Positions 1 through 47,399 of a stretch of 47,399 nucleotides of DNA are shown here, in pieces (position 1 is the stretch's first letter; each line of letters opens with the position of its first letter). The position numbers and the translations under genes are program-made. Source of the stretch: a virus. The notes under the pieces were generated by a model, which saw nothing but the letters and a program-made list of their open reading frames with translations, did not search any database and was not told the DNA's origin. The DNA is taken from IMG/VR virus record IMGVR_UViG_3300028623_000324, positions 1-47,399 of that record. One strand, written 5' to 3'.

Positions 1-521
1 ACGTCTCCTAATGTAACATTACTCCAAACGTCTGATGCGAAAGATTTCTTTACTGGAACTGGATCTTCATCGCACGTATTGCCTGGATCGAAGGGATTGA
101 AATCTGAAGGATCTATATCCAATGGATCGAATATGGCATCCATGTCCAATGGTTCCGATAGCGCGTCTATCAGATTGTTGAATGTTGCCAACATTTGAAG
201 CGGATCTACAGAAACCGCTATAGAGGCGTGGACAATACTGTATCCTGTATTTGGTGGTGCATCAGCTGCTGATGAAAGTCTGGTTGCCCATGAACCTCTT
301 TGTGGTGCTAATGTTATGAAATATATCCCAGCTGCCTCTATCTGCGAAATAAGTGTTTGGTTTATCTGTAGCGCTGATGTTAGCTGGTTTAAGGTTTGGT
401 TTGCTTTTCCTAAACTCGCAACTGCTTGATTCAGATCTCCTGAAACTTGACTAAGAAGAGATGATGCGTCGGTAATCTGCTTGCCCATTACCTGGGCTAC
501 TGATGCTCCATTCCAGGCCAT
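1..521 (-). CDS. Partial structural protein of the baseplate region (C-terminus beyond window)
   Basis: The reading frame starts at the ATG at 521 and stays open to the window edge, giving about 173 residues without a stop. An AGAGGAAAC ribosome site precedes the start. The N-terminal 60 residues are Gln, Ser and Leu rich and helical (GKQITDASSLLSQVSGDLNQ). A segment around residues 130-155 is rich in Asp-Pro pairs. It lies immediately downstream of the PAAR spike-tip gene, where myoviruses encode baseplate wedge or effector-like virion proteins. I do not recognise the family. The virion role is inferred from position only. Confidence 0.7.
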   Translation of the reverse strand, partial: MAWNGASVAQVMGKQITDASSLLSQVSGDLNQAVASLGKANQTLNQLTSALQINQTLISQIEAAGIYFITLAPQRGSWATRLSSAADAPPNTGYSIVHASIAVSVDPLQMLATFNNLIDALSEPLDMDAIFDPLDIDPSDFNPFDPGNTCDEDPVPVKKSFASDVWSNVTLGD

Positions 522-530
522 TTGTTTCCT

Positions 531-827
531 CTAAACTGTCGTTATGTCTCCAGAACCACCAATTATGGTTCCTTTATAATCACCGTCGAAAGTGTCTCCT
601 TCTCTTGCTGCTGAAACACCTTTGATAAACGTTATTCCACTTCCAGCTTGGATTATTCCTTTATGTCCACAAGAAGCTGTTACCTCATCTCCTTGTCTTG
701 CCATTCCAATCCCATTTGCTGAACAGTAATCGCTCCCTGTCGTTATAGTCCCATCTTTGGTTGGATTTCCCAGATGCCTTGAGCATCTTCCAGTTGTTGG
801 ATCTCCTATTCGTGCATGTTTAGCCAT
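531..827 (-). CDS. PAAR-repeat spike tip protein
   Basis: This 98-residue protein begins MAKHARIGDPTTG, the typical opening of PAAR-domain proteins, and continues with short Gly-rich beta repeats (GDEVTASCGHKG, GSGITFIKG, GGSGDITTV). PAAR proteins form the sharp cone that caps the central spike of contractile tails and type VI secretion systems; T4 gp5.4 is the phage example. The size fits a bare tip without an effector extension. The gene overlaps the spike gene upstream by 8 bases, which is the expected partner. Family assignment is confident. Attachment to this particular spike is inferred from adjacency. Confidence 0.85.
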   Translation of the reverse strand: MAKHARIGDPTTGRCSRHLGNPTKDGTITTGSDYCSANGIGMARQGDEVTASCGHKGIIQAGSGITFIKGVSAAREGDTFDGDYKGTIIGGSGDITTV

Positions 828-1527
828 GTGCCACGCTCGATCCTTTGGAAGAGTGTACGCCTCCCGCGGTTTGGGCTATGGTTCCTCCAGCGTCAATTGT
901 TGCGTTCCCTCCAGCCTTTTCAGCAATATTACCTCCAGCTTCTAATGTAATATTTCCACCTGCCTTTATTGTCGTATCTCCAGTCGTATCAAGAAGTGTT
1001 GTTCCTCCTACCTTCCATGAAAGATTTCCCTGTGTATCAATTGTCATATTTCCTGGATGTTCTATTCCTATGTTCCCACGGTTGTCTATCTTTATGTGAG
1101 CTCCTGAATTATGCAGTATCTCTATGTATAGTTTCTTTTTATTTATCTTGAAGTAGGTTCCTGTTGAATCAAGAAACCCATACATATCCGGGTAATCCTC
1201 GTCGAAGATGGTTGATTTATTTCCTGATGTTCTCCAATAACCTATATAGAAAGGAAGATATATGTCGTCAAATGGAAATACGACTGCTATTTCTGATCCT
1301 ATCTCAGGCACTGAAAACCAGTCCTTATCGTTCTTCCCACCCGTAAAGAATGGATTCATTGGATAGATAAATGGTAGGTTTGCTTCTGAATCAACAAATA
1401 AACCTTCAACTGTTGCCTTTATTGCCCCTATCTTTAGTGCGTCTGTAGTCGATATTACAACACCCTTATGTGTTCTCTCCAGATTCTTTGATGGTTTTAG
1501 AAATTCAAATATCTTAAGCAATGGCAT
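820..1527 (-). CDS. Baseplate central spike, gp5/VgrG-like, without lysozyme domain
   Basis: This 235-residue protein has an N-terminal OB-fold-like half, with the patch PEIGSEIAVVFPFDDIYLPF around residues 73-92 resembling gp5/VgrG OB domains. Its C-terminal part from about residue 150 carries short repeats of the form GGNITLEAGGNIAEKAGG, which fits a triple-stranded beta-helix needle. T4 gp5 carries a lysozyme domain between these parts; none is present here, and the tape measure carries a murein hydrolase instead. The gene sits between the hub gene and the PAAR tip. Its stop overlaps the next start, which suggests translational coupling. The role as membrane-piercing spike is strongly supported by architecture and order. 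Confidence 0.82.
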   Translation of the reverse strand: MPLLKIFEFLKPSKNLERTHKGVVISTTDALKIGAIKATVEGLFVDSEANLPFIYPMNPFFTGGKNDKDWFSVPEIGSEIAVVFPFDDIYLPFYIGYWRTSGNKSTIFDEDYPDMYGFLDSTGTYFKINKKKLYIEILHNSGAHIKIDNRGNIGIEHPGNMTIDTQGNLSWKVGGTTLLDTTGDTTIKAGGNITLEAGGNIAEKAGGNATIDAGGTIAQTAGGVHSSKGSSVAHG

Positions 1528-2678
1528 TATGCAAATTCTCCTTTATTTGAGTTAAAGGTTTCTCTGCTTATCTCCATTGTCGTCAATAAGGTCTTTCTTG
1601 TTATCTGTCTTGCAATCCTTGTAAGAAGATAGAGACCTGAAAAGGACTCAGCTGCCAGTTTATTGTCCAATTCCAAGTCCTTAAACATTACTACATCAAG
1701 TAGTTTTAGCTGTCTATATGCGTTTGTGAACGAAACTTCAATCCTCGTTGATCCAAACAAAGCCAGGTTTGAAAGGTTTGATATGTAAGATTCCCAGTAC
1801 TTTGAATGTTGATTCCTTGATTGCAGCGTTATGTCGGCTGTTCGAGAATCTATTGCGCTTGCCCTATCAAACTTCTTTGACAGAGCCATGTATGTATTAG
1901 TGGTTGGTGTTACTGTTGAAGCTACTCCTGTGTCCCTATCTACGATTGGAATCTCGCGTTCATACCCAAACCATCTATTAATAAATCCTGTTTCTGATTC
2001 TATTACATAATCTGAGTCGATTGTTATATCTTTTGACGTTGATTGCTCATTTGTTATTGTCTCGTTGACAAGACGCCAGTCATAATTCTCCTGACTCGAT
2101 ACTGCTTTCTTTACATCTTTAAGTATGAATGAAGAATCTGCTCCTATCCCTATTGCTAAGAAAGATCCTGGTAGGTTTGAATGTGCCCATAGGTTGTTAA
2201 CAAAAACCTTATCTGGAATAGATGGTTGAATCCAGTTCATTGAGTCTTGTGTTGGTGATGCGTTTGTCTTAAATGTGAAATATGTTGAGACTACTTCTTG
2301 TATTGCTGCAAATGCTGTTTTTGATGGTAATACTCTTGCCTTTGAGTTATTCAAGTAGTCGAGTGCTTCCATCAACCCAGTTATCTTCAGCTGATATATT
2401 GATGTTCCCTTCCTTGTCATTATCTTGTGCAAGACTACCGCTCTCATGTCTGTTAGAGAGATCTCGTCTTTACCTATTGAGATATTTATCGTGTTTCCTT
2501 CGTTGAAATAGGCCAGGAATTTTGGATTTTTAAGATTGAAAAATAGTTCGAATGAAGGTAATACGTTTCCTGCTTCTTCAACAAGTAGAAACTCAAGAAG
2601 ATCCTCTTCGGCTAAGAAATCGTCCTTAACTCCTTTGATTGAGAACTTTACAATATATTGTCCTTTGGTACCTATCAT
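1527..2678 (-). CDS. Baseplate hub protein (gp27/gpD-like)
   Basis: This 383-residue protein is encoded directly upstream of the spike. Its N-terminal region (FSIKGVKDDFLAEEDLLEF, then LPSFELFFNLKNP) and its central section look like the tube-like beta domains of hub proteins such as T4 gp27 and Mu gp44. These proteins form the trimer linking the tail tube to the spike. No enzymatic motif is visible. The stop overlaps the spike start by one base, and the gp53-like gene overlaps this start by four bases. Identification rests on length, beta-rich character and strict gene order. I see no diagnostic catalytic or metal site. Confidence 0.7.
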   Translation of the reverse strand: MIGTKGQYIVKFSIKGVKDDFLAEEDLLEFLLVEEAGNVLPSFELFFNLKNPKFLAYFNEGNTINISIGKDEISLTDMRAVVLHKIMTRKGTSIYQLKITGLMEALDYLNNSKARVLPSKTAFAAIQEVVSTYFTFKTNASPTQDSMNWIQPSIPDKVFVNNLWAHSNLPGSFLAIGIGADSSFILKDVKKAVSSQENYDWRLVNETITNEQSTSKDITIDSDYVIESETGFINRWFGYEREIPIVDRDTGVASTVTPTTNTYMALSKKFDRASAIDSRTADITLQSRNQHSKYWESYISNLSNLALFGSTRIEVSFTNAYRQLKLLDVVMFKDLELDNKLAAESFSGLYLLTRIARQITRKTLLTTMEISRETFNSNKGEFA

Positions 2679-3016
2679 CTACCTAAGGCCTTTGCATTCA
2701 GCGTGAAATATAAGTCTTCCAGATCGTTTAGGGATGGATATTTGACCAAGTTTCCTGTTACTATGTCTTCTGGTGTTAGATAGTCGTTATAAAACATTAG
2801 AATCCACCAGTACTGTGTCTTTCCATATATCCTATAGGAAAGTAGGTCTGGTCTCCCATCCTCTCCTTGAACTAATCGTTTTCCTCCAACGTTTAGCTGT
2901 TTTACCTGTGCTATAAAATATGAGTTAATGACATCAAAGAAGTCCATTGTGAAACCCATGAACTTAGCCATGTCATATCTTGTTTCAAATGTATTTTCGA
3001 CATCTAAGTAAAACAT
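2675..3016 (-). CDS. Baseplate wedge protein, gp53-like
   Basis: This 113-residue protein contains the patch YRIYGKTQYWWILMFYNDY at about residues 62-80, which matches the conserved core of gp53-like wedge and LysM-like tail proteins (a Tyr-Gly, Trp-Trp, Leu-Phe-Asn pattern). In T4, gp53 joins wedges around the hub. The protein is small and single-domain, with a Phe/Tyr-rich N-terminus. Its stop overlaps the hub start by four bases, suggesting coupled translation. A LysM-type hub-associated protein such as P2 gpX is the main alternative, because the two families share this motif. Confidence 0.65.
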   Translation of the reverse strand: MFYLDVENTFETRYDMAKFMGFTMDFFDVINSYFIAQVKQLNVGGKRLVQGEDGRPDLLSYRIYGKTQYWWILMFYNDYLTPEDIVTGNLVKYPSLNDLEDLYFTLNAKALGR

Positions 3017-3017
3017 C

Positions 3018-3689
3018 CTATGTGCTCCACTTTACTTCAAACGATCCTGTTGGCTTTGTTGGTGCTTTTAAGAACCACCCAGCTACTTCATCTGCTGTTG
3101 GCAACTTGAAGCACTCTAACGCTACGTTAACCTGAACATATAGTGGAAGTCCTTTTGGAGTTACCTCTTTTGAGAAAGATGGATCCACGTTCTTTATTAC
3201 AAGTGCTCTTGTGGTTGCGAACCATCTCCCTATTGATACAGCACATAACTTCGTTGGATCTTCATCGGCTAGATCAAATGGAGGCATAACCATCCCAGCT
3301 TTGTTACTTGGAAAGACTCCTTTGAATAGTGCTGTTACTACTCCCCGAACATCATCGTCTGGCCTAACCGCAACGACTGTGAACGAGACGTTAATTGGTG
3401 GCTTTGCTGTTCCTTGATATGTTGCTAATGTGTTCTTAAATGCCTCTAGCCTTATCTGTTGTCCAACTCCCAATGTTGCGGCCGTCTTTGACATCATCTC
3501 TCCAGCTTTCTGCTGAAGACCCATCATCCCTACTGTTCCAAAGTCTGCATTTCCAGAGAATGAGAATGGATTCATTATCAATCCCTTTATTCTATCCTTT
3601 GGTGTAATGATAAGAACACATGCATCCCTATTGCTCATTAGCTGGGAAATCTCAAGGAATCTCTTCTTTTCTTTCGGTGTCTCTACCAT
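3018..3689 (-). CDS. Probable tail tube initiator of the baseplate (gp48/gp54-like)
   Basis: This 223-residue protein lies between the tape measure and the gp53-like gene. The segment INVSFTVVAVRPDDDVRGVV followed by TALFKGVFPS at about residues 98-127 resembles the tube-fold beta-hairpin and helix of T4 gp48 and gp54, which build the first rings of the tail tube on the baseplate. The N-terminal half has a short helical stretch (GLQQKAGEMMSKTAATLGVG). No enzymatic motif is visible. The call is a fold-level impression supported by position. A different baseplate subunit remains possible. Confidence 0.45.
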   Translation of the reverse strand: MVETPKEKKRFLEISQLMSNRDACVLIITPKDRIKGLIMNPFSFSGNADFGTVGMMGLQQKAGEMMSKTAATLGVGQQIRLEAFKNTLATYQGTAKPPINVSFTVVAVRPDDDVRGVVTALFKGVFPSNKAGMVMPPFDLADEDPTKLCAVSIGRWFATTRALVIKNVDPSFSKEVTPKGLPLYVQVNVALECFKLPTADEVAGWFLKAPTKPTGSFEVKWST

Positions 3690-3693
3690 AACC

Positions 3694-6600
3694 TTATGCG
3701 TACAACGCTGAGTTTGAGATAGCTAAGTAGATGTCGTCTATTCTTGACCTCTTCTCAATTCTATCTGGTTCTTTTGATACATTGACCTGTGCCTGTGGTG
3801 AAGACTCCTGCTTTACTGTTATCTGCTGCTTACTTGTATCTGCTGCTGCCAAAACCTTTGTTGTGTCTGCTTCGGCTATAGTTGGCTGTTGAATACTTGC
3901 TTTTGCCTGTACTATTGGCTGAGCCTGAACTGACACTGGCTCAGATATTGGTTGAACACCGATCTTGTCTTGTATCTCTTTATCCTTCTTTAGCATCAGG
4001 GCTATTCTTGCATCCCCATATCCTTTTGCTTTTAGTTGTGCTGTTCGTTCTTCAACTGAAGGCGCTGCTTGCTCCATCTGAGCTTTTGGTACTGCCGCTA
4101 CCTCAGTTGATTTATTCGTGACTGTCTGTACTCCACCAGGTTTTCCTTCTGCCTTTGCTGATACTTGTGCTGGTGTCGATACTGGTTCTTTATTTGCTAC
4201 TGCTGTTGCCTTTCCTTTCTCCAGGTTCTCTGGAGAGAACTTATTCAGCCTACCTTCAAGAAGAGAATAGATCTGCTTATACGACCTTGGCTGCTTCTTC
4301 TCGTCGTAGAATATTGGTTCGTTTGATGCAGCTGCGGCTGGAAACGCATTAGCCGCTAACCCTTCGGGGTTTTTCTGCATTTGCGCAAGAAACTGCTTGG
4401 CTCCACCCAAACCGAGAAAGTGTGCCATGTAGGTTTCCGTGTCAGTTGGTTCTCTACCGAGAGTATCTTTTAGTCCTCCTTGGTTTTGCTTTGTGAACTC
4501 AGCTGCCATGAGAGCATTTGCTTTGGGATCTAACTTACTTGTATTACTATCTATCCCATGCTTTGCTCCATATTTCTTTACTGTATCCTTCCATGTTGCG
4601 TCTGTGAACTGATATAGACCAGCTGCTGAGGATGTTCCTGCTTGTGCTCCAGATTTGAAACCTGATTCAACTCCCGCTAACTTTGTCATTGTTTCGGCTT
4701 TGACGCCTACTGCATCCGAAGCTCCAAAGATTGTGCTCTTTAGTGCTGCATATCCAGACTTGGCTTTCTCACCGACCCAGGTTGCTCCTTTGGAGGCTAC
4801 TTCTGCTGTTGCTGCTCCAGCTTCCTTTACTTTGGACCAACCTTTTGCTACTATTCCTCCAAGGCTTGATGCAAATGTGGCAAAGAATCCCTGTTCTTGC
4901 TCTGCCTGAATCTTCCTCTCATCTTGCATTACCTTATCTGTAGTTGATAGTTCCTTCTTCTGATCAATAAGTCCTTGTTCTGCTGTCTCTCGTTTGTTGA
5001 ATAGTCCTCCAAGCTTCTTTCCCAACATATCTCCAATCATTCCTCCAGCGAAACCTCCAATAGCTGTTCCTATTCCTGGAAGGATCATTGTTCCAAGAGC
5101 TGCTCCAATACCAGCTCCTGCAGTTGTTCCTACTCCAGAGCCTACGGCTTCTGTGGCTGATCCTCCAGTCATTAAAGTTGTCGCTCCAGAGATTAATCCT
5201 CCTATTAGTGGTATCTTCCCTCCAACCTTGCCTAAGATTCCACCAACTTTACCTAAAGCTCCTGTGGCTGTTGGTGCTGCTTCTGCAGCTACTGTTGCTC
5301 CTTTTCCAAATAGTCCTCCTATCTTTCCAAGGATTCCTCCAGTTACTGTTGGTGTCGATCCAGCTATACCTCCTGTGGTTGCACCTTTTCCAAACCAACC
5401 TGCTACCTTGCCAAGTACTCCACCTGAAGCTGTTGCGGCGGCTCCAGCAGCTCCTACTCCAGCGGCTGCTCCACCCATTCCAAACAGTTTGCCAGCCATT
5501 CCAGCTACTTTGCCAACTACTCCGCCTCTTGCTGCTAATCCTGGCAATAAGCTCTGCATTATATTACTAAAGAAACCACCTTCGTCTTTCTTCTTTTCAT
5601 CTTTGCCAGTTATCTTTGCTTTTGCTGTGGTTGTGTTCAAGTCCTCCAACTCACCATGCATTGCCGATAAGTTCTTGTTTGACTCATACATCTGTCCAGC
5701 TACCTTATCTGTTGTATTATCCAGAATCAGTAACCTTGTGTCTGTCGTGTCTTTTAGCTTCTCTGAAGAGTCTTGGGCTAGTCTTGAAGCCGTCTTTGTT
5801 TCGTCAATTAATTCATCAAACTTCTTATTTGTGTCCTTCCCAAAATCAAGAGCTCCTTGGGCGTTTGATGCAGTCTTCTCCTGCGGAGTTGCCTGCCTAA
5901 AGTCAAGCATTCCTTGCTGATGTTGTCCAATTGTCTGCGATAGATCGAGTTCTCCCTGAACTGGTTTCTTCTGTGGCTCTGAAGCTGTTTTCTCAACCAA
6001 AGTTACGTCTTCTTGTACTGCTTCAGCTTTCTTGAACTTTGCTTTTAGCTTCTCCTTTGCGACATCCATCATATTTATTAGGCGGTCATCGAGTGAGAAT
6101 GCTTCAACTAATGGACCTAGCCCCGCAACTGAAGCTATTGTCTGTATTGCTCCCTTCTTCATGTCTCCTACTGAGAATTCAGATGGGGTCTTCATGAAAG
6201 CTTCTTTGAATGTTCCACCCTTTGAGGTTTGCTTCGCCAGCAGGTTTGATATTTCCTCTGAGGATAGAACTGCTGAATCCATCTTCGTGTTGATATTCTT
6301 AAGAGTATCTCTTATCGCCAGATTTGACATCTTTGGCAAAAGATTCTCAATATTTACTGATATCTTCTTAAGATCCTTCTCTGAGGCTGTCTGAACGTTG
6401 ATTGCTTGTATGTCCTGAGCTTCCCTATCTTGAATTCCTGATGACTTTAGAAGTTCTTGAATATCGATGAATACTTTCCTTCTTACTGTTTCTGATACTC
6501 TTGTATCTTTTGCTATCTTGTTATATTGACTTAAGGTTTCCTTTACAGAGACCTGAATTAACGTATCTGAGTCTGCTAGTTCCTTTGTTCTTGCTGAAAC

Positions 6601-7092
6601 TTTCTCAAGGCCTTTGATAAACTCGTCTGCTTGTTGTTGTGAAATATCCTGCCTTGATAAGATTGCTTCAGCAGTTTTATCGAATGATTTTCTCTGTGCC
6701 TCATCAAGATTTAATGACTTTGCCAGTACCACTGACATAATCTTGAACTGAACAACTGTTCTCTCAAGATCTTTGTGGAAAGATTCATTCTCTTCCCTTG
6801 ATAAACCCGAAGCTGTCTTGGGTTCGTCTATTGACTGTTTGCTCTGTGGTGGTTGATAGGAAGACGCTAAAGCTGCTGAGGTGGTTGATTTGTCAATCGA
6901 TAGCGGTTTGTCTGTTGATACAGAAGACCTTTTTAACTTTGATAGCGCTGTACGTGATAATGACGCAACTTTATCTGTGAGACTGAGAGCTTCGTTTACT
7001 GCTCCCAGTCCCATAATTGCTAATCCAGCATCGGCTACTCCGTGACCTAAATCGCCTCCGCTTGATTTAATCGCATCAAAGGTGGAACCCAT
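3694..7092 (-). CDS. Tape measure protein with soluble lytic transglycosylase domain
   Basis: At 1132 residues this is the largest tail gene. The N-terminal 500 residues are predicted coiled coil. Residues about 520-720 are a Gly/Ala-rich hydrophobic segment typical of tape measures, repeating GKVAG and GKIGG-type units. Residues about 800-950 form a transglycosylase (SLT) domain: KLAGVESGF with a catalytic-type Glu near residue 808, then the conserved GLYQFTDATW and MAHFLGLGGA. The C-terminus is Gln/Ala/Val-rich and low complexity. The protein sets tail length and probably cuts peptidoglycan as it leaves the tail. At about 1.5 angstroms per helical residue the tail would be near 170 nm, minus the folded domain. 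A GGAG ribosome site precedes the ATG at 7092. Confidence 0.9.
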   Translation of the reverse strand: MGSTFDAIKSSGGDLGHGVADAGLAIMGLGAVNEALSLTDKVASLSRTALSKLKRSSVSTDKPLSIDKSTTSAALASSYQPPQSKQSIDEPKTASGLSREENESFHKDLERTVVQFKIMSVVLAKSLNLDEAQRKSFDKTAEAILSRQDISQQQADEFIKGLEKVSARTKELADSDTLIQVSVKETLSQYNKIAKDTRVSETVRRKVFIDIQELLKSSGIQDREAQDIQAINVQTASEKDLKKISVNIENLLPKMSNLAIRDTLKNINTKMDSAVLSSEEISNLLAKQTSKGGTFKEAFMKTPSEFSVGDMKKGAIQTIASVAGLGPLVEAFSLDDRLINMMDVAKEKLKAKFKKAEAVQEDVTLVEKTASEPQKKPVQGELDLSQTIGQHQQGMLDFRQATPQEKTASNAQGALDFGKDTNKKFDELIDETKTASRLAQDSSEKLKDTTDTRLLILDNTTDKVAGQMYESNKNLSAMHGELEDLNTTTAKAKITGKDEKKKDEGGFFSNIMQSLLPGLAARGGVVGKVAGMAGKLFGMGGAAAGVGAAGAAATASGGVLGKVAGWFGKGATTGGIAGSTPTVTGGILGKIGGLFGKGATVAAEAAPTATGALGKVGGILGKVGGKIPLIGGLISGATTLMTGGSATEAVGSGVGTTAGAGIGAALGTMILPGIGTAIGGFAGGMIGDMLGKKLGGLFNKRETAEQGLIDQKKELSTTDKVMQDERKIQAEQEQGFFATFASSLGGIVAKGWSKVKEAGAATAEVASKGATWVGEKAKSGYAALKSTIFGASDAVGVKAETMTKLAGVESGFKSGAQAGTSSAAGLYQFTDATWKDTVKKYGAKHGIDSNTSKLDPKANALMAAEFTKQNQGGLKDTLGREPTDTETYMAHFLGLGGAKQFLAQMQKNPEGLAANAFPAAAASNEPIFYDEKKQPRSYKQIYSLLEGRLNKFSPENLEKGKATAVANKEPVSTPAQVSAKAEGKPGGVQTVTNKSTEVAAVPKAQMEQAAPSVEERTAQLKAKGYGDARIALMLKKDKEIQDKIGVQPISEPVSVQAQPIVQAKASIQQPTIAEADTTKVLAAADTSKQQITVKQESSPQAQVNVSKEPDRIEKRSRIDDIYLAISNSALYA

Positions 7093-7099
7093 CGTTCTC

Positions 7100-7187
7100 C
7101 TAACCTGAGGATGTCTTTAGTTGCTTCATCAATCGCTTATATAAAAACATTACCTCAGCGTAATCAAGACTCTTGATCTGGAGAGGG
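7100..7187 (-). other. Candidate +1 programmed frameshift site and C-terminal extension of the tail chaperone
   Basis: The upstream gp26-like gene ends at 7164, followed by a 71-base gap unlike the tight spacing of its neighbours. In the +1 frame the gap is open and encodes LQIKSLDYAEVMFLYKRLMK and seven further residues, ending at a TAG (7102-7100) that overlaps the tape-measure ribosome site. The codon CCC at 7187-7185 followed by T is a slippery +1 sequence, since tRNA-Pro can re-pair on CCT. Shifting there would give a 304-residue fusion instead of 283. Making two chaperone forms just before the tape measure is a widely conserved feature of tailed phages. Slippage itself is inferred, not shown. 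Confidence 0.5.
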
Positions 7188-8015
7188 TTGACTATCTGCC
7201 GGTAAGCCAAAACGAATTCTACTTCCAGTAGGAAGCTTGTCGGTACGAAAGGGTTGTATGATCGTGTCCACCCCCGTTAAGTCAACATTGACCTTCTTCC
7301 CACACTTGGAACATTTGAATTGAATAGTTTCGACACCAAAGTACAAGATCTTGTCGATCTGCGTCAGATCTTCGATGTTCTGCGCACCAATAATTGGGTT
7401 TAGAAGCTTCAGTGCCTTGTCTCTTGACATGTTAACTACAAGAGAAGCGAAGACCTCTTTCTTGTCTTCAAGCTTTCCAGCTCTTACAAGCTTTACCCAT
7501 TCCGTTACTGATAATGGCATGAAGTGAAAATCATTCCCAGCGTCGTCTGTATAGATGACTGGTAGAGCCTCCGTGTTAAGCTCATCGAAGGAGATTTCAT
7601 TTGCCATTAACGTTGGCTTATTCTTCTCGTTACATGGTACTTCCTTGTCTTCCACGACGTCGAAATGAGGGCATGTGAAAGGAATATTGAATGCGTCTGC
7701 TTCGAATGTTGCTAGCCTTCGCAATATTCCAATGTACAGATAGTCGAAGTAGGCCAGGTCTTCTCCTGACGAGACCTCAATGCCTTCCATTATATGTTCA
7801 GCTGCATCTGCCTTGCTGAACTTTGACTGTGCGAAGTCCATGATATCTCCGAATGAGTATGGAGCATATCGTATCTCTGTTCCTGGTTTGTAAGGCTTGA
7901 ATCCAGATGGCAGCTTCGCGACCTTTAATGTGATCGTTGGTTGAGGAATGACTTCCTTGTCATTCTTCTTTCCAATCGGTCTTTTGACCTCTCTTAATTG
8001 CATGGCTTCCTCCAT
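7164..8015 (-). CDS. Tail assembly chaperone, T4 gp26-like baseplate protein family
   Basis: This 283-residue protein lies directly upstream of the tape measure. The region YAPYSFGDIMDFAQSKFS resembles the start of the T4 gp26-like baseplate family, and two Cys pairs (TCPH...VPC and KCSKC) suggest a metal-binding core, with the second near residue 245. Proteins in this position act during tail assembly, usually as tape-measure chaperones, and are often absent from mature virions. The C-terminal tail (SQPSPDQES) looks unstructured. An alternative reading frame continues past the stop through a possible +1 shift. Family assignment is moderate; the chaperone role is inferred from position. Confidence 0.6.
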   Translation of the reverse strand: MEEAMQLREVKRPIGKKNDKEVIPQPTITLKVAKLPSGFKPYKPGTEIRYAPYSFGDIMDFAQSKFSKADAAEHIMEGIEVSSGEDLAYFDYLYIGILRRLATFEADAFNIPFTCPHFDVVEDKEVPCNEKNKPTLMANEISFDELNTEALPVIYTDDAGNDFHFMPLSVTEWVKLVRAGKLEDKKEVFASLVVNMSRDKALKLLNPIIGAQNIEDLTQIDKILYFGVETIQFKCSKCGKKVNVDLTGVDTIIQPFRTDKLPTGSRIRFGLPADSQPSPDQES

Positions 8016-8022
8016 TTGTAGG

Positions 8023-8529
8023 TTATGACATTGATCCTACAACTACGAAGGTGACCGAGTTCTGCTCTGCCTCTGAGTTGGAATTACCCTGATAGTTTAC
8101 TGATCCTTCTGGATAGACTAGATAGCTTACTGTTTTTAGAACTTCCTTATCTAATCCAAGTTTGACCACTATCATTTCTCTAGCACTTGCCGAGGCTGTT
8201 GCGATCGTCGCGCCAATCCTTCCAGTTTTCTGATCATCTCCAAGCATCTCCGCTTGCCATTCCACTATCCAATTAAGTACGGTGTGGTAGACATCGTCTG
8301 CAAAAGTTACTTCGATGTCCTGATTTGAAGATGCTTGTGGTATCTTTACTGGTCCTCTAACTGTATCTAAAGTAAATGATGAAATGGTGGAAAGGTTTTC
8401 TCGTACTTCAACTGCTGGAAACCAGACGTCGAAAGGGGCAGGGGCTTCTGGGAATTTTATGTCCCAGAGATACCCTCTACCCCATTCAATGTCTCTTACT
8501 TGATCAATGTCTTCTAAGAAGCCTGGCAT
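8023..8529 (-). CDS. Second tail-tube-like protein (gp19-fold paralogue)
   Basis: This 168-residue protein has the layout of the gp19 tube family: an early GYLWDIKFPEAPAPF strand segment, FPAVEVRE, then a central DIEVTFADDVYHTVLNWIVE helix-containing section. It lies just after the better-expressed-looking tube gene and shares a TAATG stop-start overlap with it. Tube-fold paralogues commonly act as baseplate-proximal tube rings or adaptors. The base composition is more AT-rich than that of the upstream tube gene, which suggests a minor component. Which of the two forms the bulk tube cannot be proved from sequence alone. Confidence 0.55.
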   Translation of the reverse strand: MPGFLEDIDQVRDIEWGRGYLWDIKFPEAPAPFDVWFPAVEVRENLSTISSFTLDTVRGPVKIPQASSNQDIEVTFADDVYHTVLNWIVEWQAEMLGDDQKTGRIGATIATASASAREMIVVKLGLDKEVLKTVSYLVYPEGSVNYQGNSNSEAEQNSVTFVVVGSMS

Positions 8530-9068
8530 TAGATCTCAACCGTTCCTGGCGCTCCTTCAAGGAAGTAGTCGTAGGCGAGGCTGATTGTCGGCTTGTAGAA
8601 GTCGTTGGTGTCGCCACCAAGCTGCCCGCCGTGATCCTTTGACTCCAGGAAGGCACCAAACAGGTAGTATTCCCAGATGGGTTCATTCTGCCTGTTGAGC
8701 CTTGTCAGCTTGATCGTTGCTGACACTGCTGCTTTGGTTGCATGCTTCCCGGTCCGCGATTCGTAGCATAGCTCCGACCACTGATCCAGGAACTGCGAGA
8801 CCTTGTTCTCGACCGTTTCCACGAACTGGGCTGTCCATGGTGAATCGTATCCGTAGATGCCAGGGTTACGAACCTTGTGTCCCCGGATATTGACTTCGAT
8901 GGTCTGTCCCGTTCTCTTTGGCATGTCAGCCGAGATGCAGCGGAGGTTGAGGTCGTCTCCGATCTGATCTGCTCCTTCTGGATACTCAATGAATTCAAGA
9001 ATCCAGGCATACATTGGGGCAAAATCGGCGATATTTCTGATGTCATCAATTTCTGGTCTAACGCCCAT
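8529..9068 (-). CDS. Major tail tube protein (gp19-like)
   Basis: This 179-residue protein is encoded immediately after the sheath, the classic sheath-tube order. It contains AWILEFIEYPEGADQIG, then CISADMPKRTGQTIEVNIRG, a motif pattern of T4-type tube proteins in which a strand is followed by a basic loop. A strong AGGAGG ribosome site precedes the ATG at 9068. The gene is visibly GC-richer than most genes here and matches the sheath and capsid genes, consistent with high expression. Tube subunits stack as hexamers around the tape measure inside the sheath. Confidence 0.7.
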   Translation of the reverse strand: MGVRPEIDDIRNIADFAPMYAWILEFIEYPEGADQIGDDLNLRCISADMPKRTGQTIEVNIRGHKVRNPGIYGYDSPWTAQFVETVENKVSQFLDQWSELCYESRTGKHATKAAVSATIKLTRLNRQNEPIWEYYLFGAFLESKDHGGQLGGDTNDFYKPTISLAYDYFLEGAPGTVEI

Positions 9069-9097
9069 GGTTAATTACCTCCTATTTGTTGCCTTTA

Positions 9098-11011
9098 TTA
9101 AACGGCTGTCTTTGCCACACCGAACGCCATGCCCGTTGGGACAATCACCACGGTGAAGCGGATAAATTCAATCGCCTTAACCGGCTTCACGAAGAGGTCA
9201 ACATTCAGGCGATAGTTGTCGATATCCGTTGCCGTATTGTTTGTCGCGTCGCACACCACTGAGAAATCGTAGACGCCTCTGCGGGATTTGATATTGGCCA
9301 TGTAGGCTGCAATCATGATCCTGACAACGGACTGCGTAGCTGCGTCGTTGATTTCGAATGTGAAATCTTCCAGCGCTTCCTTGATAGCCGGTTCGATGAC
9401 AATCAGGAGCATTCTGACGTTAATCCGATCCAGGGCCGATGGGCGTGCTGACAGCGTCTTCTGGCCCCAGACAACGATTCCCTTTCCCGGTACGAACCTG
9501 ACTGGGTTCAGTCCGGCATCATACAGGAGGTCCATCTCTCCTGACTGGAAGCGCCGACGGACATCGAGGACATTCAGGATGCCTCTACGGAAACCCGCTG
9601 GTGGATACCAGATCTCGTAGTTGAGGGCCGTTTTGGAGATGATTGCTCCGATGTTTCCATCAGGTGCGCAGTAGATCGACCGGTCATTGAACTTGTCGTA
9701 CACCTTCAAATGTGGTGTGAATAGAGCCGCGAAGGATGTATTGGCGTTCAGGTCAATCTTCCGATAGTTGATCAACTCGTTCAGATAGGAGGCTGAAGCT
9801 TCGTTGGCGTATGGAGTTGATAGGATACCGAAGCAATCTCTCCTGGCCTCCGCCACAGCGATGATCTGCTGGGCTACTGCAACCGTTGCAGCGCCACCGT
9901 CCATGAGCAGAGTCAATGGAATCGCATCCGGAGACTCGAAACCATCCAGGGCAACAACCAATTCGGCGTCTGTTACTGCCGTTCCATCTGTTCCCTTTTC
10001 CATGTAGATTCCGGTGTGCATCGTTTTTACCATATCCGTTGTTACGGCGGTGTTGTCGATGCAGCGGATGTACTCTGAGGACTTCAGCATATCGACAATG
10101 TACATCGAGCGATTGAAGCCATCCTTGACTGTGGATTTGGAAACTGCGAAGGTCTCAACCAGCGTGCCCTTCCAATACACTTCGATTGAGAATGCGGTTG
10201 GAACTGCTTTCTCTCCAAAGTAGGCTTCCCAGAAAGCTGAGGCTGTTGCATCGGCTTTCTTTCCTGATTCTGGGCAATGGTTCGTCGCCGGCATCAGAAC
10301 GACCGTGTTCGAGCCTGACCCTGTGAAGTCGATTGGGGTTCCTGCAATTGCCAGGGCCAGCGTTGAGGCCAGTTTGAATGTATTCCCCGACGGAACCGTC
10401 ACATAGTACGTGGTGTCGAAGGCCAGGTTTGTCGGTAGTGTTGATGCGTTGGTTTTCTTCTGAAACTTCACATCGTCGCCAACGTTCCATTTCTGGCGGG
10501 TTGTGATGATGTCCGTTCCTTCAGCAAAGTCGCCAACGGCCAGATCTTCCTGGGCGTGGAAATCAAAGATCTTGATTGAGATATCGTTATTCCACGCTCC
10601 TGGGTTGAGACCGTAGAGAACGAATGACTCTGCGCCGAATGTGTAGGCCGGTGGATCGATTGGATCGGCAGCGATGGCCAAGCCAGCTGCGACGTGATCG
10701 TTTGCTGATGCACTCTGTGTGGCGAATACGAAAAGGCCTCCGTAGAGTGCGTCTGTGTTGATGGCTCGATTCACCCACAGTTTGTCAGACCCCTGCAGGT
10801 AAGCAAGGGCTGAGAAGTAGGAGTTGTCGTACGTCACCTTTACTTCGCTGTCCGGTGTGTAAAGCCGGAGAAGGTCTTTATCCGTTGTTACAAGGGTCGG
10901 TTCCAGTGGACCTTTCAGTGCTGGAATTGCCATTCCACCATAGACACCTGGAAAGGATGGGACTCTCGTGCTGAGATCAATTTCCCTAACTGTTACTTTT
11001 GGTGCTCCCAT
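9098..11011 (-). CDS. Contractile tail sheath protein
   Basis: This 637-residue protein opens with the sheath hallmark VPSFPGVYGGMAIPALKGP and LVTTDKDLLRLYTP, and ends with the conserved C-terminal sheath domain (QTLSARPSALDRINVRMLL, FVKPVKAIEFIRFTVVI). Sheath subunits contract to drive the tube into the cell. Residues about 163-240 look like an insertion: VGDDVKFQKKT, LPTNLAFDTTYYVTV and TFKLAS follow a beta-sandwich repeat common in fibres and decoration proteins, so they may sit on the sheath surface. A GGAGGT site precedes the ATG. The gene is GC-rich with a strong codon bias, as expected for an abundant protein. Confidence 0.92.
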   Translation of the reverse strand: MGAPKVTVREIDLSTRVPSFPGVYGGMAIPALKGPLEPTLVTTDKDLLRLYTPDSEVKVTYDNSYFSALAYLQGSDKLWVNRAINTDALYGGLFVFATQSASANDHVAAGLAIAADPIDPPAYTFGAESFVLYGLNPGAWNNDISIKIFDFHAQEDLAVGDFAEGTDIITTRQKWNVGDDVKFQKKTNASTLPTNLAFDTTYYVTVPSGNTFKLASTLALAIAGTPIDFTGSGSNTVVLMPATNHCPESGKKADATASAFWEAYFGEKAVPTAFSIEVYWKGTLVETFAVSKSTVKDGFNRSMYIVDMLKSSEYIRCIDNTAVTTDMVKTMHTGIYMEKGTDGTAVTDAELVVALDGFESPDAIPLTLLMDGGAATVAVAQQIIAVAEARRDCFGILSTPYANEASASYLNELINYRKIDLNANTSFAALFTPHLKVYDKFNDRSIYCAPDGNIGAIISKTALNYEIWYPPAGFRRGILNVLDVRRRFQSGEMDLLYDAGLNPVRFVPGKGIVVWGQKTLSARPSALDRINVRMLLIVIEPAIKEALEDFTFEINDAATQSVVRIMIAAYMANIKSRRGVYDFSVVCDATNNTATDIDNYRLNVDLFVKPVKAIEFIRFTVVIVPTGMAFGVAKTAV

Positions 11012-11036
11012 AGGTTTTACCTCCGTTTAAAATGAC

Positions 11037-11315
11037 TTATGTTCGCTTATATGGGGAGAAAACTACTCCATATGGAAGGGCGCCCAACAGTTTCTTGTTG
11101 ATGTTCTGTGCTCTACCGTAAGGAGGTACAATGATCGTATTCCCGCCATATGAAACATTCGATGGATGATCAAGCCTACTTGACAGCTCACCCAACGTCG
11201 GGTTCTCCGAAACAAGTGGTTCCGGTGCTCCAAAAGGTTTGATACCTGAAACCACTGGGGTTTCAATCTTGTTTCCTGCCACCTGTTGAACCTCTTCGCG
11301 CGACAATTGTTTCAT
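11037..11315 (-). CDS. Hypothetical protein beside the sheath
   Basis: This 92-residue protein begins MKQLSREEVQQVAGNKIETP and ends in VVFSPYKRT. It is mostly polar with a helical first third and no transmembrane segment or recognisable motif. It has a good ribosome site and lies between the sheath and a tail-completion candidate, so a small virion or assembly role is plausible. The family is not recognised. Confidence 0.65.
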   Translation of the reverse strand: MKQLSREEVQQVAGNKIETPVVSGIKPFGAPEPLVSENPTLGELSSRLDHPSNVSYGGNTIIVPPYGRAQNINKKLLGALPYGVVFSPYKRT

Positions 11316-11324
11316 GGCTTCCTC

Positions 11325-11924
11325 CTAAATCCATTCGGTTGTAATGTTTATATATTTTATTTCCTTTTGCTCTAATGTCGGTCCAGCGATAAGCGGTCCA
11401 GCTATCAGTGCGTCTGACTGAACTGCCCTGTAGTTCACATTCTCCAGCGAGAATGGCATGTCTACAAGGGAATTCCACTTCAAGTTGAATGTCATGCTCC
11501 CTAATCCATAAGCTGACAAATCTATCAAAGCCTTCTTTGGCATCTCACCTAATGTATATAAGAACTCGAATTGCTCAATGTCTTTTATGTTATTTGAGAA
11601 ATACATGAACCTTAGATCAAACTCTACTTGCAGTACTCTATATTCCTGATACTTACTGTCTGCTGGTACATGTAGAAGTGGCGAGGACTTTCCTCTTGAT
11701 CCAAATGGCTCCATCTTCCTAAGAACTGATCTATTGTATGAGAATAATGGGAATGCGTCAGATACTTCTCCCTTCATCAACTTATTTGCCCTCATTGTCT
11801 GTATCGAGGTTTCATAAGATAACATTGGGTCAAATGTTGACGAAGTGAAGTTGATCTGCGGCTTCATTGCCGTTACTATCGAGTTGATTATTTGAGCTGG
11901 ATTGACCAGCAGCGTTAAAGCCAT
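11325..11924 (-). CDS. Hypothetical tail-completion or terminator protein
   Basis: This 199-residue beta-rich protein has the segment FPLFSYNRSVLRKMEPFGSR and a middle part YRVLQVEFDLRFMYFSNNIK with alternating hydrophobics. Its place between the connector-type genes and the sheath is where phages with this order encode tail terminator or sheath-capping proteins such as T4 gp15 or gp3. I see no diagnostic motif, so the role is inferred from position. Confidence 0.5.
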   Translation of the reverse strand: MALTLLVNPAQIINSIVTAMKPQINFTSSTFDPMLSYETSIQTMRANKLMKGEVSDAFPLFSYNRSVLRKMEPFGSRGKSSPLLHVPADSKYQEYRVLQVEFDLRFMYFSNNIKDIEQFEFLYTLGEMPKKALIDLSAYGLGSMTFNLKWNSLVDMPFSLENVNYRAVQSDALIAGPLIAGPTLEQKEIKYINITTEWI

Positions 11925-11925
11925 C

Positions 11926-12354
11926 TTAATCCCCTAGTGCTGAAACTTTCCATCTATGACAAACTTCTTGTGTTGCTCCAATATACTCTGGGAAAAGAAC
12001 TTTGTATCTCCTGATCCTTGCATCTGTTGGTCGAACTGGTTCGAGAATATCGTCTACCTTTAGTTCTCCCGATATTCCGGTGTACACGTGTCCCTGCGTT
12101 TCAAGTGCTCCAGTAGATAGATTGTCCGTTACTACAAATGATGAGTAGGGTACTATTACCCGTACTGTTCCACATGGTATTAAATTCCTATCTGCATAAA
12201 TACCGTAGGCTTGCTTTTGGTCTGATATCGTGTCTTCCCTATATAGATTGCATGTGACACCAAACTGAGCCACTAAAAGCTTCAGCATGGAACTTGTTGC
12301 GTTACCAAGCAGAGACTCGAGTGTTTCTATTGCGTTCACAGTACCGACCACCAC
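11926..12354 (-). CDS. Possible head-tail connector (stopper-like) protein
   Basis: This 142-residue protein has an N-terminal helix (NAIETLESLLGNATSSMLKLL) followed by beta structure and the C-terminal run RYKVLFPEYIGATQEVCHRW. The small-beta-barrel pattern GELKVDDIL and a terminal LGD recall stopper-type head-tail joining proteins. It overlaps the preceding adaptor candidate by 19 bases. Function is inferred from pattern and position. Confidence 0.4.
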   Translation of the reverse strand: MVVGTVNAIETLESLLGNATSSMLKLLVAQFGVTCNLYREDTISDQKQAYGIYADRNLIPCGTVRVIVPYSSFVVTDNLSTGALETQGHVYTGISGELKVDDILEPVRPTDARIRRYKVLFPEYIGATQEVCHRWKVSALGD

Positions 12355-12983
12355 TTTGAGTTGGATTTAAGTTCTGTCATTGCTTCTAGCAACTTATCGT
12401 TTGCGTGTGTAAGAAGCGTATCTCCATCAAAAGCAATGTCCAGTCCTTGAATTGTTCCAATCTTCCTTGTCATTGCAATAGATGTCATGAAGAACCCATT
12501 CGCTAACTTTACAATCAGCGGATATTCTCCATCATCTAGAAAGGTTATTGTGTAGTCTGTTATTGGTGAACCTACGGCAACCAAACCTGGAGAATTACTA
12601 CAATAAACATTCATCTCACCTGCGATAGGTGTGTAGAGTGTTGGTTTCTGATATCGATAATCTATTGGGTTTGGGGTTAGTCCTTTAACCGGTGAGTCTA
12701 TTGACTGCCCTGGATTGAAAACTATTGCAAGTGGGTTTAAGAGAGGTGATACTGGAACTATCTTATTTATAAAGTCTGGGATATCTGAAACAAATGTGTA
12801 TGACGGCCCATTGACTGTAATATTCCTATTCGTTATCTTAGGGCGATATCTCCCAAACATTGGAAATACCACCCTCTCAACCATCGTCTGGAACTTGGTC
12901 GCATCAAGTTCCAGGGTGTCCATTATATGTTGCCCCGACAGTATCTTTACATCTTCCAAAAGATTTGCGACTGTCCTCGACAT
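12336..12983 (-). CDS. Possible head completion or neck protein
   Basis: This 215-residue protein sits next after the capsid gene and a small acidic gene. It starts with a helical part (SRTVANLLEDVKILSGQHIM), then beta-rich sequence, and ends with ELKSNSKWWSVL, an aromatic tail of a kind seen in neck and adaptor proteins that insert into the portal. No enzymatic motif is present. The adaptor idea rests on position and this C-terminus. Confidence 0.45.
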   Translation of the reverse strand: MSRTVANLLEDVKILSGQHIMDTLELDATKFQTMVERVVFPMFGRYRPKITNRNITVNGPSYTFVSDIPDFINKIVPVSPLLNPLAIVFNPGQSIDSPVKGLTPNPIDYRYQKPTLYTPIAGEMNVYCSNSPGLVAVGSPITDYTITFLDDGEYPLIVKLANGFFMTSIAMTRKIGTIQGLDIAFDGDTLLTHANDKLLEAMTELKSNSKWWSVL

Positions 12984-12986
12984 GTT

Positions 12987-13328
12987 TTATTCTTCCTTTT
13001 TCTGAAACGGCTTTCCGATGACTGGTTTTGTTACTTCTTCTTTGCCTTCTTCGCTGGTGGTTTTGCCGTCTTCGCTGGCGCTGTTTTCTTTGCTGGTTTC
13101 TTTTGATTCGCCATCAGATTTCTCCTTCTTTGGTAGATCTGAGAACTCTTCGACGTACAGAATCTTCTGTTCGGTTAATGGTTTCAACCTTACAAAGAGC
13201 TTCTGAAGCTGAACCTTGTCGATTGTCACCTCTTTTGACTTCTCAGAGAACTTGAAAAATGACTTCCCATCGTTGTATTTCAGGTCGACGATGGCTCCTT
13301 TTGCGACTAGTTTTATTTTGTATGGCAT
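12987..13328 (-). CDS. Hypothetical small charged protein after the capsid gene
   Basis: This 113-residue protein has a compact beta-like first half (YKIKLVAKGAIVDLKY) and a low-complexity Glu/Lys/Ser tail from about residue 65 (SKETSKENSASEDGKTTSEE). AAAGGAG precedes the ATG at 13328, and the start follows a strong hairpin. It could be a decoration or head-vertex component. No family is recognised. Confidence 0.6.
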   Translation of the reverse strand: MPYKIKLVAKGAIVDLKYNDGKSFFKFSEKSKEVTIDKVQLQKLFVRLKPLTEQKILYVEEFSDLPKKEKSDGESKETSKENSASEDGKTTSEEGKEEVTKPVIGKPFQKKEE

Positions 13329-13350
13329 GCGACTTCTCCTTTGTTAAACA

Positions 13351-13376
13351 AGCTTGCGGGATTTCTCCCGCAAGCT
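13351..13376 (-). terminator. Perfect 11-bp hairpin downstream of the capsid gene
   Basis: On the minus strand an 11-bp perfect stem (AGCTTGCGGGA paired with TCCCGCAAGCT) closes a GAAA tetraloop, followed by TGTTTAAC. It lies 24 bases past the capsid stop. The U-run is short, so it may be an inefficient terminator or an RNA-end stabiliser that separates a strong capsid transcript from the connector genes. Confidence 0.65.
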
Positions 13377-13399
13377 CTGGTTCAATGGTTGGTTACCTA

Positions 13400-14788
13400 T
13401 TAGGTGATCGTCAGCTTGGTCATGAAGTTGGCGATGAGAATATCGCAAGCTGCCATCATTGCCGCTGCCCGCTGTGAGTTGATCGGGTTTGCCATCGGCA
13501 ACATACCTGTCACTGTCAGTGGCATGTACGGCGAGAACACGGCCGGCGCTTCGAAGATCGAGCTGGTCTTGAAGCCCAGGATGATGTAATTGGCATTCAG
13601 CACTGTCGCCAGCGGGACACGGATTACTGGAACTCCGTCCAGGGTACCGTAGATGTGGGCGCCGGAGATTGACGTACCATCGTAGATCTTGACCCAGCCA
13701 GGAAGAGTTGACATTACGGCGCAGGCATTCTTGCCGGCAACCATGTAGGAGATTGTGCCACGGCCTGCGTTCCCGACCATGACTGATTCTGCATCGGCCA
13801 GTGCATCCTTGAAGGTCTGCTTGTGTTCGAAATACGAAACCTGTGAAGGTGGGGTCTTGGACCAGTTCGTATTCCCGACCATTGCGGCGGCTTGTTTGCG
13901 GATCATGTCGCCCAGGACTTCCTCGTTGATGGCGTTTGTCAGGTCAACTGCGATATCGTCTTCGGCGATCTGGCCAAACCGTTTGCGCAGCGAGTAGGAC
14001 TTCAGCATACCCAATGTTGATTTCAGAGCGTAGACCTTGGATTTGACGGTCTTTGTGGTGAGCTCGTAGTTGATGGAGCGAATGTCTGTTGCTCCTTCCA
14101 GGTTCTGCTGATACAGAATCGTGATCGCGGTCCCGTTGCCAACGTTGGCGTTGAACACGACTGTGTATGCGCCGTTGGTGTAATCGATCGTACCGCTGGT
14201 GATACCATAGCCCGTGATGTGACCTTCGCCATCATCGTATCCCGATACCGCTCCGGCTGTCACGACGAGTGAGTTTGGCCTGACTGGAACATAATCCAGC
14301 GAACCTGAATATGTCGCATGGGCTCCATCGCCTGTTCCAACGGCCTCTGTTGCTTCGTTCGAAGCGTAGCCTGTTGGGACTTTCAGGACACCGCCTTCGA
14401 CTGAGACCAATGTCTCTTCGGCGGTGACGTTTCCTGCTGTGCTCTTTGCCACAACGGCTTTGTAGTACACTGTGCCCTGCTCTTCATCGATCGGCTGAAC
14501 CGAGGAGATGATCGAGATAGGCGAGGTGCCGTATGCAACTGTGATAACGTCCAAACCGATGCGGGGCAGAATCCCCAAGTCGGCGAGCGTTCCTTCCGAT
14601 TCGGCCATCGAAACGATGTCCTGGAAGTTTTCCAGCATCATGCCCAGGGCGTAGAAATCTGCGGCGCCGATTGGGCGAATCTTTGAGATGATTGACTTCG
14701 ACTCAAGACATTCCATGTAGGGCTTGTACTGTTTGAAGTACCGCTCCGCCTTTTTGTCTACCTGTTCCAAAATCCTATCTTCATTCAT
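13400..14788 (-). CDS. Major capsid protein (HK97 fold, gp23-like)
   Basis: This 462-residue protein follows the protease-scaffold gene and has the capsid pattern LGILPRIGLDVITVAYGTSP with ISIISSVQPI and TVYYKAVVA, comparable to the gp23 core. Residues about 148-229 form an inserted beta domain (VPVRPNSLVVTAG, GTIDYTNGAYTVVF, TAITILYQQ) that resembles surface-domain insertions of other phage capsids. The first residues (MNEDRILEQVDKK) resemble the N-terminal motif shared by the cargo-type genes upstream. The gene is GC-rich, with AAGGAGG before the start, as for a highly expressed gene. An N-terminal delta region may be removed by the protease. Confidence 0.87.
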   Translation of the reverse strand: MNEDRILEQVDKKAERYFKQYKPYMECLESKSIISKIRPIGAADFYALGMMLENFQDIVSMAESEGTLADLGILPRIGLDVITVAYGTSPISIISSVQPIDEEQGTVYYKAVVAKSTAGNVTAEETLVSVEGGVLKVPTGYASNEATEAVGTGDGAHATYSGSLDYVPVRPNSLVVTAGAVSGYDDGEGHITGYGITSGTIDYTNGAYTVVFNANVGNGTAITILYQQNLEGATDIRSINYELTTKTVKSKVYALKSTLGMLKSYSLRKRFGQIAEDDIAVDLTNAINEEVLGDMIRKQAAAMVGNTNWSKTPPSQVSYFEHKQTFKDALADAESVMVGNAGRGTISYMVAGKNACAVMSTLPGWVKIYDGTSISGAHIYGTLDGVPVIRVPLATVLNANYIILGFKTSSIFEAPAVFSPYMPLTVTGMLPMANPINSQRAAAMMAACDILIANFMTKLTIT

Positions 14789-14848
14789 GAAGGTGTCCTC
14801 CTTAGTATTTGTGAGTTTGGTAAGCTCCGCCTATAGTGTAGAGTTTGC

Positions 14849-15598
14849 TTACTTGCTAAATGACTCGAACATCCGTCCGACCCTTGATTCCGGTAGTTTC
14901 TTGTTTTTGTCCTCGACCTTAAACTTGCGGGTCGTTTCGAGGGACTCCTTCATCTCCTTGACGAAGGCTTCCAGTTTATCCAAGGCCATTGTACCGGCCA
15001 ATTCCTTCAGTTTGTCAACCTTGATGCCATATTTCGTGGCCAGTTCTTCGAACTTCTTGTCCGTGTTGGCTTCCTTCATCTTCTCCAAGAATGTCTTTGT
15101 CTTCATCAGAAGACCTGTCACATCTTCGACAGAACCAAACTTCTCGAAGAATTCTTTGTAGCCTTTGAAGGACTCCAAATTGGCCAGGATTGCCGGCACG
15201 TCGCCATGTGCTTCGAAAGCCTTCTTCATCTCTTCGGACTTTGCCAGAAGAGCCTGAATCTCTTCGAACGTACCAAACTCCTGGGAAATCTTGGAGTAGT
15301 CTTCGATGACGGCGTCGATGTCCTGAATTGTGCCATACTGTTTGATAGAGGACAGAAGGGCTTCGATGTCCTCATATGTTTTCTTGATCTTCTCGTGGTC
15401 GCCAAACTCTGCTTCGATCTTTGTGGCGTTCTCCACAATTACTTTGAGGACGTCATAGGCGCCGAGCGTCTCATACTGAGCGACTTTAACCTTCAAGCCT
15501 GAGAGCTCTTCCGTCTGCTTCTGGTCTCTCGTGGTGAACTCTGCAATTTGGTTAACGAGTTTGATATTCTCCTGCGTAAGCCTTTCAATGGCCTCCAT
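14849..15598 (-). CDS. Nested scaffold protein from an internal in-frame start
   Basis: An AAGGAGG box at 15613-15607 lies 8 bases before the in-frame ATG at 15598, which is residue 197 of the fusion. This is as good as any ribosome site in the window and far better than expected by chance inside a gene. It would yield a 249-residue scaffold (MEAIERLTQENIKLVNQIAE onward), nearly all coiled coil, without the protease. Nested protease and scaffold products are known, for example lambda C and Nu3. The scaffold half also looks more codon-biased than the protease half, as expected if it is made in excess. Confidence 0.7.
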   Translation of the reverse strand: MEAIERLTQENIKLVNQIAEFTTRDQKQTEELSGLKVKVAQYETLGAYDVLKVIVENATKIEAEFGDHEKIKKTYEDIEALLSSIKQYGTIQDIDAVIEDYSKISQEFGTFEEIQALLAKSEEMKKAFEAHGDVPAILANLESFKGYKEFFEKFGSVEDVTGLLMKTKTFLEKMKEANTDKKFEELATKYGIKVDKLKELAGTMALDKLEAFVKEMKESLETTRKFKVEDKNKKLPESRVGRMFESFSK

Positions 15599-16186
15599 AT
15601 TTATGTCCTCCTTAAAATCAGATGAATTTTTGCCTGTGAGGGCTTCTTCTAGAGCTTCACGAAGCTCTGGACGAGCCTCCAAAAAGCCCGGGTCTGTAAC
15701 AAAGTCAAACCTTTCGAGATCGAAGGAGTCTTCGTCAACAACATCCAGACCCTCTCCGTTCTTTCCTGAATACCCACCAGAGGCTTTTGATGATGTTGCC
15801 ATCTTTGAGCCTCCGATCATAAGTGTGTGTAGAATTCTTCCTACCGGTGTATCTAGAATCTCCGTTTGACCCATCCCAAGGCCTGTAGCCTCGTCGATCC
15901 AGAGCTTCTGCACGCGAACAGCGACTTTCCCTTCGTTGATAAGATCATCTGTACTCATCTCTTTGTGACCAACAGTTCCTAACATAAGGCCGTCTGTTAA
16001 CTTGGCCATAACGTTTGGTCTTGCCAGCTGTTTAGTCCAAAGAGAGTCTGTGTAGATCCGTTTGTTCCGGGATGCACGGTTTGGTGCAAAATGAGGTCCC
16101 TCTACCATGGCTAGAACGCCAGGTTTCTTAACCCCCTCTATCAATTTGAAACTCTGAAAGCCGTATGTGTCAAACAATGGATTCAT
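14849..16186 (-). CDS. Prohead protease fused to internal scaffold
   Basis: This 445-residue protein has two parts. Residues 1-185 are a gp21/S77-type prohead protease: VEGPHFAPNRASRNKRIY, a His in LGTVGHKEMS (H74) and a Ser patch MATSSKASGG (S132/S133). Residues 197-445 are a charged coiled coil typical of a scaffolding core (gp22-like). The linker (ARPELREALEEALTG) contains an LRE-A sequence that could be a self-cleavage site. An internal start with a perfect ribosome site divides the two parts. The enzyme should mature the capsid before DNA packaging. Assignment of protease and scaffold is strong; the exact catalytic residues are inferred. Confidence 0.85.
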   Translation of the reverse strand: MNPLFDTYGFQSFKLIEGVKKPGVLAMVEGPHFAPNRASRNKRIYTDSLWTKQLARPNVMAKLTDGLMLGTVGHKEMSTDDLINEGKVAVRVQKLWIDEATGLGMGQTEILDTPVGRILHTLMIGGSKMATSSKASGGYSGKNGEGLDVVDEDSFDLERFDFVTDPGFLEARPELREALEEALTGKNSSDFKEDINMEAIERLTQENIKLVNQIAEFTTRDQKQTEELSGLKVKVAQYETLGAYDVLKVIVENATKIEAEFGDHEKIKKTYEDIEALLSSIKQYGTIQDIDAVIEDYSKISQEFGTFEEIQALLAKSEEMKKAFEAHGDVPAILANLESFKGYKEFFEKFGSVEDVTGLLMKTKTFLEKMKEANTDKKFEELATKYGIKVDKLKELAGTMALDKLEAFVKEMKESLETTRKFKVEDKNKKLPESRVGRMFESFSK

Positions 16187-16195
16187 ATCACCGCC

Positions 16196-16927
16196 TTATT
16201 TCTTGTAAATACCCATTCTCTGCCCAATCTTTGCGGCGATAGCGTGTTTCCGAACTGCCTGGGCTCCCTTTTGCTTGTGAACCCTCTGCAGCTTACCCAT
16301 GGCGGCGGCGTACTTTCCTTTCAGCGTCCCTGTCCATTTGATAAGGGCTACCTTGACTTTCTTCTGGCCCTTCATGGCGTACTTGACACCAACAACCCGG
16401 CCCTGACGACCAAGCTTCGTAACCGTATCGCCTACTTTGTGTTTTGTGTCTTTGGCTTCATCGACTTCCTCTTCAACTTCAGCATCTGCTTCCAATGCTG
16501 TCGTATAGGCGTCACCGATCTCGCCAGGTGCAAGGATGGCCATGAGGGTTGATCTGTTGATCCAGGATGGGTCTGAAAGGTCTACGCCACCGTCTGCGCC
16601 TAGTGGTGGCTCTAACATCGATATGTCGATCACGATTGTGTCTTCGCCTTCGATCCCTGAGTAAACGATGGCGAATGGATTTCCTTCTTCATCAACCGAG
16701 AAGACAACTGTTTCAGTGTCCCCTTCCGAGTCTGTTAATTGAAGGATGGCGTCGCTGCCATCCTTCTCGATCGTTACTTGAATATCACCTAGGCCATATG
16801 AGGCCAGTAGATCCGCGAATGCTTGAGCTTCTGGAGAAGCCTCTCCGACATCGTCCATGCCCATATCCATTCCCATCTCGTTGCCCAAGGCATCCAACTG
16901 CTCGATGAGAGATTTTGCGAAAGACAT
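16196..16927 (-). CDS. Probable internal head protein with cargo-type N-terminal motif
   Basis: The start is the ATG at 16927 behind GACAGGAGG, not the longer frame beginning with TTG. The 243-residue protein begins MSFAKSLIEQLDALGNEMG, matching the motif shared with the cluster at 22-26 kb. The middle is acidic beta structure. The last 75 residues are strongly basic (KHKVGDTVTKLGRQGRVVGV and RVHKQKGAQAVRKHAIAAK) and could bind DNA. Its position just upstream of the protease gene and its split charge fit a core or DNA-associated head protein. No named family is recognised. Confidence 0.6.
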   Translation of the reverse strand: MSFAKSLIEQLDALGNEMGMDMGMDDVGEASPEAQAFADLLASYGLGDIQVTIEKDGSDAILQLTDSEGDTETVVFSVDEEGNPFAIVYSGIEGEDTIVIDISMLEPPLGADGGVDLSDPSWINRSTLMAILAPGEIGDAYTTALEADAEVEEEVDEAKDTKHKVGDTVTKLGRQGRVVGVKYAMKGQKKVKVALIKWTGTLKGKYAAAMGKLQRVHKQKGAQAVRKHAIAAKIGQRMGIYKK

Positions 16928-16992
16928 AAAATACCTCCTGTCAAATTGTCTGTTAACGAAACAATCACACAAAGTGTGTGCGTTTGCATCTA

Positions 16993-17023
16993 TTATATAA
17001 AGACTCTTGTGTTGTTATATAAG
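16993..17023 (-). promoter_or_regulatory. Pair of TTATATAA-type late promoter candidates
   Basis: The 126-base gap before the internal head protein contains minus-strand TTTATATAA at 17001-16993 and CTTATATAA at 17023-17015. They resemble the AT-rich -10-only late promoters of T4 (TATAAATA), and the phage encodes a sigma-like factor. A hairpin lies just upstream. This is a pattern-level suggestion. Confidence 0.35.
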
Positions 17024-17024
17024 A

Positions 17025-17043
17025 GAAGCCATCATGTGGCTTC
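17025..17043 (-). terminator. Hairpin after the SWIM-protein gene
   Basis: The minus strand reads GAAGCCA, a CATGA loop, then TGGCTTC, followed by TCTTATATAA. The 7-bp stem starts 11 bases after the stop of the upstream gene. The T-rich tail is weak, so termination may be partial. Confidence 0.45.
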
Positions 17044-17053
17044 ACTTATCTGG

Positions 17054-17605
17054 TTAAATAAACATTCCTGTGTTTGACATCAGCGTGAAAAGCCTCAATA
17101 TATGCTTACATGCTCCAGGTATGTGATTCGGATTCCGATAAGGTCTACCAAGTGGAGGGGGTGGAGTCTTCCTTGTATAAGGAATAAACTTCCTACCCAA
17201 GGCTCCTTGTTGAAGCAATTCGTATGAGAAATCAAACCGTAGCGATGGACAGTTGCAGGATACCCGTATTCCTGATTCCCCTTGTCTAATGGGGTTCATA
17301 TAGTATGTCTTCTTGGTGGCTGGATCTGAAAGTGTTATTATCTTTCCAGTTAGTTCCTCTTTTGTTTGAGCTACGTTTACTCCAAATAATTGTATTGATT
17401 GAATCCATCCAGTCTTTGATCTTGATGAAATCGTCAACATCTTTGTTCCAAATGCCGGCGATATCTTGATGTCAAGCAACTGAACGAAAGCGGAGTTGCC
17501 CTGGCGAACTCCACCATCCATCCTATTCGTCCCTGTTGCGAGGCTTTTCGGTGTTGCTTTGGTCGCCATCTCGACTAACTCCAGTATGTAGTCTGACCTA
17601 TTCAT
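17054..17605 (-). CDS. SWIM-type zinc-finger protein of the head gene cluster
   Basis: This 183-residue protein carries C117-x-C119 in RVSCNCPSLRF and C166-x-H168 in PGACKHILRLF, the CxC-xn-CxH pattern of SWIM zinc fingers, with a Pro-rich loop (KTPPPPLGRP) between. SWIM modules bind DNA or proteins. The N-terminus (MNRSDYILELVEMATKAT) is an amphipathic helix somewhat like the cargo motif. It lies between portal-linked and scaffold genes, so it may be a minor head component. The zinc pattern is visible; the function is not known to me. Confidence 0.6.
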   Translation of the reverse strand: MNRSDYILELVEMATKATPKSLATGTNRMDGGVRQGNSAFVQLLDIKISPAFGTKMLTISSRSKTGWIQSIQLFGVNVAQTKEELTGKIITLSDPATKKTYYMNPIRQGESGIRVSCNCPSLRFDFSYELLQQGALGRKFIPYTRKTPPPPLGRPYRNPNHIPGACKHILRLFTLMSNTGMFI

Positions 17606-18264
17606 TCTTTGCTACCAAGACCAAGCATCTTCTTTAGGACTCCTACTACATATTTATAGAATTCGTCGTCCTCTTCAGTAAGATTATATTCATCGGTAAC
17701 AATTTTCTTTGCCCTATTCCAGAGATCCTCTACCTCCGCTACTGTTTTTCCTGATTGATCGGCGAAGGACTTGACTATCTCTGCTGTTTCTATTAGCCTA
17801 ATGAGGAATTCCTCATCTTGAATACCCTTATCTTGTCTAAGGTCATTTGTTGCCTGAGCTACAAACTCTGTTAGGCAATCGAGGAATATCTCGTATTCAA
17901 CACATTCCATAACAGGCATGAAATACTGCGTCTCAATCATTCCATGTGTGAGAGCTGACGACAATGCTTTAATGGCCTCATTATTAGCGTCGTAAGCAAG
18001 TCCTCCAAATGTTCTTGAGGTCATATACCTACTCAGCTGTCTATGGAATTTCTTTCCAGCTGTTGACTTGTGATATCGGCGCATTCCTTTGAGCATCTTA
18101 TACTTGTTCTTGCGCCATTGTGATTTCGTTTGCTGTCCCCTCTGGAAGTCACGAATACCAGTTACAATCTGGGTTCGTCTCTTTATGAAGTCAGACTCTC
18201 CCAGATTTGATTCTCGGAGTTCGATATCAAATATTACCTTGTCGTCGTCTGAGGCAAATTTCAT
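17602..18264 (-). CDS. Hypothetical helical protein beside the portal
   Basis: I place the start at the ATG at 18264, one base after the portal stop, instead of the longer TTG frame. The 220-residue product has a basic N-terminal half (RKNKYKMLKGMRRYHKSTAG) and a helical C-terminal domain (KTVAEVEDLWNRAKKIVTDE ending KKMLGLGSKE). The last segment looks like a domain I associate with other large phages but cannot name. The start has only a weak AGGGA site, so coupling to the portal is likely. A prohead core role is possible. Confidence 0.6.
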   Translation of the reverse strand: MKFASDDDKVIFDIELRESNLGESDFIKRRTQIVTGIRDFQRGQQTKSQWRKNKYKMLKGMRRYHKSTAGKKFHRQLSRYMTSRTFGGLAYDANNEAIKALSSALTHGMIETQYFMPVMECVEYEIFLDCLTEFVAQATNDLRQDKGIQDEEFLIRLIETAEIVKSFADQSGKTVAEVEDLWNRAKKIVTDEYNLTEEDDEFYKYVVGVLKKMLGLGSKE

Positions 18265-18265
18265 G

Positions 18266-19771
18266 TTAAATCCCTGGAGGAGCTTCGTCTGATGGAGGTT
18301 CAATTACAGGTTTCGTGACCTTAAAGATCTTGTCTAGCGTTACTATTTTCAAGAAGTCCTTAAGGAACTTATTCATTTCATTTGTATCTATGCTATATTT
18401 CATGCTTGTGGCAATACCATTCAATGAAGTTGCTATGTTATTCACAACGCTTACCAGCGTGTCTACATACTCCAACCTATCCAAGTCTTCCACTGAGATC
18501 AATGAGTTTGTGAACTTGACTTCAATATCTGAAGGCTTTGGTGATAAACCAGAATTAACAAGATGAGAAAGCGCTATCTGGGTAAGGCCTTCTCTCACTG
18601 CGCGCTGAATAGTTCCCAGTTTTCTCACGTAGCGTGCAAATAATTTGAGCGTCTCGTTCTTAGATACTTCTCCACTAAACAAGAATGGGTACGGTACTCC
18701 GATTGATGCACAGATACATTTCCGTAGATCTTCGAGTACTGAGACATCCTGCATCTCGTCGAATCTTGGATCTGCTTTTCGTAGATCTCCATGGGTTGAG
18801 AAGATCGGAACTGCCTTAAATCTTCCTATTGACGCAAGAATGTCTGTTATTCTTGTCCCTGACGAATTGATATTGATATCTTTGTCATTCAGAACCCGTT
18901 CGTAGGTCTGAAGAATCTCTTTAAGGTCTGCTGCTTGCGTCCCATCTGGAACCTGTACTCCAATCAATGAAGATGAGTTGATCTTCTGCACATAAGATGC
19001 AGGGATAAGAACTGTCAGTAAGGACAACTGGTCAAGAAGGTCGAATGTTCCCCAGAGCATTGGCTTGCCCATACGAACATATTCTGACATGTTCTTGTCA
19101 TCAACCTTAATCCGAAGCTTTGATCCTCCAAGACAGAAGAAGGCGTACTGCTTTGAGTCAAGTTCGGTCTTCTCCTTCTCGTTTGTCATGAAGAATTTTG
19201 GCTCTGCTTCTGCATAGACCGCTACTGTCTTTGCCTGTTCAACGCTATCATGAATTGCTGTTATTCCTTTTCCTGCCTCGACATCCATCTTCAGGTAATA
19301 TTCACCGTAGGATAGGAAGTCGTCCATGAAAGATGCCAGAATTCCATCAATATTCACCTTTGCTTGTAGCTCGTCAAGTTTCGTTTTGAACGTTGCGTTT
19401 GGTGAGGTTATGTAGACAATGTCGTTTGTTATTGGGTTTGGTGCAAGTGAATCCTCAATCATCATATTAAGGATTCCCGTATAGAGATAGTTGTCTCTAT
19501 GTTGATCGACCATCTCTACAATAGCGGTCTTCTTTGCAACAACCTTTTGATAAAGTGTTGATAGGACTGATTTTACCTTTGCGTCTTTGAATGTCTTGAA
19601 TAGAGCTTTGTCAGCAAGCTGGTCAATAGTCAGTTGCTGAAGGTTGATTTGACTCGTCTGATTGACTACTTTCTTGTTTAATTCTTGTACTGTCTGTTCA
19701 AGGAGAGTGATCTTCGGCTTTGAGAAAACTGCGCTGAAGCTCTCTTTTATTCCATCAATTACTTTTGACAT
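18266..19771 (-). CDS. Portal protein (gp20-like)
   Basis: This 501-residue protein lies downstream of the large terminase. Typical portal traits are the segment FMDDFLSYGEYYLKMDVE, the tyrosine-rich core, and the stretch CASIGVPYPFLFSGEVSKNE followed by a long helix (LKLFARYVRKLGTIQRAVRE), which corresponds to the portal stem region. The first 50 residues are coiled coil (LLEQTVQELNKKVVNQ). Portals form the dodecameric DNA gate at one vertex and dock the terminase. The length matches T4-like portals (about 520). It overlaps the HNH gene upstream by 13 bases. Confidence 0.85.
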   Translation of the reverse strand: MSKVIDGIKESFSAVFSKPKITLLEQTVQELNKKVVNQTSQINLQQLTIDQLADKALFKTFKDAKVKSVLSTLYQKVVAKKTAIVEMVDQHRDNYLYTGILNMMIEDSLAPNPITNDIVYITSPNATFKTKLDELQAKVNIDGILASFMDDFLSYGEYYLKMDVEAGKGITAIHDSVEQAKTVAVYAEAEPKFFMTNEKEKTELDSKQYAFFCLGGSKLRIKVDDKNMSEYVRMGKPMLWGTFDLLDQLSLLTVLIPASYVQKINSSSLIGVQVPDGTQAADLKEILQTYERVLNDKDININSSGTRITDILASIGRFKAVPIFSTHGDLRKADPRFDEMQDVSVLEDLRKCICASIGVPYPFLFSGEVSKNETLKLFARYVRKLGTIQRAVREGLTQIALSHLVNSGLSPKPSDIEVKFTNSLISVEDLDRLEYVDTLVSVVNNIATSLNGIATSMKYSIDTNEMNKFLKDFLKIVTLDKIFKVTKPVIEPPSDEAPPGI

Positions 19772-20208
19772 ATGTTTCTCCGAAATATATCTACTGGCCT
19801 ATTAAGTATACTGTCAACAGGAAAACCATGAAGCTTCTTGAAGTTCTCCGGTGACCAATGACAATCGTAATGCAAAGGCATACAATTCTTTACTGAGCGA
19901 GTCCCTCCATCTCTTACCAACTTCCTGTGATGGTAGACGGCTGATTTCCATCCTTCAACTATTGTTGTCTTGCAAACTTCACATATGCCATTACAATTAA
20001 GAAAGGCCTCCAGTTTGGTTTCAGGTGTAAATTCTTTTCCTTTGCGCCTTGTGTTCTGAGCTTTTGCTGCCTTCAGGCTCATCCCATGTAGGTTGGCAAA
20101 GGCTTTCGCTCCCATTCTTGTTTGATCATAAAGCTTTGAGAATGAATTTAGACCTGGATTACTCTCCCGATCTATTAACAGGTCGTCGCGAACCTTTATT
20201 CTTCTCAT
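19759..20208 (-). CDS. HNH endonuclease between terminase and portal
   Basis: This 149-residue protein has a zinc pair (GICEVCKTTI), the central AVYHHRKLVRDGG and NCMPLHYDCHW, together an HNH nuclease core. The last part (FKKLHGFPVDSI) closely matches the C-terminus of a second HNH protein at 30047-30871. The N-terminal 50 residues are helical and may bind DNA. It overlaps both terminase and portal genes by a few bases, so it is fully embedded in the packaging operon. HNH proteins next to terminases assist DNA cutting in some phages; a homing origin is the alternative. The nuclease fold is clear, the role is inferred. Confidence 0.8.
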   Translation of the reverse strand: MRRIKVRDDLLIDRESNPGLNSFSKLYDQTRMGAKAFANLHGMSLKAAKAQNTRRKGKEFTPETKLEAFLNCNGICEVCKTTIVEGWKSAVYHHRKLVRDGGTRSVKNCMPLHYDCHWSPENFKKLHGFPVDSILNRPVDIFRRNICQK

Positions 20209-22112
20209 TTAAACATATTCCTTTGATCAAGTACCTCTCCTGGGATTATTCCATGTCGTATCTTATTATATAATTCCTCGGATGGAGATCTCTTCGCTAG
20301 CTGCAGGTCGAAGTATTCCTTCATCTTCAAAGCCGAGAAATCAGCATGTTGAATTGCATGGGTTACAACTATCGCTACACACTCAACTAAGTCATTTGAG
20401 GGTCCTCTATGTGTTCCTCTCCTTCCTTGTGAGTGGGAACCTGGGTGATCTACCTTATGATTTATCTTATCGTGATCCAGGTTGAATAGCTCGTCTCTAT
20501 ATGTCTTATTGTGATAGTGTGAGATCATCCTCTCATAATACGTGTTGGCAAGCGTCAGATATTCTGCATCTGACTTAAGAAGATTATATTTTGCCGCCTT
20601 TATTCCCGCAGCATTCAATAGCTGAATTGAGTCTGTTGATTGAAACTGATCAAATGTTACAAGAGCTATGTTGAGACCCTTTTCTCTTAGCCAGAATAGA
20701 AAGTCTCTCACCTTGAAGAAGGGCATCTCGTCTCCAAGGATCCTTGTGGACTCAATTGGAAGCATGATGTCTACTGTTATATGTGGCTGTTTGAGCTCTC
20801 CCTTCTTGACAAAAGAGTCTGCATATGCTCCCGCAAAGCCCAACATATCTTTGACTGTTGCGTAATCAACATGAAAGTAGTGCGGAAGATTCGGCTTGAG
20901 AATTGTTTTGAAGTCGAAGAAGTCTTTCAGGGCTACGGAATCGTTTGAAGATAGCGTTATCAGTTCTCTTGAGAATGGAGACCTAATAGATAGGTTCTGT
21001 GTTGCCTCTGTATAGGCGTCTTTTGATTTGAATAGTTTCCTACTATCTACACGGGCATGTCCAATTACATCTTTAATGGCCTGTCCTATATTATCCTTGA
21101 AAACCTGACGGAAGTTCTCTGGAATAAACTTGTAATAGAGCTTTACTTCCTCTGGTAGCTCTTCGATAACTTCTTTGAAAGGCTTTGTAAAGTCAATATC
21201 TTCTTGATCAATCGGAAAGTGACTGACTGTGAATTTGAGGTCATGCTCTGATTCAACCATCAGTGGTTCTACCAGGTCTGTCCCTAGGAAGACCAAGAAT
21301 TCTTCATCAAGATAGTGTTTGCGGCGTGTCTCATAGGCTACGACGTTTGATACATGAATTAGTGGATTGTCCTTTGCGGCAAGTATGCGTGATTCAACGA
21401 ATGATGTCGGGACAGCGGCTGATGAAACCAGAACTGAAAGTCCTTTGTCTTTGCCTCCAATGACGAAACGGTTTAATCGTCTATTCAATACTGCTGAATA
21501 TAGTCCTGTTGCCTTGCTATAGGATTCTACGAATACACCGTGTTTATCCAAGAAGTTGGCTTCATCAAGTATTGCACAGAAAAGGTCAGTTCCTATCTGA
21601 TGTCCTACATCCGATCCAAATATGACCATCTGACTCTTGAACTCAAGAACAGATGACTTGGCTGAGTTTCGTTGATAGTATTTCTGGAAATATGGTATCC
21701 CATCTATGATTCTTCGTATTCGTCCAAAGCCTGTTAATTCGGCTTGTTTAAGTGAAACTGAGAAGTAGATATAGGCTAGTACTGAGGCCTTCATCAAATC
21801 GAATAAAAATGGAATTGGTTCGTAACAGGAAAGTTCGTAAAGCTTGCGTATTACTATTGTTTCTGCTGCTGTTGATTTACCCGATCCAAGAGATCCTGTG
21901 GCTATCCATTCCGAACATTCATTATTTATGACGTGGGCTATCTCTTCCTTCCAAATGTCATAAAGACGCCCTGAAATATCGTCTCCTGAATAGAAAGGTG
22001 AATCAAGCCACTTCTCGATTGTGATAACTTCGCGAACTTGCTTGGCTTCTCCAGTGCCCAGTGTCCCCGATAGTTCTCCTAAGAAATCAGATAACTCATT
22101 TGGCTGCGACAT
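20205..22112 (-). CDS. Terminase large subunit
   Basis: This 635-residue protein is the DNA packaging motor. Walker A is GSLGSGKST at residues 73-81, and the Walker B-type LFCAILDEAN is at 177-186 with catalytic DE at 183-184. The C-terminal nuclease domain begins near residue 410 with YFHVDYATVKDMLGFAGAYA, which supplies the first metal-binding Asp. It overlaps the upstream gene by 17 bases and the HNH gene by four. The start has AAGG unusually close, so translation may depend on the upstream gene. The assignment is firm. Confidence 0.92.
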   Translation of the reverse strand: MSQPNELSDFLGELSGTLGTGEAKQVREVITIEKWLDSPFYSGDDISGRLYDIWKEEIAHVINNECSEWIATGSLGSGKSTAAETIVIRKLYELSCYEPIPFLFDLMKASVLAYIYFSVSLKQAELTGFGRIRRIIDGIPYFQKYYQRNSAKSSVLEFKSQMVIFGSDVGHQIGTDLFCAILDEANFLDKHGVFVESYSKATGLYSAVLNRRLNRFVIGGKDKGLSVLVSSAAVPTSFVESRILAAKDNPLIHVSNVVAYETRRKHYLDEEFLVFLGTDLVEPLMVESEHDLKFTVSHFPIDQEDIDFTKPFKEVIEELPEEVKLYYKFIPENFRQVFKDNIGQAIKDVIGHARVDSRKLFKSKDAYTEATQNLSIRSPFSRELITLSSNDSVALKDFFDFKTILKPNLPHYFHVDYATVKDMLGFAGAYADSFVKKGELKQPHITVDIMLPIESTRILGDEMPFFKVRDFLFWLREKGLNIALVTFDQFQSTDSIQLLNAAGIKAAKYNLLKSDAEYLTLANTYYERMISHYHNKTYRDELFNLDHDKINHKVDHPGSHSQGRRGTHRGPSNDLVECVAIVVTHAIQHADFSALKMKEYFDLQLAKRSPSEELYNKIRHGIIPGEVLDQRNMFK

Positions 22113-22653
22113 CCTTTTTGGTTACCTTCTGTGGAGTTGGACTCCATGGTTCTGCCATATATCTTTTGATCCAGGTTGCGTCCGCATTGGCGATGTATTC
22201 CCGAATCACATGTTCAGTTAACTTCTTATCCATTACTGTCTCTTTTCTACCGGCTCCCACCGATGGAAAATAGACAAATTCATTCTCTTTAGGCTTTAGC
22301 GAGGCCTTCTTCTCTACCCTTGATTGACCAGTTCCAAGTGTTGCCTGTCTCATTAACTGCGAGTTGTACGAGGCAAAGTCACCTTTGTGTTCGAGATAGA
22401 ATGGGCCGGTTGCTATCTGTGCTCCAATGGTTAAGTCCTGAACCTTTGAGACTATTACTCCATACGTTAGAAGTAGGTTGAACGCGGCAGAGACCTCGGC
22501 TACTGAGACTGTGGCGATATCGACTCTTGGTTTCTTCTTGAGCTGAACGATTCGTTCCGGTGAATTTGAGTCAGGAAATTCATCCTCAAACGGCCATCCC
22601 GTTGCCTTCATTTCCCTCAGTGCGTATAATTGTTCATGTATTGCTAATGACAT
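22096..22653 (-). CDS. Putative head cargo protein with N-terminal EQL motif
   Basis: This 185-residue protein begins MSLAIHEQLYALREMKATG, the clearest copy of the shared N-terminal motif. Beyond residue 45 is a mixed domain (VSAAFNLLLTYGVIVSKVQD), then a basic region and a KKDVAAK tail. No known family is recognised. The sequence ALRE-M after the motif would suit a gp21-type protease that cuts after LxE. A small-terminase role was considered because it precedes the large terminase, but the composition gives no support for it. Confidence 0.6.
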   Translation of the reverse strand: MSLAIHEQLYALREMKATGWPFEDEFPDSNSPERIVQLKKKPRVDIATVSVAEVSAAFNLLLTYGVIVSKVQDLTIGAQIATGPFYLEHKGDFASYNSQLMRQATLGTGQSRVEKKASLKPKENEFVYFPSVGAGRKETVMDKKLTEHVIREYIANADATWIKRYMAEPWSPTPQKVTKKDVAAK

Positions 22654-22657
22654 TGGC

Positions 22658-23476
22658 TTAATCCCATTTCATTCCGACTGCGTAGATTCCATGGTCTGGG
22701 GTTCCCGCATTTGAAATACGAACATTCGATAGTTTATCGACGAACAGTATCGTTCCCTTTGCCCCTGTGTCGTTCATTCTCTGGATATCCGAGTCATTCC
22801 TCGCCAACACAATAAACCCTGTTGGCTTGTCTTCCTTTCCAACTTGAAGTAGGGTTGCTGTTTCCGATGACCAGAACTTATCCCAGGATTTCTTCAGCTG
22901 CGGAAGATATTTCTTGCCTTCCTCGTCATTGTTAATCCCTTTGTCCTTATACAGAACCAGAAACTTGCCATTGAGCAGGGCTGATAGTCTGGTTGGAGCC
23001 AGGGAAATAGTCTCTGTAGATTCCTCGAATGATTCTTTGTTCCAGTTCGTAATGTCTTTTGATACACGGGCCAGTGATTGCTCTGGTGTATCGTCTGGAT
23101 TCGCATGTTTCTGATAATCCTTGACTATCTTGATCTTCAGAACCTTTGCGGCAAGCTTCTCGATTTCGGTCTTTCCTTTTGGCTGCTCGGTCTCGATCGC
23201 CTTTGACATCTCAATCGAATATGCTCTGGAAAGAGCTTTTAGCTTTGGATCGAAACCATCCTTCTCTTCGAAGTTGTTCAGACGGAATTCTTCTGTGATT
23301 CCGATAATTCTATCTGCAGATGAAGCGGCATCGTCCTCTTTTGCTCCCTGATTGAGCAGAAAGTCGTGAATCTTCTTCCAGCGAGCTGCTACCGATTGCT
23401 TCTGTAGCGCGTCTTTCCTACTCATCTCGTCCATGACTCCACGATGGAGGTGCATCTGCATATTTTGAATTGTCAT
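22658..23476 (-). CDS. Hypothetical protein of the cargo cluster
   Basis: This 272-residue protein starts MTIQNMQMHLHRGVMDEMSR behind AGGAGATATC. The N-terminus is helical but lacks the exact EQL pattern. The first 130 residues are helical and charged. The C-terminal half (FLVLYKDKGIN, TGFIVLARNDSDIQRM, GTILFVDKLSNVRI) is a compact alpha/beta domain. No motif is recognised. It lies between two proteins with the motif, so co-packaging is possible. Confidence 0.6.
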   Translation of the reverse strand: MTIQNMQMHLHRGVMDEMSRKDALQKQSVAARWKKIHDFLLNQGAKEDDAASSADRIIGITEEFRLNNFEEKDGFDPKLKALSRAYSIEMSKAIETEQPKGKTEIEKLAAKVLKIKIVKDYQKHANPDDTPEQSLARVSKDITNWNKESFEESTETISLAPTRLSALLNGKFLVLYKDKGINNDEEGKKYLPQLKKSWDKFWSSETATLLQVGKEDKPTGFIVLARNDSDIQRMNDTGAKGTILFVDKLSNVRISNAGTPDHGIYAVGMKWD

Positions 23477-23484
23477 GATATCTC

Positions 23485-23742
23485 CTATCCAGCTATCTGA
23501 TCAGCGATGATGGCTATTGCAATTCGATCATTCTTTGGGTTGAACTTCTTCTTGACATAAGCTTTTATGTCGGGTTCATAGTACAGTGATGCTGCCAGAT
23601 CTGATGCCACATCGCTTAGATCTTGACCGTCTGAAGTTGAGTCATCTGCCGCATCTTGACAACGCTGCTGAAATTGCTTATCCGTCAAGGCTTTTGCTTC
23701 TCTTAATGCCATAAACTGTTCTACTATTGCACATGCGCTCAT
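23485..23742 (-). CDS. Small putative head cargo protein with EQF motif
   Basis: This 85-residue protein begins MSACAIVEQFMALREAKAL and then has an acidic middle (DDSTSDGQDLSDVASDLAAS) and a short C-terminal helix ending IADQIAG. The N-terminal 15 residues match those of the neighbour at 22096-22653 (EQ, ALRE) although the rest is unrelated. ALRE-A fits an LxE-type cleavage site. Its small size and acidity recall the internal peptides of T4 heads. The GGAGCATAT ribosome site is good. Confidence 0.6.
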   Translation of the reverse strand: MSACAIVEQFMALREAKALTDKQFQQRCQDAADDSTSDGQDLSDVASDLAASLYYEPDIKAYVKKKFNPKNDRIAIAIIADQIAG

Positions 23743-24146
23743 ATATGCTCCAGTGCGTCTTTGAGATGGGTCATGAAACTATTCCAGATGTAGATCAAGT
23801 CCATCTGGAAACGCTTTCCAACTATCTTGTCTGAATCGACATAAATAGTTTTGCCGCTTTTGGTAAGTCTTGAAGTTATCGAGAAGCACTCTCCGTCAGT
23901 TCTGGAACTATTCTTCCAGTATTGAATGTCTGTGTAGGCTGATTGGACTTCAGCTCCATTAAGAAACTTGGGATCAAGCTCAAATGGAACCACGATTGCA
24001 TATTTTGCCATCGAGCCTGTTCCAATCTTCGATAGTCCCGTCATTTTATCTTTGCAGGAATTGATATGTAGAACCAGATCTTTCCCTGTCTTGATTGTAT
24101 CAAGAGATTCTCTTACCATATGGAGCTGTTCGAGTATTGAATCCAT
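23739..24146 (-). CDS. Putative head cargo protein with EQL motif
   Basis: This 135-residue protein begins MDSILEQLHMVRESLDTIK, a further copy of the shared motif, here close to the first residue. The rest is a globular alpha/beta domain (GSMAKYAIVVPFELDP, TIYVDSDKIVGKRFQM). There is no recognised family. It shares TAATG with the upstream gene and four bases with the downstream gene, so it is translated as part of a tight set. Confidence 0.6.
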   Translation of the reverse strand: MDSILEQLHMVRESLDTIKTGKDLVLHINSCKDKMTGLSKIGTGSMAKYAIVVPFELDPKFLNGAEVQSAYTDIQYWKNSSRTDGECFSITSRLTKSGKTIYVDSDKIVGKRFQMDLIYIWNSFMTHLKDALEHI

Positions 24147-24823
24147 TATTTTCCCTCAAATGTCTTAATCCAGTTCTTTGCGTCTTGCATACCGTTTGAG
24201 GACATTGGTTCGTTTTTCATAAAGAGTTCTATAAATTTGTCTTCCATGTCCTTTGGAATCGATTTCATTGTTCCTTTTATTGAGTCCCTCACGTCGTTCT
24301 TGTCCTTGAAGGATGTGTTTAGTATTGTAAATACGTTATAAAGGTCTTGTCCAGTCGTTACAAAATGGGAATTTTGCTTTAGGACTAAATTTATGTCAGC
24401 GATTCTGTCGTCGACGTCTCGCATAATGTTCTTTGCTAGTGAAGTTATCCTGTTTACTATGTCTCTGACTGAACCAAGCTTCACTTGTGGTACTGGCTTT
24501 GGTACTGAAACCTTCGGTGCGATTGGCGGAGGTGGTAATGGTGGTGGGGTTGGTGTTTTGATACCTTGATTAACCGGCATCCCTTTTGATCTTTCTATTG
24601 ATGCTGCGATATTATCAAATTTCTGATCTCTTAGGGCAGCAATAAAGTTAAGAAGCTTATCCTGCTTGGTAATTTTGCTTGCTCTGGTTAGACAGAATTG
24701 GGCAAAAGCTCCAGGTCCCATTTGAGATGAACGTCTCTGAATATCTGCAACCTCGCTGTTGTATTTCCCATCGGTCTCTTGCAGACCAGCAAGAATATCT
24801 AGGCTCTCTAAGAGATCTTTCAT
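24146..24823 (-). CDS. Proline-linked two-domain protein of the cargo cluster
   Basis: The start is the ATG at 24823 (ATGA overlap with the ligase stop, GAGAGG upstream), giving 225 residues. It begins MKDLLESLDILAGLQETDG, a diverged form of the motif with an LQE-T site. The first domain includes GPGAFAQFCLTRASKITKQD, and a Pro-rich linker (TPTPPPLPPPPIAP) at about residues 90-103 separates it from a helical C-terminal domain. The linker suggests an extended or flexible protein. No family is recognised. Confidence 0.6.
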   Translation of the reverse strand: MKDLLESLDILAGLQETDGKYNSEVADIQRRSSQMGPGAFAQFCLTRASKITKQDKLLNFIAALRDQKFDNIAASIERSKGMPVNQGIKTPTPPPLPPPPIAPKVSVPKPVPQVKLGSVRDIVNRITSLAKNIMRDVDDRIADINLVLKQNSHFVTTGQDLYNVFTILNTSFKDKNDVRDSIKGTMKSIPKDMEDKFIELFMKNEPMSSNGMQDAKNWIKTFEGK

Positions 24824-25776
24824 CGTTTGACCTCTCCACGCCATGGTATATCTGCTTTCGGTTTGTCCAATCGTAGCCGCTTGAATCTTGGATGGCGAAC
24901 CGCATCCTTCGTCAGTTCTGTGAAGGCTACTTCAATAAAGACTCCAGCCATTGTTCCATCGAGACACATCTTGTAGAGTCTTTTGCGCATCTCGTCTGTA
25001 AATCCGGCGACATCTATAGTGTCTGCGTTTATTCCTTTTGTGATTGGCGCTGAAGGATCTTCTATTGGTTTGACTACCAGCGCGCCGAGATTATCGGTGA
25101 ACTTTCCTTCACCTACCTTGTACCCAATACAAGGCCAATCTGCGGTATTTACCTGCTTCAACTTGTACCATGCAGAGGTCTTATCGAATGAGTAGGTTGA
25201 GTCTGAGGCCTTTGCCATTCCTCCCTCATATCCTTTTGAGAGAAACTTTGCGAAGGCTTTATCAATAGATGCCTGATCCTTTACCTTGATTCGCTCTGTT
25301 GCCTGCACAAACGGTGAGCGAAGGGTACGGATTGTCTGCAACATTCTTAATCGGCGTTGCAAATAGGGAACCTGTGATCCTCCAGCCTTAACCTCTTCTG
25401 ATGTAAGCATGTCGAAGATATAGAGTTTGAGCTGTAGATCTTCATGTGATAGATCTGAACGTGTCCCCGTAAGGTGCATTGTGGTTTCCCAGTCTGATAC
25501 AAATACTTCCGCATCAAATAGGAAGCCCTGGTCAAGAAGTAACTTCATTGCCTTGAGAATATGGGCAGTGTTATAGACCGGTTTTCCGTTACGTGAAAGC
25601 ACGACATATTTGTCCGTCTCTGGGTCTTTGAATACAAGGACTCGTATGCCGTCAATCTTCGATTCAATTGACTGAATGTTTTGCTGCTTCAGAACATTCG
25701 GCTTGTACGCGCCCCTATTCTTTGCCGGAACCAGAAACGTTTCAATAAGGTATTTAATCGCATCTGAGATGTTCAT
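24820..25776 (-). CDS. ATP-dependent DNA ligase
   Basis: This 318-residue ligase starts at the ATG at 25776 that shares TAATG with the preceding small gene. Motif I is ESKIDGIRV with the adenylated Lys at residue 40; motif III is FDAEVFV; motif IV EGGMAK; motif V WYKLKQVN. The C-terminal OB-fold domain ends with HPRFKRLRLDKP, as in T7-type ligases. It seals nicks in phage DNA. Its place inside a cluster of motif-bearing cargo candidates, with an N-terminal helix MNISDAIKYLIETF, raises the possibility that it is packaged. Enzyme assignment is firm; packaging is speculative. Confidence 0.9.
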   Translation of the reverse strand: MNISDAIKYLIETFLVPAKNRGAYKPNVLKQQNIQSIESKIDGIRVLVFKDPETDKYVVLSRNGKPVYNTAHILKAMKLLLDQGFLFDAEVFVSDWETTMHLTGTRSDLSHEDLQLKLYIFDMLTSEEVKAGGSQVPYLQRRLRMLQTIRTLRSPFVQATERIKVKDQASIDKAFAKFLSKGYEGGMAKASDSTYSFDKTSAWYKLKQVNTADWPCIGYKVGEGKFTDNLGALVVKPIEDPSAPITKGINADTIDVAGFTDEMRKRLYKMCLDGTMAGVFIEVAFTELTKDAVRHPRFKRLRLDKPKADIPWRGEVKR

Positions 25777-25943
25777 TAGCACGCCTTTCCTGCAGCCTCA
25801 CATTCAGTGCAGTGCCCTTTAACCTTGGACTCTGGATTCTGCTGCGTAAACTCCTTCTTACAGAGTATACACATAGTCATAGATTCGTTCTGCTTGCTTG
25901 TGCGAATGGCTGCGAACTGCTCATGCATCGCTTGACCTGACAT
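25776..25943 (-). CDS. 55-residue zinc-ribbon miniprotein with EQF motif
   Basis: This short gene begins MSGQAMHEQFAAIRTSK and continues with a zinc ribbon: CILC at residues 25-28 and CTEC at 45-48, ending in a Cys. Its first 14 residues are identical to the next gene upstream (25946-26350) although 9 of these 14 codons differ at synonymous positions. The stop shares TAATG with the ligase start. The N-terminus looks like a conserved module placed on a tiny zinc domain. Conserved protein-level identity strongly supports real coding. Confidence 0.75.
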   Translation of the reverse strand: MSGQAMHEQFAAIRTSKQNESMTMCILCKKEFTQQNPESKVKGHCTECEAAGKAC

Positions 25944-25945
25944 AA

Positions 25946-26350
25946 TTACATTCCCTCCACGCCTAGATAAACAAATACCGGAACATCCTTCTTTCCTTTG
26001 ATATCCGGTATGGTTTGTTTGATAGGCCCTATTGAGAAGTGGATAGTGTCATCTGGAAAGAATGTATCCACTTTGGCCTGTTTATCAACTACAACAATGA
26101 AGCTAAGAGAGTCTACAAGCCGGTCGGAATACTTCTTTCCCTGATCGGCAGCAAACTGGTCAGCCTGTTTCTTGTATTCAGCAGCAAACTGTTTTGTCAT
26201 GTCTGCCTGTGCTGATTTTGGCATCCATTCGGGAAAGGCTGGAAGCTTCTTTGGACTATCGCCTGTTTCCTGATAGAGAGGCTTGCCTGATGCTTCATTC
26301 TTACTGTTCCTGATTGCCGCAAATTGTTCATGCATTGCTTGCCCTGACAT
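25946..26350 (-). CDS. Putative head cargo protein with EQF motif
   Basis: This 134-residue protein begins MSGQAMHEQFAAIRNSKNEA, the twin of the next gene's N-terminus. After a Pro-containing spacer (PKKLPAFPEWMPKSAQ) a helix (AAEYKKQADQFAADQGKKY) leads into a beta-rich C-terminal domain (SFIVVVDKQAK, TIHFSIGPIKQTIPDIKG). No family is recognised. Its preserved N-terminus next to the zinc miniprotein indicates a shared targeting signal, not a shared fold. Confidence 0.65.
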   Translation of the reverse strand: MSGQAMHEQFAAIRNSKNEASGKPLYQETGDSPKKLPAFPEWMPKSAQADMTKQFAAEYKKQADQFAADQGKKYSDRLVDSLSFIVVVDKQAKVDTFFPDDTIHFSIGPIKQTIPDIKGKKDVPVFVYLGVEGM

Positions 26351-26363
26351 AAATTGATTCCTC

Positions 26364-26738
26364 CTATTGGATTGCTGGTTTTGGTTTTGCGTTCAATTCA
26401 TCTACCATATCCTTGAGCTGGGAAACCTTGAGTGGATCCATCCGGGCAAGTTTATGGGCTAATTCTTCGATTGATAGATCGTCTGTTGGATTGATATCAG
26501 GTGTGCGTACAACCGTTTTGCGGACTAATTCGAGTATATCCATCGAGACCTTATGAAGATTGGAAACTGTTGTCTCCAGGTCTCGCATCTGATTGATGTT
26601 GAGGTTTTCCAGGTTGTAGCTATTTAAGATTATTTCCTCTGCCCTATCTAAGAACAAAAGTATGCGGTCGATGCGACCTCGTTGACGGTCAGCTATCTCC
26701 AGCAGGTAACTGTTCAGTTGTTTCTCGTTCACTGCCAT
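26364..26738 (-). CDS. Small helical protein, possible small terminase
   Basis: The frame could start at the ATG at 26777 or at 26738. I prefer 26738 (124 residues) because it reduces the overlap with the sigma-like gene, although neither has a good ribosome site. The protein is largely coiled coil (LLEIADRQRGRIDRILLFLD, ETTVSNLHKVSMDILELVRK) with a C-terminal helix (DPLKVSQLKDMVDELNA). A small helical protein upstream of the large terminase could be the small terminase, but the distance is large and no HTH is obvious. This is a suggestion only. Confidence 0.5.
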   Translation of the reverse strand: MAVNEKQLNSYLLEIADRQRGRIDRILLFLDRAEEIILNSYNLENLNINQMRDLETTVSNLHKVSMDILELVRKTVVRTPDINPTDDLSIEELAHKLARMDPLKVSQLKDMVDELNAKPKPAIQ

Positions 26739-27600
26739 GGTCTTGTTGACTCCCGAAGAACAAACTGTAATCGACATTCTTCTTATCGAATATATAGGAA
26801 GTCATCACTGATAAGTCTTTATTGTACAGTTTGATGAATCTTGCCTCTAATTCCTCAATCCGTTTTGTTCCCTTTCCCTTCTCTGGGGTGTCTTTAATTG
26901 ATTTAAGGTACAGGAATTCCTCAATTATCTTCTTGAGTACTACTGGACCCGGAATTCTTGGTTTTAGGTAAGATGTCAGGAACATTATTGCCCCAAAGTC
27001 GTCTTGCTCTCCAAAGGTTATGTAGAAAGCATATAGCTTCAGAAAAACATCGTTCTGGGTTACAAATGAGGCAAAGTTGGTGAATTCAAGTATCGTGTTT
27101 TCGTCTGAGAATACATGTCCTCCTGCGAAGTCATGGAGATGTTTCATCTGATATAGAAGGTTAATGTATTCCATGAATCCTCCAGTTAAATTATAGAGAT
27201 GTGGCAATAGTTCAGTTGTGAATGTTTGCTCAGAGATGTTGCCTGGAGACTCATATGAGAGTGCGTCGTCATTACACTCTTCGATGTCAACATTCTTCTC
27301 CGCCTTATCATGATATTTGTACAGCCAATTATGTATCTCATTACGTATGATTCCGTACAGAAATGAGAAAAGATCTCCCTCTCGTTTGAAGTAGAGAATT
27401 CCATCACAGGCTTTTATGGCTCCAAGATGGTGGAATTCCTCAAAATATGATTTTGGATAATTCAGGAAGTGTCTTGACACAACAATAGACGTGACCGTTT
27501 TGACAATCTCAAGGAACTCTTCGCTCCGTTCCCTCCTTGTACAATACGCATCTACTACTTCAAGTAACTCTTCTTTGGTCTTTTTAAGGACCTTGCTCAT
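26689..27600 (-). CDS. Sigma-like late transcription factor
   Basis: The start at 27600 overlaps the clamp loader stop as ATGA and gives 303 residues. Residues about 48-95 (YFEEFHHLGAIKACDGILYF, then LFSFLYGIIRNEIHNWLYK) match the sigma-70 region 2 pattern, in which an acidic helix is followed by FS-x-YG-IRN-x-I. The remainder is diverged and helical. T4 gp55 is a similar reduced sigma that directs late transcription to AT-rich -10 elements, and T4 late transcription is coupled to the clamp machinery encoded next door here. The role is inferred from region 2 and from this context. Confidence 0.6.
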   Translation of the reverse strand: MSKVLKKTKEELLEVVDAYCTRRERSEEFLEIVKTVTSIVVSRHFLNYPKSYFEEFHHLGAIKACDGILYFKREGDLFSFLYGIIRNEIHNWLYKYHDKAEKNVDIEECNDDALSYESPGNISEQTFTTELLPHLYNLTGGFMEYINLLYQMKHLHDFAGGHVFSDENTILEFTNFASFVTQNDVFLKLYAFYITFGEQDDFGAIMFLTSYLKPRIPGPVVLKKIIEEFLYLKSIKDTPEKGKGTKRIEELEARFIKLYNKDLSVMTSYIFDKKNVDYSLFFGSQQDHGSERETTEQLPAGDS

Positions 27601-28652
27601 GGTTTTCTCACTTGCTTTGCCCTCCAATCAGCAGCTTGGGCGGTTTGTTGTTTGGCGAGCATGCCATAGAAGTAATACATCAGGCCGTAGACTGTGTTTG
27701 GTGACGTAGATAGAGCTTCTGCCACCCAACCTTCAAGTGCTGTTTTCAGTATCGCATTGAGCTCTGCTCGTGAAAACGTTTTGTATAGAATGTATTCTTG
27801 GTTATCGAATGCCAGGTTTTGTGCAAGATCTTCCACAAACTCATAGAAAGCTATCTTGGCAAATGTAAGCGGGAATCGCATAAGGAACTTCAAATTGTCT
27901 TGGAAGTCCTTTCGCTCTCCACGAATGGTTGAGAATAGGTTTGTATAGGCATGGAAGGAGTAATTTGGAATGTCCGTTGCTTCGCCTCCAAAAGATAGGA
28001 AGTCCAGGTACTTTATAGCGTCTCTAACATGTCCCTTGGCTGCAATTATTATCTTGTCGAGCGTTTCTGAGTCTACAGGAAGCCCTTCTTTGATTGAGAT
28101 TTCTTCGAGTCTCTTCTTTATCTCGTCTCCATCTACATCTTTGAAGGTTAAGACAAGGGATCTTGAGACTATTGTCTCCAGCATCCCATTGGTTTCTGTG
28201 GTACAGAAGATGAATCTTACCTTTGGTAGTGATGATTCCAATACCTTCAGAAGCTGGGATTGTGACTGCCTTGACATTAAGTGAGATTCGTCGAATATGA
28301 CAAATTCGTAATATCCGTCTGGAACGTAGGTATAGTTAAGCTGGCTGACGAAGTCACGCATGAATTCTACGTTTCCTGCCATTCCTGCATCATACTCGTG
28401 GTAGAAGATTGATTCGTCTGAACAATGTTTACAGCGATAACATGGTGAGTTGTTTGTTGTATGTAGACAGTTTACTGCTTTCGAGAATATCCTTACTGAG
28501 GTTGTCTTTCCTGAACCGTAGCTCCCTAAGAATATTTGTGATTGAGGTACCTTCCGGTTCTTCACCTGCTTGCGAAGGAACCTTATGATGGCTTCTTGCC
28601 CAATTACATCATCGAATGTCTTTGGGCGATATCTGTTGGTTAATAGATCCAT
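27597..28652 (-). CDS. DnaX-like sliding clamp loader ATPase
   Basis: This 351-residue AAA+ protein begins NRYRPKTFDDVIGQE, as in DnaX and RFC. Walker A is GSYGSGKT at residues 43-50, the zinc-module Cys are C62, C71, C74 and C77, Walker B is FVIFDESH, and the sensor region contains SRSLVLTF near 163, where the usual SRC motif has Ser for Cys. The zinc module is of the bacterial DnaX type, not found in T4 gp44. It would load a sliding clamp encoded elsewhere. The arginine-finger position is intact. Confidence 0.9.
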   Translation of the reverse strand: MDLLTNRYRPKTFDDVIGQEAIIRFLRKQVKNRKVPQSQIFLGSYGSGKTTSVRIFSKAVNCLHTTNNSPCYRCKHCSDESIFYHEYDAGMAGNVEFMRDFVSQLNYTYVPDGYYEFVIFDESHLMSRQSQSQLLKVLESSLPKVRFIFCTTETNGMLETIVSRSLVLTFKDVDGDEIKKRLEEISIKEGLPVDSETLDKIIIAAKGHVRDAIKYLDFLSFGGEATDIPNYSFHAYTNLFSTIRGERKDFQDNLKFLMRFPLTFAKIAFYEFVEDLAQNLAFDNQEYILYKTFSRAELNAILKTALEGWVAEALSTSPNTVYGLMYYFYGMLAKQQTAQAADWRAKQVRKP

Positions 28653-28963
28653 TATTCCTCAATGATAAAGTATTCTTTTGTCTCTGGATCAGGATTGATA
28701 TCCAACCATGCGTACCAGTAAGTGGTTTGATCTCCATCAAGGTAATACGTTTTCTCCAGATACAGATTTGCTGTGGGTGGTAATGGTAGCCTATTTCCTT
28801 CCAAAGGAACTGGAATTGGGTAGTTTGCCGTTGTTATCGAGAGTCTTAATGCAGGCTCTCGCAAGATAATATTCTGAGCCTCCTCTTCCGTTGCAACCTC
28901 AAGTTGCTCTCTAATCGAGTTTGAAGAGAAGGCTGAGAATCGTATCTTTCCTATCTTTATCAT
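28652..28963 (-). CDS. Hypothetical protein before the clamp loader
   Basis: This 103-residue protein has a helical start (SNSIREQLEVATEEEAQNII) and a beta-rich C-terminal half (ANLYLEKTYYLDGDQTTYWY). No domain is recognised. The ribosome site AGG lies in the 3' arm of a hairpin that precedes the gene, so its translation may be repressed by RNA structure. It shares one base with the clamp loader. Confidence 0.6.
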   Translation of the reverse strand: MIKIGKIRFSAFSSNSIREQLEVATEEEAQNIILREPALRLSITTANYPIPVPLEGNRLPLPPTANLYLEKTYYLDGDQTTYWYAWLDINPDPETKEYFIIEE

Positions 28964-28968
28964 GGCTT

Positions 28969-29015
28969 AAACCTGGCTGGGATGCATCTTGGTGACTGCA
29001 CCCAGCCTCCGGTTT
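28969..29015 (-). terminator. Hairpin after the DUF932-like gene, covering the next ribosome site
   Basis: Minus-strand AAACC, GGA, GGCTGGG pair with CCCAGCC, A, GGTTT across a loop that itself has TGCA at both ends. The outer arm reads CCAGGTTTAAGCC just before the ATG at 28963. It may terminate the strong DUF932-like transcript or control the downstream gene. There is no long U-run. Confidence 0.5.
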
Positions 29016-29020
29016 ATATT

Positions 29021-29977
29021 TCAGGACAACTTACGCCAGTCTTCGATCAACTGGTAGGTTCCGCGTTCTGCGCGTGCCTGGGCCGGTCCGAGGCGCTTCG
29101 CCGAGTCGGTAAGGATGTTGACTGTGTCCCAGTAGGACATGATCTCGTCCTGGTTCTTGGCTGCCATCTGGCTCAGAACGTTATCGCCGACTGATTTCGG
29201 AATGTGGTTTGCCTTGCGGCCGTAGCGCACCATTTCAATCATGTTGGCGACGGTGTCTTTGTTTTTGTTCGTGAAATCGTAGAATCCCAGGAAGGCGTCC
29301 AATGGAGCCTTGAATGTTTCCTTGTTCAGGAATCCCAGGTAGTCGACGAGGGGTGTGTTGACGTTGATATCCGAGATCTTGATGGAACCGAGGTTGCCTT
29401 GTGCGGCACCGACCATCAGGCCATTCAGGCAGACCACGCGGAAGATTCCGAAGCTGATATCCAGAGGATGGCTTCCTATCTCGTTCATGGTAATATTGAC
29501 ACCATAGCGGAGGTCTTCTGTTGGTACTACAGAGTCGGCAGAGAAGACGAACATTTCGGTATTGAACCGATGCTGATTCTCTGTCTTGAGCCGGATTCCG
29601 CCTGTCCAGTCCTGCTCGCAGAAAGCCTCAATGAAGTCCGACTGATACTTCAGGGACATGTAGGGCTTCTCTTCCGGTCGAAGGAGGCGGATTTCGGTAT
29701 CGGTACCGATGATACGGAAGTTGTTGGAGCGATCCATATTGGAGTTGATGATATCCGTCTTCAGTTCTGGGGTTTGCTCCATAAAGAAGTGAGGGGTTAC
29801 ACCGAGGATTCGGCAGAACTGGTTAAGCGAGCCCTTCATAAGGCGGCCATTTACGACTGGATAACCATCCTGGTCGATCGCGACTGTCTTTATCGGCTCG
29901 ATGGTGGAGATACGATCGTCCTTAATCGTACCTTGCATTTCCTTCCATCCCATTGATTCGTCAAGAAAAGCTTTCAT
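29021..29977 (-). CDS. DUF932-like protein, apparently highly expressed
   Basis: This 318-residue protein contains SFGIFRVVCLNGLMVGAAQG at about residues 178-197, the signature of DUF932 proteins found in phages and plasmids, and a C-terminal helical region ending TYQLIEDWRKLS. Its function is unknown. It is GC-rich with codon usage like sheath, tube and capsid, has an AAAGGAG site, and is followed by a strong hairpin. These features suggest an abundant infection protein despite its place among replication genes. Confidence 0.7.
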   Translation of the reverse strand: MKAFLDESMGWKEMQGTIKDDRISTIEPIKTVAIDQDGYPVVNGRLMKGSLNQFCRILGVTPHFFMEQTPELKTDIINSNMDRSNNFRIIGTDTEIRLLRPEEKPYMSLKYQSDFIEAFCEQDWTGGIRLKTENQHRFNTEMFVFSADSVVPTEDLRYGVNITMNEIGSHPLDISFGIFRVVCLNGLMVGAAQGNLGSIKISDINVNTPLVDYLGFLNKETFKAPLDAFLGFYDFTNKNKDTVANMIEMVRYGRKANHIPKSVGDNVLSQMAAKNQDEIMSYWDTVNILTDSAKRLGPAQARAERGTYQLIEDWRKLS

Positions 29978-30012
29978 GCGTCATCTCCTTTCAGTTAGTT
30001 CGGGTTTATGTT

Positions 30013-30025
30013 GGTATGAATACGA
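30013..30025 (-). promoter_or_regulatory. TCGTATT-type element before the DUF932-like gene
   Basis: The minus strand reads TCGTATTCATACC, 36 bases before the ATG and just after a small hairpin (GTGTG TTT CACAC). Similar elements precede genes at 32747, 34242 and 37749. It may be a promoter -10 region. The pattern was noticed by eye only. Confidence 0.3.
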
Positions 30026-30046
30026 GGGTATATGTGTGAAACACAC

Positions 30047-30871
30047 CTATATAAACTCGAGAGGCCTTGAATTCGAAGAGTAGCTTTGTGGGAGCTCAAA
30101 ACCATGAAGCTTCTTGAACTGAGCTGGTAACCAATGACAAGGACTATGAAGTACCATACAGTTGTCTAGCGTTGATTCTCCATCTCTTCTAAGGAGCTCT
30201 TTGTGGTGGTAAACCGCTGATCTCCAGCCTTCTGAAATGGGTAGATGACATTCCTGACAGATTCCCTTCTCTCGTTCGAATGCTGCTTTCTTTGTTGAAT
30301 CAAGAAACTCACTTTTGCGTAATCCTTTCCTTTTATTCCCTTCTATCTTCTTATAAACCCTTTCTGTTCTTAACCTTATGTTATTCCTTATCAAGACGTC
30401 TCTAACTGTTGTTGCGCTAACTCCATTGCTCTTTGATATCTTATTGCACCCATTGTTATCATACTCTAAACATATCTTATCCTCTTGCTCTCTCGATAAC
30501 CTATGTTTCCTTCCTTGTTTTAAATCACCCTCATTTAATAAACCTTTTTGTATTGCTCTATTTAAATTTATGTATAGTCCGCTGTTAGATATTGAAAAAT
30601 GGCCCATTAACTCATCGTTTGATAAGACCTTATATTTCTCTGCAAACAAAGCCAAATCCACTCTCCTGGCCTGATCCCTACTAATCCCTAATTCTCCTGT
30701 TGTTTTTCTACTTCGAAGGTCTAAGGCTGTTAAAAATCCCTCTTCTATGGCTCTTTTGACTAAAACTATTAACTGTCTCTTCTTCAATCCAAACATTGAT
30801 TGAAGAACAGAATAGGGGTTTAACTTGTATGCCTTTGATAGCTCTTCTAAATTTACTGAAGTCTTTCTCAT
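30047..30871 (-). CDS. Free-standing HNH endonuclease with HTH repeats
   Basis: This 274-residue protein has several helix-turn-helix-like repeats in residues 1-170 (LNPYSVLQSMFGLKKRQLIV; SNDELMGHFSISNSGLYINL; CNKISKSNGVSATTVRDVLI) followed by an HNH domain: GICQECHLPI, SAVYHHKELLRRDG and NCMVLHSPCHW. Its last 85 residues closely match the terminase-adjacent HNH protein, including FKKLHGF. The gene is AT-richer than its neighbours and sits between the Toprim and DUF932-like genes, which fits a mobile homing-type nuclease. TTTATA of its last codons may double as a promoter. Confidence 0.85.
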   Translation of the reverse strand: MRKTSVNLEELSKAYKLNPYSVLQSMFGLKKRQLIVLVKRAIEEGFLTALDLRSRKTTGELGISRDQARRVDLALFAEKYKVLSNDELMGHFSISNSGLYINLNRAIQKGLLNEGDLKQGRKHRLSREQEDKICLEYDNNGCNKISKSNGVSATTVRDVLIRNNIRLRTERVYKKIEGNKRKGLRKSEFLDSTKKAAFEREKGICQECHLPISEGWRSAVYHHKELLRRDGESTLDNCMVLHSPCHWLPAQFKKLHGFELPQSYSSNSRPLEFI

Positions 30872-30898
30872 GCACTCATATATAAAGAGTAATGAGTA

Positions 30899-31519
30899 TT
30901 ACTTAAGTATTCCTAATGTCCTTAGAATTAGCTTTAGTTGGTTATCGACTGCTTGGTTGGTCAATGCCTCCCCAGGATCAGCGTTACTAAGGAAAAGTCC
31001 TTGGGCGTTGATGTTCTTGTACTTGAATCGCTTCTGTGCTCGCGGTAGCCCATCATGGCCTGCCTTATCGTCGTCAAGCATTATGACAACTGATGAGGTT
31101 AGCGTTGAAATGAAATCTACTTGTTCGTCGTATGGAGAATCTGTTAGAATCCCTAATACCCATGGATAGTATCGTTTGATTGATAGTGCGTCTTTTGGTC
31201 CCTCCGTGAGAATGATTGTAGTTCCAAATTTGAAGTCTTTCCATGTTTCATTTAGTCCATAGAATGCTGGTCCTACTTTAGGATAGTCGGAAGGCCAATA
31301 TGATAACATGGTCTTTCCTTCAAATGACCTTAGCTGAAATCCTACAAACAGATCGTTATAAGGTGAGACGTAAGATGAGAGTTGATAGACGTATCCATAT
31401 GGGTGGGTTATTATATTGTCTGGTTTATCGAGAATTCTTCTTAAGGCTGGAAATGTTGGACATGGCGTACATTTGTTCCAAGCTTCATATAATGTTGCTA
31501 GTTGGAATTCCCTTGGCAT
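30899..31519 (-). CDS. Stand-alone Toprim (primase-type) protein
   Basis: This 206-residue protein has a Toprim core: TTIILTEGPKDALSI with E106, then VVIMLDDDKAGHDG with D149 and D151, as in DnaG-type primases. An N-terminal part of about 95 residues (YGYVYQLSSYVSPYNDLFVG) may be a shortened catalytic subdomain. It lacks an N-terminal zinc finger and a helicase domain. It may prime replication with a partner or be a primase remnant. AAAGGTAAATAG precedes the ATG. The HNH gene lies directly downstream. Confidence 0.8.
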   Translation of the reverse strand: MPREFQLATLYEAWNKCTPCPTFPALRRILDKPDNIITHPYGYVYQLSSYVSPYNDLFVGFQLRSFEGKTMLSYWPSDYPKVGPAFYGLNETWKDFKFGTTIILTEGPKDALSIKRYYPWVLGILTDSPYDEQVDFISTLTSSVVIMLDDDKAGHDGLPRAQKRFKYKNINAQGLFLSNADPGEALTNQAVDNQLKLILRTLGILK

Positions 31520-31813
31520 CTATTTACCTTTTACAAGTATTGGATTTATTGCATTGATTGGTTTGTCCTGCTCTTCCATGTATTTAGCATAATCTGGGTC
31601 TACCGTTCCCAGTTGGTAGACTGAGCCTGATGCCGTTGTAATAATGCGCCCTTCCGCTTTGACAATGTGGGATGTCAAGATGTTCTTGGAACCAAGTTTG
31701 GGATGGTTGACAGCGTCTCCACGAAGAGCTATCGTGAGACACTCAGGTGCTGTGTATGGGGTTACCCCCTGCCCAGCAACACATGACCAGTTATTGATTA
31801 GAATCGGTTCCAT
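31520..31813 (-). CDS. Conserved phage-type hypothetical protein
   Basis: I take the second ATG (31813), which has GGAGG six bases upstream and shares TAATG with the upstream gene, giving 97 residues. The sequence PYTAPECLTIALRGDAVNHP, then TSHIVKAEGRIITTASGSVY and LGTVDPDYAKYMEE is a pattern I recall from uncharacterised phage and bacterial proteins. Function is unknown. Confidence 0.65.
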   Translation of the reverse strand: MEPILINNWSCVAGQGVTPYTAPECLTIALRGDAVNHPKLGSKNILTSHIVKAEGRIITTASGSVYQLGTVDPDYAKYMEEQDKPINAINPILVKGK

Positions 31814-32025
31814 TAACATCCTCCAAGTCCTTGGGCGTACCTATTCTTGAGAATAATAAAATCACCATGTTCTCCTCTGGCTATAACCATGCTTGCTTCA
31901 GAAATATCCTTCATCGAAATAGTTTGCGAAACATATTCCATTCTGTAGTCTCTTAGAAGAAGATCCTGAAATCTTTTTACTGTATCTTTTGGATGTTCGA
32001 TAACCAGCAGTGTTCCTTTAATCAT
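31813..32025 (-). CDS. Hypothetical protein
   Basis: This 70-residue protein begins MIKGTLLVIEHPKDTVKRFQ and ends GLGGC. It is an alpha/beta miniprotein without a signal peptide or metal motif. Coupled by TAATG to the next gene. The family is not recognised. Confidence 0.6.
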   Translation of the reverse strand: MIKGTLLVIEHPKDTVKRFQDLLLRDYRMEYVSQTISMKDISEASMVIARGEHGDFIILKNRYAQGLGGC

Positions 32026-32036
32026 TTTATTCCCTA

Positions 32037-32183
32037 TTAGTGGTGCGAGACTGCTTCAAGGGTTTGTCCCTTTGCCCATCCTCTCAAGATGGAAGGTCTC
32101 TGATTTGAGAGATCAACGACCCGATGTCTCGCTCCATTTTGCACCTTCTCCAAGGTGTGGTTTCGGACTTGAGAGATCCTCAT
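32037..32183 (-). CDS. 48-residue basic miniprotein without a ribosome site
   Basis: The reading frame MRISQVRNHTLEKVQNGARH, ending RPSILRGWAKGQTLEAVSHH, fills the gap between two genes exactly, 6 bases after the upstream stop. It has no stop and a protein-like composition. No Shine-Dalgarno sequence precedes it. Instead TCGTAATTTATA abuts the ATG, like the element before the lipoprotein gene. Coding is likely, but the region also has self-complementary repeats. Confidence 0.5.
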   Translation of the reverse strand: MRISQVRNHTLEKVQNGARHRVVDLSNQRPSILRGWAKGQTLEAVSHH

Positions 32184-32195
32184 TATAAATTACGA
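32184..32195 (-). promoter_or_regulatory. AT-rich TCGTA element abutting an ATG without ribosome site
   Basis: Minus-strand TCGTAATTTATA lies directly against the ATG at 32183. A similar TCGTATTAATATC abuts the ATG at 37749. Both starts lack a purine-rich site. It could be a promoter for a leaderless transcript. Confidence 0.25.
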
Positions 32196-32747
32196 ATACA
32201 TGGTCGGGAACTCGATCCCTTCCAATTCAGAGATTGCAGTTTCCAGTTCGTCGATGACGTTCTGCATCGCTTCTACTGTTTCCGTTCTCTTGTCGTCCAG
32301 GCTCTCGCCTTCAGTCAACTCGTCTTCCAGATCAGGAGCATCATAGCTCATTGATTCTAGTGTGGAAACTGCTGACTCAAGAGCGTTAATTGCATCTTCG
32401 CACATCTGATACTTATTGGAGTTCTCCAGTCCAGTTCCCTGCATCCCATCTCTCCAGGACTCCATCTCTTCCTTGAGTCCTTCCAGCTCGGAGTAGTCTG
32501 GTTCTGCTGAGACACTGTCCGATATATCCTTGATAGCTTCGAGTGTGAGAGCGTCGTCTGTGGCCATCTTGTAGCCTTCGATCTCGTCGCGTAAAGTTTC
32601 CAGAACTCCAATCCCATCCTGCAGACGTGATGCTCTGGATTTGTACTTCTCTTTTGATTTACGTGTCCAGACGACTCCATCTTCTGTGACGGTCTTCTTC
32701 CGACCTTCGAATACTCTCATTTCGCCTTTATCGTTGATGTAATTCAT
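32190..32747 (-). CDS. Acidic coiled-coil protein
   Basis: The start is the ATG at 32747 behind AAGGAGAATAAAC, giving 185 residues. The N-terminal 35 residues are basic and beta-like (KKTVTEDGVVWTRKSKEKYK). The rest is a long acidic coiled coil (GVLETLRDEIEGYKMATDDA; AMQNVIDELETAISELEGIE). No family is recognised. It may be a scaffold or protein-binding factor. Confidence 0.65.
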   Translation of the reverse strand: MNYINDKGEMRVFEGRKKTVTEDGVVWTRKSKEKYKSRASRLQDGIGVLETLRDEIEGYKMATDDALTLEAIKDISDSVSAEPDYSELEGLKEEMESWRDGMQGTGLENSNKYQMCEDAINALESAVSTLESMSYDAPDLEDELTEGESLDDKRTETVEAMQNVIDELETAISELEGIEFPTMYS

Positions 32748-32760
32748 GTTTATTCTCCTT

Positions 32761-32773
32761 AATAACAATACGA
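32761..32773 (-). promoter_or_regulatory. TCGTATT-type element before the coiled-coil gene
   Basis: The minus strand reads TCGTATTGTTATT, ending just before the AAGGAG site of the gene starting at 32747. It is the same core as at 30013, 34265 and 37750. Confidence 0.3.
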
Positions 32774-32776
32774 TAC

Positions 32777-33352
32777 TTATCTGGTTTCCAAGGCTTCTTT
32801 AGGACATATCCTCTTGAAGCTTATTGCCCATGTTCCAAGTGGACCTATGAAGTAGTGCCCGGTGTCCTTCTTGATGACCAGGCGATCTAGTTTTGCTCGG
32901 CACACCTGCATTGCATTGTAGAGACGATCTCCTGGCTTTAGTTCGTAATACTTCTCGACAACTTCTTTACCAGGCTTATGACCAGCGCGTATAATATGAA
33001 CTATCTGGCCTGTGGTTGTTCTCCATCGATCTTCTTTGCGGTCGTAGATGTAGTGAGCCTCTACTATGTCTCCAACCCTGAAGTCGTGAGGCCGTTGCTT
33101 GAACATGAACTCGTCAACCTCTTTGACTGCCTTTGCTTTCTCCGGCCAAGGGAGTCCTGTCTTCCACAATTTGCCATCGATACTTAAGGTTTTGTAGTCG
33201 AGCTGGTTGATAGTCTTGTCCTGGATGCAACGAAAGAATAGACAGGCTATTGCTTCGGCTTTGGTTCTACCATCACCTATCTGTGGTGATCCTGGAAGAT
33301 CTTTGAAGTCTGCCATGAATCCTTTGGATGATCTCTTGGTTATAATCTGCAT
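32777..33352 (-). CDS. Protein with HicB-like N-terminus
   Basis: This 191-residue protein opens MQIITKRSSKGFMADFKDLP with GSPQIGDGRTKAEAIACLFF, close to the HicB/UPF0150 fold (strand-strand, DLPG, GDG, EA helix). The C-terminal 110 residues are a separate beta-rich part (DFRVGDIVEAHYIYDRKEDR; TTGQIVHIIRAGHKPGKEVV) resembling an SH3-like barrel. No HicA partner is adjacent, so a toxin-antitoxin role is not supported. It may be an RNA- or protein-binding adaptor. Confidence 0.55.
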   Translation of the reverse strand: MQIITKRSSKGFMADFKDLPGSPQIGDGRTKAEAIACLFFRCIQDKTINQLDYKTLSIDGKLWKTGLPWPEKAKAVKEVDEFMFKQRPHDFRVGDIVEAHYIYDRKEDRWRTTTGQIVHIIRAGHKPGKEVVEKYYELKPGDRLYNAMQVCRAKLDRLVIKKDTGHYFIGPLGTWAISFKRICPKEALETR

Positions 33353-33361
33353 GGTTTCCTC

Positions 33362-33706
33362 TCAGTCCGATGAATCAATGTCGACGAAGACTTTGCATTT
33401 CTCACATCGATAGCGGTTGTAGCAACGTCCTATATTGGAATAGAAGTTTAGTACGTGACGACAGGCTCCCTTGAGAATCCATCCATATCCACGGCAATGG
33501 TTGCACATAGACCGGAAGTGACATTGCAGATGACGATTCTCTCGCGTGTCTTCTCCGCGGAGAGGGTATGCGTTGACCTGAAGATTCCATCCTCCATGTC
33601 CTTTGCATGTTGGACATTCTTCGTGATCATCTTTTGCCCATGTTGGTCGTGGAATCTTGACCCAGTCTATGAATGCTTCTGGACTGTTCTCGTTTAGGTA
33701 TTCCAT
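33362..33706 (-). CDS. DnaJ-type zinc-finger protein
   Basis: This 114-residue protein carries two CxxCxGxG-type knuckles, CPTCKGHGGW near residue 31 and CNHCRGYGW near residue 68, as in the DnaJ zinc domain, and a third Cys pair (CEKC) near its end. There is no J domain. It may bind protein or nucleic acid. It lies among other small zinc proteins. Confidence 0.65.
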   Translation of the reverse strand: MEYLNENSPEAFIDWVKIPRPTWAKDDHEECPTCKGHGGWNLQVNAYPLRGEDTRENRHLQCHFRSMCNHCRGYGWILKGACRHVLNFYSNIGRCYNRYRCEKCKVFVDIDSSD

Positions 33707-33707
33707 A

Positions 33708-34109
33708 TTACTCTCCCTTTGCTATTGCATGTTCCGTATGTTCAATTGCCTGATTAAGTTCTCCTTCGACATCGGTTCTCTTCGTTGCTCTTGCAAACGA
33801 TCTTGCATGGCAAAGGTATGTTAGAGCCATTTCCATCTGCTCTCTAGCGTTCCTATAGATTGGATCTTGTTTGATTGAATGATCTGGCTTGTTAAGGTTC
33901 GTAACCAGTGTACAGGCTTTGACTGATGGTTCCCTAAGAACCTCTGATATCCTCTTGCTTGCAGGCCCCTGCCATCGTACCCATCCGGTCTTGTCAATTC
34001 GATTCATATCAGTAACGTGAACCCATCTCTGGTTAAGACCTACTCTTACCTTGATGACTCCTTCATATGAGCCAATAAGACTGAAGTACCTTGCCTTTGC
34101 GTTACTCAT
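33708..34109 (-). CDS. Hypothetical protein
   Basis: This 133-residue protein has a beta-rich first part (YFSLIGSYEGVIKVRVGLNQ and WVHVTDMNRIDKTGWVRW) and a helical C-terminal half (REQMEMALTYLCHARSFARA). It overlaps the small basic gene upstream by 8 bases. The family is not recognised. Confidence 0.6.
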   Translation of the reverse strand: MSNAKARYFSLIGSYEGVIKVRVGLNQRWVHVTDMNRIDKTGWVRWQGPASKRISEVLREPSVKACTLVTNLNKPDHSIKQDPIYRNAREQMEMALTYLCHARSFARATKRTDVEGELNQAIEHTEHAIAKGE

Positions 34110-34242
34110 TGTCCACCTTCTTTGCGATAACCCGCTGGGATTTATTGTAGAACATGACTCGTTTGAGACGTAGAACCATCTTCTGCGCGGTGTTGCTCAG
34201 GAATGAGTTCTTGCATTTCTTGATTTTGTTTCGGCTTGCCAT
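34102..34242 (-). CDS. 46-residue basic miniprotein
   Basis: The frame begins MASRNKIKKCKNSFLSNTAQ and ends RVIAKKVDNE. CGGAGGAAGGAC precedes the ATG, a strong ribosome site, and the stop overlaps the next gene by 8 bases. It is highly basic and probably binds nucleic acid or RNA polymerase, but no family is recognised. Confidence 0.65.
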   Translation of the reverse strand: MASRNKIKKCKNSFLSNTAQKMVLRLKRVMFYNKSQRVIAKKVDNE

Positions 34243-34252
34243 GTCCTTCCTC

Positions 34253-34276
34253 CGTATCCTTGTTGATAAGAATACG
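34253..34276 (-). terminator. Hairpin between two small genes
   Basis: Minus-strand CGTATTCTT pairs with AAGGATACG around an ATCAAC loop (9 bp, one G-U). The 5' arm overlaps the TCGTATT element, and the 3' arm runs into the GGAGG site of the 46-residue gene. It may act as a terminator or translation control. Confidence 0.35.
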
Positions 34277-34277
34277 A
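34265..34277 (-). promoter_or_regulatory. TCGTATT-type element
   Basis: Minus-strand TCGTATTCTTATC lies 22 bases before the ATG of the 46-residue gene. It matches the elements before genes at 29977, 32747 and 37749. Confidence 0.3.
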
Positions 34278-34299
34278 AGGAAGGCTGGAAATATGCAGG

Positions 34300-34599
34300 T
34301 TATTGACCTTCTGGAACTCCACGGAGAACGTGTTCTTCTTCGAGTAGGATACAAAGAACTGTCCATGCTTTCGAAGAGAAATCGTAGATAGTGTTCTCGA
34401 AAACGGAGCTAAGATCGTCGATGATTGAGATGTCTCTATCTGTCACCTTGTCGTCAAAGACTTCTTTCTCTTCCTCTGTGAAGGTTACCTTGAGGATATC
34501 GTCGATACCCTCTCGGTAATCTTCCAGAAGCTTCCACCAATCGTTAGTGGTCTTCGGTATGAACCGAATATCGTATTTCTCGACCGGCTTCTTTGCCAT
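34300..34599 (-). CDS. Hypothetical acidic protein
   Basis: This 99-residue protein is acidic and helical (DWWKLLEDYREGIDDILKVT; DISIIDDLSSVFENTIYDFS). It starts one base after the radical SAM stop and is followed by a hairpin. No motif is recognised. Confidence 0.6.
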   Translation of the reverse strand: MAKKPVEKYDIRFIPKTTNDWWKLLEDYREGIDDILKVTFTEEEKEVFDDKVTDRDISIIDDLSSVFENTIYDFSSKAWTVLCILLEEEHVLRGVPEGQ

Positions 34600-34600
34600 G

Positions 34601-37498
34601 TTACTTCATCCTCTGAATAAGGTGCTTCGGGCACAGTGGGAGTTGCTTGTTTGACTCCATTGCGATCATGGCATAGTCCTGACATCCCTTTTCAGAACAG
34701 TTGGCTGGAGCATACCTGAAGGTTCCCATTGCTTTGAATGAGAAGATCTCAAAGAGCTTATGATAGCTCTTCTTGTACATAAGATGAACAATGCTCATTG
34801 GATTAAACTTGAGTGGCATCATCATGTACATCTCTTTGCCATCTTGAGTCATCTTGAAGAAGATCTTGTCCTTGTCGGTGAAGGGCTTGTAGAGGTTCTT
34901 CCCCATTTCCTGGCCGACAATAATCTCCTGATTCTCTTCCATGTAGAACCTGGCGATGGCTTCTTTTGGGGTTGCTCCGGCTAACAATAGGCCATGGGTT
35001 TGGTACAGAATGTAGGAGTGTTCCTGGTTGATTACATCCTGAAGCTGTACTTCATAGACATTCTTTATGATGATCGAGTCTGTCTTCGATGAAATCTCTG
35101 CAAACTTGGCTCTGATAGCCTCTACGTCTGGCTTCTGCCTCCAGATGATATCCCAGACAAAGTTTCCGTATGTTGGGTCGAGTTGCTCTTTTGATGAGAG
35201 CATTGTTCTTGGGTTGACAACTTCGTTGTAGATCGGTTCCAACCCTTCCACAGAGTCCAGTATTGCAGCGGTAGTCCGATAAGCAACAATATTGGGAGAG
35301 ACGGTTGCTCCTTTGAGCAAAGGCTGTTCTGCCCAGACTCTTGTTGAGTATCGATCTGCTTTTGCATTGAGCAGCTTGCGGAATCTATCAATGTCAACCT
35401 CGTCTTCTCCCTGCAATGGGCGATTAAGGACCCAGTCCGTGTATTTCGGAGACGGGCAAGATTGGCAACCATAGCAGGAGTCGTGCTGCTTTGCCATCGT
35501 CTTCAGACAGAACGGGGTATCGATAGCCGAAATTGAGTTCTTGTACTGCTTGTACATGACCTTCTTTGGTTTGATCATGATCTGTTCCCATGGGAACAGA
35601 TAATCTTCCGGCTTTTCGCGGTACATGAAATCCAGGTCGATATACTTCTCGATGATGGGCTGCTGGCGTCTCCACTCCTTATTGAAGATTCTTCGTATTG
35701 GTGCGAAGTTAAGTAGATAAAGTTCGAGAATGAACTCTGAGCCTTCGCGCCCGACAAATCTGTTGAGCCCTTCCGTGATTGAATCAGCTCCGGAAATATT
35801 GAAGTCGATGTTGGCATTGAAGTTCTTCATATAGTCCCAGACATCGATTGGGTACCATTTGAGGAAACGATCTTCCAGCAGGGCGTGATAGGTTGCCAAA
35901 GCAACGTGTGAACGTGCCCACTGAAGCGGAACATTGGATTCGATGATGAGGGCGCCCATGTTTATTTCCATTCGAAGATTCGGTCGGCCTGCCTTGTCGG
36001 CTTGCTGCTTCATCTTCATGAGCATTCCCTTGAACTCAGCCCAATCGTCTTCTGTTTCCAACCCTGTGAAGATGAGGTTTATTTTGAAGCGCCCGATAGC
36101 ATTGTGCATGATGTTCAGCGCGGCGTCCAGTATTTCCTCTTCTTTCAAGTTCTTGTTCAAATATGTCCGGAGCCGATCCGAGATTCCTTCCAAGGATGTC
36201 GTGAATGATTTCATCCCTATGAGAGAGTAGATCGGCAAGACGTGCTTGATTGAGCTCATCTCGTCCGTCCGAAACGATGAGTGTTGACTGTCCTTGAATG
36301 TCCCCAGCAAGGTTTCTAAGAAGTCTGGATATCTCGAGTGGTTCGGAGGATTTAATGATGAGATACTTCCGTGGTGGGTTGCCACCGACTTCCTCAGAGC
36401 TGAGAAGTCCTTCTTCAGTTGTGGAATCGATTTCTCCTTCCACGGTCCCGTCATGTTTCCCGCATGGCAGAAGCTGCATACTCCAAATCCTCCACATCCA
36501 ATGGAGACCTCATAAACCTGTGAACCGAGAGAGTCTCCCGATTGATCAAGAACCATGTCTACTCCGATTGGATGAAGATCATAGTTCTCTACGGATTGAT
36601 ATTTAACGACGTCCGGTAGATCTTCGCGGAGCTTCTCAATCTTGATCAGATTCTGCTTACGAGGATCTCCATCGACCATTTCATGTGAATGCTTGTACCC
36701 ATATGGATAGTAGAAGCCCGGAAATTTGGTGGAGATGAGTTCGTCGATGAATTCGCGCTTCTTTGATTTGAAGGCCTCTCCGGTTCCATAATGTTCCATG
36801 GCAATCTTGACCAGGTTTACTGAACCTGCTTCTGATCTTCCCCAGAACATTCCATCGATAAGACCTCCTGGGCCCATTCCGAATTCGTCTTTGGTTCCAT
36901 CAATCTTCGTCCATGTATTGTCTTCCGTGACTCCACCAAACATCCATTCACAGTTGTCTGTGGTTCCACCTCCCATGAGGATGAATGGTTCGGTTGGATC
37001 CTTCAGGCGATCGCGGTGCCACATGTGCACGCCAGATTTCTGAATCAGATGATAGATTCTCCACTGATCTGACAGGATGCAATTTGACAGGAATACCATA
37101 TCATAATCCTGAATCGGTCTCTTGAAGTCGTAACCGAAACACAGTGGCATTCCCTTATCCAGGAAGTCATCCCATTCATCATCAAATGGAGCATAGCAGA
37201 AATCTACCAAGACGTCGTCATTGGTAGGCTGTCTAAGGGCGTTTCGTACTGATGTTCTTGTGATTGCTCCAGCTCTGACGTCACCGTTCGCCGGCAACAT
37301 CAAGAGAACTTTGAACTTCGCTGTGTCCCATTCCTGCTTACGCCATCCGGTGTTGAGCATATTCCAGTAGCGTCCGGAATAAAGTGTCCTCTCGTTGGCA
37401 TCGCAAAATGCTTTGATTTCTTCGTGCGTTCTTCGTAATTCGGGTTTGAAGTCTCTAAATGAGCTCCAGGGTTCTGATCGTCCAATTATCGATGCCAA
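34601..37498 (-). CDS. Very large radical SAM protein with B12-binding-like N-terminal domain
   Basis: This 965-residue protein starts at a TTG preceded by GGAGGT. Residues about 60-220 (KFKVLLMLPANGDVRAGAIT; DYDMVFLSNCILSD; FILMGGGTTDNCEW) resemble the cobalamin-binding Rossmann domain of B12-type radical SAM proteins. The radical SAM site is CGGFGVCSFCHAG near residue 340, spaced Cx5CxxC, not Cx3CxxC. The FCHAG end resembles tRNA- or macromolecule-modifying members. A second cluster, CYGCQSC, lies near residue 680, and a third Cys/His set (CSEKGC...LCPKH) is at the C-terminus. It may modify RNA, DNA or protein; the substrate cannot be read from the sequence. Such a large radical SAM gene is unusual in a phage. 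Confidence 0.8.
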   Translation of the reverse strand: MASIIGRSEPWSSFRDFKPELRRTHEEIKAFCDANERTLYSGRYWNMLNTGWRKQEWDTAKFKVLLMLPANGDVRAGAITRTSVRNALRQPTNDDVLVDFCYAPFDDEWDDFLDKGMPLCFGYDFKRPIQDYDMVFLSNCILSDQWRIYHLIQKSGVHMWHRDRLKDPTEPFILMGGGTTDNCEWMFGGVTEDNTWTKIDGTKDEFGMGPGGLIDGMFWGRSEAGSVNLVKIAMEHYGTGEAFKSKKREFIDELISTKFPGFYYPYGYKHSHEMVDGDPRKQNLIKIEKLREDLPDVVKYQSVENYDLHPIGVDMVLDQSGDSLGSQVYEVSIGCGGFGVCSFCHAGNMTGPWKEKSIPQLKKDFSALRKSVATHHGSISSLNPPNHSRYPDFLETLLGTFKDSQHSSFRTDEMSSIKHVLPIYSLIGMKSFTTSLEGISDRLRTYLNKNLKEEEILDAALNIMHNAIGRFKINLIFTGLETEDDWAEFKGMLMKMKQQADKAGRPNLRMEINMGALIIESNVPLQWARSHVALATYHALLEDRFLKWYPIDVWDYMKNFNANIDFNISGADSITEGLNRFVGREGSEFILELYLLNFAPIRRIFNKEWRRQQPIIEKYIDLDFMYREKPEDYLFPWEQIMIKPKKVMYKQYKNSISAIDTPFCLKTMAKQHDSCYGCQSCPSPKYTDWVLNRPLQGEDEVDIDRFRKLLNAKADRYSTRVWAEQPLLKGATVSPNIVAYRTTAAILDSVEGLEPIYNEVVNPRTMLSSKEQLDPTYGNFVWDIIWRQKPDVEAIRAKFAEISSKTDSIIIKNVYEVQLQDVINQEHSYILYQTHGLLLAGATPKEAIARFYMEENQEIIVGQEMGKNLYKPFTDKDKIFFKMTQDGKEMYMMMPLKFNPMSIVHLMYKKSYHKLFEIFSFKAMGTFRYAPANCSEKGCQDYAMIAMESNKQLPLCPKHLIQRMK

Positions 37499-37749
37499 GA
37501 TTCATAACCTCCATGATAGTATTCGTTAGGCAGTTGCCGTTTATATCCTCTCAAAGTATTACGTTTGCAGAGGGCCTCTCCATGATATCCGCATGGTACA
37601 TAGTATGGTTCTGGGTTGAGCTCGTGGTAGTGGCTTCTGTAAACCGAAGATTGATGGGGATAAGTGTTCATCGGGACTACGTAGCATCCTGATAAAAGCA
37701 GCAATGCCAGCAGCAACAGGCCGTTGAGTGCTATTTTATATGTCTTCAT
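37486..37749 (-). CDS. Small lipoprotein
   Basis: This 87-residue protein has a signal peptide (MKTYKIALNGLLLLALLLLS) with lipobox LLSGC, so it should be lipidated at Cys22 and anchored in the outer or inner membrane. The mature part is Tyr/His/Pro-rich. It lies next to the lysis block, so an outer spanin (Rz1-like) is one option, as is a superinfection factor. No ribosome site is visible before the ATG; a TCGTATT element abuts it. Confidence 0.75.
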   Translation of the reverse strand: MKTYKIALNGLLLLALLLLSGCYVVPMNTYPHQSSVYRSHYHELNPEPYYVPCGYHGEALCKRNTLRGYKRQLPNEYYHGGYESWHR

Positions 37750-37762
37750 GATATTAATACGA
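37750..37762 (-). promoter_or_regulatory. TCGTATT-type element abutting the lipoprotein ATG
   Basis: Minus-strand TCGTATTAATATC ends at the ATG of the lipoprotein gene, which has no Shine-Dalgarno. This could be a promoter for a leaderless transcript or an AT-rich translation element. Confidence 0.3.
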
Positions 37763-37774
37763 GAATATGGCGGG

Positions 37775-37924
37775 TTATCCTTCGTTAAGCGGAATCTTTT
37801 GCTTCACATCTTGCCCTACTGTTACTACCTTCTGACATTTTGGGCATTGATAGATGGTTCCTTTTCCATCTGTAGTTTTGCCTATGATTACTGAATAAAC
37901 ACCACAACACGTTACGCTCGCCAT
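37775..37924 (-). CDS. 49-residue zinc-ribbon protein
   Basis: The frame begins MASVTCCGVYSVIIGKTTDG and contains TIYQCPKCQKVVTVG. AAGGAGG precedes the ATG. The paired Cys (CC and CPKC) make a minimal zinc ribbon. It may act in transcription or RNA binding. Confidence 0.65.
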   Translation of the reverse strand: MASVTCCGVYSVIIGKTTDGKGTIYQCPKCQKVVTVGQDVKQKIPLNEG

Positions 37925-37938
37925 TTAATCTCGCCTCC

Positions 37939-38163
37939 TTATGATGTAAGTACGAGCGTGAATGGGTTTTTGGTAAGTATGTATTTCTTCGAACATGGAG
38001 CATAGATGCATTGAACGTATGAAGATTTAGTTTGCGTTGGTATTGCCGGTGTTGTCTGTGAGACGGCTCCAGACGAATCTATGGATAGGTTCGTCTTTGT
38101 GGAGATCATCGTCGTTACTTCGCGGAAGACCTTTCTTCCACATTGGCAAGCCAGCTCACTCAT
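37939..38163 (-). CDS. Small Cys-containing protein
   Basis: This 74-residue protein starts MSELACQCGRKVFREVTTMI behind GAGGAAACAATAAG and ends with CIYAPCSKKYILTKN. Two Cys pairs suggest a zinc site. The middle is Ser/Thr-rich. The family is not recognised. Confidence 0.6.
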   Translation of the reverse strand: MSELACQCGRKVFREVTTMISTKTNLSIDSSGAVSQTTPAIPTQTKSSYVQCIYAPCSKKYILTKNPFTLVLTS

Positions 38164-38741
38164 CTTATTGTTTCCTCACCCTCATTAATTGGATGACCAC
38201 CTGGATGTTTACAATGAACTACCGTGAACCACTCACTCCAGCGTTCAACTTTTACATAGTGTTCTGGAAAGTCAGAAACCTTCGTCTTGAAAGTCCTAAA
38301 TATCCTATATCGTCCAGGCTCTGCTTGGGAGTGGATGTGTATCTTTTTCTGAATCCATTTGCGTCCCATCTCTCTATCAGAGAGATATGCGGTTAGCGTG
38401 TATGAGTATGTATTTACCAGTTCTGTTGAGACAAGTGTTTCAATTGGCTCAGTCTTCTCGGTATCTGCACGGATAATGAGCTTGTCTCCCTGACAAACCT
38501 CATGATCTTGATTCATTACAAGTAGCGTGGGACTGTGAACGATGAATGGCTGGTAATCATAGAAGATTACCCATCCTACCCTAAACCAGATAGCGAGAAA
38601 ACAAGTCGCAATGATAGCCAGATAGATCTTTGAGGTTGGCTTGTTTAGTACGGCTCCCAGATTGTGAAGAAGTTCATATAGTGCTCTTTTAACAAGTTGT
38701 GTTCTTCTCTCTGGTCCATCGTATCCGTTCTTCTTTCTCAT
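38160..38741 (-). CDS. Single-pass membrane protein of the lysis block
   Basis: This 193-residue protein has a basic N-terminus, a transmembrane helix near residues 40-62 (YLAIIATCFLAIWFRVGWVI) and a soluble beta-rich domain (KLIIRADTEKTEPIETLVST; SYTLTAYLSDREMG). It is likely anchored in the inner membrane with its C-terminus in the periplasm. It lies in a block of membrane genes next to an endolysin. The exact role is unknown. Confidence 0.65.
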   Translation of the reverse strand: MRKKNGYDGPERRTQLVKRALYELLHNLGAVLNKPTSKIYLAIIATCFLAIWFRVGWVIFYDYQPFIVHSPTLLVMNQDHEVCQGDKLIIRADTEKTEPIETLVSTELVNTYSYTLTAYLSDREMGRKWIQKKIHIHSQAEPGRYRIFRTFKTKVSDFPEHYVKVERWSEWFTVVHCKHPGGHPINEGEETIR

Positions 38742-38965
38742 CTTCCGACAACCTCCCCAGCTGATCCAGTTTTCGCATGAGTATGAAGATCCTTCTTTAT
38801 CTCCAAGTGAACCTTGTCACAATTGACTATTAGGGTTCGTTTTGCGATCTCTTCTTTTACCTCTTTGATGTCTCCACGCAGCGTATGGTAAAGTAGTGCT
38901 ACAAGGCTGACGACGCAAGCTAAAAGAAATGTGTTCACTCCCCAGAGTATTTGCTCCGTTGTCAT
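38738..38965 (-). CDS. Small N-terminally anchored membrane protein
   Basis: This 75-residue protein has a transmembrane helix at about residues 8-28 (WGVNTFLLACVVSLVALLYH) followed by a charged coiled coil (RGDIKEVKEEIAKRT). The topology resembles small phage inner-membrane proteins found beside lysis genes, such as i-spanin-like or hemolysin-type factors. It overlaps the neighbouring membrane gene by four bases. Confidence 0.6.
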   Translation of the reverse strand: MTTEQILWGVNTFLLACVVSLVALLYHTLRGDIKEVKEEIAKRTLIVNCDKVHLEIKKDLHTHAKTGSAGEVVGR

Positions 38966-38982
38966 CCAATTGTCCCCCTAAG

Positions 38983-39141
38983 TTATTGCGTTGCATTTGG
39001 TTTTGTATATAACATTCCTCGTAAGTCTACTTGCTCTGGATAATCTTTGCCCGAGTACAGTAGAGTGTTGCAACAATGAACTACATATCCATAACCAAAC
39101 TGAATTGCCTTTATGGTCTTACCACATATTGGACATGTCAA
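38983..39141 (-). CDS. 52-residue zinc-knuckle protein with TTG start
   Basis: The frame starts at a TTG with GGGAGG 9 bases upstream, and reads TCPICGKTIKAIQFGYGYVV, then HCCNTLLYSG, ending NATQ. CPIC and HCC could bind one zinc ion. It exactly fills a gap between two membrane-related genes. The TTG start is inferred from spacing. Confidence 0.6.
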   Translation of the reverse strand: MTCPICGKTIKAIQFGYGYVVHCCNTLLYSGKDYPEQVDLRGMLYTKPNATQ

Positions 39142-39156
39142 AGCTATAAATCCTCC

Positions 39157-39633
39157 CTACAGTATTATTGAGTAACGACCATCAAAATACGCAAGGAGTT
39201 CTTCTTTCCAACGATCTGTGTTCTGTATGTCTATGACTGATTCATTTGAGACAAAGAAAGTATTTCCTTTGACCATACAGATACAATGTCCAAAACTTCC
39301 ATCGGCTGAATATAGATTGAGGATTGTTGAATCTACTCCATGTTGCTTCATTCTCCATTTGGCTAATGAAGCTGCGCCATCACAATCATCAGTAAGATCT
39401 CTTACCATTATTGTTGATGCCCACGGTATCCAATCCTTGTAGTTATCCTGTTTCCATGTGAAGGATTTCATTAGCTTCCTGAGATCCATCTTTGCATATG
39501 ATTTCTTTAGGTCTGAGATTTCATTGAATTTGTAGGGATGGAAAACCCAGAATAGACTATTGACTATTACTGACCAGATTGGTCGCATGACATGAATCCA
39601 GGCTATCGTTGCGTATCTTACAAAGATGTTCAT
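39157..39633 (-). CDS. Membrane-anchored cysteine-peptidase-like protein
   Basis: This 158-residue protein has an N-terminal hydrophobic segment (RPIWSVIVNSLFWVF). From residue 80 it follows the pattern of transglutaminase-like cysteine peptidases: C84 in DLTDDCDGAASLAKW, H116 in DGSFGHCICMV, and D135 in NESVIDIQ, in the order Cys-His-Asp. A papain-like peptidase or amidase that cleaves a peptide bridge or a host protein is plausible. It lies beside the endolysin and holin-like genes. The fold call is an inference from motif order. Confidence 0.5.
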   Translation of the reverse strand: MNIFVRYATIAWIHVMRPIWSVIVNSLFWVFHPYKFNEISDLKKSYAKMDLRKLMKSFTWKQDNYKDWIPWASTIMVRDLTDDCDGAASLAKWRMKQHGVDSTILNLYSADGSFGHCICMVKGNTFFVSNESVIDIQNTDRWKEELLAYFDGRYSIIL

Positions 39634-39920
39634 GTTGGCTCCCTATCTTTGAATGATGGTGGGCAGTCTACTTGTGGAGCATACTTCTTTGTTGCAATTG
39701 TCTGCACTCCCTTACCAACAAATGCTACTCCGTTTGCAATTCCATAACAAGTATATACGCCTACTGGTATGTCAACCATAGATCTTGTCCAGATACAGAC
39801 AAATAACCATGTGTACCATACAACAATATTCGATAGGATTACTTGAAATAAGAATCCCCATTTCGTTGAAGAGGGTGTGCACGGTTCGTCTGTTAGTATT
39901 CCTTGCGGAAGATTAAACAA
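39630..39920 (-). CDS. Holin-like membrane protein
   Basis: This 96-residue protein has two hydrophobic segments, FLFQVILSNIVVWYTWLFVC and YTCYGIANGVAFVGKGVQTI, with a hydrophilic charged tail. Size, topology and location right after the endolysin gene (8-base overlap) fit a class II-type holin, though this class is not sequence-defined. An antiholin or other membrane protein remains possible. Confidence 0.5.
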   Translation of the reverse strand: MFNLPQGILTDEPCTPSSTKWGFLFQVILSNIVVWYTWLFVCIWTRSMVDIPVGVYTCYGIANGVAFVGKGVQTIATKKYAPQVDCPPSFKDREPT

Positions 39921-40482
39921 AGTTCTTTACCTCTTGCATGACATAATCAAGACGGTTCATCCATCCCTTGAAGAAAACCTTTTGATCTGGATTGTTCCTA
40001 ACGATTGCGTTGTAGAAGTCGAATCTCTTCTCTCCCATGACTGGGATTAACTGTTCTACGTCGGTCTCGATCATTGCCTGAAATGTTTTTGGTCCTAGGC
40101 CTCCATCTTCTTTGAGTTCTGTTCCCAGGGCGTTCATAGATCGCTGAAGAATCTTTACTGCGTTACGTGGCCCTGAATTAACTCCAAAGTCGAACATAAT
40201 GTAGTCGAGTCCAGCTGGAAATTCATCAAGACGCATCACATCCCAGAAGTGTTTCTTGTAGATTGGAGCGACCATGTCTGGAGTTTTCATGAGGATGACA
40301 TCTTGAACATCTACGTCGCCATCGTTATCGAAATCCCCATAGTCGAATTCTTCGTAAGCTTCCTGCAGTCCTTTTAGTGTGATTCCCTGGTTGGTTGGAC
40401 CACCCTTATCGAGTGGATGGTTTGAGTATCCTCCCTCAGAGGTAAGAACCCTTTCAAGGGATGGTTCAAAGTTCTCTCTCAT
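39913..40482 (-). CDS. Endolysin, GH108-type muramidase with EF-hand-like insertion
   Basis: This 189-residue protein carries the GH108 signature: SEGGYSNHPLDKGGPTNQGI with catalytic Glu16, then FGVNSGPRNAVKILQRSM and DGGLGPKTFQAM of the peptidoglycan-binding half. Between the two lies DFDNDGDVDVQD (residues 50-61), a textbook 12-residue EF-hand or dockerin-like loop with Asp at positions 1, 3, 5, 7, 9 and 12 and Gly at 6. GH108 enzymes normally lack such a loop here. GGAGGATTT precedes the ATG. The lysis role is firm; the calcium site is inferred. Confidence 0.9.
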   Translation of the reverse strand: MRENFEPSLERVLTSEGGYSNHPLDKGGPTNQGITLKGLQEAYEEFDYGDFDNDGDVDVQDVILMKTPDMVAPIYKKHFWDVMRLDEFPAGLDYIMFDFGVNSGPRNAVKILQRSMNALGTELKEDGGLGPKTFQAMIETDVEQLIPVMGEKRFDFYNAIVRNNPDQKVFFKGWMNRLDYVMQEVKNFV

Positions 40483-40509
40483 AAATCCTCCAGTATTGCG
40501 TCTGGAAGA

Positions 40510-40517
40510 TTATATAA
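40510..40517 (-). promoter_or_regulatory. TTATATAA promoter candidate before the endolysin gene
   Basis: TTATATAA lies 28 bases before the endolysin ATG and inside a 36-base gap. It is like the elements before the internal head protein at 16993-17023, so it may be a late promoter. Confidence 0.35.
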
Positions 40518-40518
40518 T

Positions 40519-40830
40519 TTATTCCGGTTGCTTAGATGAATTGACCTCGTCGAGGTATTTCAGAGCATCCTCTGGGTCTTCAAGGTAGAATGGCATAATT
40601 GGATCGTACATCTCTGTTATGAGAAACTCTATTATCTGTTTATCTTTTGGATCTGAGTGGACATTCGGTTTTATTGATGTGGAGCCTCCAAAAACCTTTG
40701 TCTCTTCTCCCATGAAGGTTACGTTTCCTGCTGAGGTTACCTTATGTCCTTCAATATCACTGAAGGAAACATGGCATAGTTTGGATGGAAATAGGATTGG
40801 TATGTGGCCATCAAGCATTACGTATTTCAT
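40519..40830 (-). CDS. Hypothetical beta-rich protein
   Basis: This 103-residue protein begins MKYVMLDGHIPILFPSKLCH and has beta-strand patterns (KVTSAGNVTFMGEETKVFGG). The C-terminus is acidic. It shares ATGA with the 50-residue gene upstream. No family is recognised. Confidence 0.6.
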   Translation of the reverse strand: MKYVMLDGHIPILFPSKLCHVSFSDIEGHKVTSAGNVTFMGEETKVFGGSTSIKPNVHSDPKDKQIIEFLITEMYDPIMPFYLEDPEDALKYLDEVNSSKQPE

Positions 40831-40979
40831 TCAGAAAACTCCTTTGTTCTTTCCTGAAGCCTACCTATCAAAGATAGAATTACTCTGGTTGCCGTTGACT
40901 TCTGATACATAAGGTGAATAAATTCAACTATGGCGTCTGCCATTCGTGTTCCGGCTTCTTCTGCTCTTCTACCTTTCAT
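40827..40979 (-). CDS. 50-residue helical miniprotein
   Basis: The frame reads MKGRRAEEAGTRMADAIVEF and ends LQERTKEFSE. A GGAG site six bases before the ATG and an ATGA overlap with the next gene support translation. It is a single charged helix pair with a hydrophobic face. No family is recognised. Confidence 0.6.
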   Translation of the reverse strand: MKGRRAEEAGTRMADAIVEFIHLMYQKSTATRVILSLIGRLQERTKEFSE

Positions 40980-40982
40980 CTC

Positions 40983-41177
40983 TTACTCCATAGAAAGGAA
41001 ATCGCTGTATGAAATCTGACAAGCCTTGCAACCACATTCTCCCTTGCATGACATAGAGCAATCGTCATCACAAGTGCAAGGTGCCTTAAGTTCTTCATCA
41101 TCTTCATGGATGAATCCATTCGGTGGATATTTCGATTTGCCTACTGATGTCGGATACGGCTTTGGATTCAGCTGCAT
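40983..41177 (-). CDS. Metallothionein-like Cys-rich protein
   Basis: This 64-residue protein packs seven Cys into residues 34-53 (C34, C36, C40, C44, C48, C50, C53), with acidic spacing and mostly CxC, Cx3C and CxxC pairs, as in metallothioneins and small metal traps. The N-terminal 30 residues are Pro-rich. It lies among zinc-binding miniproteins. Metal binding is strongly suggested by composition; the function is unknown. Confidence 0.7.
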   Translation of the reverse strand: MQLNPKPYPTSVGKSKYPPNGFIHEDDEELKAPCTCDDDCSMSCKGECGCKACQISYSDFLSME

Positions 41178-41179
41178 GC

Positions 41180-41539
41180 CTAGTATTCTGGTAACTCCTT
41201 TGCTATTGCGGATAGATCCGCGTTTGATTTATCAATCTCCTTATCGTTTGGTCCGTACCATAAAGTACGAGCCTGAGTGGCTTTATCGAAGGCGTGTAGG
41301 CAGTCTTCCAGGAATCCTGCGAGAATGAAGTCTGGGGTATTCGATGCATTCTCCATTGATTTGGAGTTGATAAGCTTCTCAAGACTGTATCTGAATGATG
41401 GTGGATCGTCATCCTGACCGATCTTATCCTTTATCTGAATCAACTCCCCTTGGTTTTCGCATTTCGGACATATGCTTGTATTATTAAAGAAGGGCACTTT
41501 ACACAGCATGCACATATAATACCTATCTGGACTATCCAT
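41180..41539 (-). CDS. Protein with N-terminal zinc ribbon
   Basis: This 119-residue protein has a zinc ribbon at residues 10-27 (CMLC...CPKC) and a helical C-terminal part with TPDFILAGFLEDCLHAFDKA and a WYG motif. The second half resembles a short uncharacterised phage domain that I have seen in other genomes. It overlaps the Nudix gene by 8 bases. Confidence 0.65.
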   Translation of the reverse strand: MDSPDRYYMCMLCKVPFFNNTSICPKCENQGELIQIKDKIGQDDDPPSFRYSLEKLINSKSMENASNTPDFILAGFLEDCLHAFDKATQARTLWYGPNDKEIDKSNADLSAIAKELPEY

Positions 41540-41978
41540 GGGTTGCCTCCATACAGATTTGCAGTGGTTTGATTGTCGTATCGTCGTAAGCCAATGGGAT
41601 TAACCATCGAAGGTTTGGGATTATCTTGTCTGGTAGTTTGGATATCCAGAACACGTCAAGTGGCTCATCGTTATTATCATTGAACCTATAGATTTCTGGT
41701 ACTTTGCAGCTAAAGAAATCTACATCCATTCCGGTTGATGCTAACATGTGTATAACTGGATGAAGGTCAAGTTTGCAGATATCAAATCCAGTCTCTTCCT
41801 TTACTTCTCTGATGGCTGCTTCTTCTGAAGATTCCCCAAACTTGGCTCTTCCTCCAACTCCATTATAGAGTCCCTTTTGCCATTCAGGTCTTGCCTTCTT
41901 TATTAGCAGAACCTTATCGTGCTTCGCGTCGAATATGAAGACTACTACGGCGTGATTTGGATTGTCGTTGCCTTCCAA
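41532..41978 (-). CDS. Nudix hydrolase
   Basis: This 148-residue protein has the Nudix box at residues 43-65 (Gx5Ex7REUxEExGU), including RAKFGESSEEAAIREVKEET. The start is TTG with an AGGAG site seven bases upstream. Nudix enzymes hydrolyse nucleotide diphosphate derivatives and may adjust nucleotide pools, NAD metabolism or mRNA caps in infection. The substrate is not evident. The gene overlaps the upstream gene by 34 bases. Confidence 0.87.
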   Translation of the reverse strand: MEGNDNPNHAVVVFIFDAKHDKVLLIKKARPEWQKGLYNGVGGRAKFGESSEEAAIREVKEETGFDICKLDLHPVIHMLASTGMDVDFFSCKVPEIYRFNDNNDEPLDVFWISKLPDKIIPNLRWLIPLAYDDTTIKPLQICMEATHG

Positions 41979-42184
41979 AATCTTTCTCCTTCTTCGAACC
42001 CTGTTTCAAATATTGTCGATGGACCTATTCCATAGATTATGACTAGTCCAACATATCCTTCCAAAGGCATCCCTGATTGAGAGTCTCGAATTACCTGATC
42101 TGAATGATACATGAAGGCTGGTGGAAGTTTTGGTTTATCCTTCGTTATCCAGCAGTTTGGATCCTTCCCGAATGTTGTTGGCAT
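41945..42184 (-). CDS. Hypothetical protein
   Basis: This 79-residue protein begins MPTTFGKDPNCWITKDKPKL behind GGGAGAACG and has a beta-rich middle (GYVGLVIIYGIGPSTIFE). The family is not recognised. It overlaps both neighbouring genes, by 34 and 50 bases. Confidence 0.55.
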   Translation of the reverse strand: MPTTFGKDPNCWITKDKPKLPPAFMYHSDQVIRDSQSGMPLEGYVGLVIIYGIGPSTIFETGFEEGERFWKATTIQITP

Positions 42185-42341
42185 CGTTCTCCCTTCGAAA
42201 CTTCTCGAGTCCTTGGTTCCATTCCATGTTTAAAATATGTTGAATCTTCTGTATTGCATTATTCTGAGCTATTATCCCATTCTTTCTTGAATCAAGATCG
42301 AAATGGTAATCGCGAATTACTTGTTTAATCTGCTCTAACAT
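42135..42341 (-). CDS. Hypothetical helical protein
   Basis: This 68-residue helical protein begins MLEQIKQVIRDYHFDLDSRK and overlaps the next gene by 50 bases. A GAGG site precedes the ATG. The overlap is long for this phage, so coding is likely but not certain. Confidence 0.5.
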   Translation of the reverse strand: MLEQIKQVIRDYHFDLDSRKNGIIAQNNAIQKIQHILNMEWNQGLEKFRRENDANNIREGSKLLDNEG

Positions 42342-42540
42342 CGTTAGCCCTCTTGTATCGACGTTTGGTCAGTGCCTGTTGAATCTTGTAGAGGTGAGCT
42401 TCTACGGCAATATTGGTCTTGCGATCATACATTCCTACACAGCGAGTTGCATGGAAGGACTGCGCAAGTGCTTTGATCTTGCCGTATTTGAACAGCTTGC
42501 TAGGTCTATTCTTCGCTCTCAGTACACATTTCTGACACAT
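42325..42540 (-). CDS. Small basic protein
   Basis: This 71-residue basic protein begins MCQKCVLRAKNRPSKLFKYG and ends KRANDVRAD. The CxxC at the N-terminus could bind metal with a later Cys. A nucleic-acid-binding role is possible. No family is recognised. Confidence 0.6.
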   Translation of the reverse strand: MCQKCVLRAKNRPSKLFKYGKIKALAQSFHATRCVGMYDRKTNIAVEAHLYKIQQALTKRRYKRANDVRAD

Positions 42541-42542
42541 TG

Positions 42543-42887
42543 TTAAGCTCCTTCGATTGCCCTTTCAATTAAGTACGACCAAAAGTTATCGTAATCATGG
42601 GCGGTGAAGTCTTTGAATTCGGCTTGTTCTCGCATCCAGTTCCTTATTTGCATTCCTTCTCTTAGGTGAACTGGGTGTGGAATACTACCTTCCATATAGA
42701 CGGCGAGAATGGTTCCATACTTCTCTTTAAGTTCCTTGAAGAATCTTATGCCGTTTGGGGTTAGCCATTTCCGTAGTTTGGTGAGTAGTTCTTCTGGAAG
42801 TTCCTTTGGAGTACTGGCACAGACGGGACATTCATTAAGCTCTTCTGGCCATCCAGTTTTGCATTTTGTGCATGTCCATGAATTCAT
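42543..42887 (-). CDS. Protein with N-terminal zinc ribbon
   Basis: I start at the ATG at 42887, which shares ATGA with the upstream gene, giving 114 residues. The N-terminus is a zinc ribbon (CTKC...CPVC) and the rest is helical (KLRKWLTPNGIRFFKELKEK; AHDYDNFWSYLIERA). The helical part could bind nucleic acid. No named family. Confidence 0.6.
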   Translation of the reverse strand: MNSWTCTKCKTGWPEELNECPVCASTPKELPEELLTKLRKWLTPNGIRFFKELKEKYGTILAVYMEGSIPHPVHLREGMQIRNWMREQAEFKDFTAHDYDNFWSYLIERAIEGA

Positions 42888-43087
42888 CGTCCCCATCCTA
42901 AGTCTTTGGAGTCGGCTACCGCTTGACCAGGATTCTCGGCACGCTTGATTGCGTAGCGTTCCATCCAGTATTTTCCGGTCTCTCCTTCAAACCACTTATC
43001 TCCTGATGGTGCAAATCTTATCTTTTGAAGAAGATTGTAGTGGCTAAGTGAGTCAATGTACGCTTTGTTCTCAGTTGTTAATTCCAT
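42884..43087 (-). CDS. Small conserved phage-type protein
   Basis: I use the ATG at 43087 (GGGAGAAGATA before it), giving 67 residues. The stretch ENKAYIDSLSHYNLLQKIRF, then GDKWFEGETGKYWMERY, is a pattern I recall from small uncharacterised phage proteins. Function is unknown. Confidence 0.65.
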   Translation of the reverse strand: MELTTENKAYIDSLSHYNLLQKIRFAPSGDKWFEGETGKYWMERYAIKRAENPGQAVADSKDLGWGR

Positions 43088-43292
43088 TATCTTCTCCCAG
43101 ATATGATAGGCTACATATTGTAAGTTTCTTTGGTTCAAACTTCTGCGGAGAATCCATACCACATATTAGACTTTTAACCATCTCATAATCACTCATGTTT
43201 AAGACTGGTTTTGTAAGTCGAAGAATACCATCAATATTGACTATCGCCGATTGATGAATCTGCTGTATTGCGTGGTAATGATATATCTTCAT
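43071..43292 (-). CDS. Hypothetical protein
   Basis: This 73-residue protein begins MKIYHYHAIQQIHQSAIVNI. It is alpha/beta with no clear motif and overlaps the next gene by 17 bases. Confidence 0.55.
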   Translation of the reverse strand: MKIYHYHAIQQIHQSAIVNIDGILRLTKPVLNMSDYEMVKSLICGMDSPQKFEPKKLTICSLSYLGEDNGINN

Positions 43293-43408
43293 TGTTTAAT
43301 CCCTTTGTGTACTCTATCGTGACAGTTGGGACATTCTCCATGGGAGCAGTCATCCCTCATTCCAATGAATCCACAGTCACAGAAGACAGGATAAACGACG
43401 TCATCCAT
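43289..43408 (-). CDS. 39-residue zinc-finger miniprotein
   Basis: I use the ATG at 43408, just inside the end of the HNH gene. The product carries FCDCGFIGMRDDCSHGECPN and CHDR, with enough Cys and His for one zinc site. A longer frame to 43477 exists but would overlap the HNH gene by 77 bases. Coding is likely because of the zinc pattern. Confidence 0.5.
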   Translation of the reverse strand: MDDVVYPVFCDCGFIGMRDDCSHGECPNCHDRVHKGIKQ

Positions 43409-43973
43409 TCTCGGTTTCGTAGAAGGTGTCGTATTCTTCTTGTGATCTAAACTTTCCTGTGTATTCCTCGTTTCCAATGACTAACCTCCAATTGTTCCAT
43501 GGTACCAATGAGTAAAAGACTTCGTCATGATTCTTGTATAGTCCTGCCTTGCTAAGAATACGATCACCATGGCTTCTTACCTCAATTAAGAAACCATGTG
43601 TTATCTTGCGTATTTCGTAAAGATATTTGATGCGGCCAAAGTGGATGAAGTTATGACATAGGTGACAGACTGCTACCGTTTCCTTGAAATACATTCTTCC
43701 CTGAAGGTAATTAATGTCGTACATTTCATGGGCTTCAAGATGTCGTCTAACTAATGCTTGTGACTGAGAGACTCCACAGGCTTCACAATGGTAGTTGGAG
43801 CGTGCGTATGCGTTATGACGCTCCCGGTCCCACCATTTGGAACCTTTGATTGTGCGTGGTGCTAGTCCGTGGAGTGGTCTTGGGATTTGCGGGTGGAGTA
43901 GAATTTCTGGTCTGGTTTCCTTGAGAACAGTTATGCGCATCCCATTCTCAAGGTCTGTTACTTCATAGCTCAT
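43401..43973 (-). CDS. HNH endonuclease
   Basis: This 190-residue protein has an HNH core: YHCEACGVSQSQALVRRHLE with AHEMYDINYLQ, then ETVAVCHLCHNFIHFG. It is a different HNH subfamily from the pair near the terminase and primase-like genes. The C-terminal 60 residues are a mixed extension. It may be a host-DNA nuclease or a homing element, and there is no sign that it interrupts another gene. Confidence 0.8.
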   Translation of the reverse strand: MSYEVTDLENGMRITVLKETRPEILLHPQIPRPLHGLAPRTIKGSKWWDRERHNAYARSNYHCEACGVSQSQALVRRHLEAHEMYDINYLQGRMYFKETVAVCHLCHNFIHFGRIKYLYEIRKITHGFLIEVRSHGDRILSKAGLYKNHDEVFYSLVPWNNWRLVIGNEEYTGKFRSQEEYDTFYETENG

Positions 43974-43992
43974 TTCAGATGTTTATCCATTG

Positions 43993-44631
43993 TCATGCTA
44001 TCGAATCCTTTTCATACCAACGTGCATGGTTCTTATTGTGAACATATGGTCTTAGGCCATCTGGTACCCAATGGCAACAGTGATCTGCATTTTCCTTGTT
44101 TCGTAATGTTTCCTTTGGAAAGATGAAGTGACCAAATTCCTGGCAATATGTCTTCTGTTCTGGCTCCGAGGCGTTATAGTTGAGAGCACAGTGATTGCAG
44201 GATACAAATTCCCTATCGAATGTGAGTGCTCTTGAGACCAATTTGTCGTTGACAACGTCTCGTTTGTTCCAGGGCTTGAAATCCAGAAGATCTTTCGGGT
44301 CAGGCCATCTTCCATCAAAGCAGAATCCTCTGTCGTCTATGTAGAGGAATGCTGGTGGTTTCTCTGTAACTATCTTGATCTGTTCCGTTGGAAAGTTATG
44401 CTTGAGCAAGAAGGCCTGCATAGCCTCTACTCCGCCAGGAAGATTTGCTCTTGATGACATGATATAGATGTCGAAATGTTCGAGAGCTTCGTGTATGAAC
44501 TCTAGTGCTCCCTCTACTGGGGGATCAGGTGGTTCTGGTGTCCCGTTCCACGGGCTATCGTAGCGATGAATTACTCCATCGAAGTCAAGTACCAAGATTG
44601 GTTTAAATGGATGCGATTTGCTATGTGTCAT
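43993..44631 (-). CDS. HAD-superfamily phosphatase with Cys-rich tail
   Basis: I take the ATG at 44631 (GAGG site, two bases after the upstream stop), giving 212 residues. The N-terminal half has the HAD motifs VLDFDGVIHRYDSPWNG (D16, D18), IYIMSSRAN and FLYIDDRGFCF. The C-terminal 75 residues carry CNHC...C...HCCHW, probably a metal site. A nucleotide or polynucleotide phosphatase is possible; the substrate is not known. Confidence 0.75.
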   Translation of the reverse strand: MTHSKSHPFKPILVLDFDGVIHRYDSPWNGTPEPPDPPVEGALEFIHEALEHFDIYIMSSRANLPGGVEAMQAFLLKHNFPTEQIKIVTEKPPAFLYIDDRGFCFDGRWPDPKDLLDFKPWNKRDVVNDKLVSRALTFDREFVSCNHCALNYNASEPEQKTYCQEFGHFIFPKETLRNKENADHCCHWVPDGLRPYVHNKNHARWYEKDSIA

Positions 44632-44633
44632 GA

Positions 44634-44990
44634 TTACCTCGGCCATGGTTTACTTGGTTCTACACCAAGCTTATTTAATAGTGGATCTGTGTTCTCTGAT
44701 CCATTTATTGTTCCATATGCTGCTTTAATAATATTATTATATTCTGGTGATTTGGTTAAGATATCAAGACGTTCTAGACATCCAGCTTCGAATGTTTTCT
44801 GTTCTTCCAGCGTTGATGTCAGATCATCGTATTCTTTCTCATAGGAAGCATTCATTGCTTTTAGTGCGAGGCGGGCTGTCTTGGCTGAGTTTGGTTCATC
44901 AAAAGATGAAGTAACCTCTTTGCCTTCTTTCCAGGAGGCGATTGTATTGAGGGCGAATACGGCTAATGCCAAGCGGTCTGTGTCGTTCAT
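44634..44990 (-). CDS. Hypothetical helical protein
   Basis: This 118-residue helical protein begins MNDTDRLALAVFALNTIASW and ends VEPSKPWPR. It has a coiled-coil-like middle (ASYEKEYDDLTSTLEEQKTF). The family is not recognised. Confidence 0.6.
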   Translation of the reverse strand: MNDTDRLALAVFALNTIASWKEGKEVTSSFDEPNSAKTARLALKAMNASYEKEYDDLTSTLEEQKTFEAGCLERLDILTKSPEYNNIIKAAYGTINGSENTDPLLNKLGVEPSKPWPR

Positions 44991-45253
44991 TCTTCTGCCT
45001 TCTTACCCAAGAGATATGATTGCCTCTCTGTCCTAATGGTAGATCCTTCTTTTATAATCTCTCCAATAAGTAACGTCTGACCTTCGTGCTTGAATGGCTG
45101 CCCAACTACTTCAACAACTAAAGTTGTCCATATTAGTTCCCCATCATCGTATCGCTTACGGGAATCATCAAATATCTCTCCTATGATACGGTTCTTCTCT
45201 TTATCATAGAACCAATTCTCAAGACGTCCCGTTAAAGGTCCTTCGTAAACCAT
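44987..45253 (-). CDS. Hypothetical protein
   Basis: I use the ATG at 45253 (AAAGGAAACC upstream), which gives 88 residues beginning MVYEGPLTGRLENWFYDKEK. It is beta-rich (NRIIGEIFDDSRKRYDDGEL; IWTTLVVEVVGQPF). No family is recognised. Confidence 0.6.
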   Translation of the reverse strand: MVYEGPLTGRLENWFYDKEKNRIIGEIFDDSRKRYDDGELIWTTLVVEVVGQPFKHEGQTLLIGEIIKEGSTIRTERQSYLLGKKAEE

Positions 45254-45264
45254 TGGTTTCCTTT

Positions 45265-45615
45265 CTATAGGTCGAGTGATTCCAGTGCAACTTCGTATCC
45301 TTCCCAATTATCGACTCCTGCTGATTCCAGGGCTCTGAGAAGCTTCAGTTCATCAACCATTGTCTTGAAGAGTTTCTTGTCAACTTCGATTGTATTGGTT
45401 TCGATTCCATTCTTTGAAAGATGTTCCTGCCAACGATTGACAAGAGGTTCGATATTGTCATCGAATCCCCTCTCGATCATGAAGGACTTGAGAGCTTCGA
45501 CCATTGGTGATGCGTTATCTCTTGAGGATGCTACTACCCTTTGATCTTGTCCTGTTAGGAAAGCAGCAAATCCAAATAATGCTCCAGAGATTATGGCTTC
45601 AACTTCCTTTGACAT
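45265..45615 (-). CDS. Hypothetical protein
   Basis: This 116-residue protein begins MSKEVEAIISGALFGFAAFL, a mildly hydrophobic helix, followed by a charged helical body (SFMIERGFDDNIEPLVNRWQ) ending VALESLDL. GGGAGAAAGAC precedes the ATG. The family is not recognised. Confidence 0.6.
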   Translation of the reverse strand: MSKEVEAIISGALFGFAAFLTGQDQRVVASSRDNASPMVEALKSFMIERGFDDNIEPLVNRWQEHLSKNGIETNTIEVDKKLFKTMVDELKLLRALESAGVDNWEGYEVALESLDL

Positions 45616-45793
45616 GTCTTTCTCCCTTTATTGTTTGCTCAAGTTCGTAGTTGGCGTTGAATCCTACTGCAAGCCAGACTAATGTTAGTGCAAGAAATAC
45701 GAGAGACTGTACAAGTAGGGAAGCTCCGAACTGTGCGAAGGCGAGTGTGAAGAAGATAAATCTCCATGTTCTATAGTATTCTTGATTATCCAT
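45599..45793 (-). CDS. Small membrane protein with two transmembrane segments
   Basis: This 64-residue protein has hydrophobic segments FIFFTLAFAQFGASLLVQSL and LVFLALTLVWLAVGF with a charged tail. It shares TAATG with the deaminase. It may act at the host inner membrane, for example in superinfection exclusion. No family is recognised. Confidence 0.6.
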   Translation of the reverse strand: MDNQEYYRTWRFIFFTLAFAQFGASLLVQSLVFLALTLVWLAVGFNANYELEQTIKGERHVKGS

Positions 45794-46317
45794 TAGTAGA
45801 GCTCGTTTTCATTAAGAACTGTTATGTCGACTCCTACTCCCTTGAACATGTCAAACGTTTCTTGTCCCTTGTGGTAAGGGTGTTTTGAGACTACACGTTT
45901 GATTCCTGATTGAATTATTGCCATTGCACAGTTACGACATGGTACCATAGTGCAGTAGAGTGTTGCGTCAAGACATGAATTTCCATGGCGTGCTGCATTG
46001 AGGATTGCGTTTAGCTCTGCGTGAATTGTGCGGATGCAGTGGGTTGATGGTATTAGATTAATCTCTGGTCTATGTAATAGATCTATTATCGAGTATGCTT
46101 CCGGTAAAAGATCCTTCCTTATCTCAGTCCTCTGTACCAGGTCGTGGCCGGCTACATCGCAGTCTGGTAATCCTCTTGGTGCTCCCACGTATCCCGTTGA
46201 GAGAATAAGGCGGTCTCTTGTTATTACTGCTCCTGATTTGCCTCTATCGCAAGACGCTCGTAATGCTGTTGCGTCTACCAGTGACATGAAGTATTCGTCC
46301 CAGGTTGGTCTAGTCAT
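45793..46317 (-). CDS. Deoxycytidylate deaminase
   Basis: I use the ATG at 46317 (174 residues). Zinc ligands and catalysis are clear: CIRTIHAELNAIL with H99 and E101, and MVPCRNCAMAI with C127 and C130. It converts dCMP to dUMP for dTTP supply. An insertion of about 35 residues (DCDVAGHDLVQRTEIRKDLL) precedes the active site, as in ComEB/dCMP deaminases. The start overlaps the Cys-rich gene by 8 bases. Confidence 0.88.
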   Translation of the reverse strand: MTRPTWDEYFMSLVDATALRASCDRGKSGAVITRDRLILSTGYVGAPRGLPDCDVAGHDLVQRTEIRKDLLPEAYSIIDLLHRPEINLIPSTHCIRTIHAELNAILNAARHGNSCLDATLYCTMVPCRNCAMAIIQSGIKRVVSKHPYHKGQETFDMFKGVGVDITVLNENELY

Positions 46318-46567
46318 CGCCTTCCTCCCATCCGCAAGTGTCACAGGTGAGTTTGTTATCTACACATGCTGAACAAGGTGGATTTATGTGGCAAGAACAA
46401 TTCTGAACCTTAGGATAAAGAAGGATTCCTCTACATCCTTCTCTATAGCACATGTCTCCCTCTTGCGTTCCTGGTGGGATATTTCGTTTCTCTCCTGTTG
46501 CAAGGTAGTGATGGACATCACAAATACACTTGCCTATCCCTTCCGTTCCACAGTCTGAACAAATCAT
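46310..46567 (-). CDS. Cys-rich multi-zinc-finger protein
   Basis: This 85-residue protein contains 12 Cys and several His (MICSDCG, CICDVHH, CYREGC, CSCHINPPCSAC, CDTCG), enough for three zinc sites. It overlaps the deaminase by 8 bases. It may bind RNA polymerase or nucleic acid. Confidence 0.6.
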   Translation of the reverse strand: MICSDCGTEGIGKCICDVHHYLATGEKRNIPPGTQEGDMCYREGCRGILLYPKVQNCSCHINPPCSACVDNKLTCDTCGWEEGDD

Positions 46568-46568
46568 A

Positions 46569-46832
46569 TCAATCCCTTAAGGCTACTTCCTTATCAAAGA
46601 TGCATATTGTCTTTGTAAACTTTCTCTTTATAACATGAAGTGCTTTAGTCCAACCCTTTGCTGTGTTTGGATGGTTTATCCTATCTCCATTCTTTAGAAC
46701 AATAGTTCCATTGTCTTTGTTAAGTAGACAGGCTGTAATAAGCTGGCCATCATAATACACTTCAATTTGCTTTGCTCTTTGCTTCTTTACCTCTATCAGA
46801 AGACTAGTCCAATCCTCAATTGTTATACTCAT
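46569..46832 (-). CDS. Hypothetical protein
   Basis: I use the ATG at 46832 (AGAGGAAGACAA upstream, ATGA overlap with the upstream gene), which gives 87 residues beginning MSITIEDWTSLLIEVKKQRA. It has beta-strands (IEVYYDGQLITACLL) and a C-terminal helix. A longer frame to 47018 lies in another gene and is not used. Confidence 0.55.
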   Translation of the reverse strand: MSITIEDWTSLLIEVKKQRAKQIEVYYDGQLITACLLNKDNGTIVLKNGDRINHPNTAKGWTKALHVIKRKFTKTICIFDKEVALRD

Positions 46833-47194
46833 TTGTCTTCCTCTGCGTATGCTCTTGCTGCTCCATAGATCATTGCAGCGAATGGGGTTCCAGTTGAGTG
46901 ACAGCGTCTTGGTTCTGCCCAAAGGCCTGTCCAATAATTTGCTCGTCCATATGGTGAAATTACGAGATATTCCCGATGGATTTGCGGAATATCGCAGAAT
47001 TCTGGGATTATCCTCCAACCTTTTGGTGGTTTGATTTCCTTGTTAAGATGTTCATCGTAGCCGTATCGAATTCCTCTTGCAGCGAATTGCTTCTTAAGAT
47101 CTTCGAAGTGATCCCCATAGGCTGCAAAGAACGCCATCTTACTGATTCGTTTCTTCTCTTCAATTGTTTTGAATGGCTGAGGTTCTTCTAACAT
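46829..47194 (-). CDS. Hypothetical protein
   Basis: This 121-residue protein begins MLEEPQPFKTIEEKKRISKM and contains KGWRIIPEFCDIPQIHREYL with PYGRANYWTGLWAEP. It is an alpha/beta protein without a recognised motif. It shares 7 bases with the gene upstream. Confidence 0.6.
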   Translation of the reverse strand: MLEEPQPFKTIEEKKRISKMAFFAAYGDHFEDLKKQFAARGIRYGYDEHLNKEIKPPKGWRIIPEFCDIPQIHREYLVISPYGRANYWTGLWAEPRRCHSTGTPFAAMIYGAARAYAEEDK

Positions 47195-47397
47195 GTTGAT
47201 GCCTCCAGCCTTTCAATGCGAGCCTTATCAGACCTCTTGAGGTAGCGACGGGTTTTCTTCTTGTTATCGGAGCGAGAGTAAGGTTTGTAGTCTCCGCCTT
47301 TCTCACGGAAACGTCCAATGGAACTCTTACGTCCATCGGCCTGAATATCAGCGACGTCCGGTCCAAGAATGAATTTAATTGTCTGATATGCTCTCAT
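47188..47397 (-). CDS. Small basic protein at the window edge
   Basis: This 69-residue basic protein begins MRAYQTIKFILGPDVADIQA and continues with a Lys/Arg-rich tail (RSDNKKKTRRYLKRSDKARI). The start codon lies two bases from the window edge, so its ribosome site is not visible and the true start could be further upstream. Confidence 0.55.
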   Translation of the reverse strand: MRAYQTIKFILGPDVADIQADGRKSSIGRFREKGGDYKPYSRSDNKKKTRRYLKRSDKARIERLEASTC

Positions 47398-47399
47398 TG

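Follow-up and report, generated by a model that had tools for sequence, protein, structure and literature searches.

Six unrelated proteins of a Gp23-type phage share an N-terminal peptide that probably acts as a lineage-specific capsid-targeting sequence

The window analysed here, meaning the whole stretch of DNA, is a virus record of 47,399 bases from a contractile-tailed phage of bacteria with its genes on the minus strand. Besides a Gp23-family major capsid protein, its head genes encode the portal protein, the terminase large subunit and a T4-type prohead protease whose C-terminus carries a long extension (Table 1). The Peptidase_S77 match of the protease lies below the curated cut-off. 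No relatives were obtained by a terminase scan of IMG/VR or by a scan of genome_contigs with the capsid alignment.

Table 1. Head genes, tagged proteins and the untagged DNA ligase of the window
Feature	Coordinates	Strand	Details
Major capsid protein, Gp23 family	13400..14788	-	PF07068, E 2.2e-11; 50% identity to Rhizobium phage RHph_TM30
T4-type prohead protease, long C-terminal extension	14849..16186	-	phrog_207, E 1.8e-24; Peptidase_S77, E 8e-4
Body of 16196-16927	16196..16873	-	adjoins protease gene
Tag MSFAKSLIEQLDALGNEM of 16196-16927	16874..16927	-	motif LIEQLDALG, residues 7-15
Portal protein	18266..19771	-	phmmer to RHph_TM30 gene annotated portal, E 6.5e-67
Terminase large subunit	20205..22112	-	tblastn to annotated phage terminases
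Tag MSLAIHEQLYALREMKAT of 22096-22653 (185 aa, orphan body)	22600..22653	-	motif from residue 5
Tag MSACAIVEQFMALREAKA of 23485-23742 (85 aa)	23689..23742	-	motif from residue 6
Tag MDSILEQLHMVRESLDTI of 23739-24146 (135 aa)	24093..24146	-	motif from residue 4
ATP-dependent DNA ligase, within tagged cluster	24820..25776	-	PF01068, E 2e-21
Tag MSGQAMHEQFAAIRTSKQ of 25776-25943 (55 aa, Cys-rich zinc-finger-like body)	25890..25943	-	motif from residue 6
Tag MSGQAMHEQFAAIRNSKN of 25946-26350 (134 aa)	26297..26350	-	motif from residue 6

A preliminary description of this DNA had drawn attention to six proteins encoded between 16196 and 26350 that begin alike and continue differently, and each part of that observation holds. 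The six reading frames are real and all on the minus strand, the motif [ILM]-x-E-Q-[LF]-x-[AM]-[LIV]-[RG] is present in every one of them, starting at residue 4 to 7, and the bodies behind this tag show no similarity to one another when the proteins of the window are compared. None of the six has a PHROG or Pfam match to the T4 internal proteins (IPI-III, Alt), and searches with the bodies of 22096 and 25946 gave no relatives; the body of 25776-25943 has a weak Pfam zinc-finger match, under the cut-off. In a structure model of 16196-16927, which is of moderate quality and has no fold match, the tag forms a helix (residues 3-17) that is followed by a low-confidence linker (19-28).

The motif is well separated from chance. 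In the six-frame translation of all 47,399 bases it matches six times, always at these N-termini, and the shorter form [ILM].EQ[LF] adds only two further matches. When a profile was built with one tag left out, the omitted tag came 5th or 6th of 78 N-termini, with none but the training tags above it, and no more than 5-8 of the 14,319 proteome positions reached its score. With a BLOSUM profile, the six tags reach scores of 20-27, compared with 11 for the next N-terminus; the DNA ligase encoded within the cluster, whose lack of a tag is expected of a replication enzyme, scores 4.6 and serves as an internal negative control. No relatives of this ligase were found by search. Nine pairs of N-termini in the window are similar (shuffled mean 2.45, maximum 4 of 20), a count computed with a wrong, shorter start for 22096, and internal or C-terminal segments give 2. 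A single, restricted DNA pattern for the exact tag returned three chance matches only over IMG/VR.

Related phages were collected by a capsid-protein search, which yielded 17 IMG/VR loci, and the surroundings of the capsid gene were also inspected in annotated isolates. Several of these phages have tags of like design in other letters on small proteins near their head genes, 4 to about 20 per phage: MS[KR]AxxILxLxE in L021, L023 and L025, LIxELxxLLE in L012, L013 and L014, LxICE[AS] in Vibrio phage 1.031.O and MS[RK]ISxLNKKFE[AS] in Yersinia phage YerA41. In the tag-bearing relatives (the KA, LI, 1.031.O and YerA41 sets), N-termini resemble one another within a phage more than shuffled sequence does. 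This similarity did not exceed shuffled sequence in L002, L003, L010, L016 and L019, and the stretches examined of L002, L010, L016 and L019 show no detectable tag set. RHph_TM30, the isolate that is closest in its capsid protein, has no set above chance in its head region and only three tag-like N-termini. In a third phage (the 114-kb contig of L023), 19 of 200 N-termini match a profile made from L021 and L025, with an internal match rate of 0.2%, and 18 of these matches surround the head genes, at 80.9 to 107.7 kb. By regular expression, tags are found in this contig on 21/57 head-cluster genes vs 2/143 genes elsewhere (p=2.5e-11). G002 is nearly identical to L012 across the cluster, and its matches are not independent. 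Recognizable domains on the tagged cargo of relatives include Tad6, RimK, NUDIX and ADP-ribosyltransferase (ART), the last in a metagenomic phage (L045 12895-13347; ART-PolyVal, E 2.2e-7). ADP-ribosyltransferase is an activity known for T4 Alt.

Some bodies recur across phages and can be followed from one tag set to another. By phmmer, six other phages have orthologues of the 16196-16927 body, and one from a seventh can be aligned with these; in at least six phages the orthologues bear the tags of their own phage. A zinc-ribbon family and a SWIM-like family recur as well. In all 16 orthologous bodies for which a class profile exists, the tag class of the own phage scores best, with the orthologues omitted from profile training, and the L015 member, which has no own profile, falls into the similar KA class. 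The class comparisons follow phage lineages, so the 16 cases are not independent events. The SWIM-like body is tagged in some phages and untagged in others, and the SWIM-family proteins of the window and L006 show no clear tag class.

The capsid protein itself had also been offered as support, on the grounds that it starts with a related ILEQ. This point was abandoned: the letters belong to the capsid's own N-terminal arm and are not tag-specific, since the capsids of L021, L023 and L025 read I-x-E-[QE] despite quite different accessory tags. In these three loci, the capsid genes (8238-11134, 8355-11584 and 8683-11659, respectively) are split by inserts holding other reading frames, probably introns or homing-endonuclease insertions.

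Evidence on virions comes from YerA41, for which 63 virion proteins were identified by LC-MS/MS (PMC7354516). A profile of its five head-cluster tags picks out two more tagged proteins encoded far off, YerA41_059 and YerA41_066. The product name 'structural protein' is carried by 6/7 tagged proteins vs 34/206 others (p=1.9e-4), and outside the head cluster by 2/2 tagged proteins vs 15/157 (p=0.011); these counts were made by hand from annotation tables, without a gene-by-gene match to the LC-MS/MS table. Both distant proteins are annotated as structural. YerA41_059 (L063 23860-24207) matches the Thoeris inhibitor Tad6 (E 4e-22), which suggests head-packaged anti-defence, and YerA41_066, a RimK-like ligase, matches RimK (E 4e-37). 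A 'ribosomal protein modification protein' is marked as detected by LC-MS/MS in Table 3 of the same study (PMC7354516), and we infer that it is YerA41_066.

In phage T4, the first 10 residues of IPIII load the protein into the prohead core, and the protease gp21 cuts after L/I-x-E (PMC9026906). A strict L/I-x-E site is found in 4/6 tags of the window and M-x-E in the other two, and cleavage itself has not been seen. The site occurs in 24/40 tags of the KA set vs 31% of untagged N-termini, and in 14/16 tags of the LI set vs 38%. In YerA41 the tags end in KFE in place of L/I-x-E, which may mean that cleavage is not universal or that this phage has a different protease.

A modular signal for loading proteins into the head, as the preliminary description had proposed, remains the best-supported reading, in view of the T4-type protease, the Gp23 capsid, the tag architecture of relatives, the own-phage tags on orthologues and the enrichment in YerA41. 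With a probability of roughly 0.8, we regard the shared peptide as a lineage-specific capsid-targeting sequence that is functionally T4-like; docking, cleavage and ejection are inferred, and virion data are lacking for the window phage itself. On this reading, the tag, probably a short amphipathic helix, would dock a new protein on the scaffold core while the prohead grows, and the T4-type protease could clip it after L/I-x-E (IxE|Q, with LRE|A or VRE|S as further sites in some proteins), leaving the body in the head. These steps are proposed on the T4 precedent, the enrichment of L/I-x-E, and the separate tag helix and low-confidence linker in the 16196 model. The bodies would then probably be ejected with the DNA, as is inferred from the cargo. 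The protease of the window is the likely processing enzyme; its C-terminal extension is probably a fused scaffold and a candidate for the tag receptor, both roles being inferred.

Several other accounts of the shared N-terminus have to be weighed. It could be a functionless relic of duplicated gene starts, in which a 5′ end was copied together with its ribosome-binding site, and duplication did occur: the MHEQF tags of the neighbouring genes 25776-25943 and 25946-26350 are identical over their first 14 residues and probably represent a single duplicated 5′ end, which leaves about five independent instances of the tag. However, 9 of the 14 codons differ between these twins, all synonymously, which indicates that selection acts on the peptide and argues against a shared regulatory DNA element. 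Apart from a ribosome-binding site in some of them, the six start regions have no DNA in common, the upstream DNA is not conserved, and in relatives the tag architecture is kept while the letters change together. This account is scarcely credible.

A tag that serves only for assembly or docking, on head proteins that remain as structural or scaffold parts with none ejected, is unlikely but harder to dismiss. In many phages the 16196 family is conserved close to the protease, a core-protein role is possible for it, and the tag-like gp329 of RHph_TM30 is annotated 'prohead core protein'; against this, the enzyme-like or anti-defence cargo of relatives (Tad6, RimK, ART, NUDIX) fits delivered effectors better, and most bodies are orphans, unlike conserved structural parts. 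In principle, a short N-terminal helix could also direct a protein to another destination, such as the membrane, a replication complex or a phage nucleus, and some LI-type matches do sit outside head clusters. Such a destination is nevertheless very improbable, because tags concentrate around head genes, the tagged proteins of YerA41 are enriched among those annotated as structural, and the ligase, clamp loader and Toprim proteins of the window carry no tag by profile scoring of their N-termini.

Head targeting by a short N-terminal sequence has precedents. The capsid-targeting sequence of T4 (IPII, IPIII; Mullaney and Black 1996; PMC9026906) is likewise N-terminal, 10-19 residues long and common to otherwise different head proteins, and the window tags, four of which have the strict site, are compatible with a T4-type protease and its L/I-x-E motif; in the T4 record, the N-termini of IPII and IPIII are identical over the tag. 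The letters differ (MKTYQEFIAEA in T4, MSxAxIxEQLxALRE in the window), the set of tagged proteins is larger in the window phage and reaches about 20 in one relative, and neither cleavage nor packaging has been demonstrated for the window tags. In phage P1, a signal within the first 30 residues of DarB is sufficient to load a reporter (PMC9024508), but that study found no consensus among the other Dar proteins, whereas the six proteins of the window have a clear one. In giant phages, proteins such as gp53 and gp54 of SPN3US are diverged head proteins with common N-termini that are removed by the prohead protease (PMC5694885); these two are homologous and their propeptides run to about 125 residues, in contrast to tags of about 15 residues on unrelated bodies. 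The window tag probably works like the T4 sequence and is new in its letters and cargo, with the mechanism undemonstrated in the window phage.

A broader proposal, which we favour only slightly over its negation, is that such tags constitute a general, fast-diverging address system of Gp23-type phages. Every lineage would alter the tag of some 5 to 20 unrelated proteins in concert with an internal receptor, and tags read from sequence alone would then inventory the ejected anti-defence and takeover proteins. Because most of their bodies are orphans, proteins that are packed in the head and ejected are difficult to recognize. If tags mark them, a scan of N-termini for a shared helix would list them from one genome, with no homology needed; such a scan picks the Tad6 homologue and the RimK-like ligase in YerA41 and the ADP-ribosyltransferase domain in the metagenomic phage. 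Transferred to other phages, the tags could also act as short loading signals, and the way they change in concert raises a testable question on the receptor.

Apart from the tagged proteins, the window encodes a 965-residue protein (34601-37498) with a Pfam Radical_SAM match (E 2e-6, under the cut-off of that family); a radical SAM protein is unusual for a phage. The proteins of 19759-20208 and 30047-30871 are alike in part, with 50% identity across 86 residues, and resemble HNH-type endonucleases by eye, and one of the pair sits between the portal and terminase genes.
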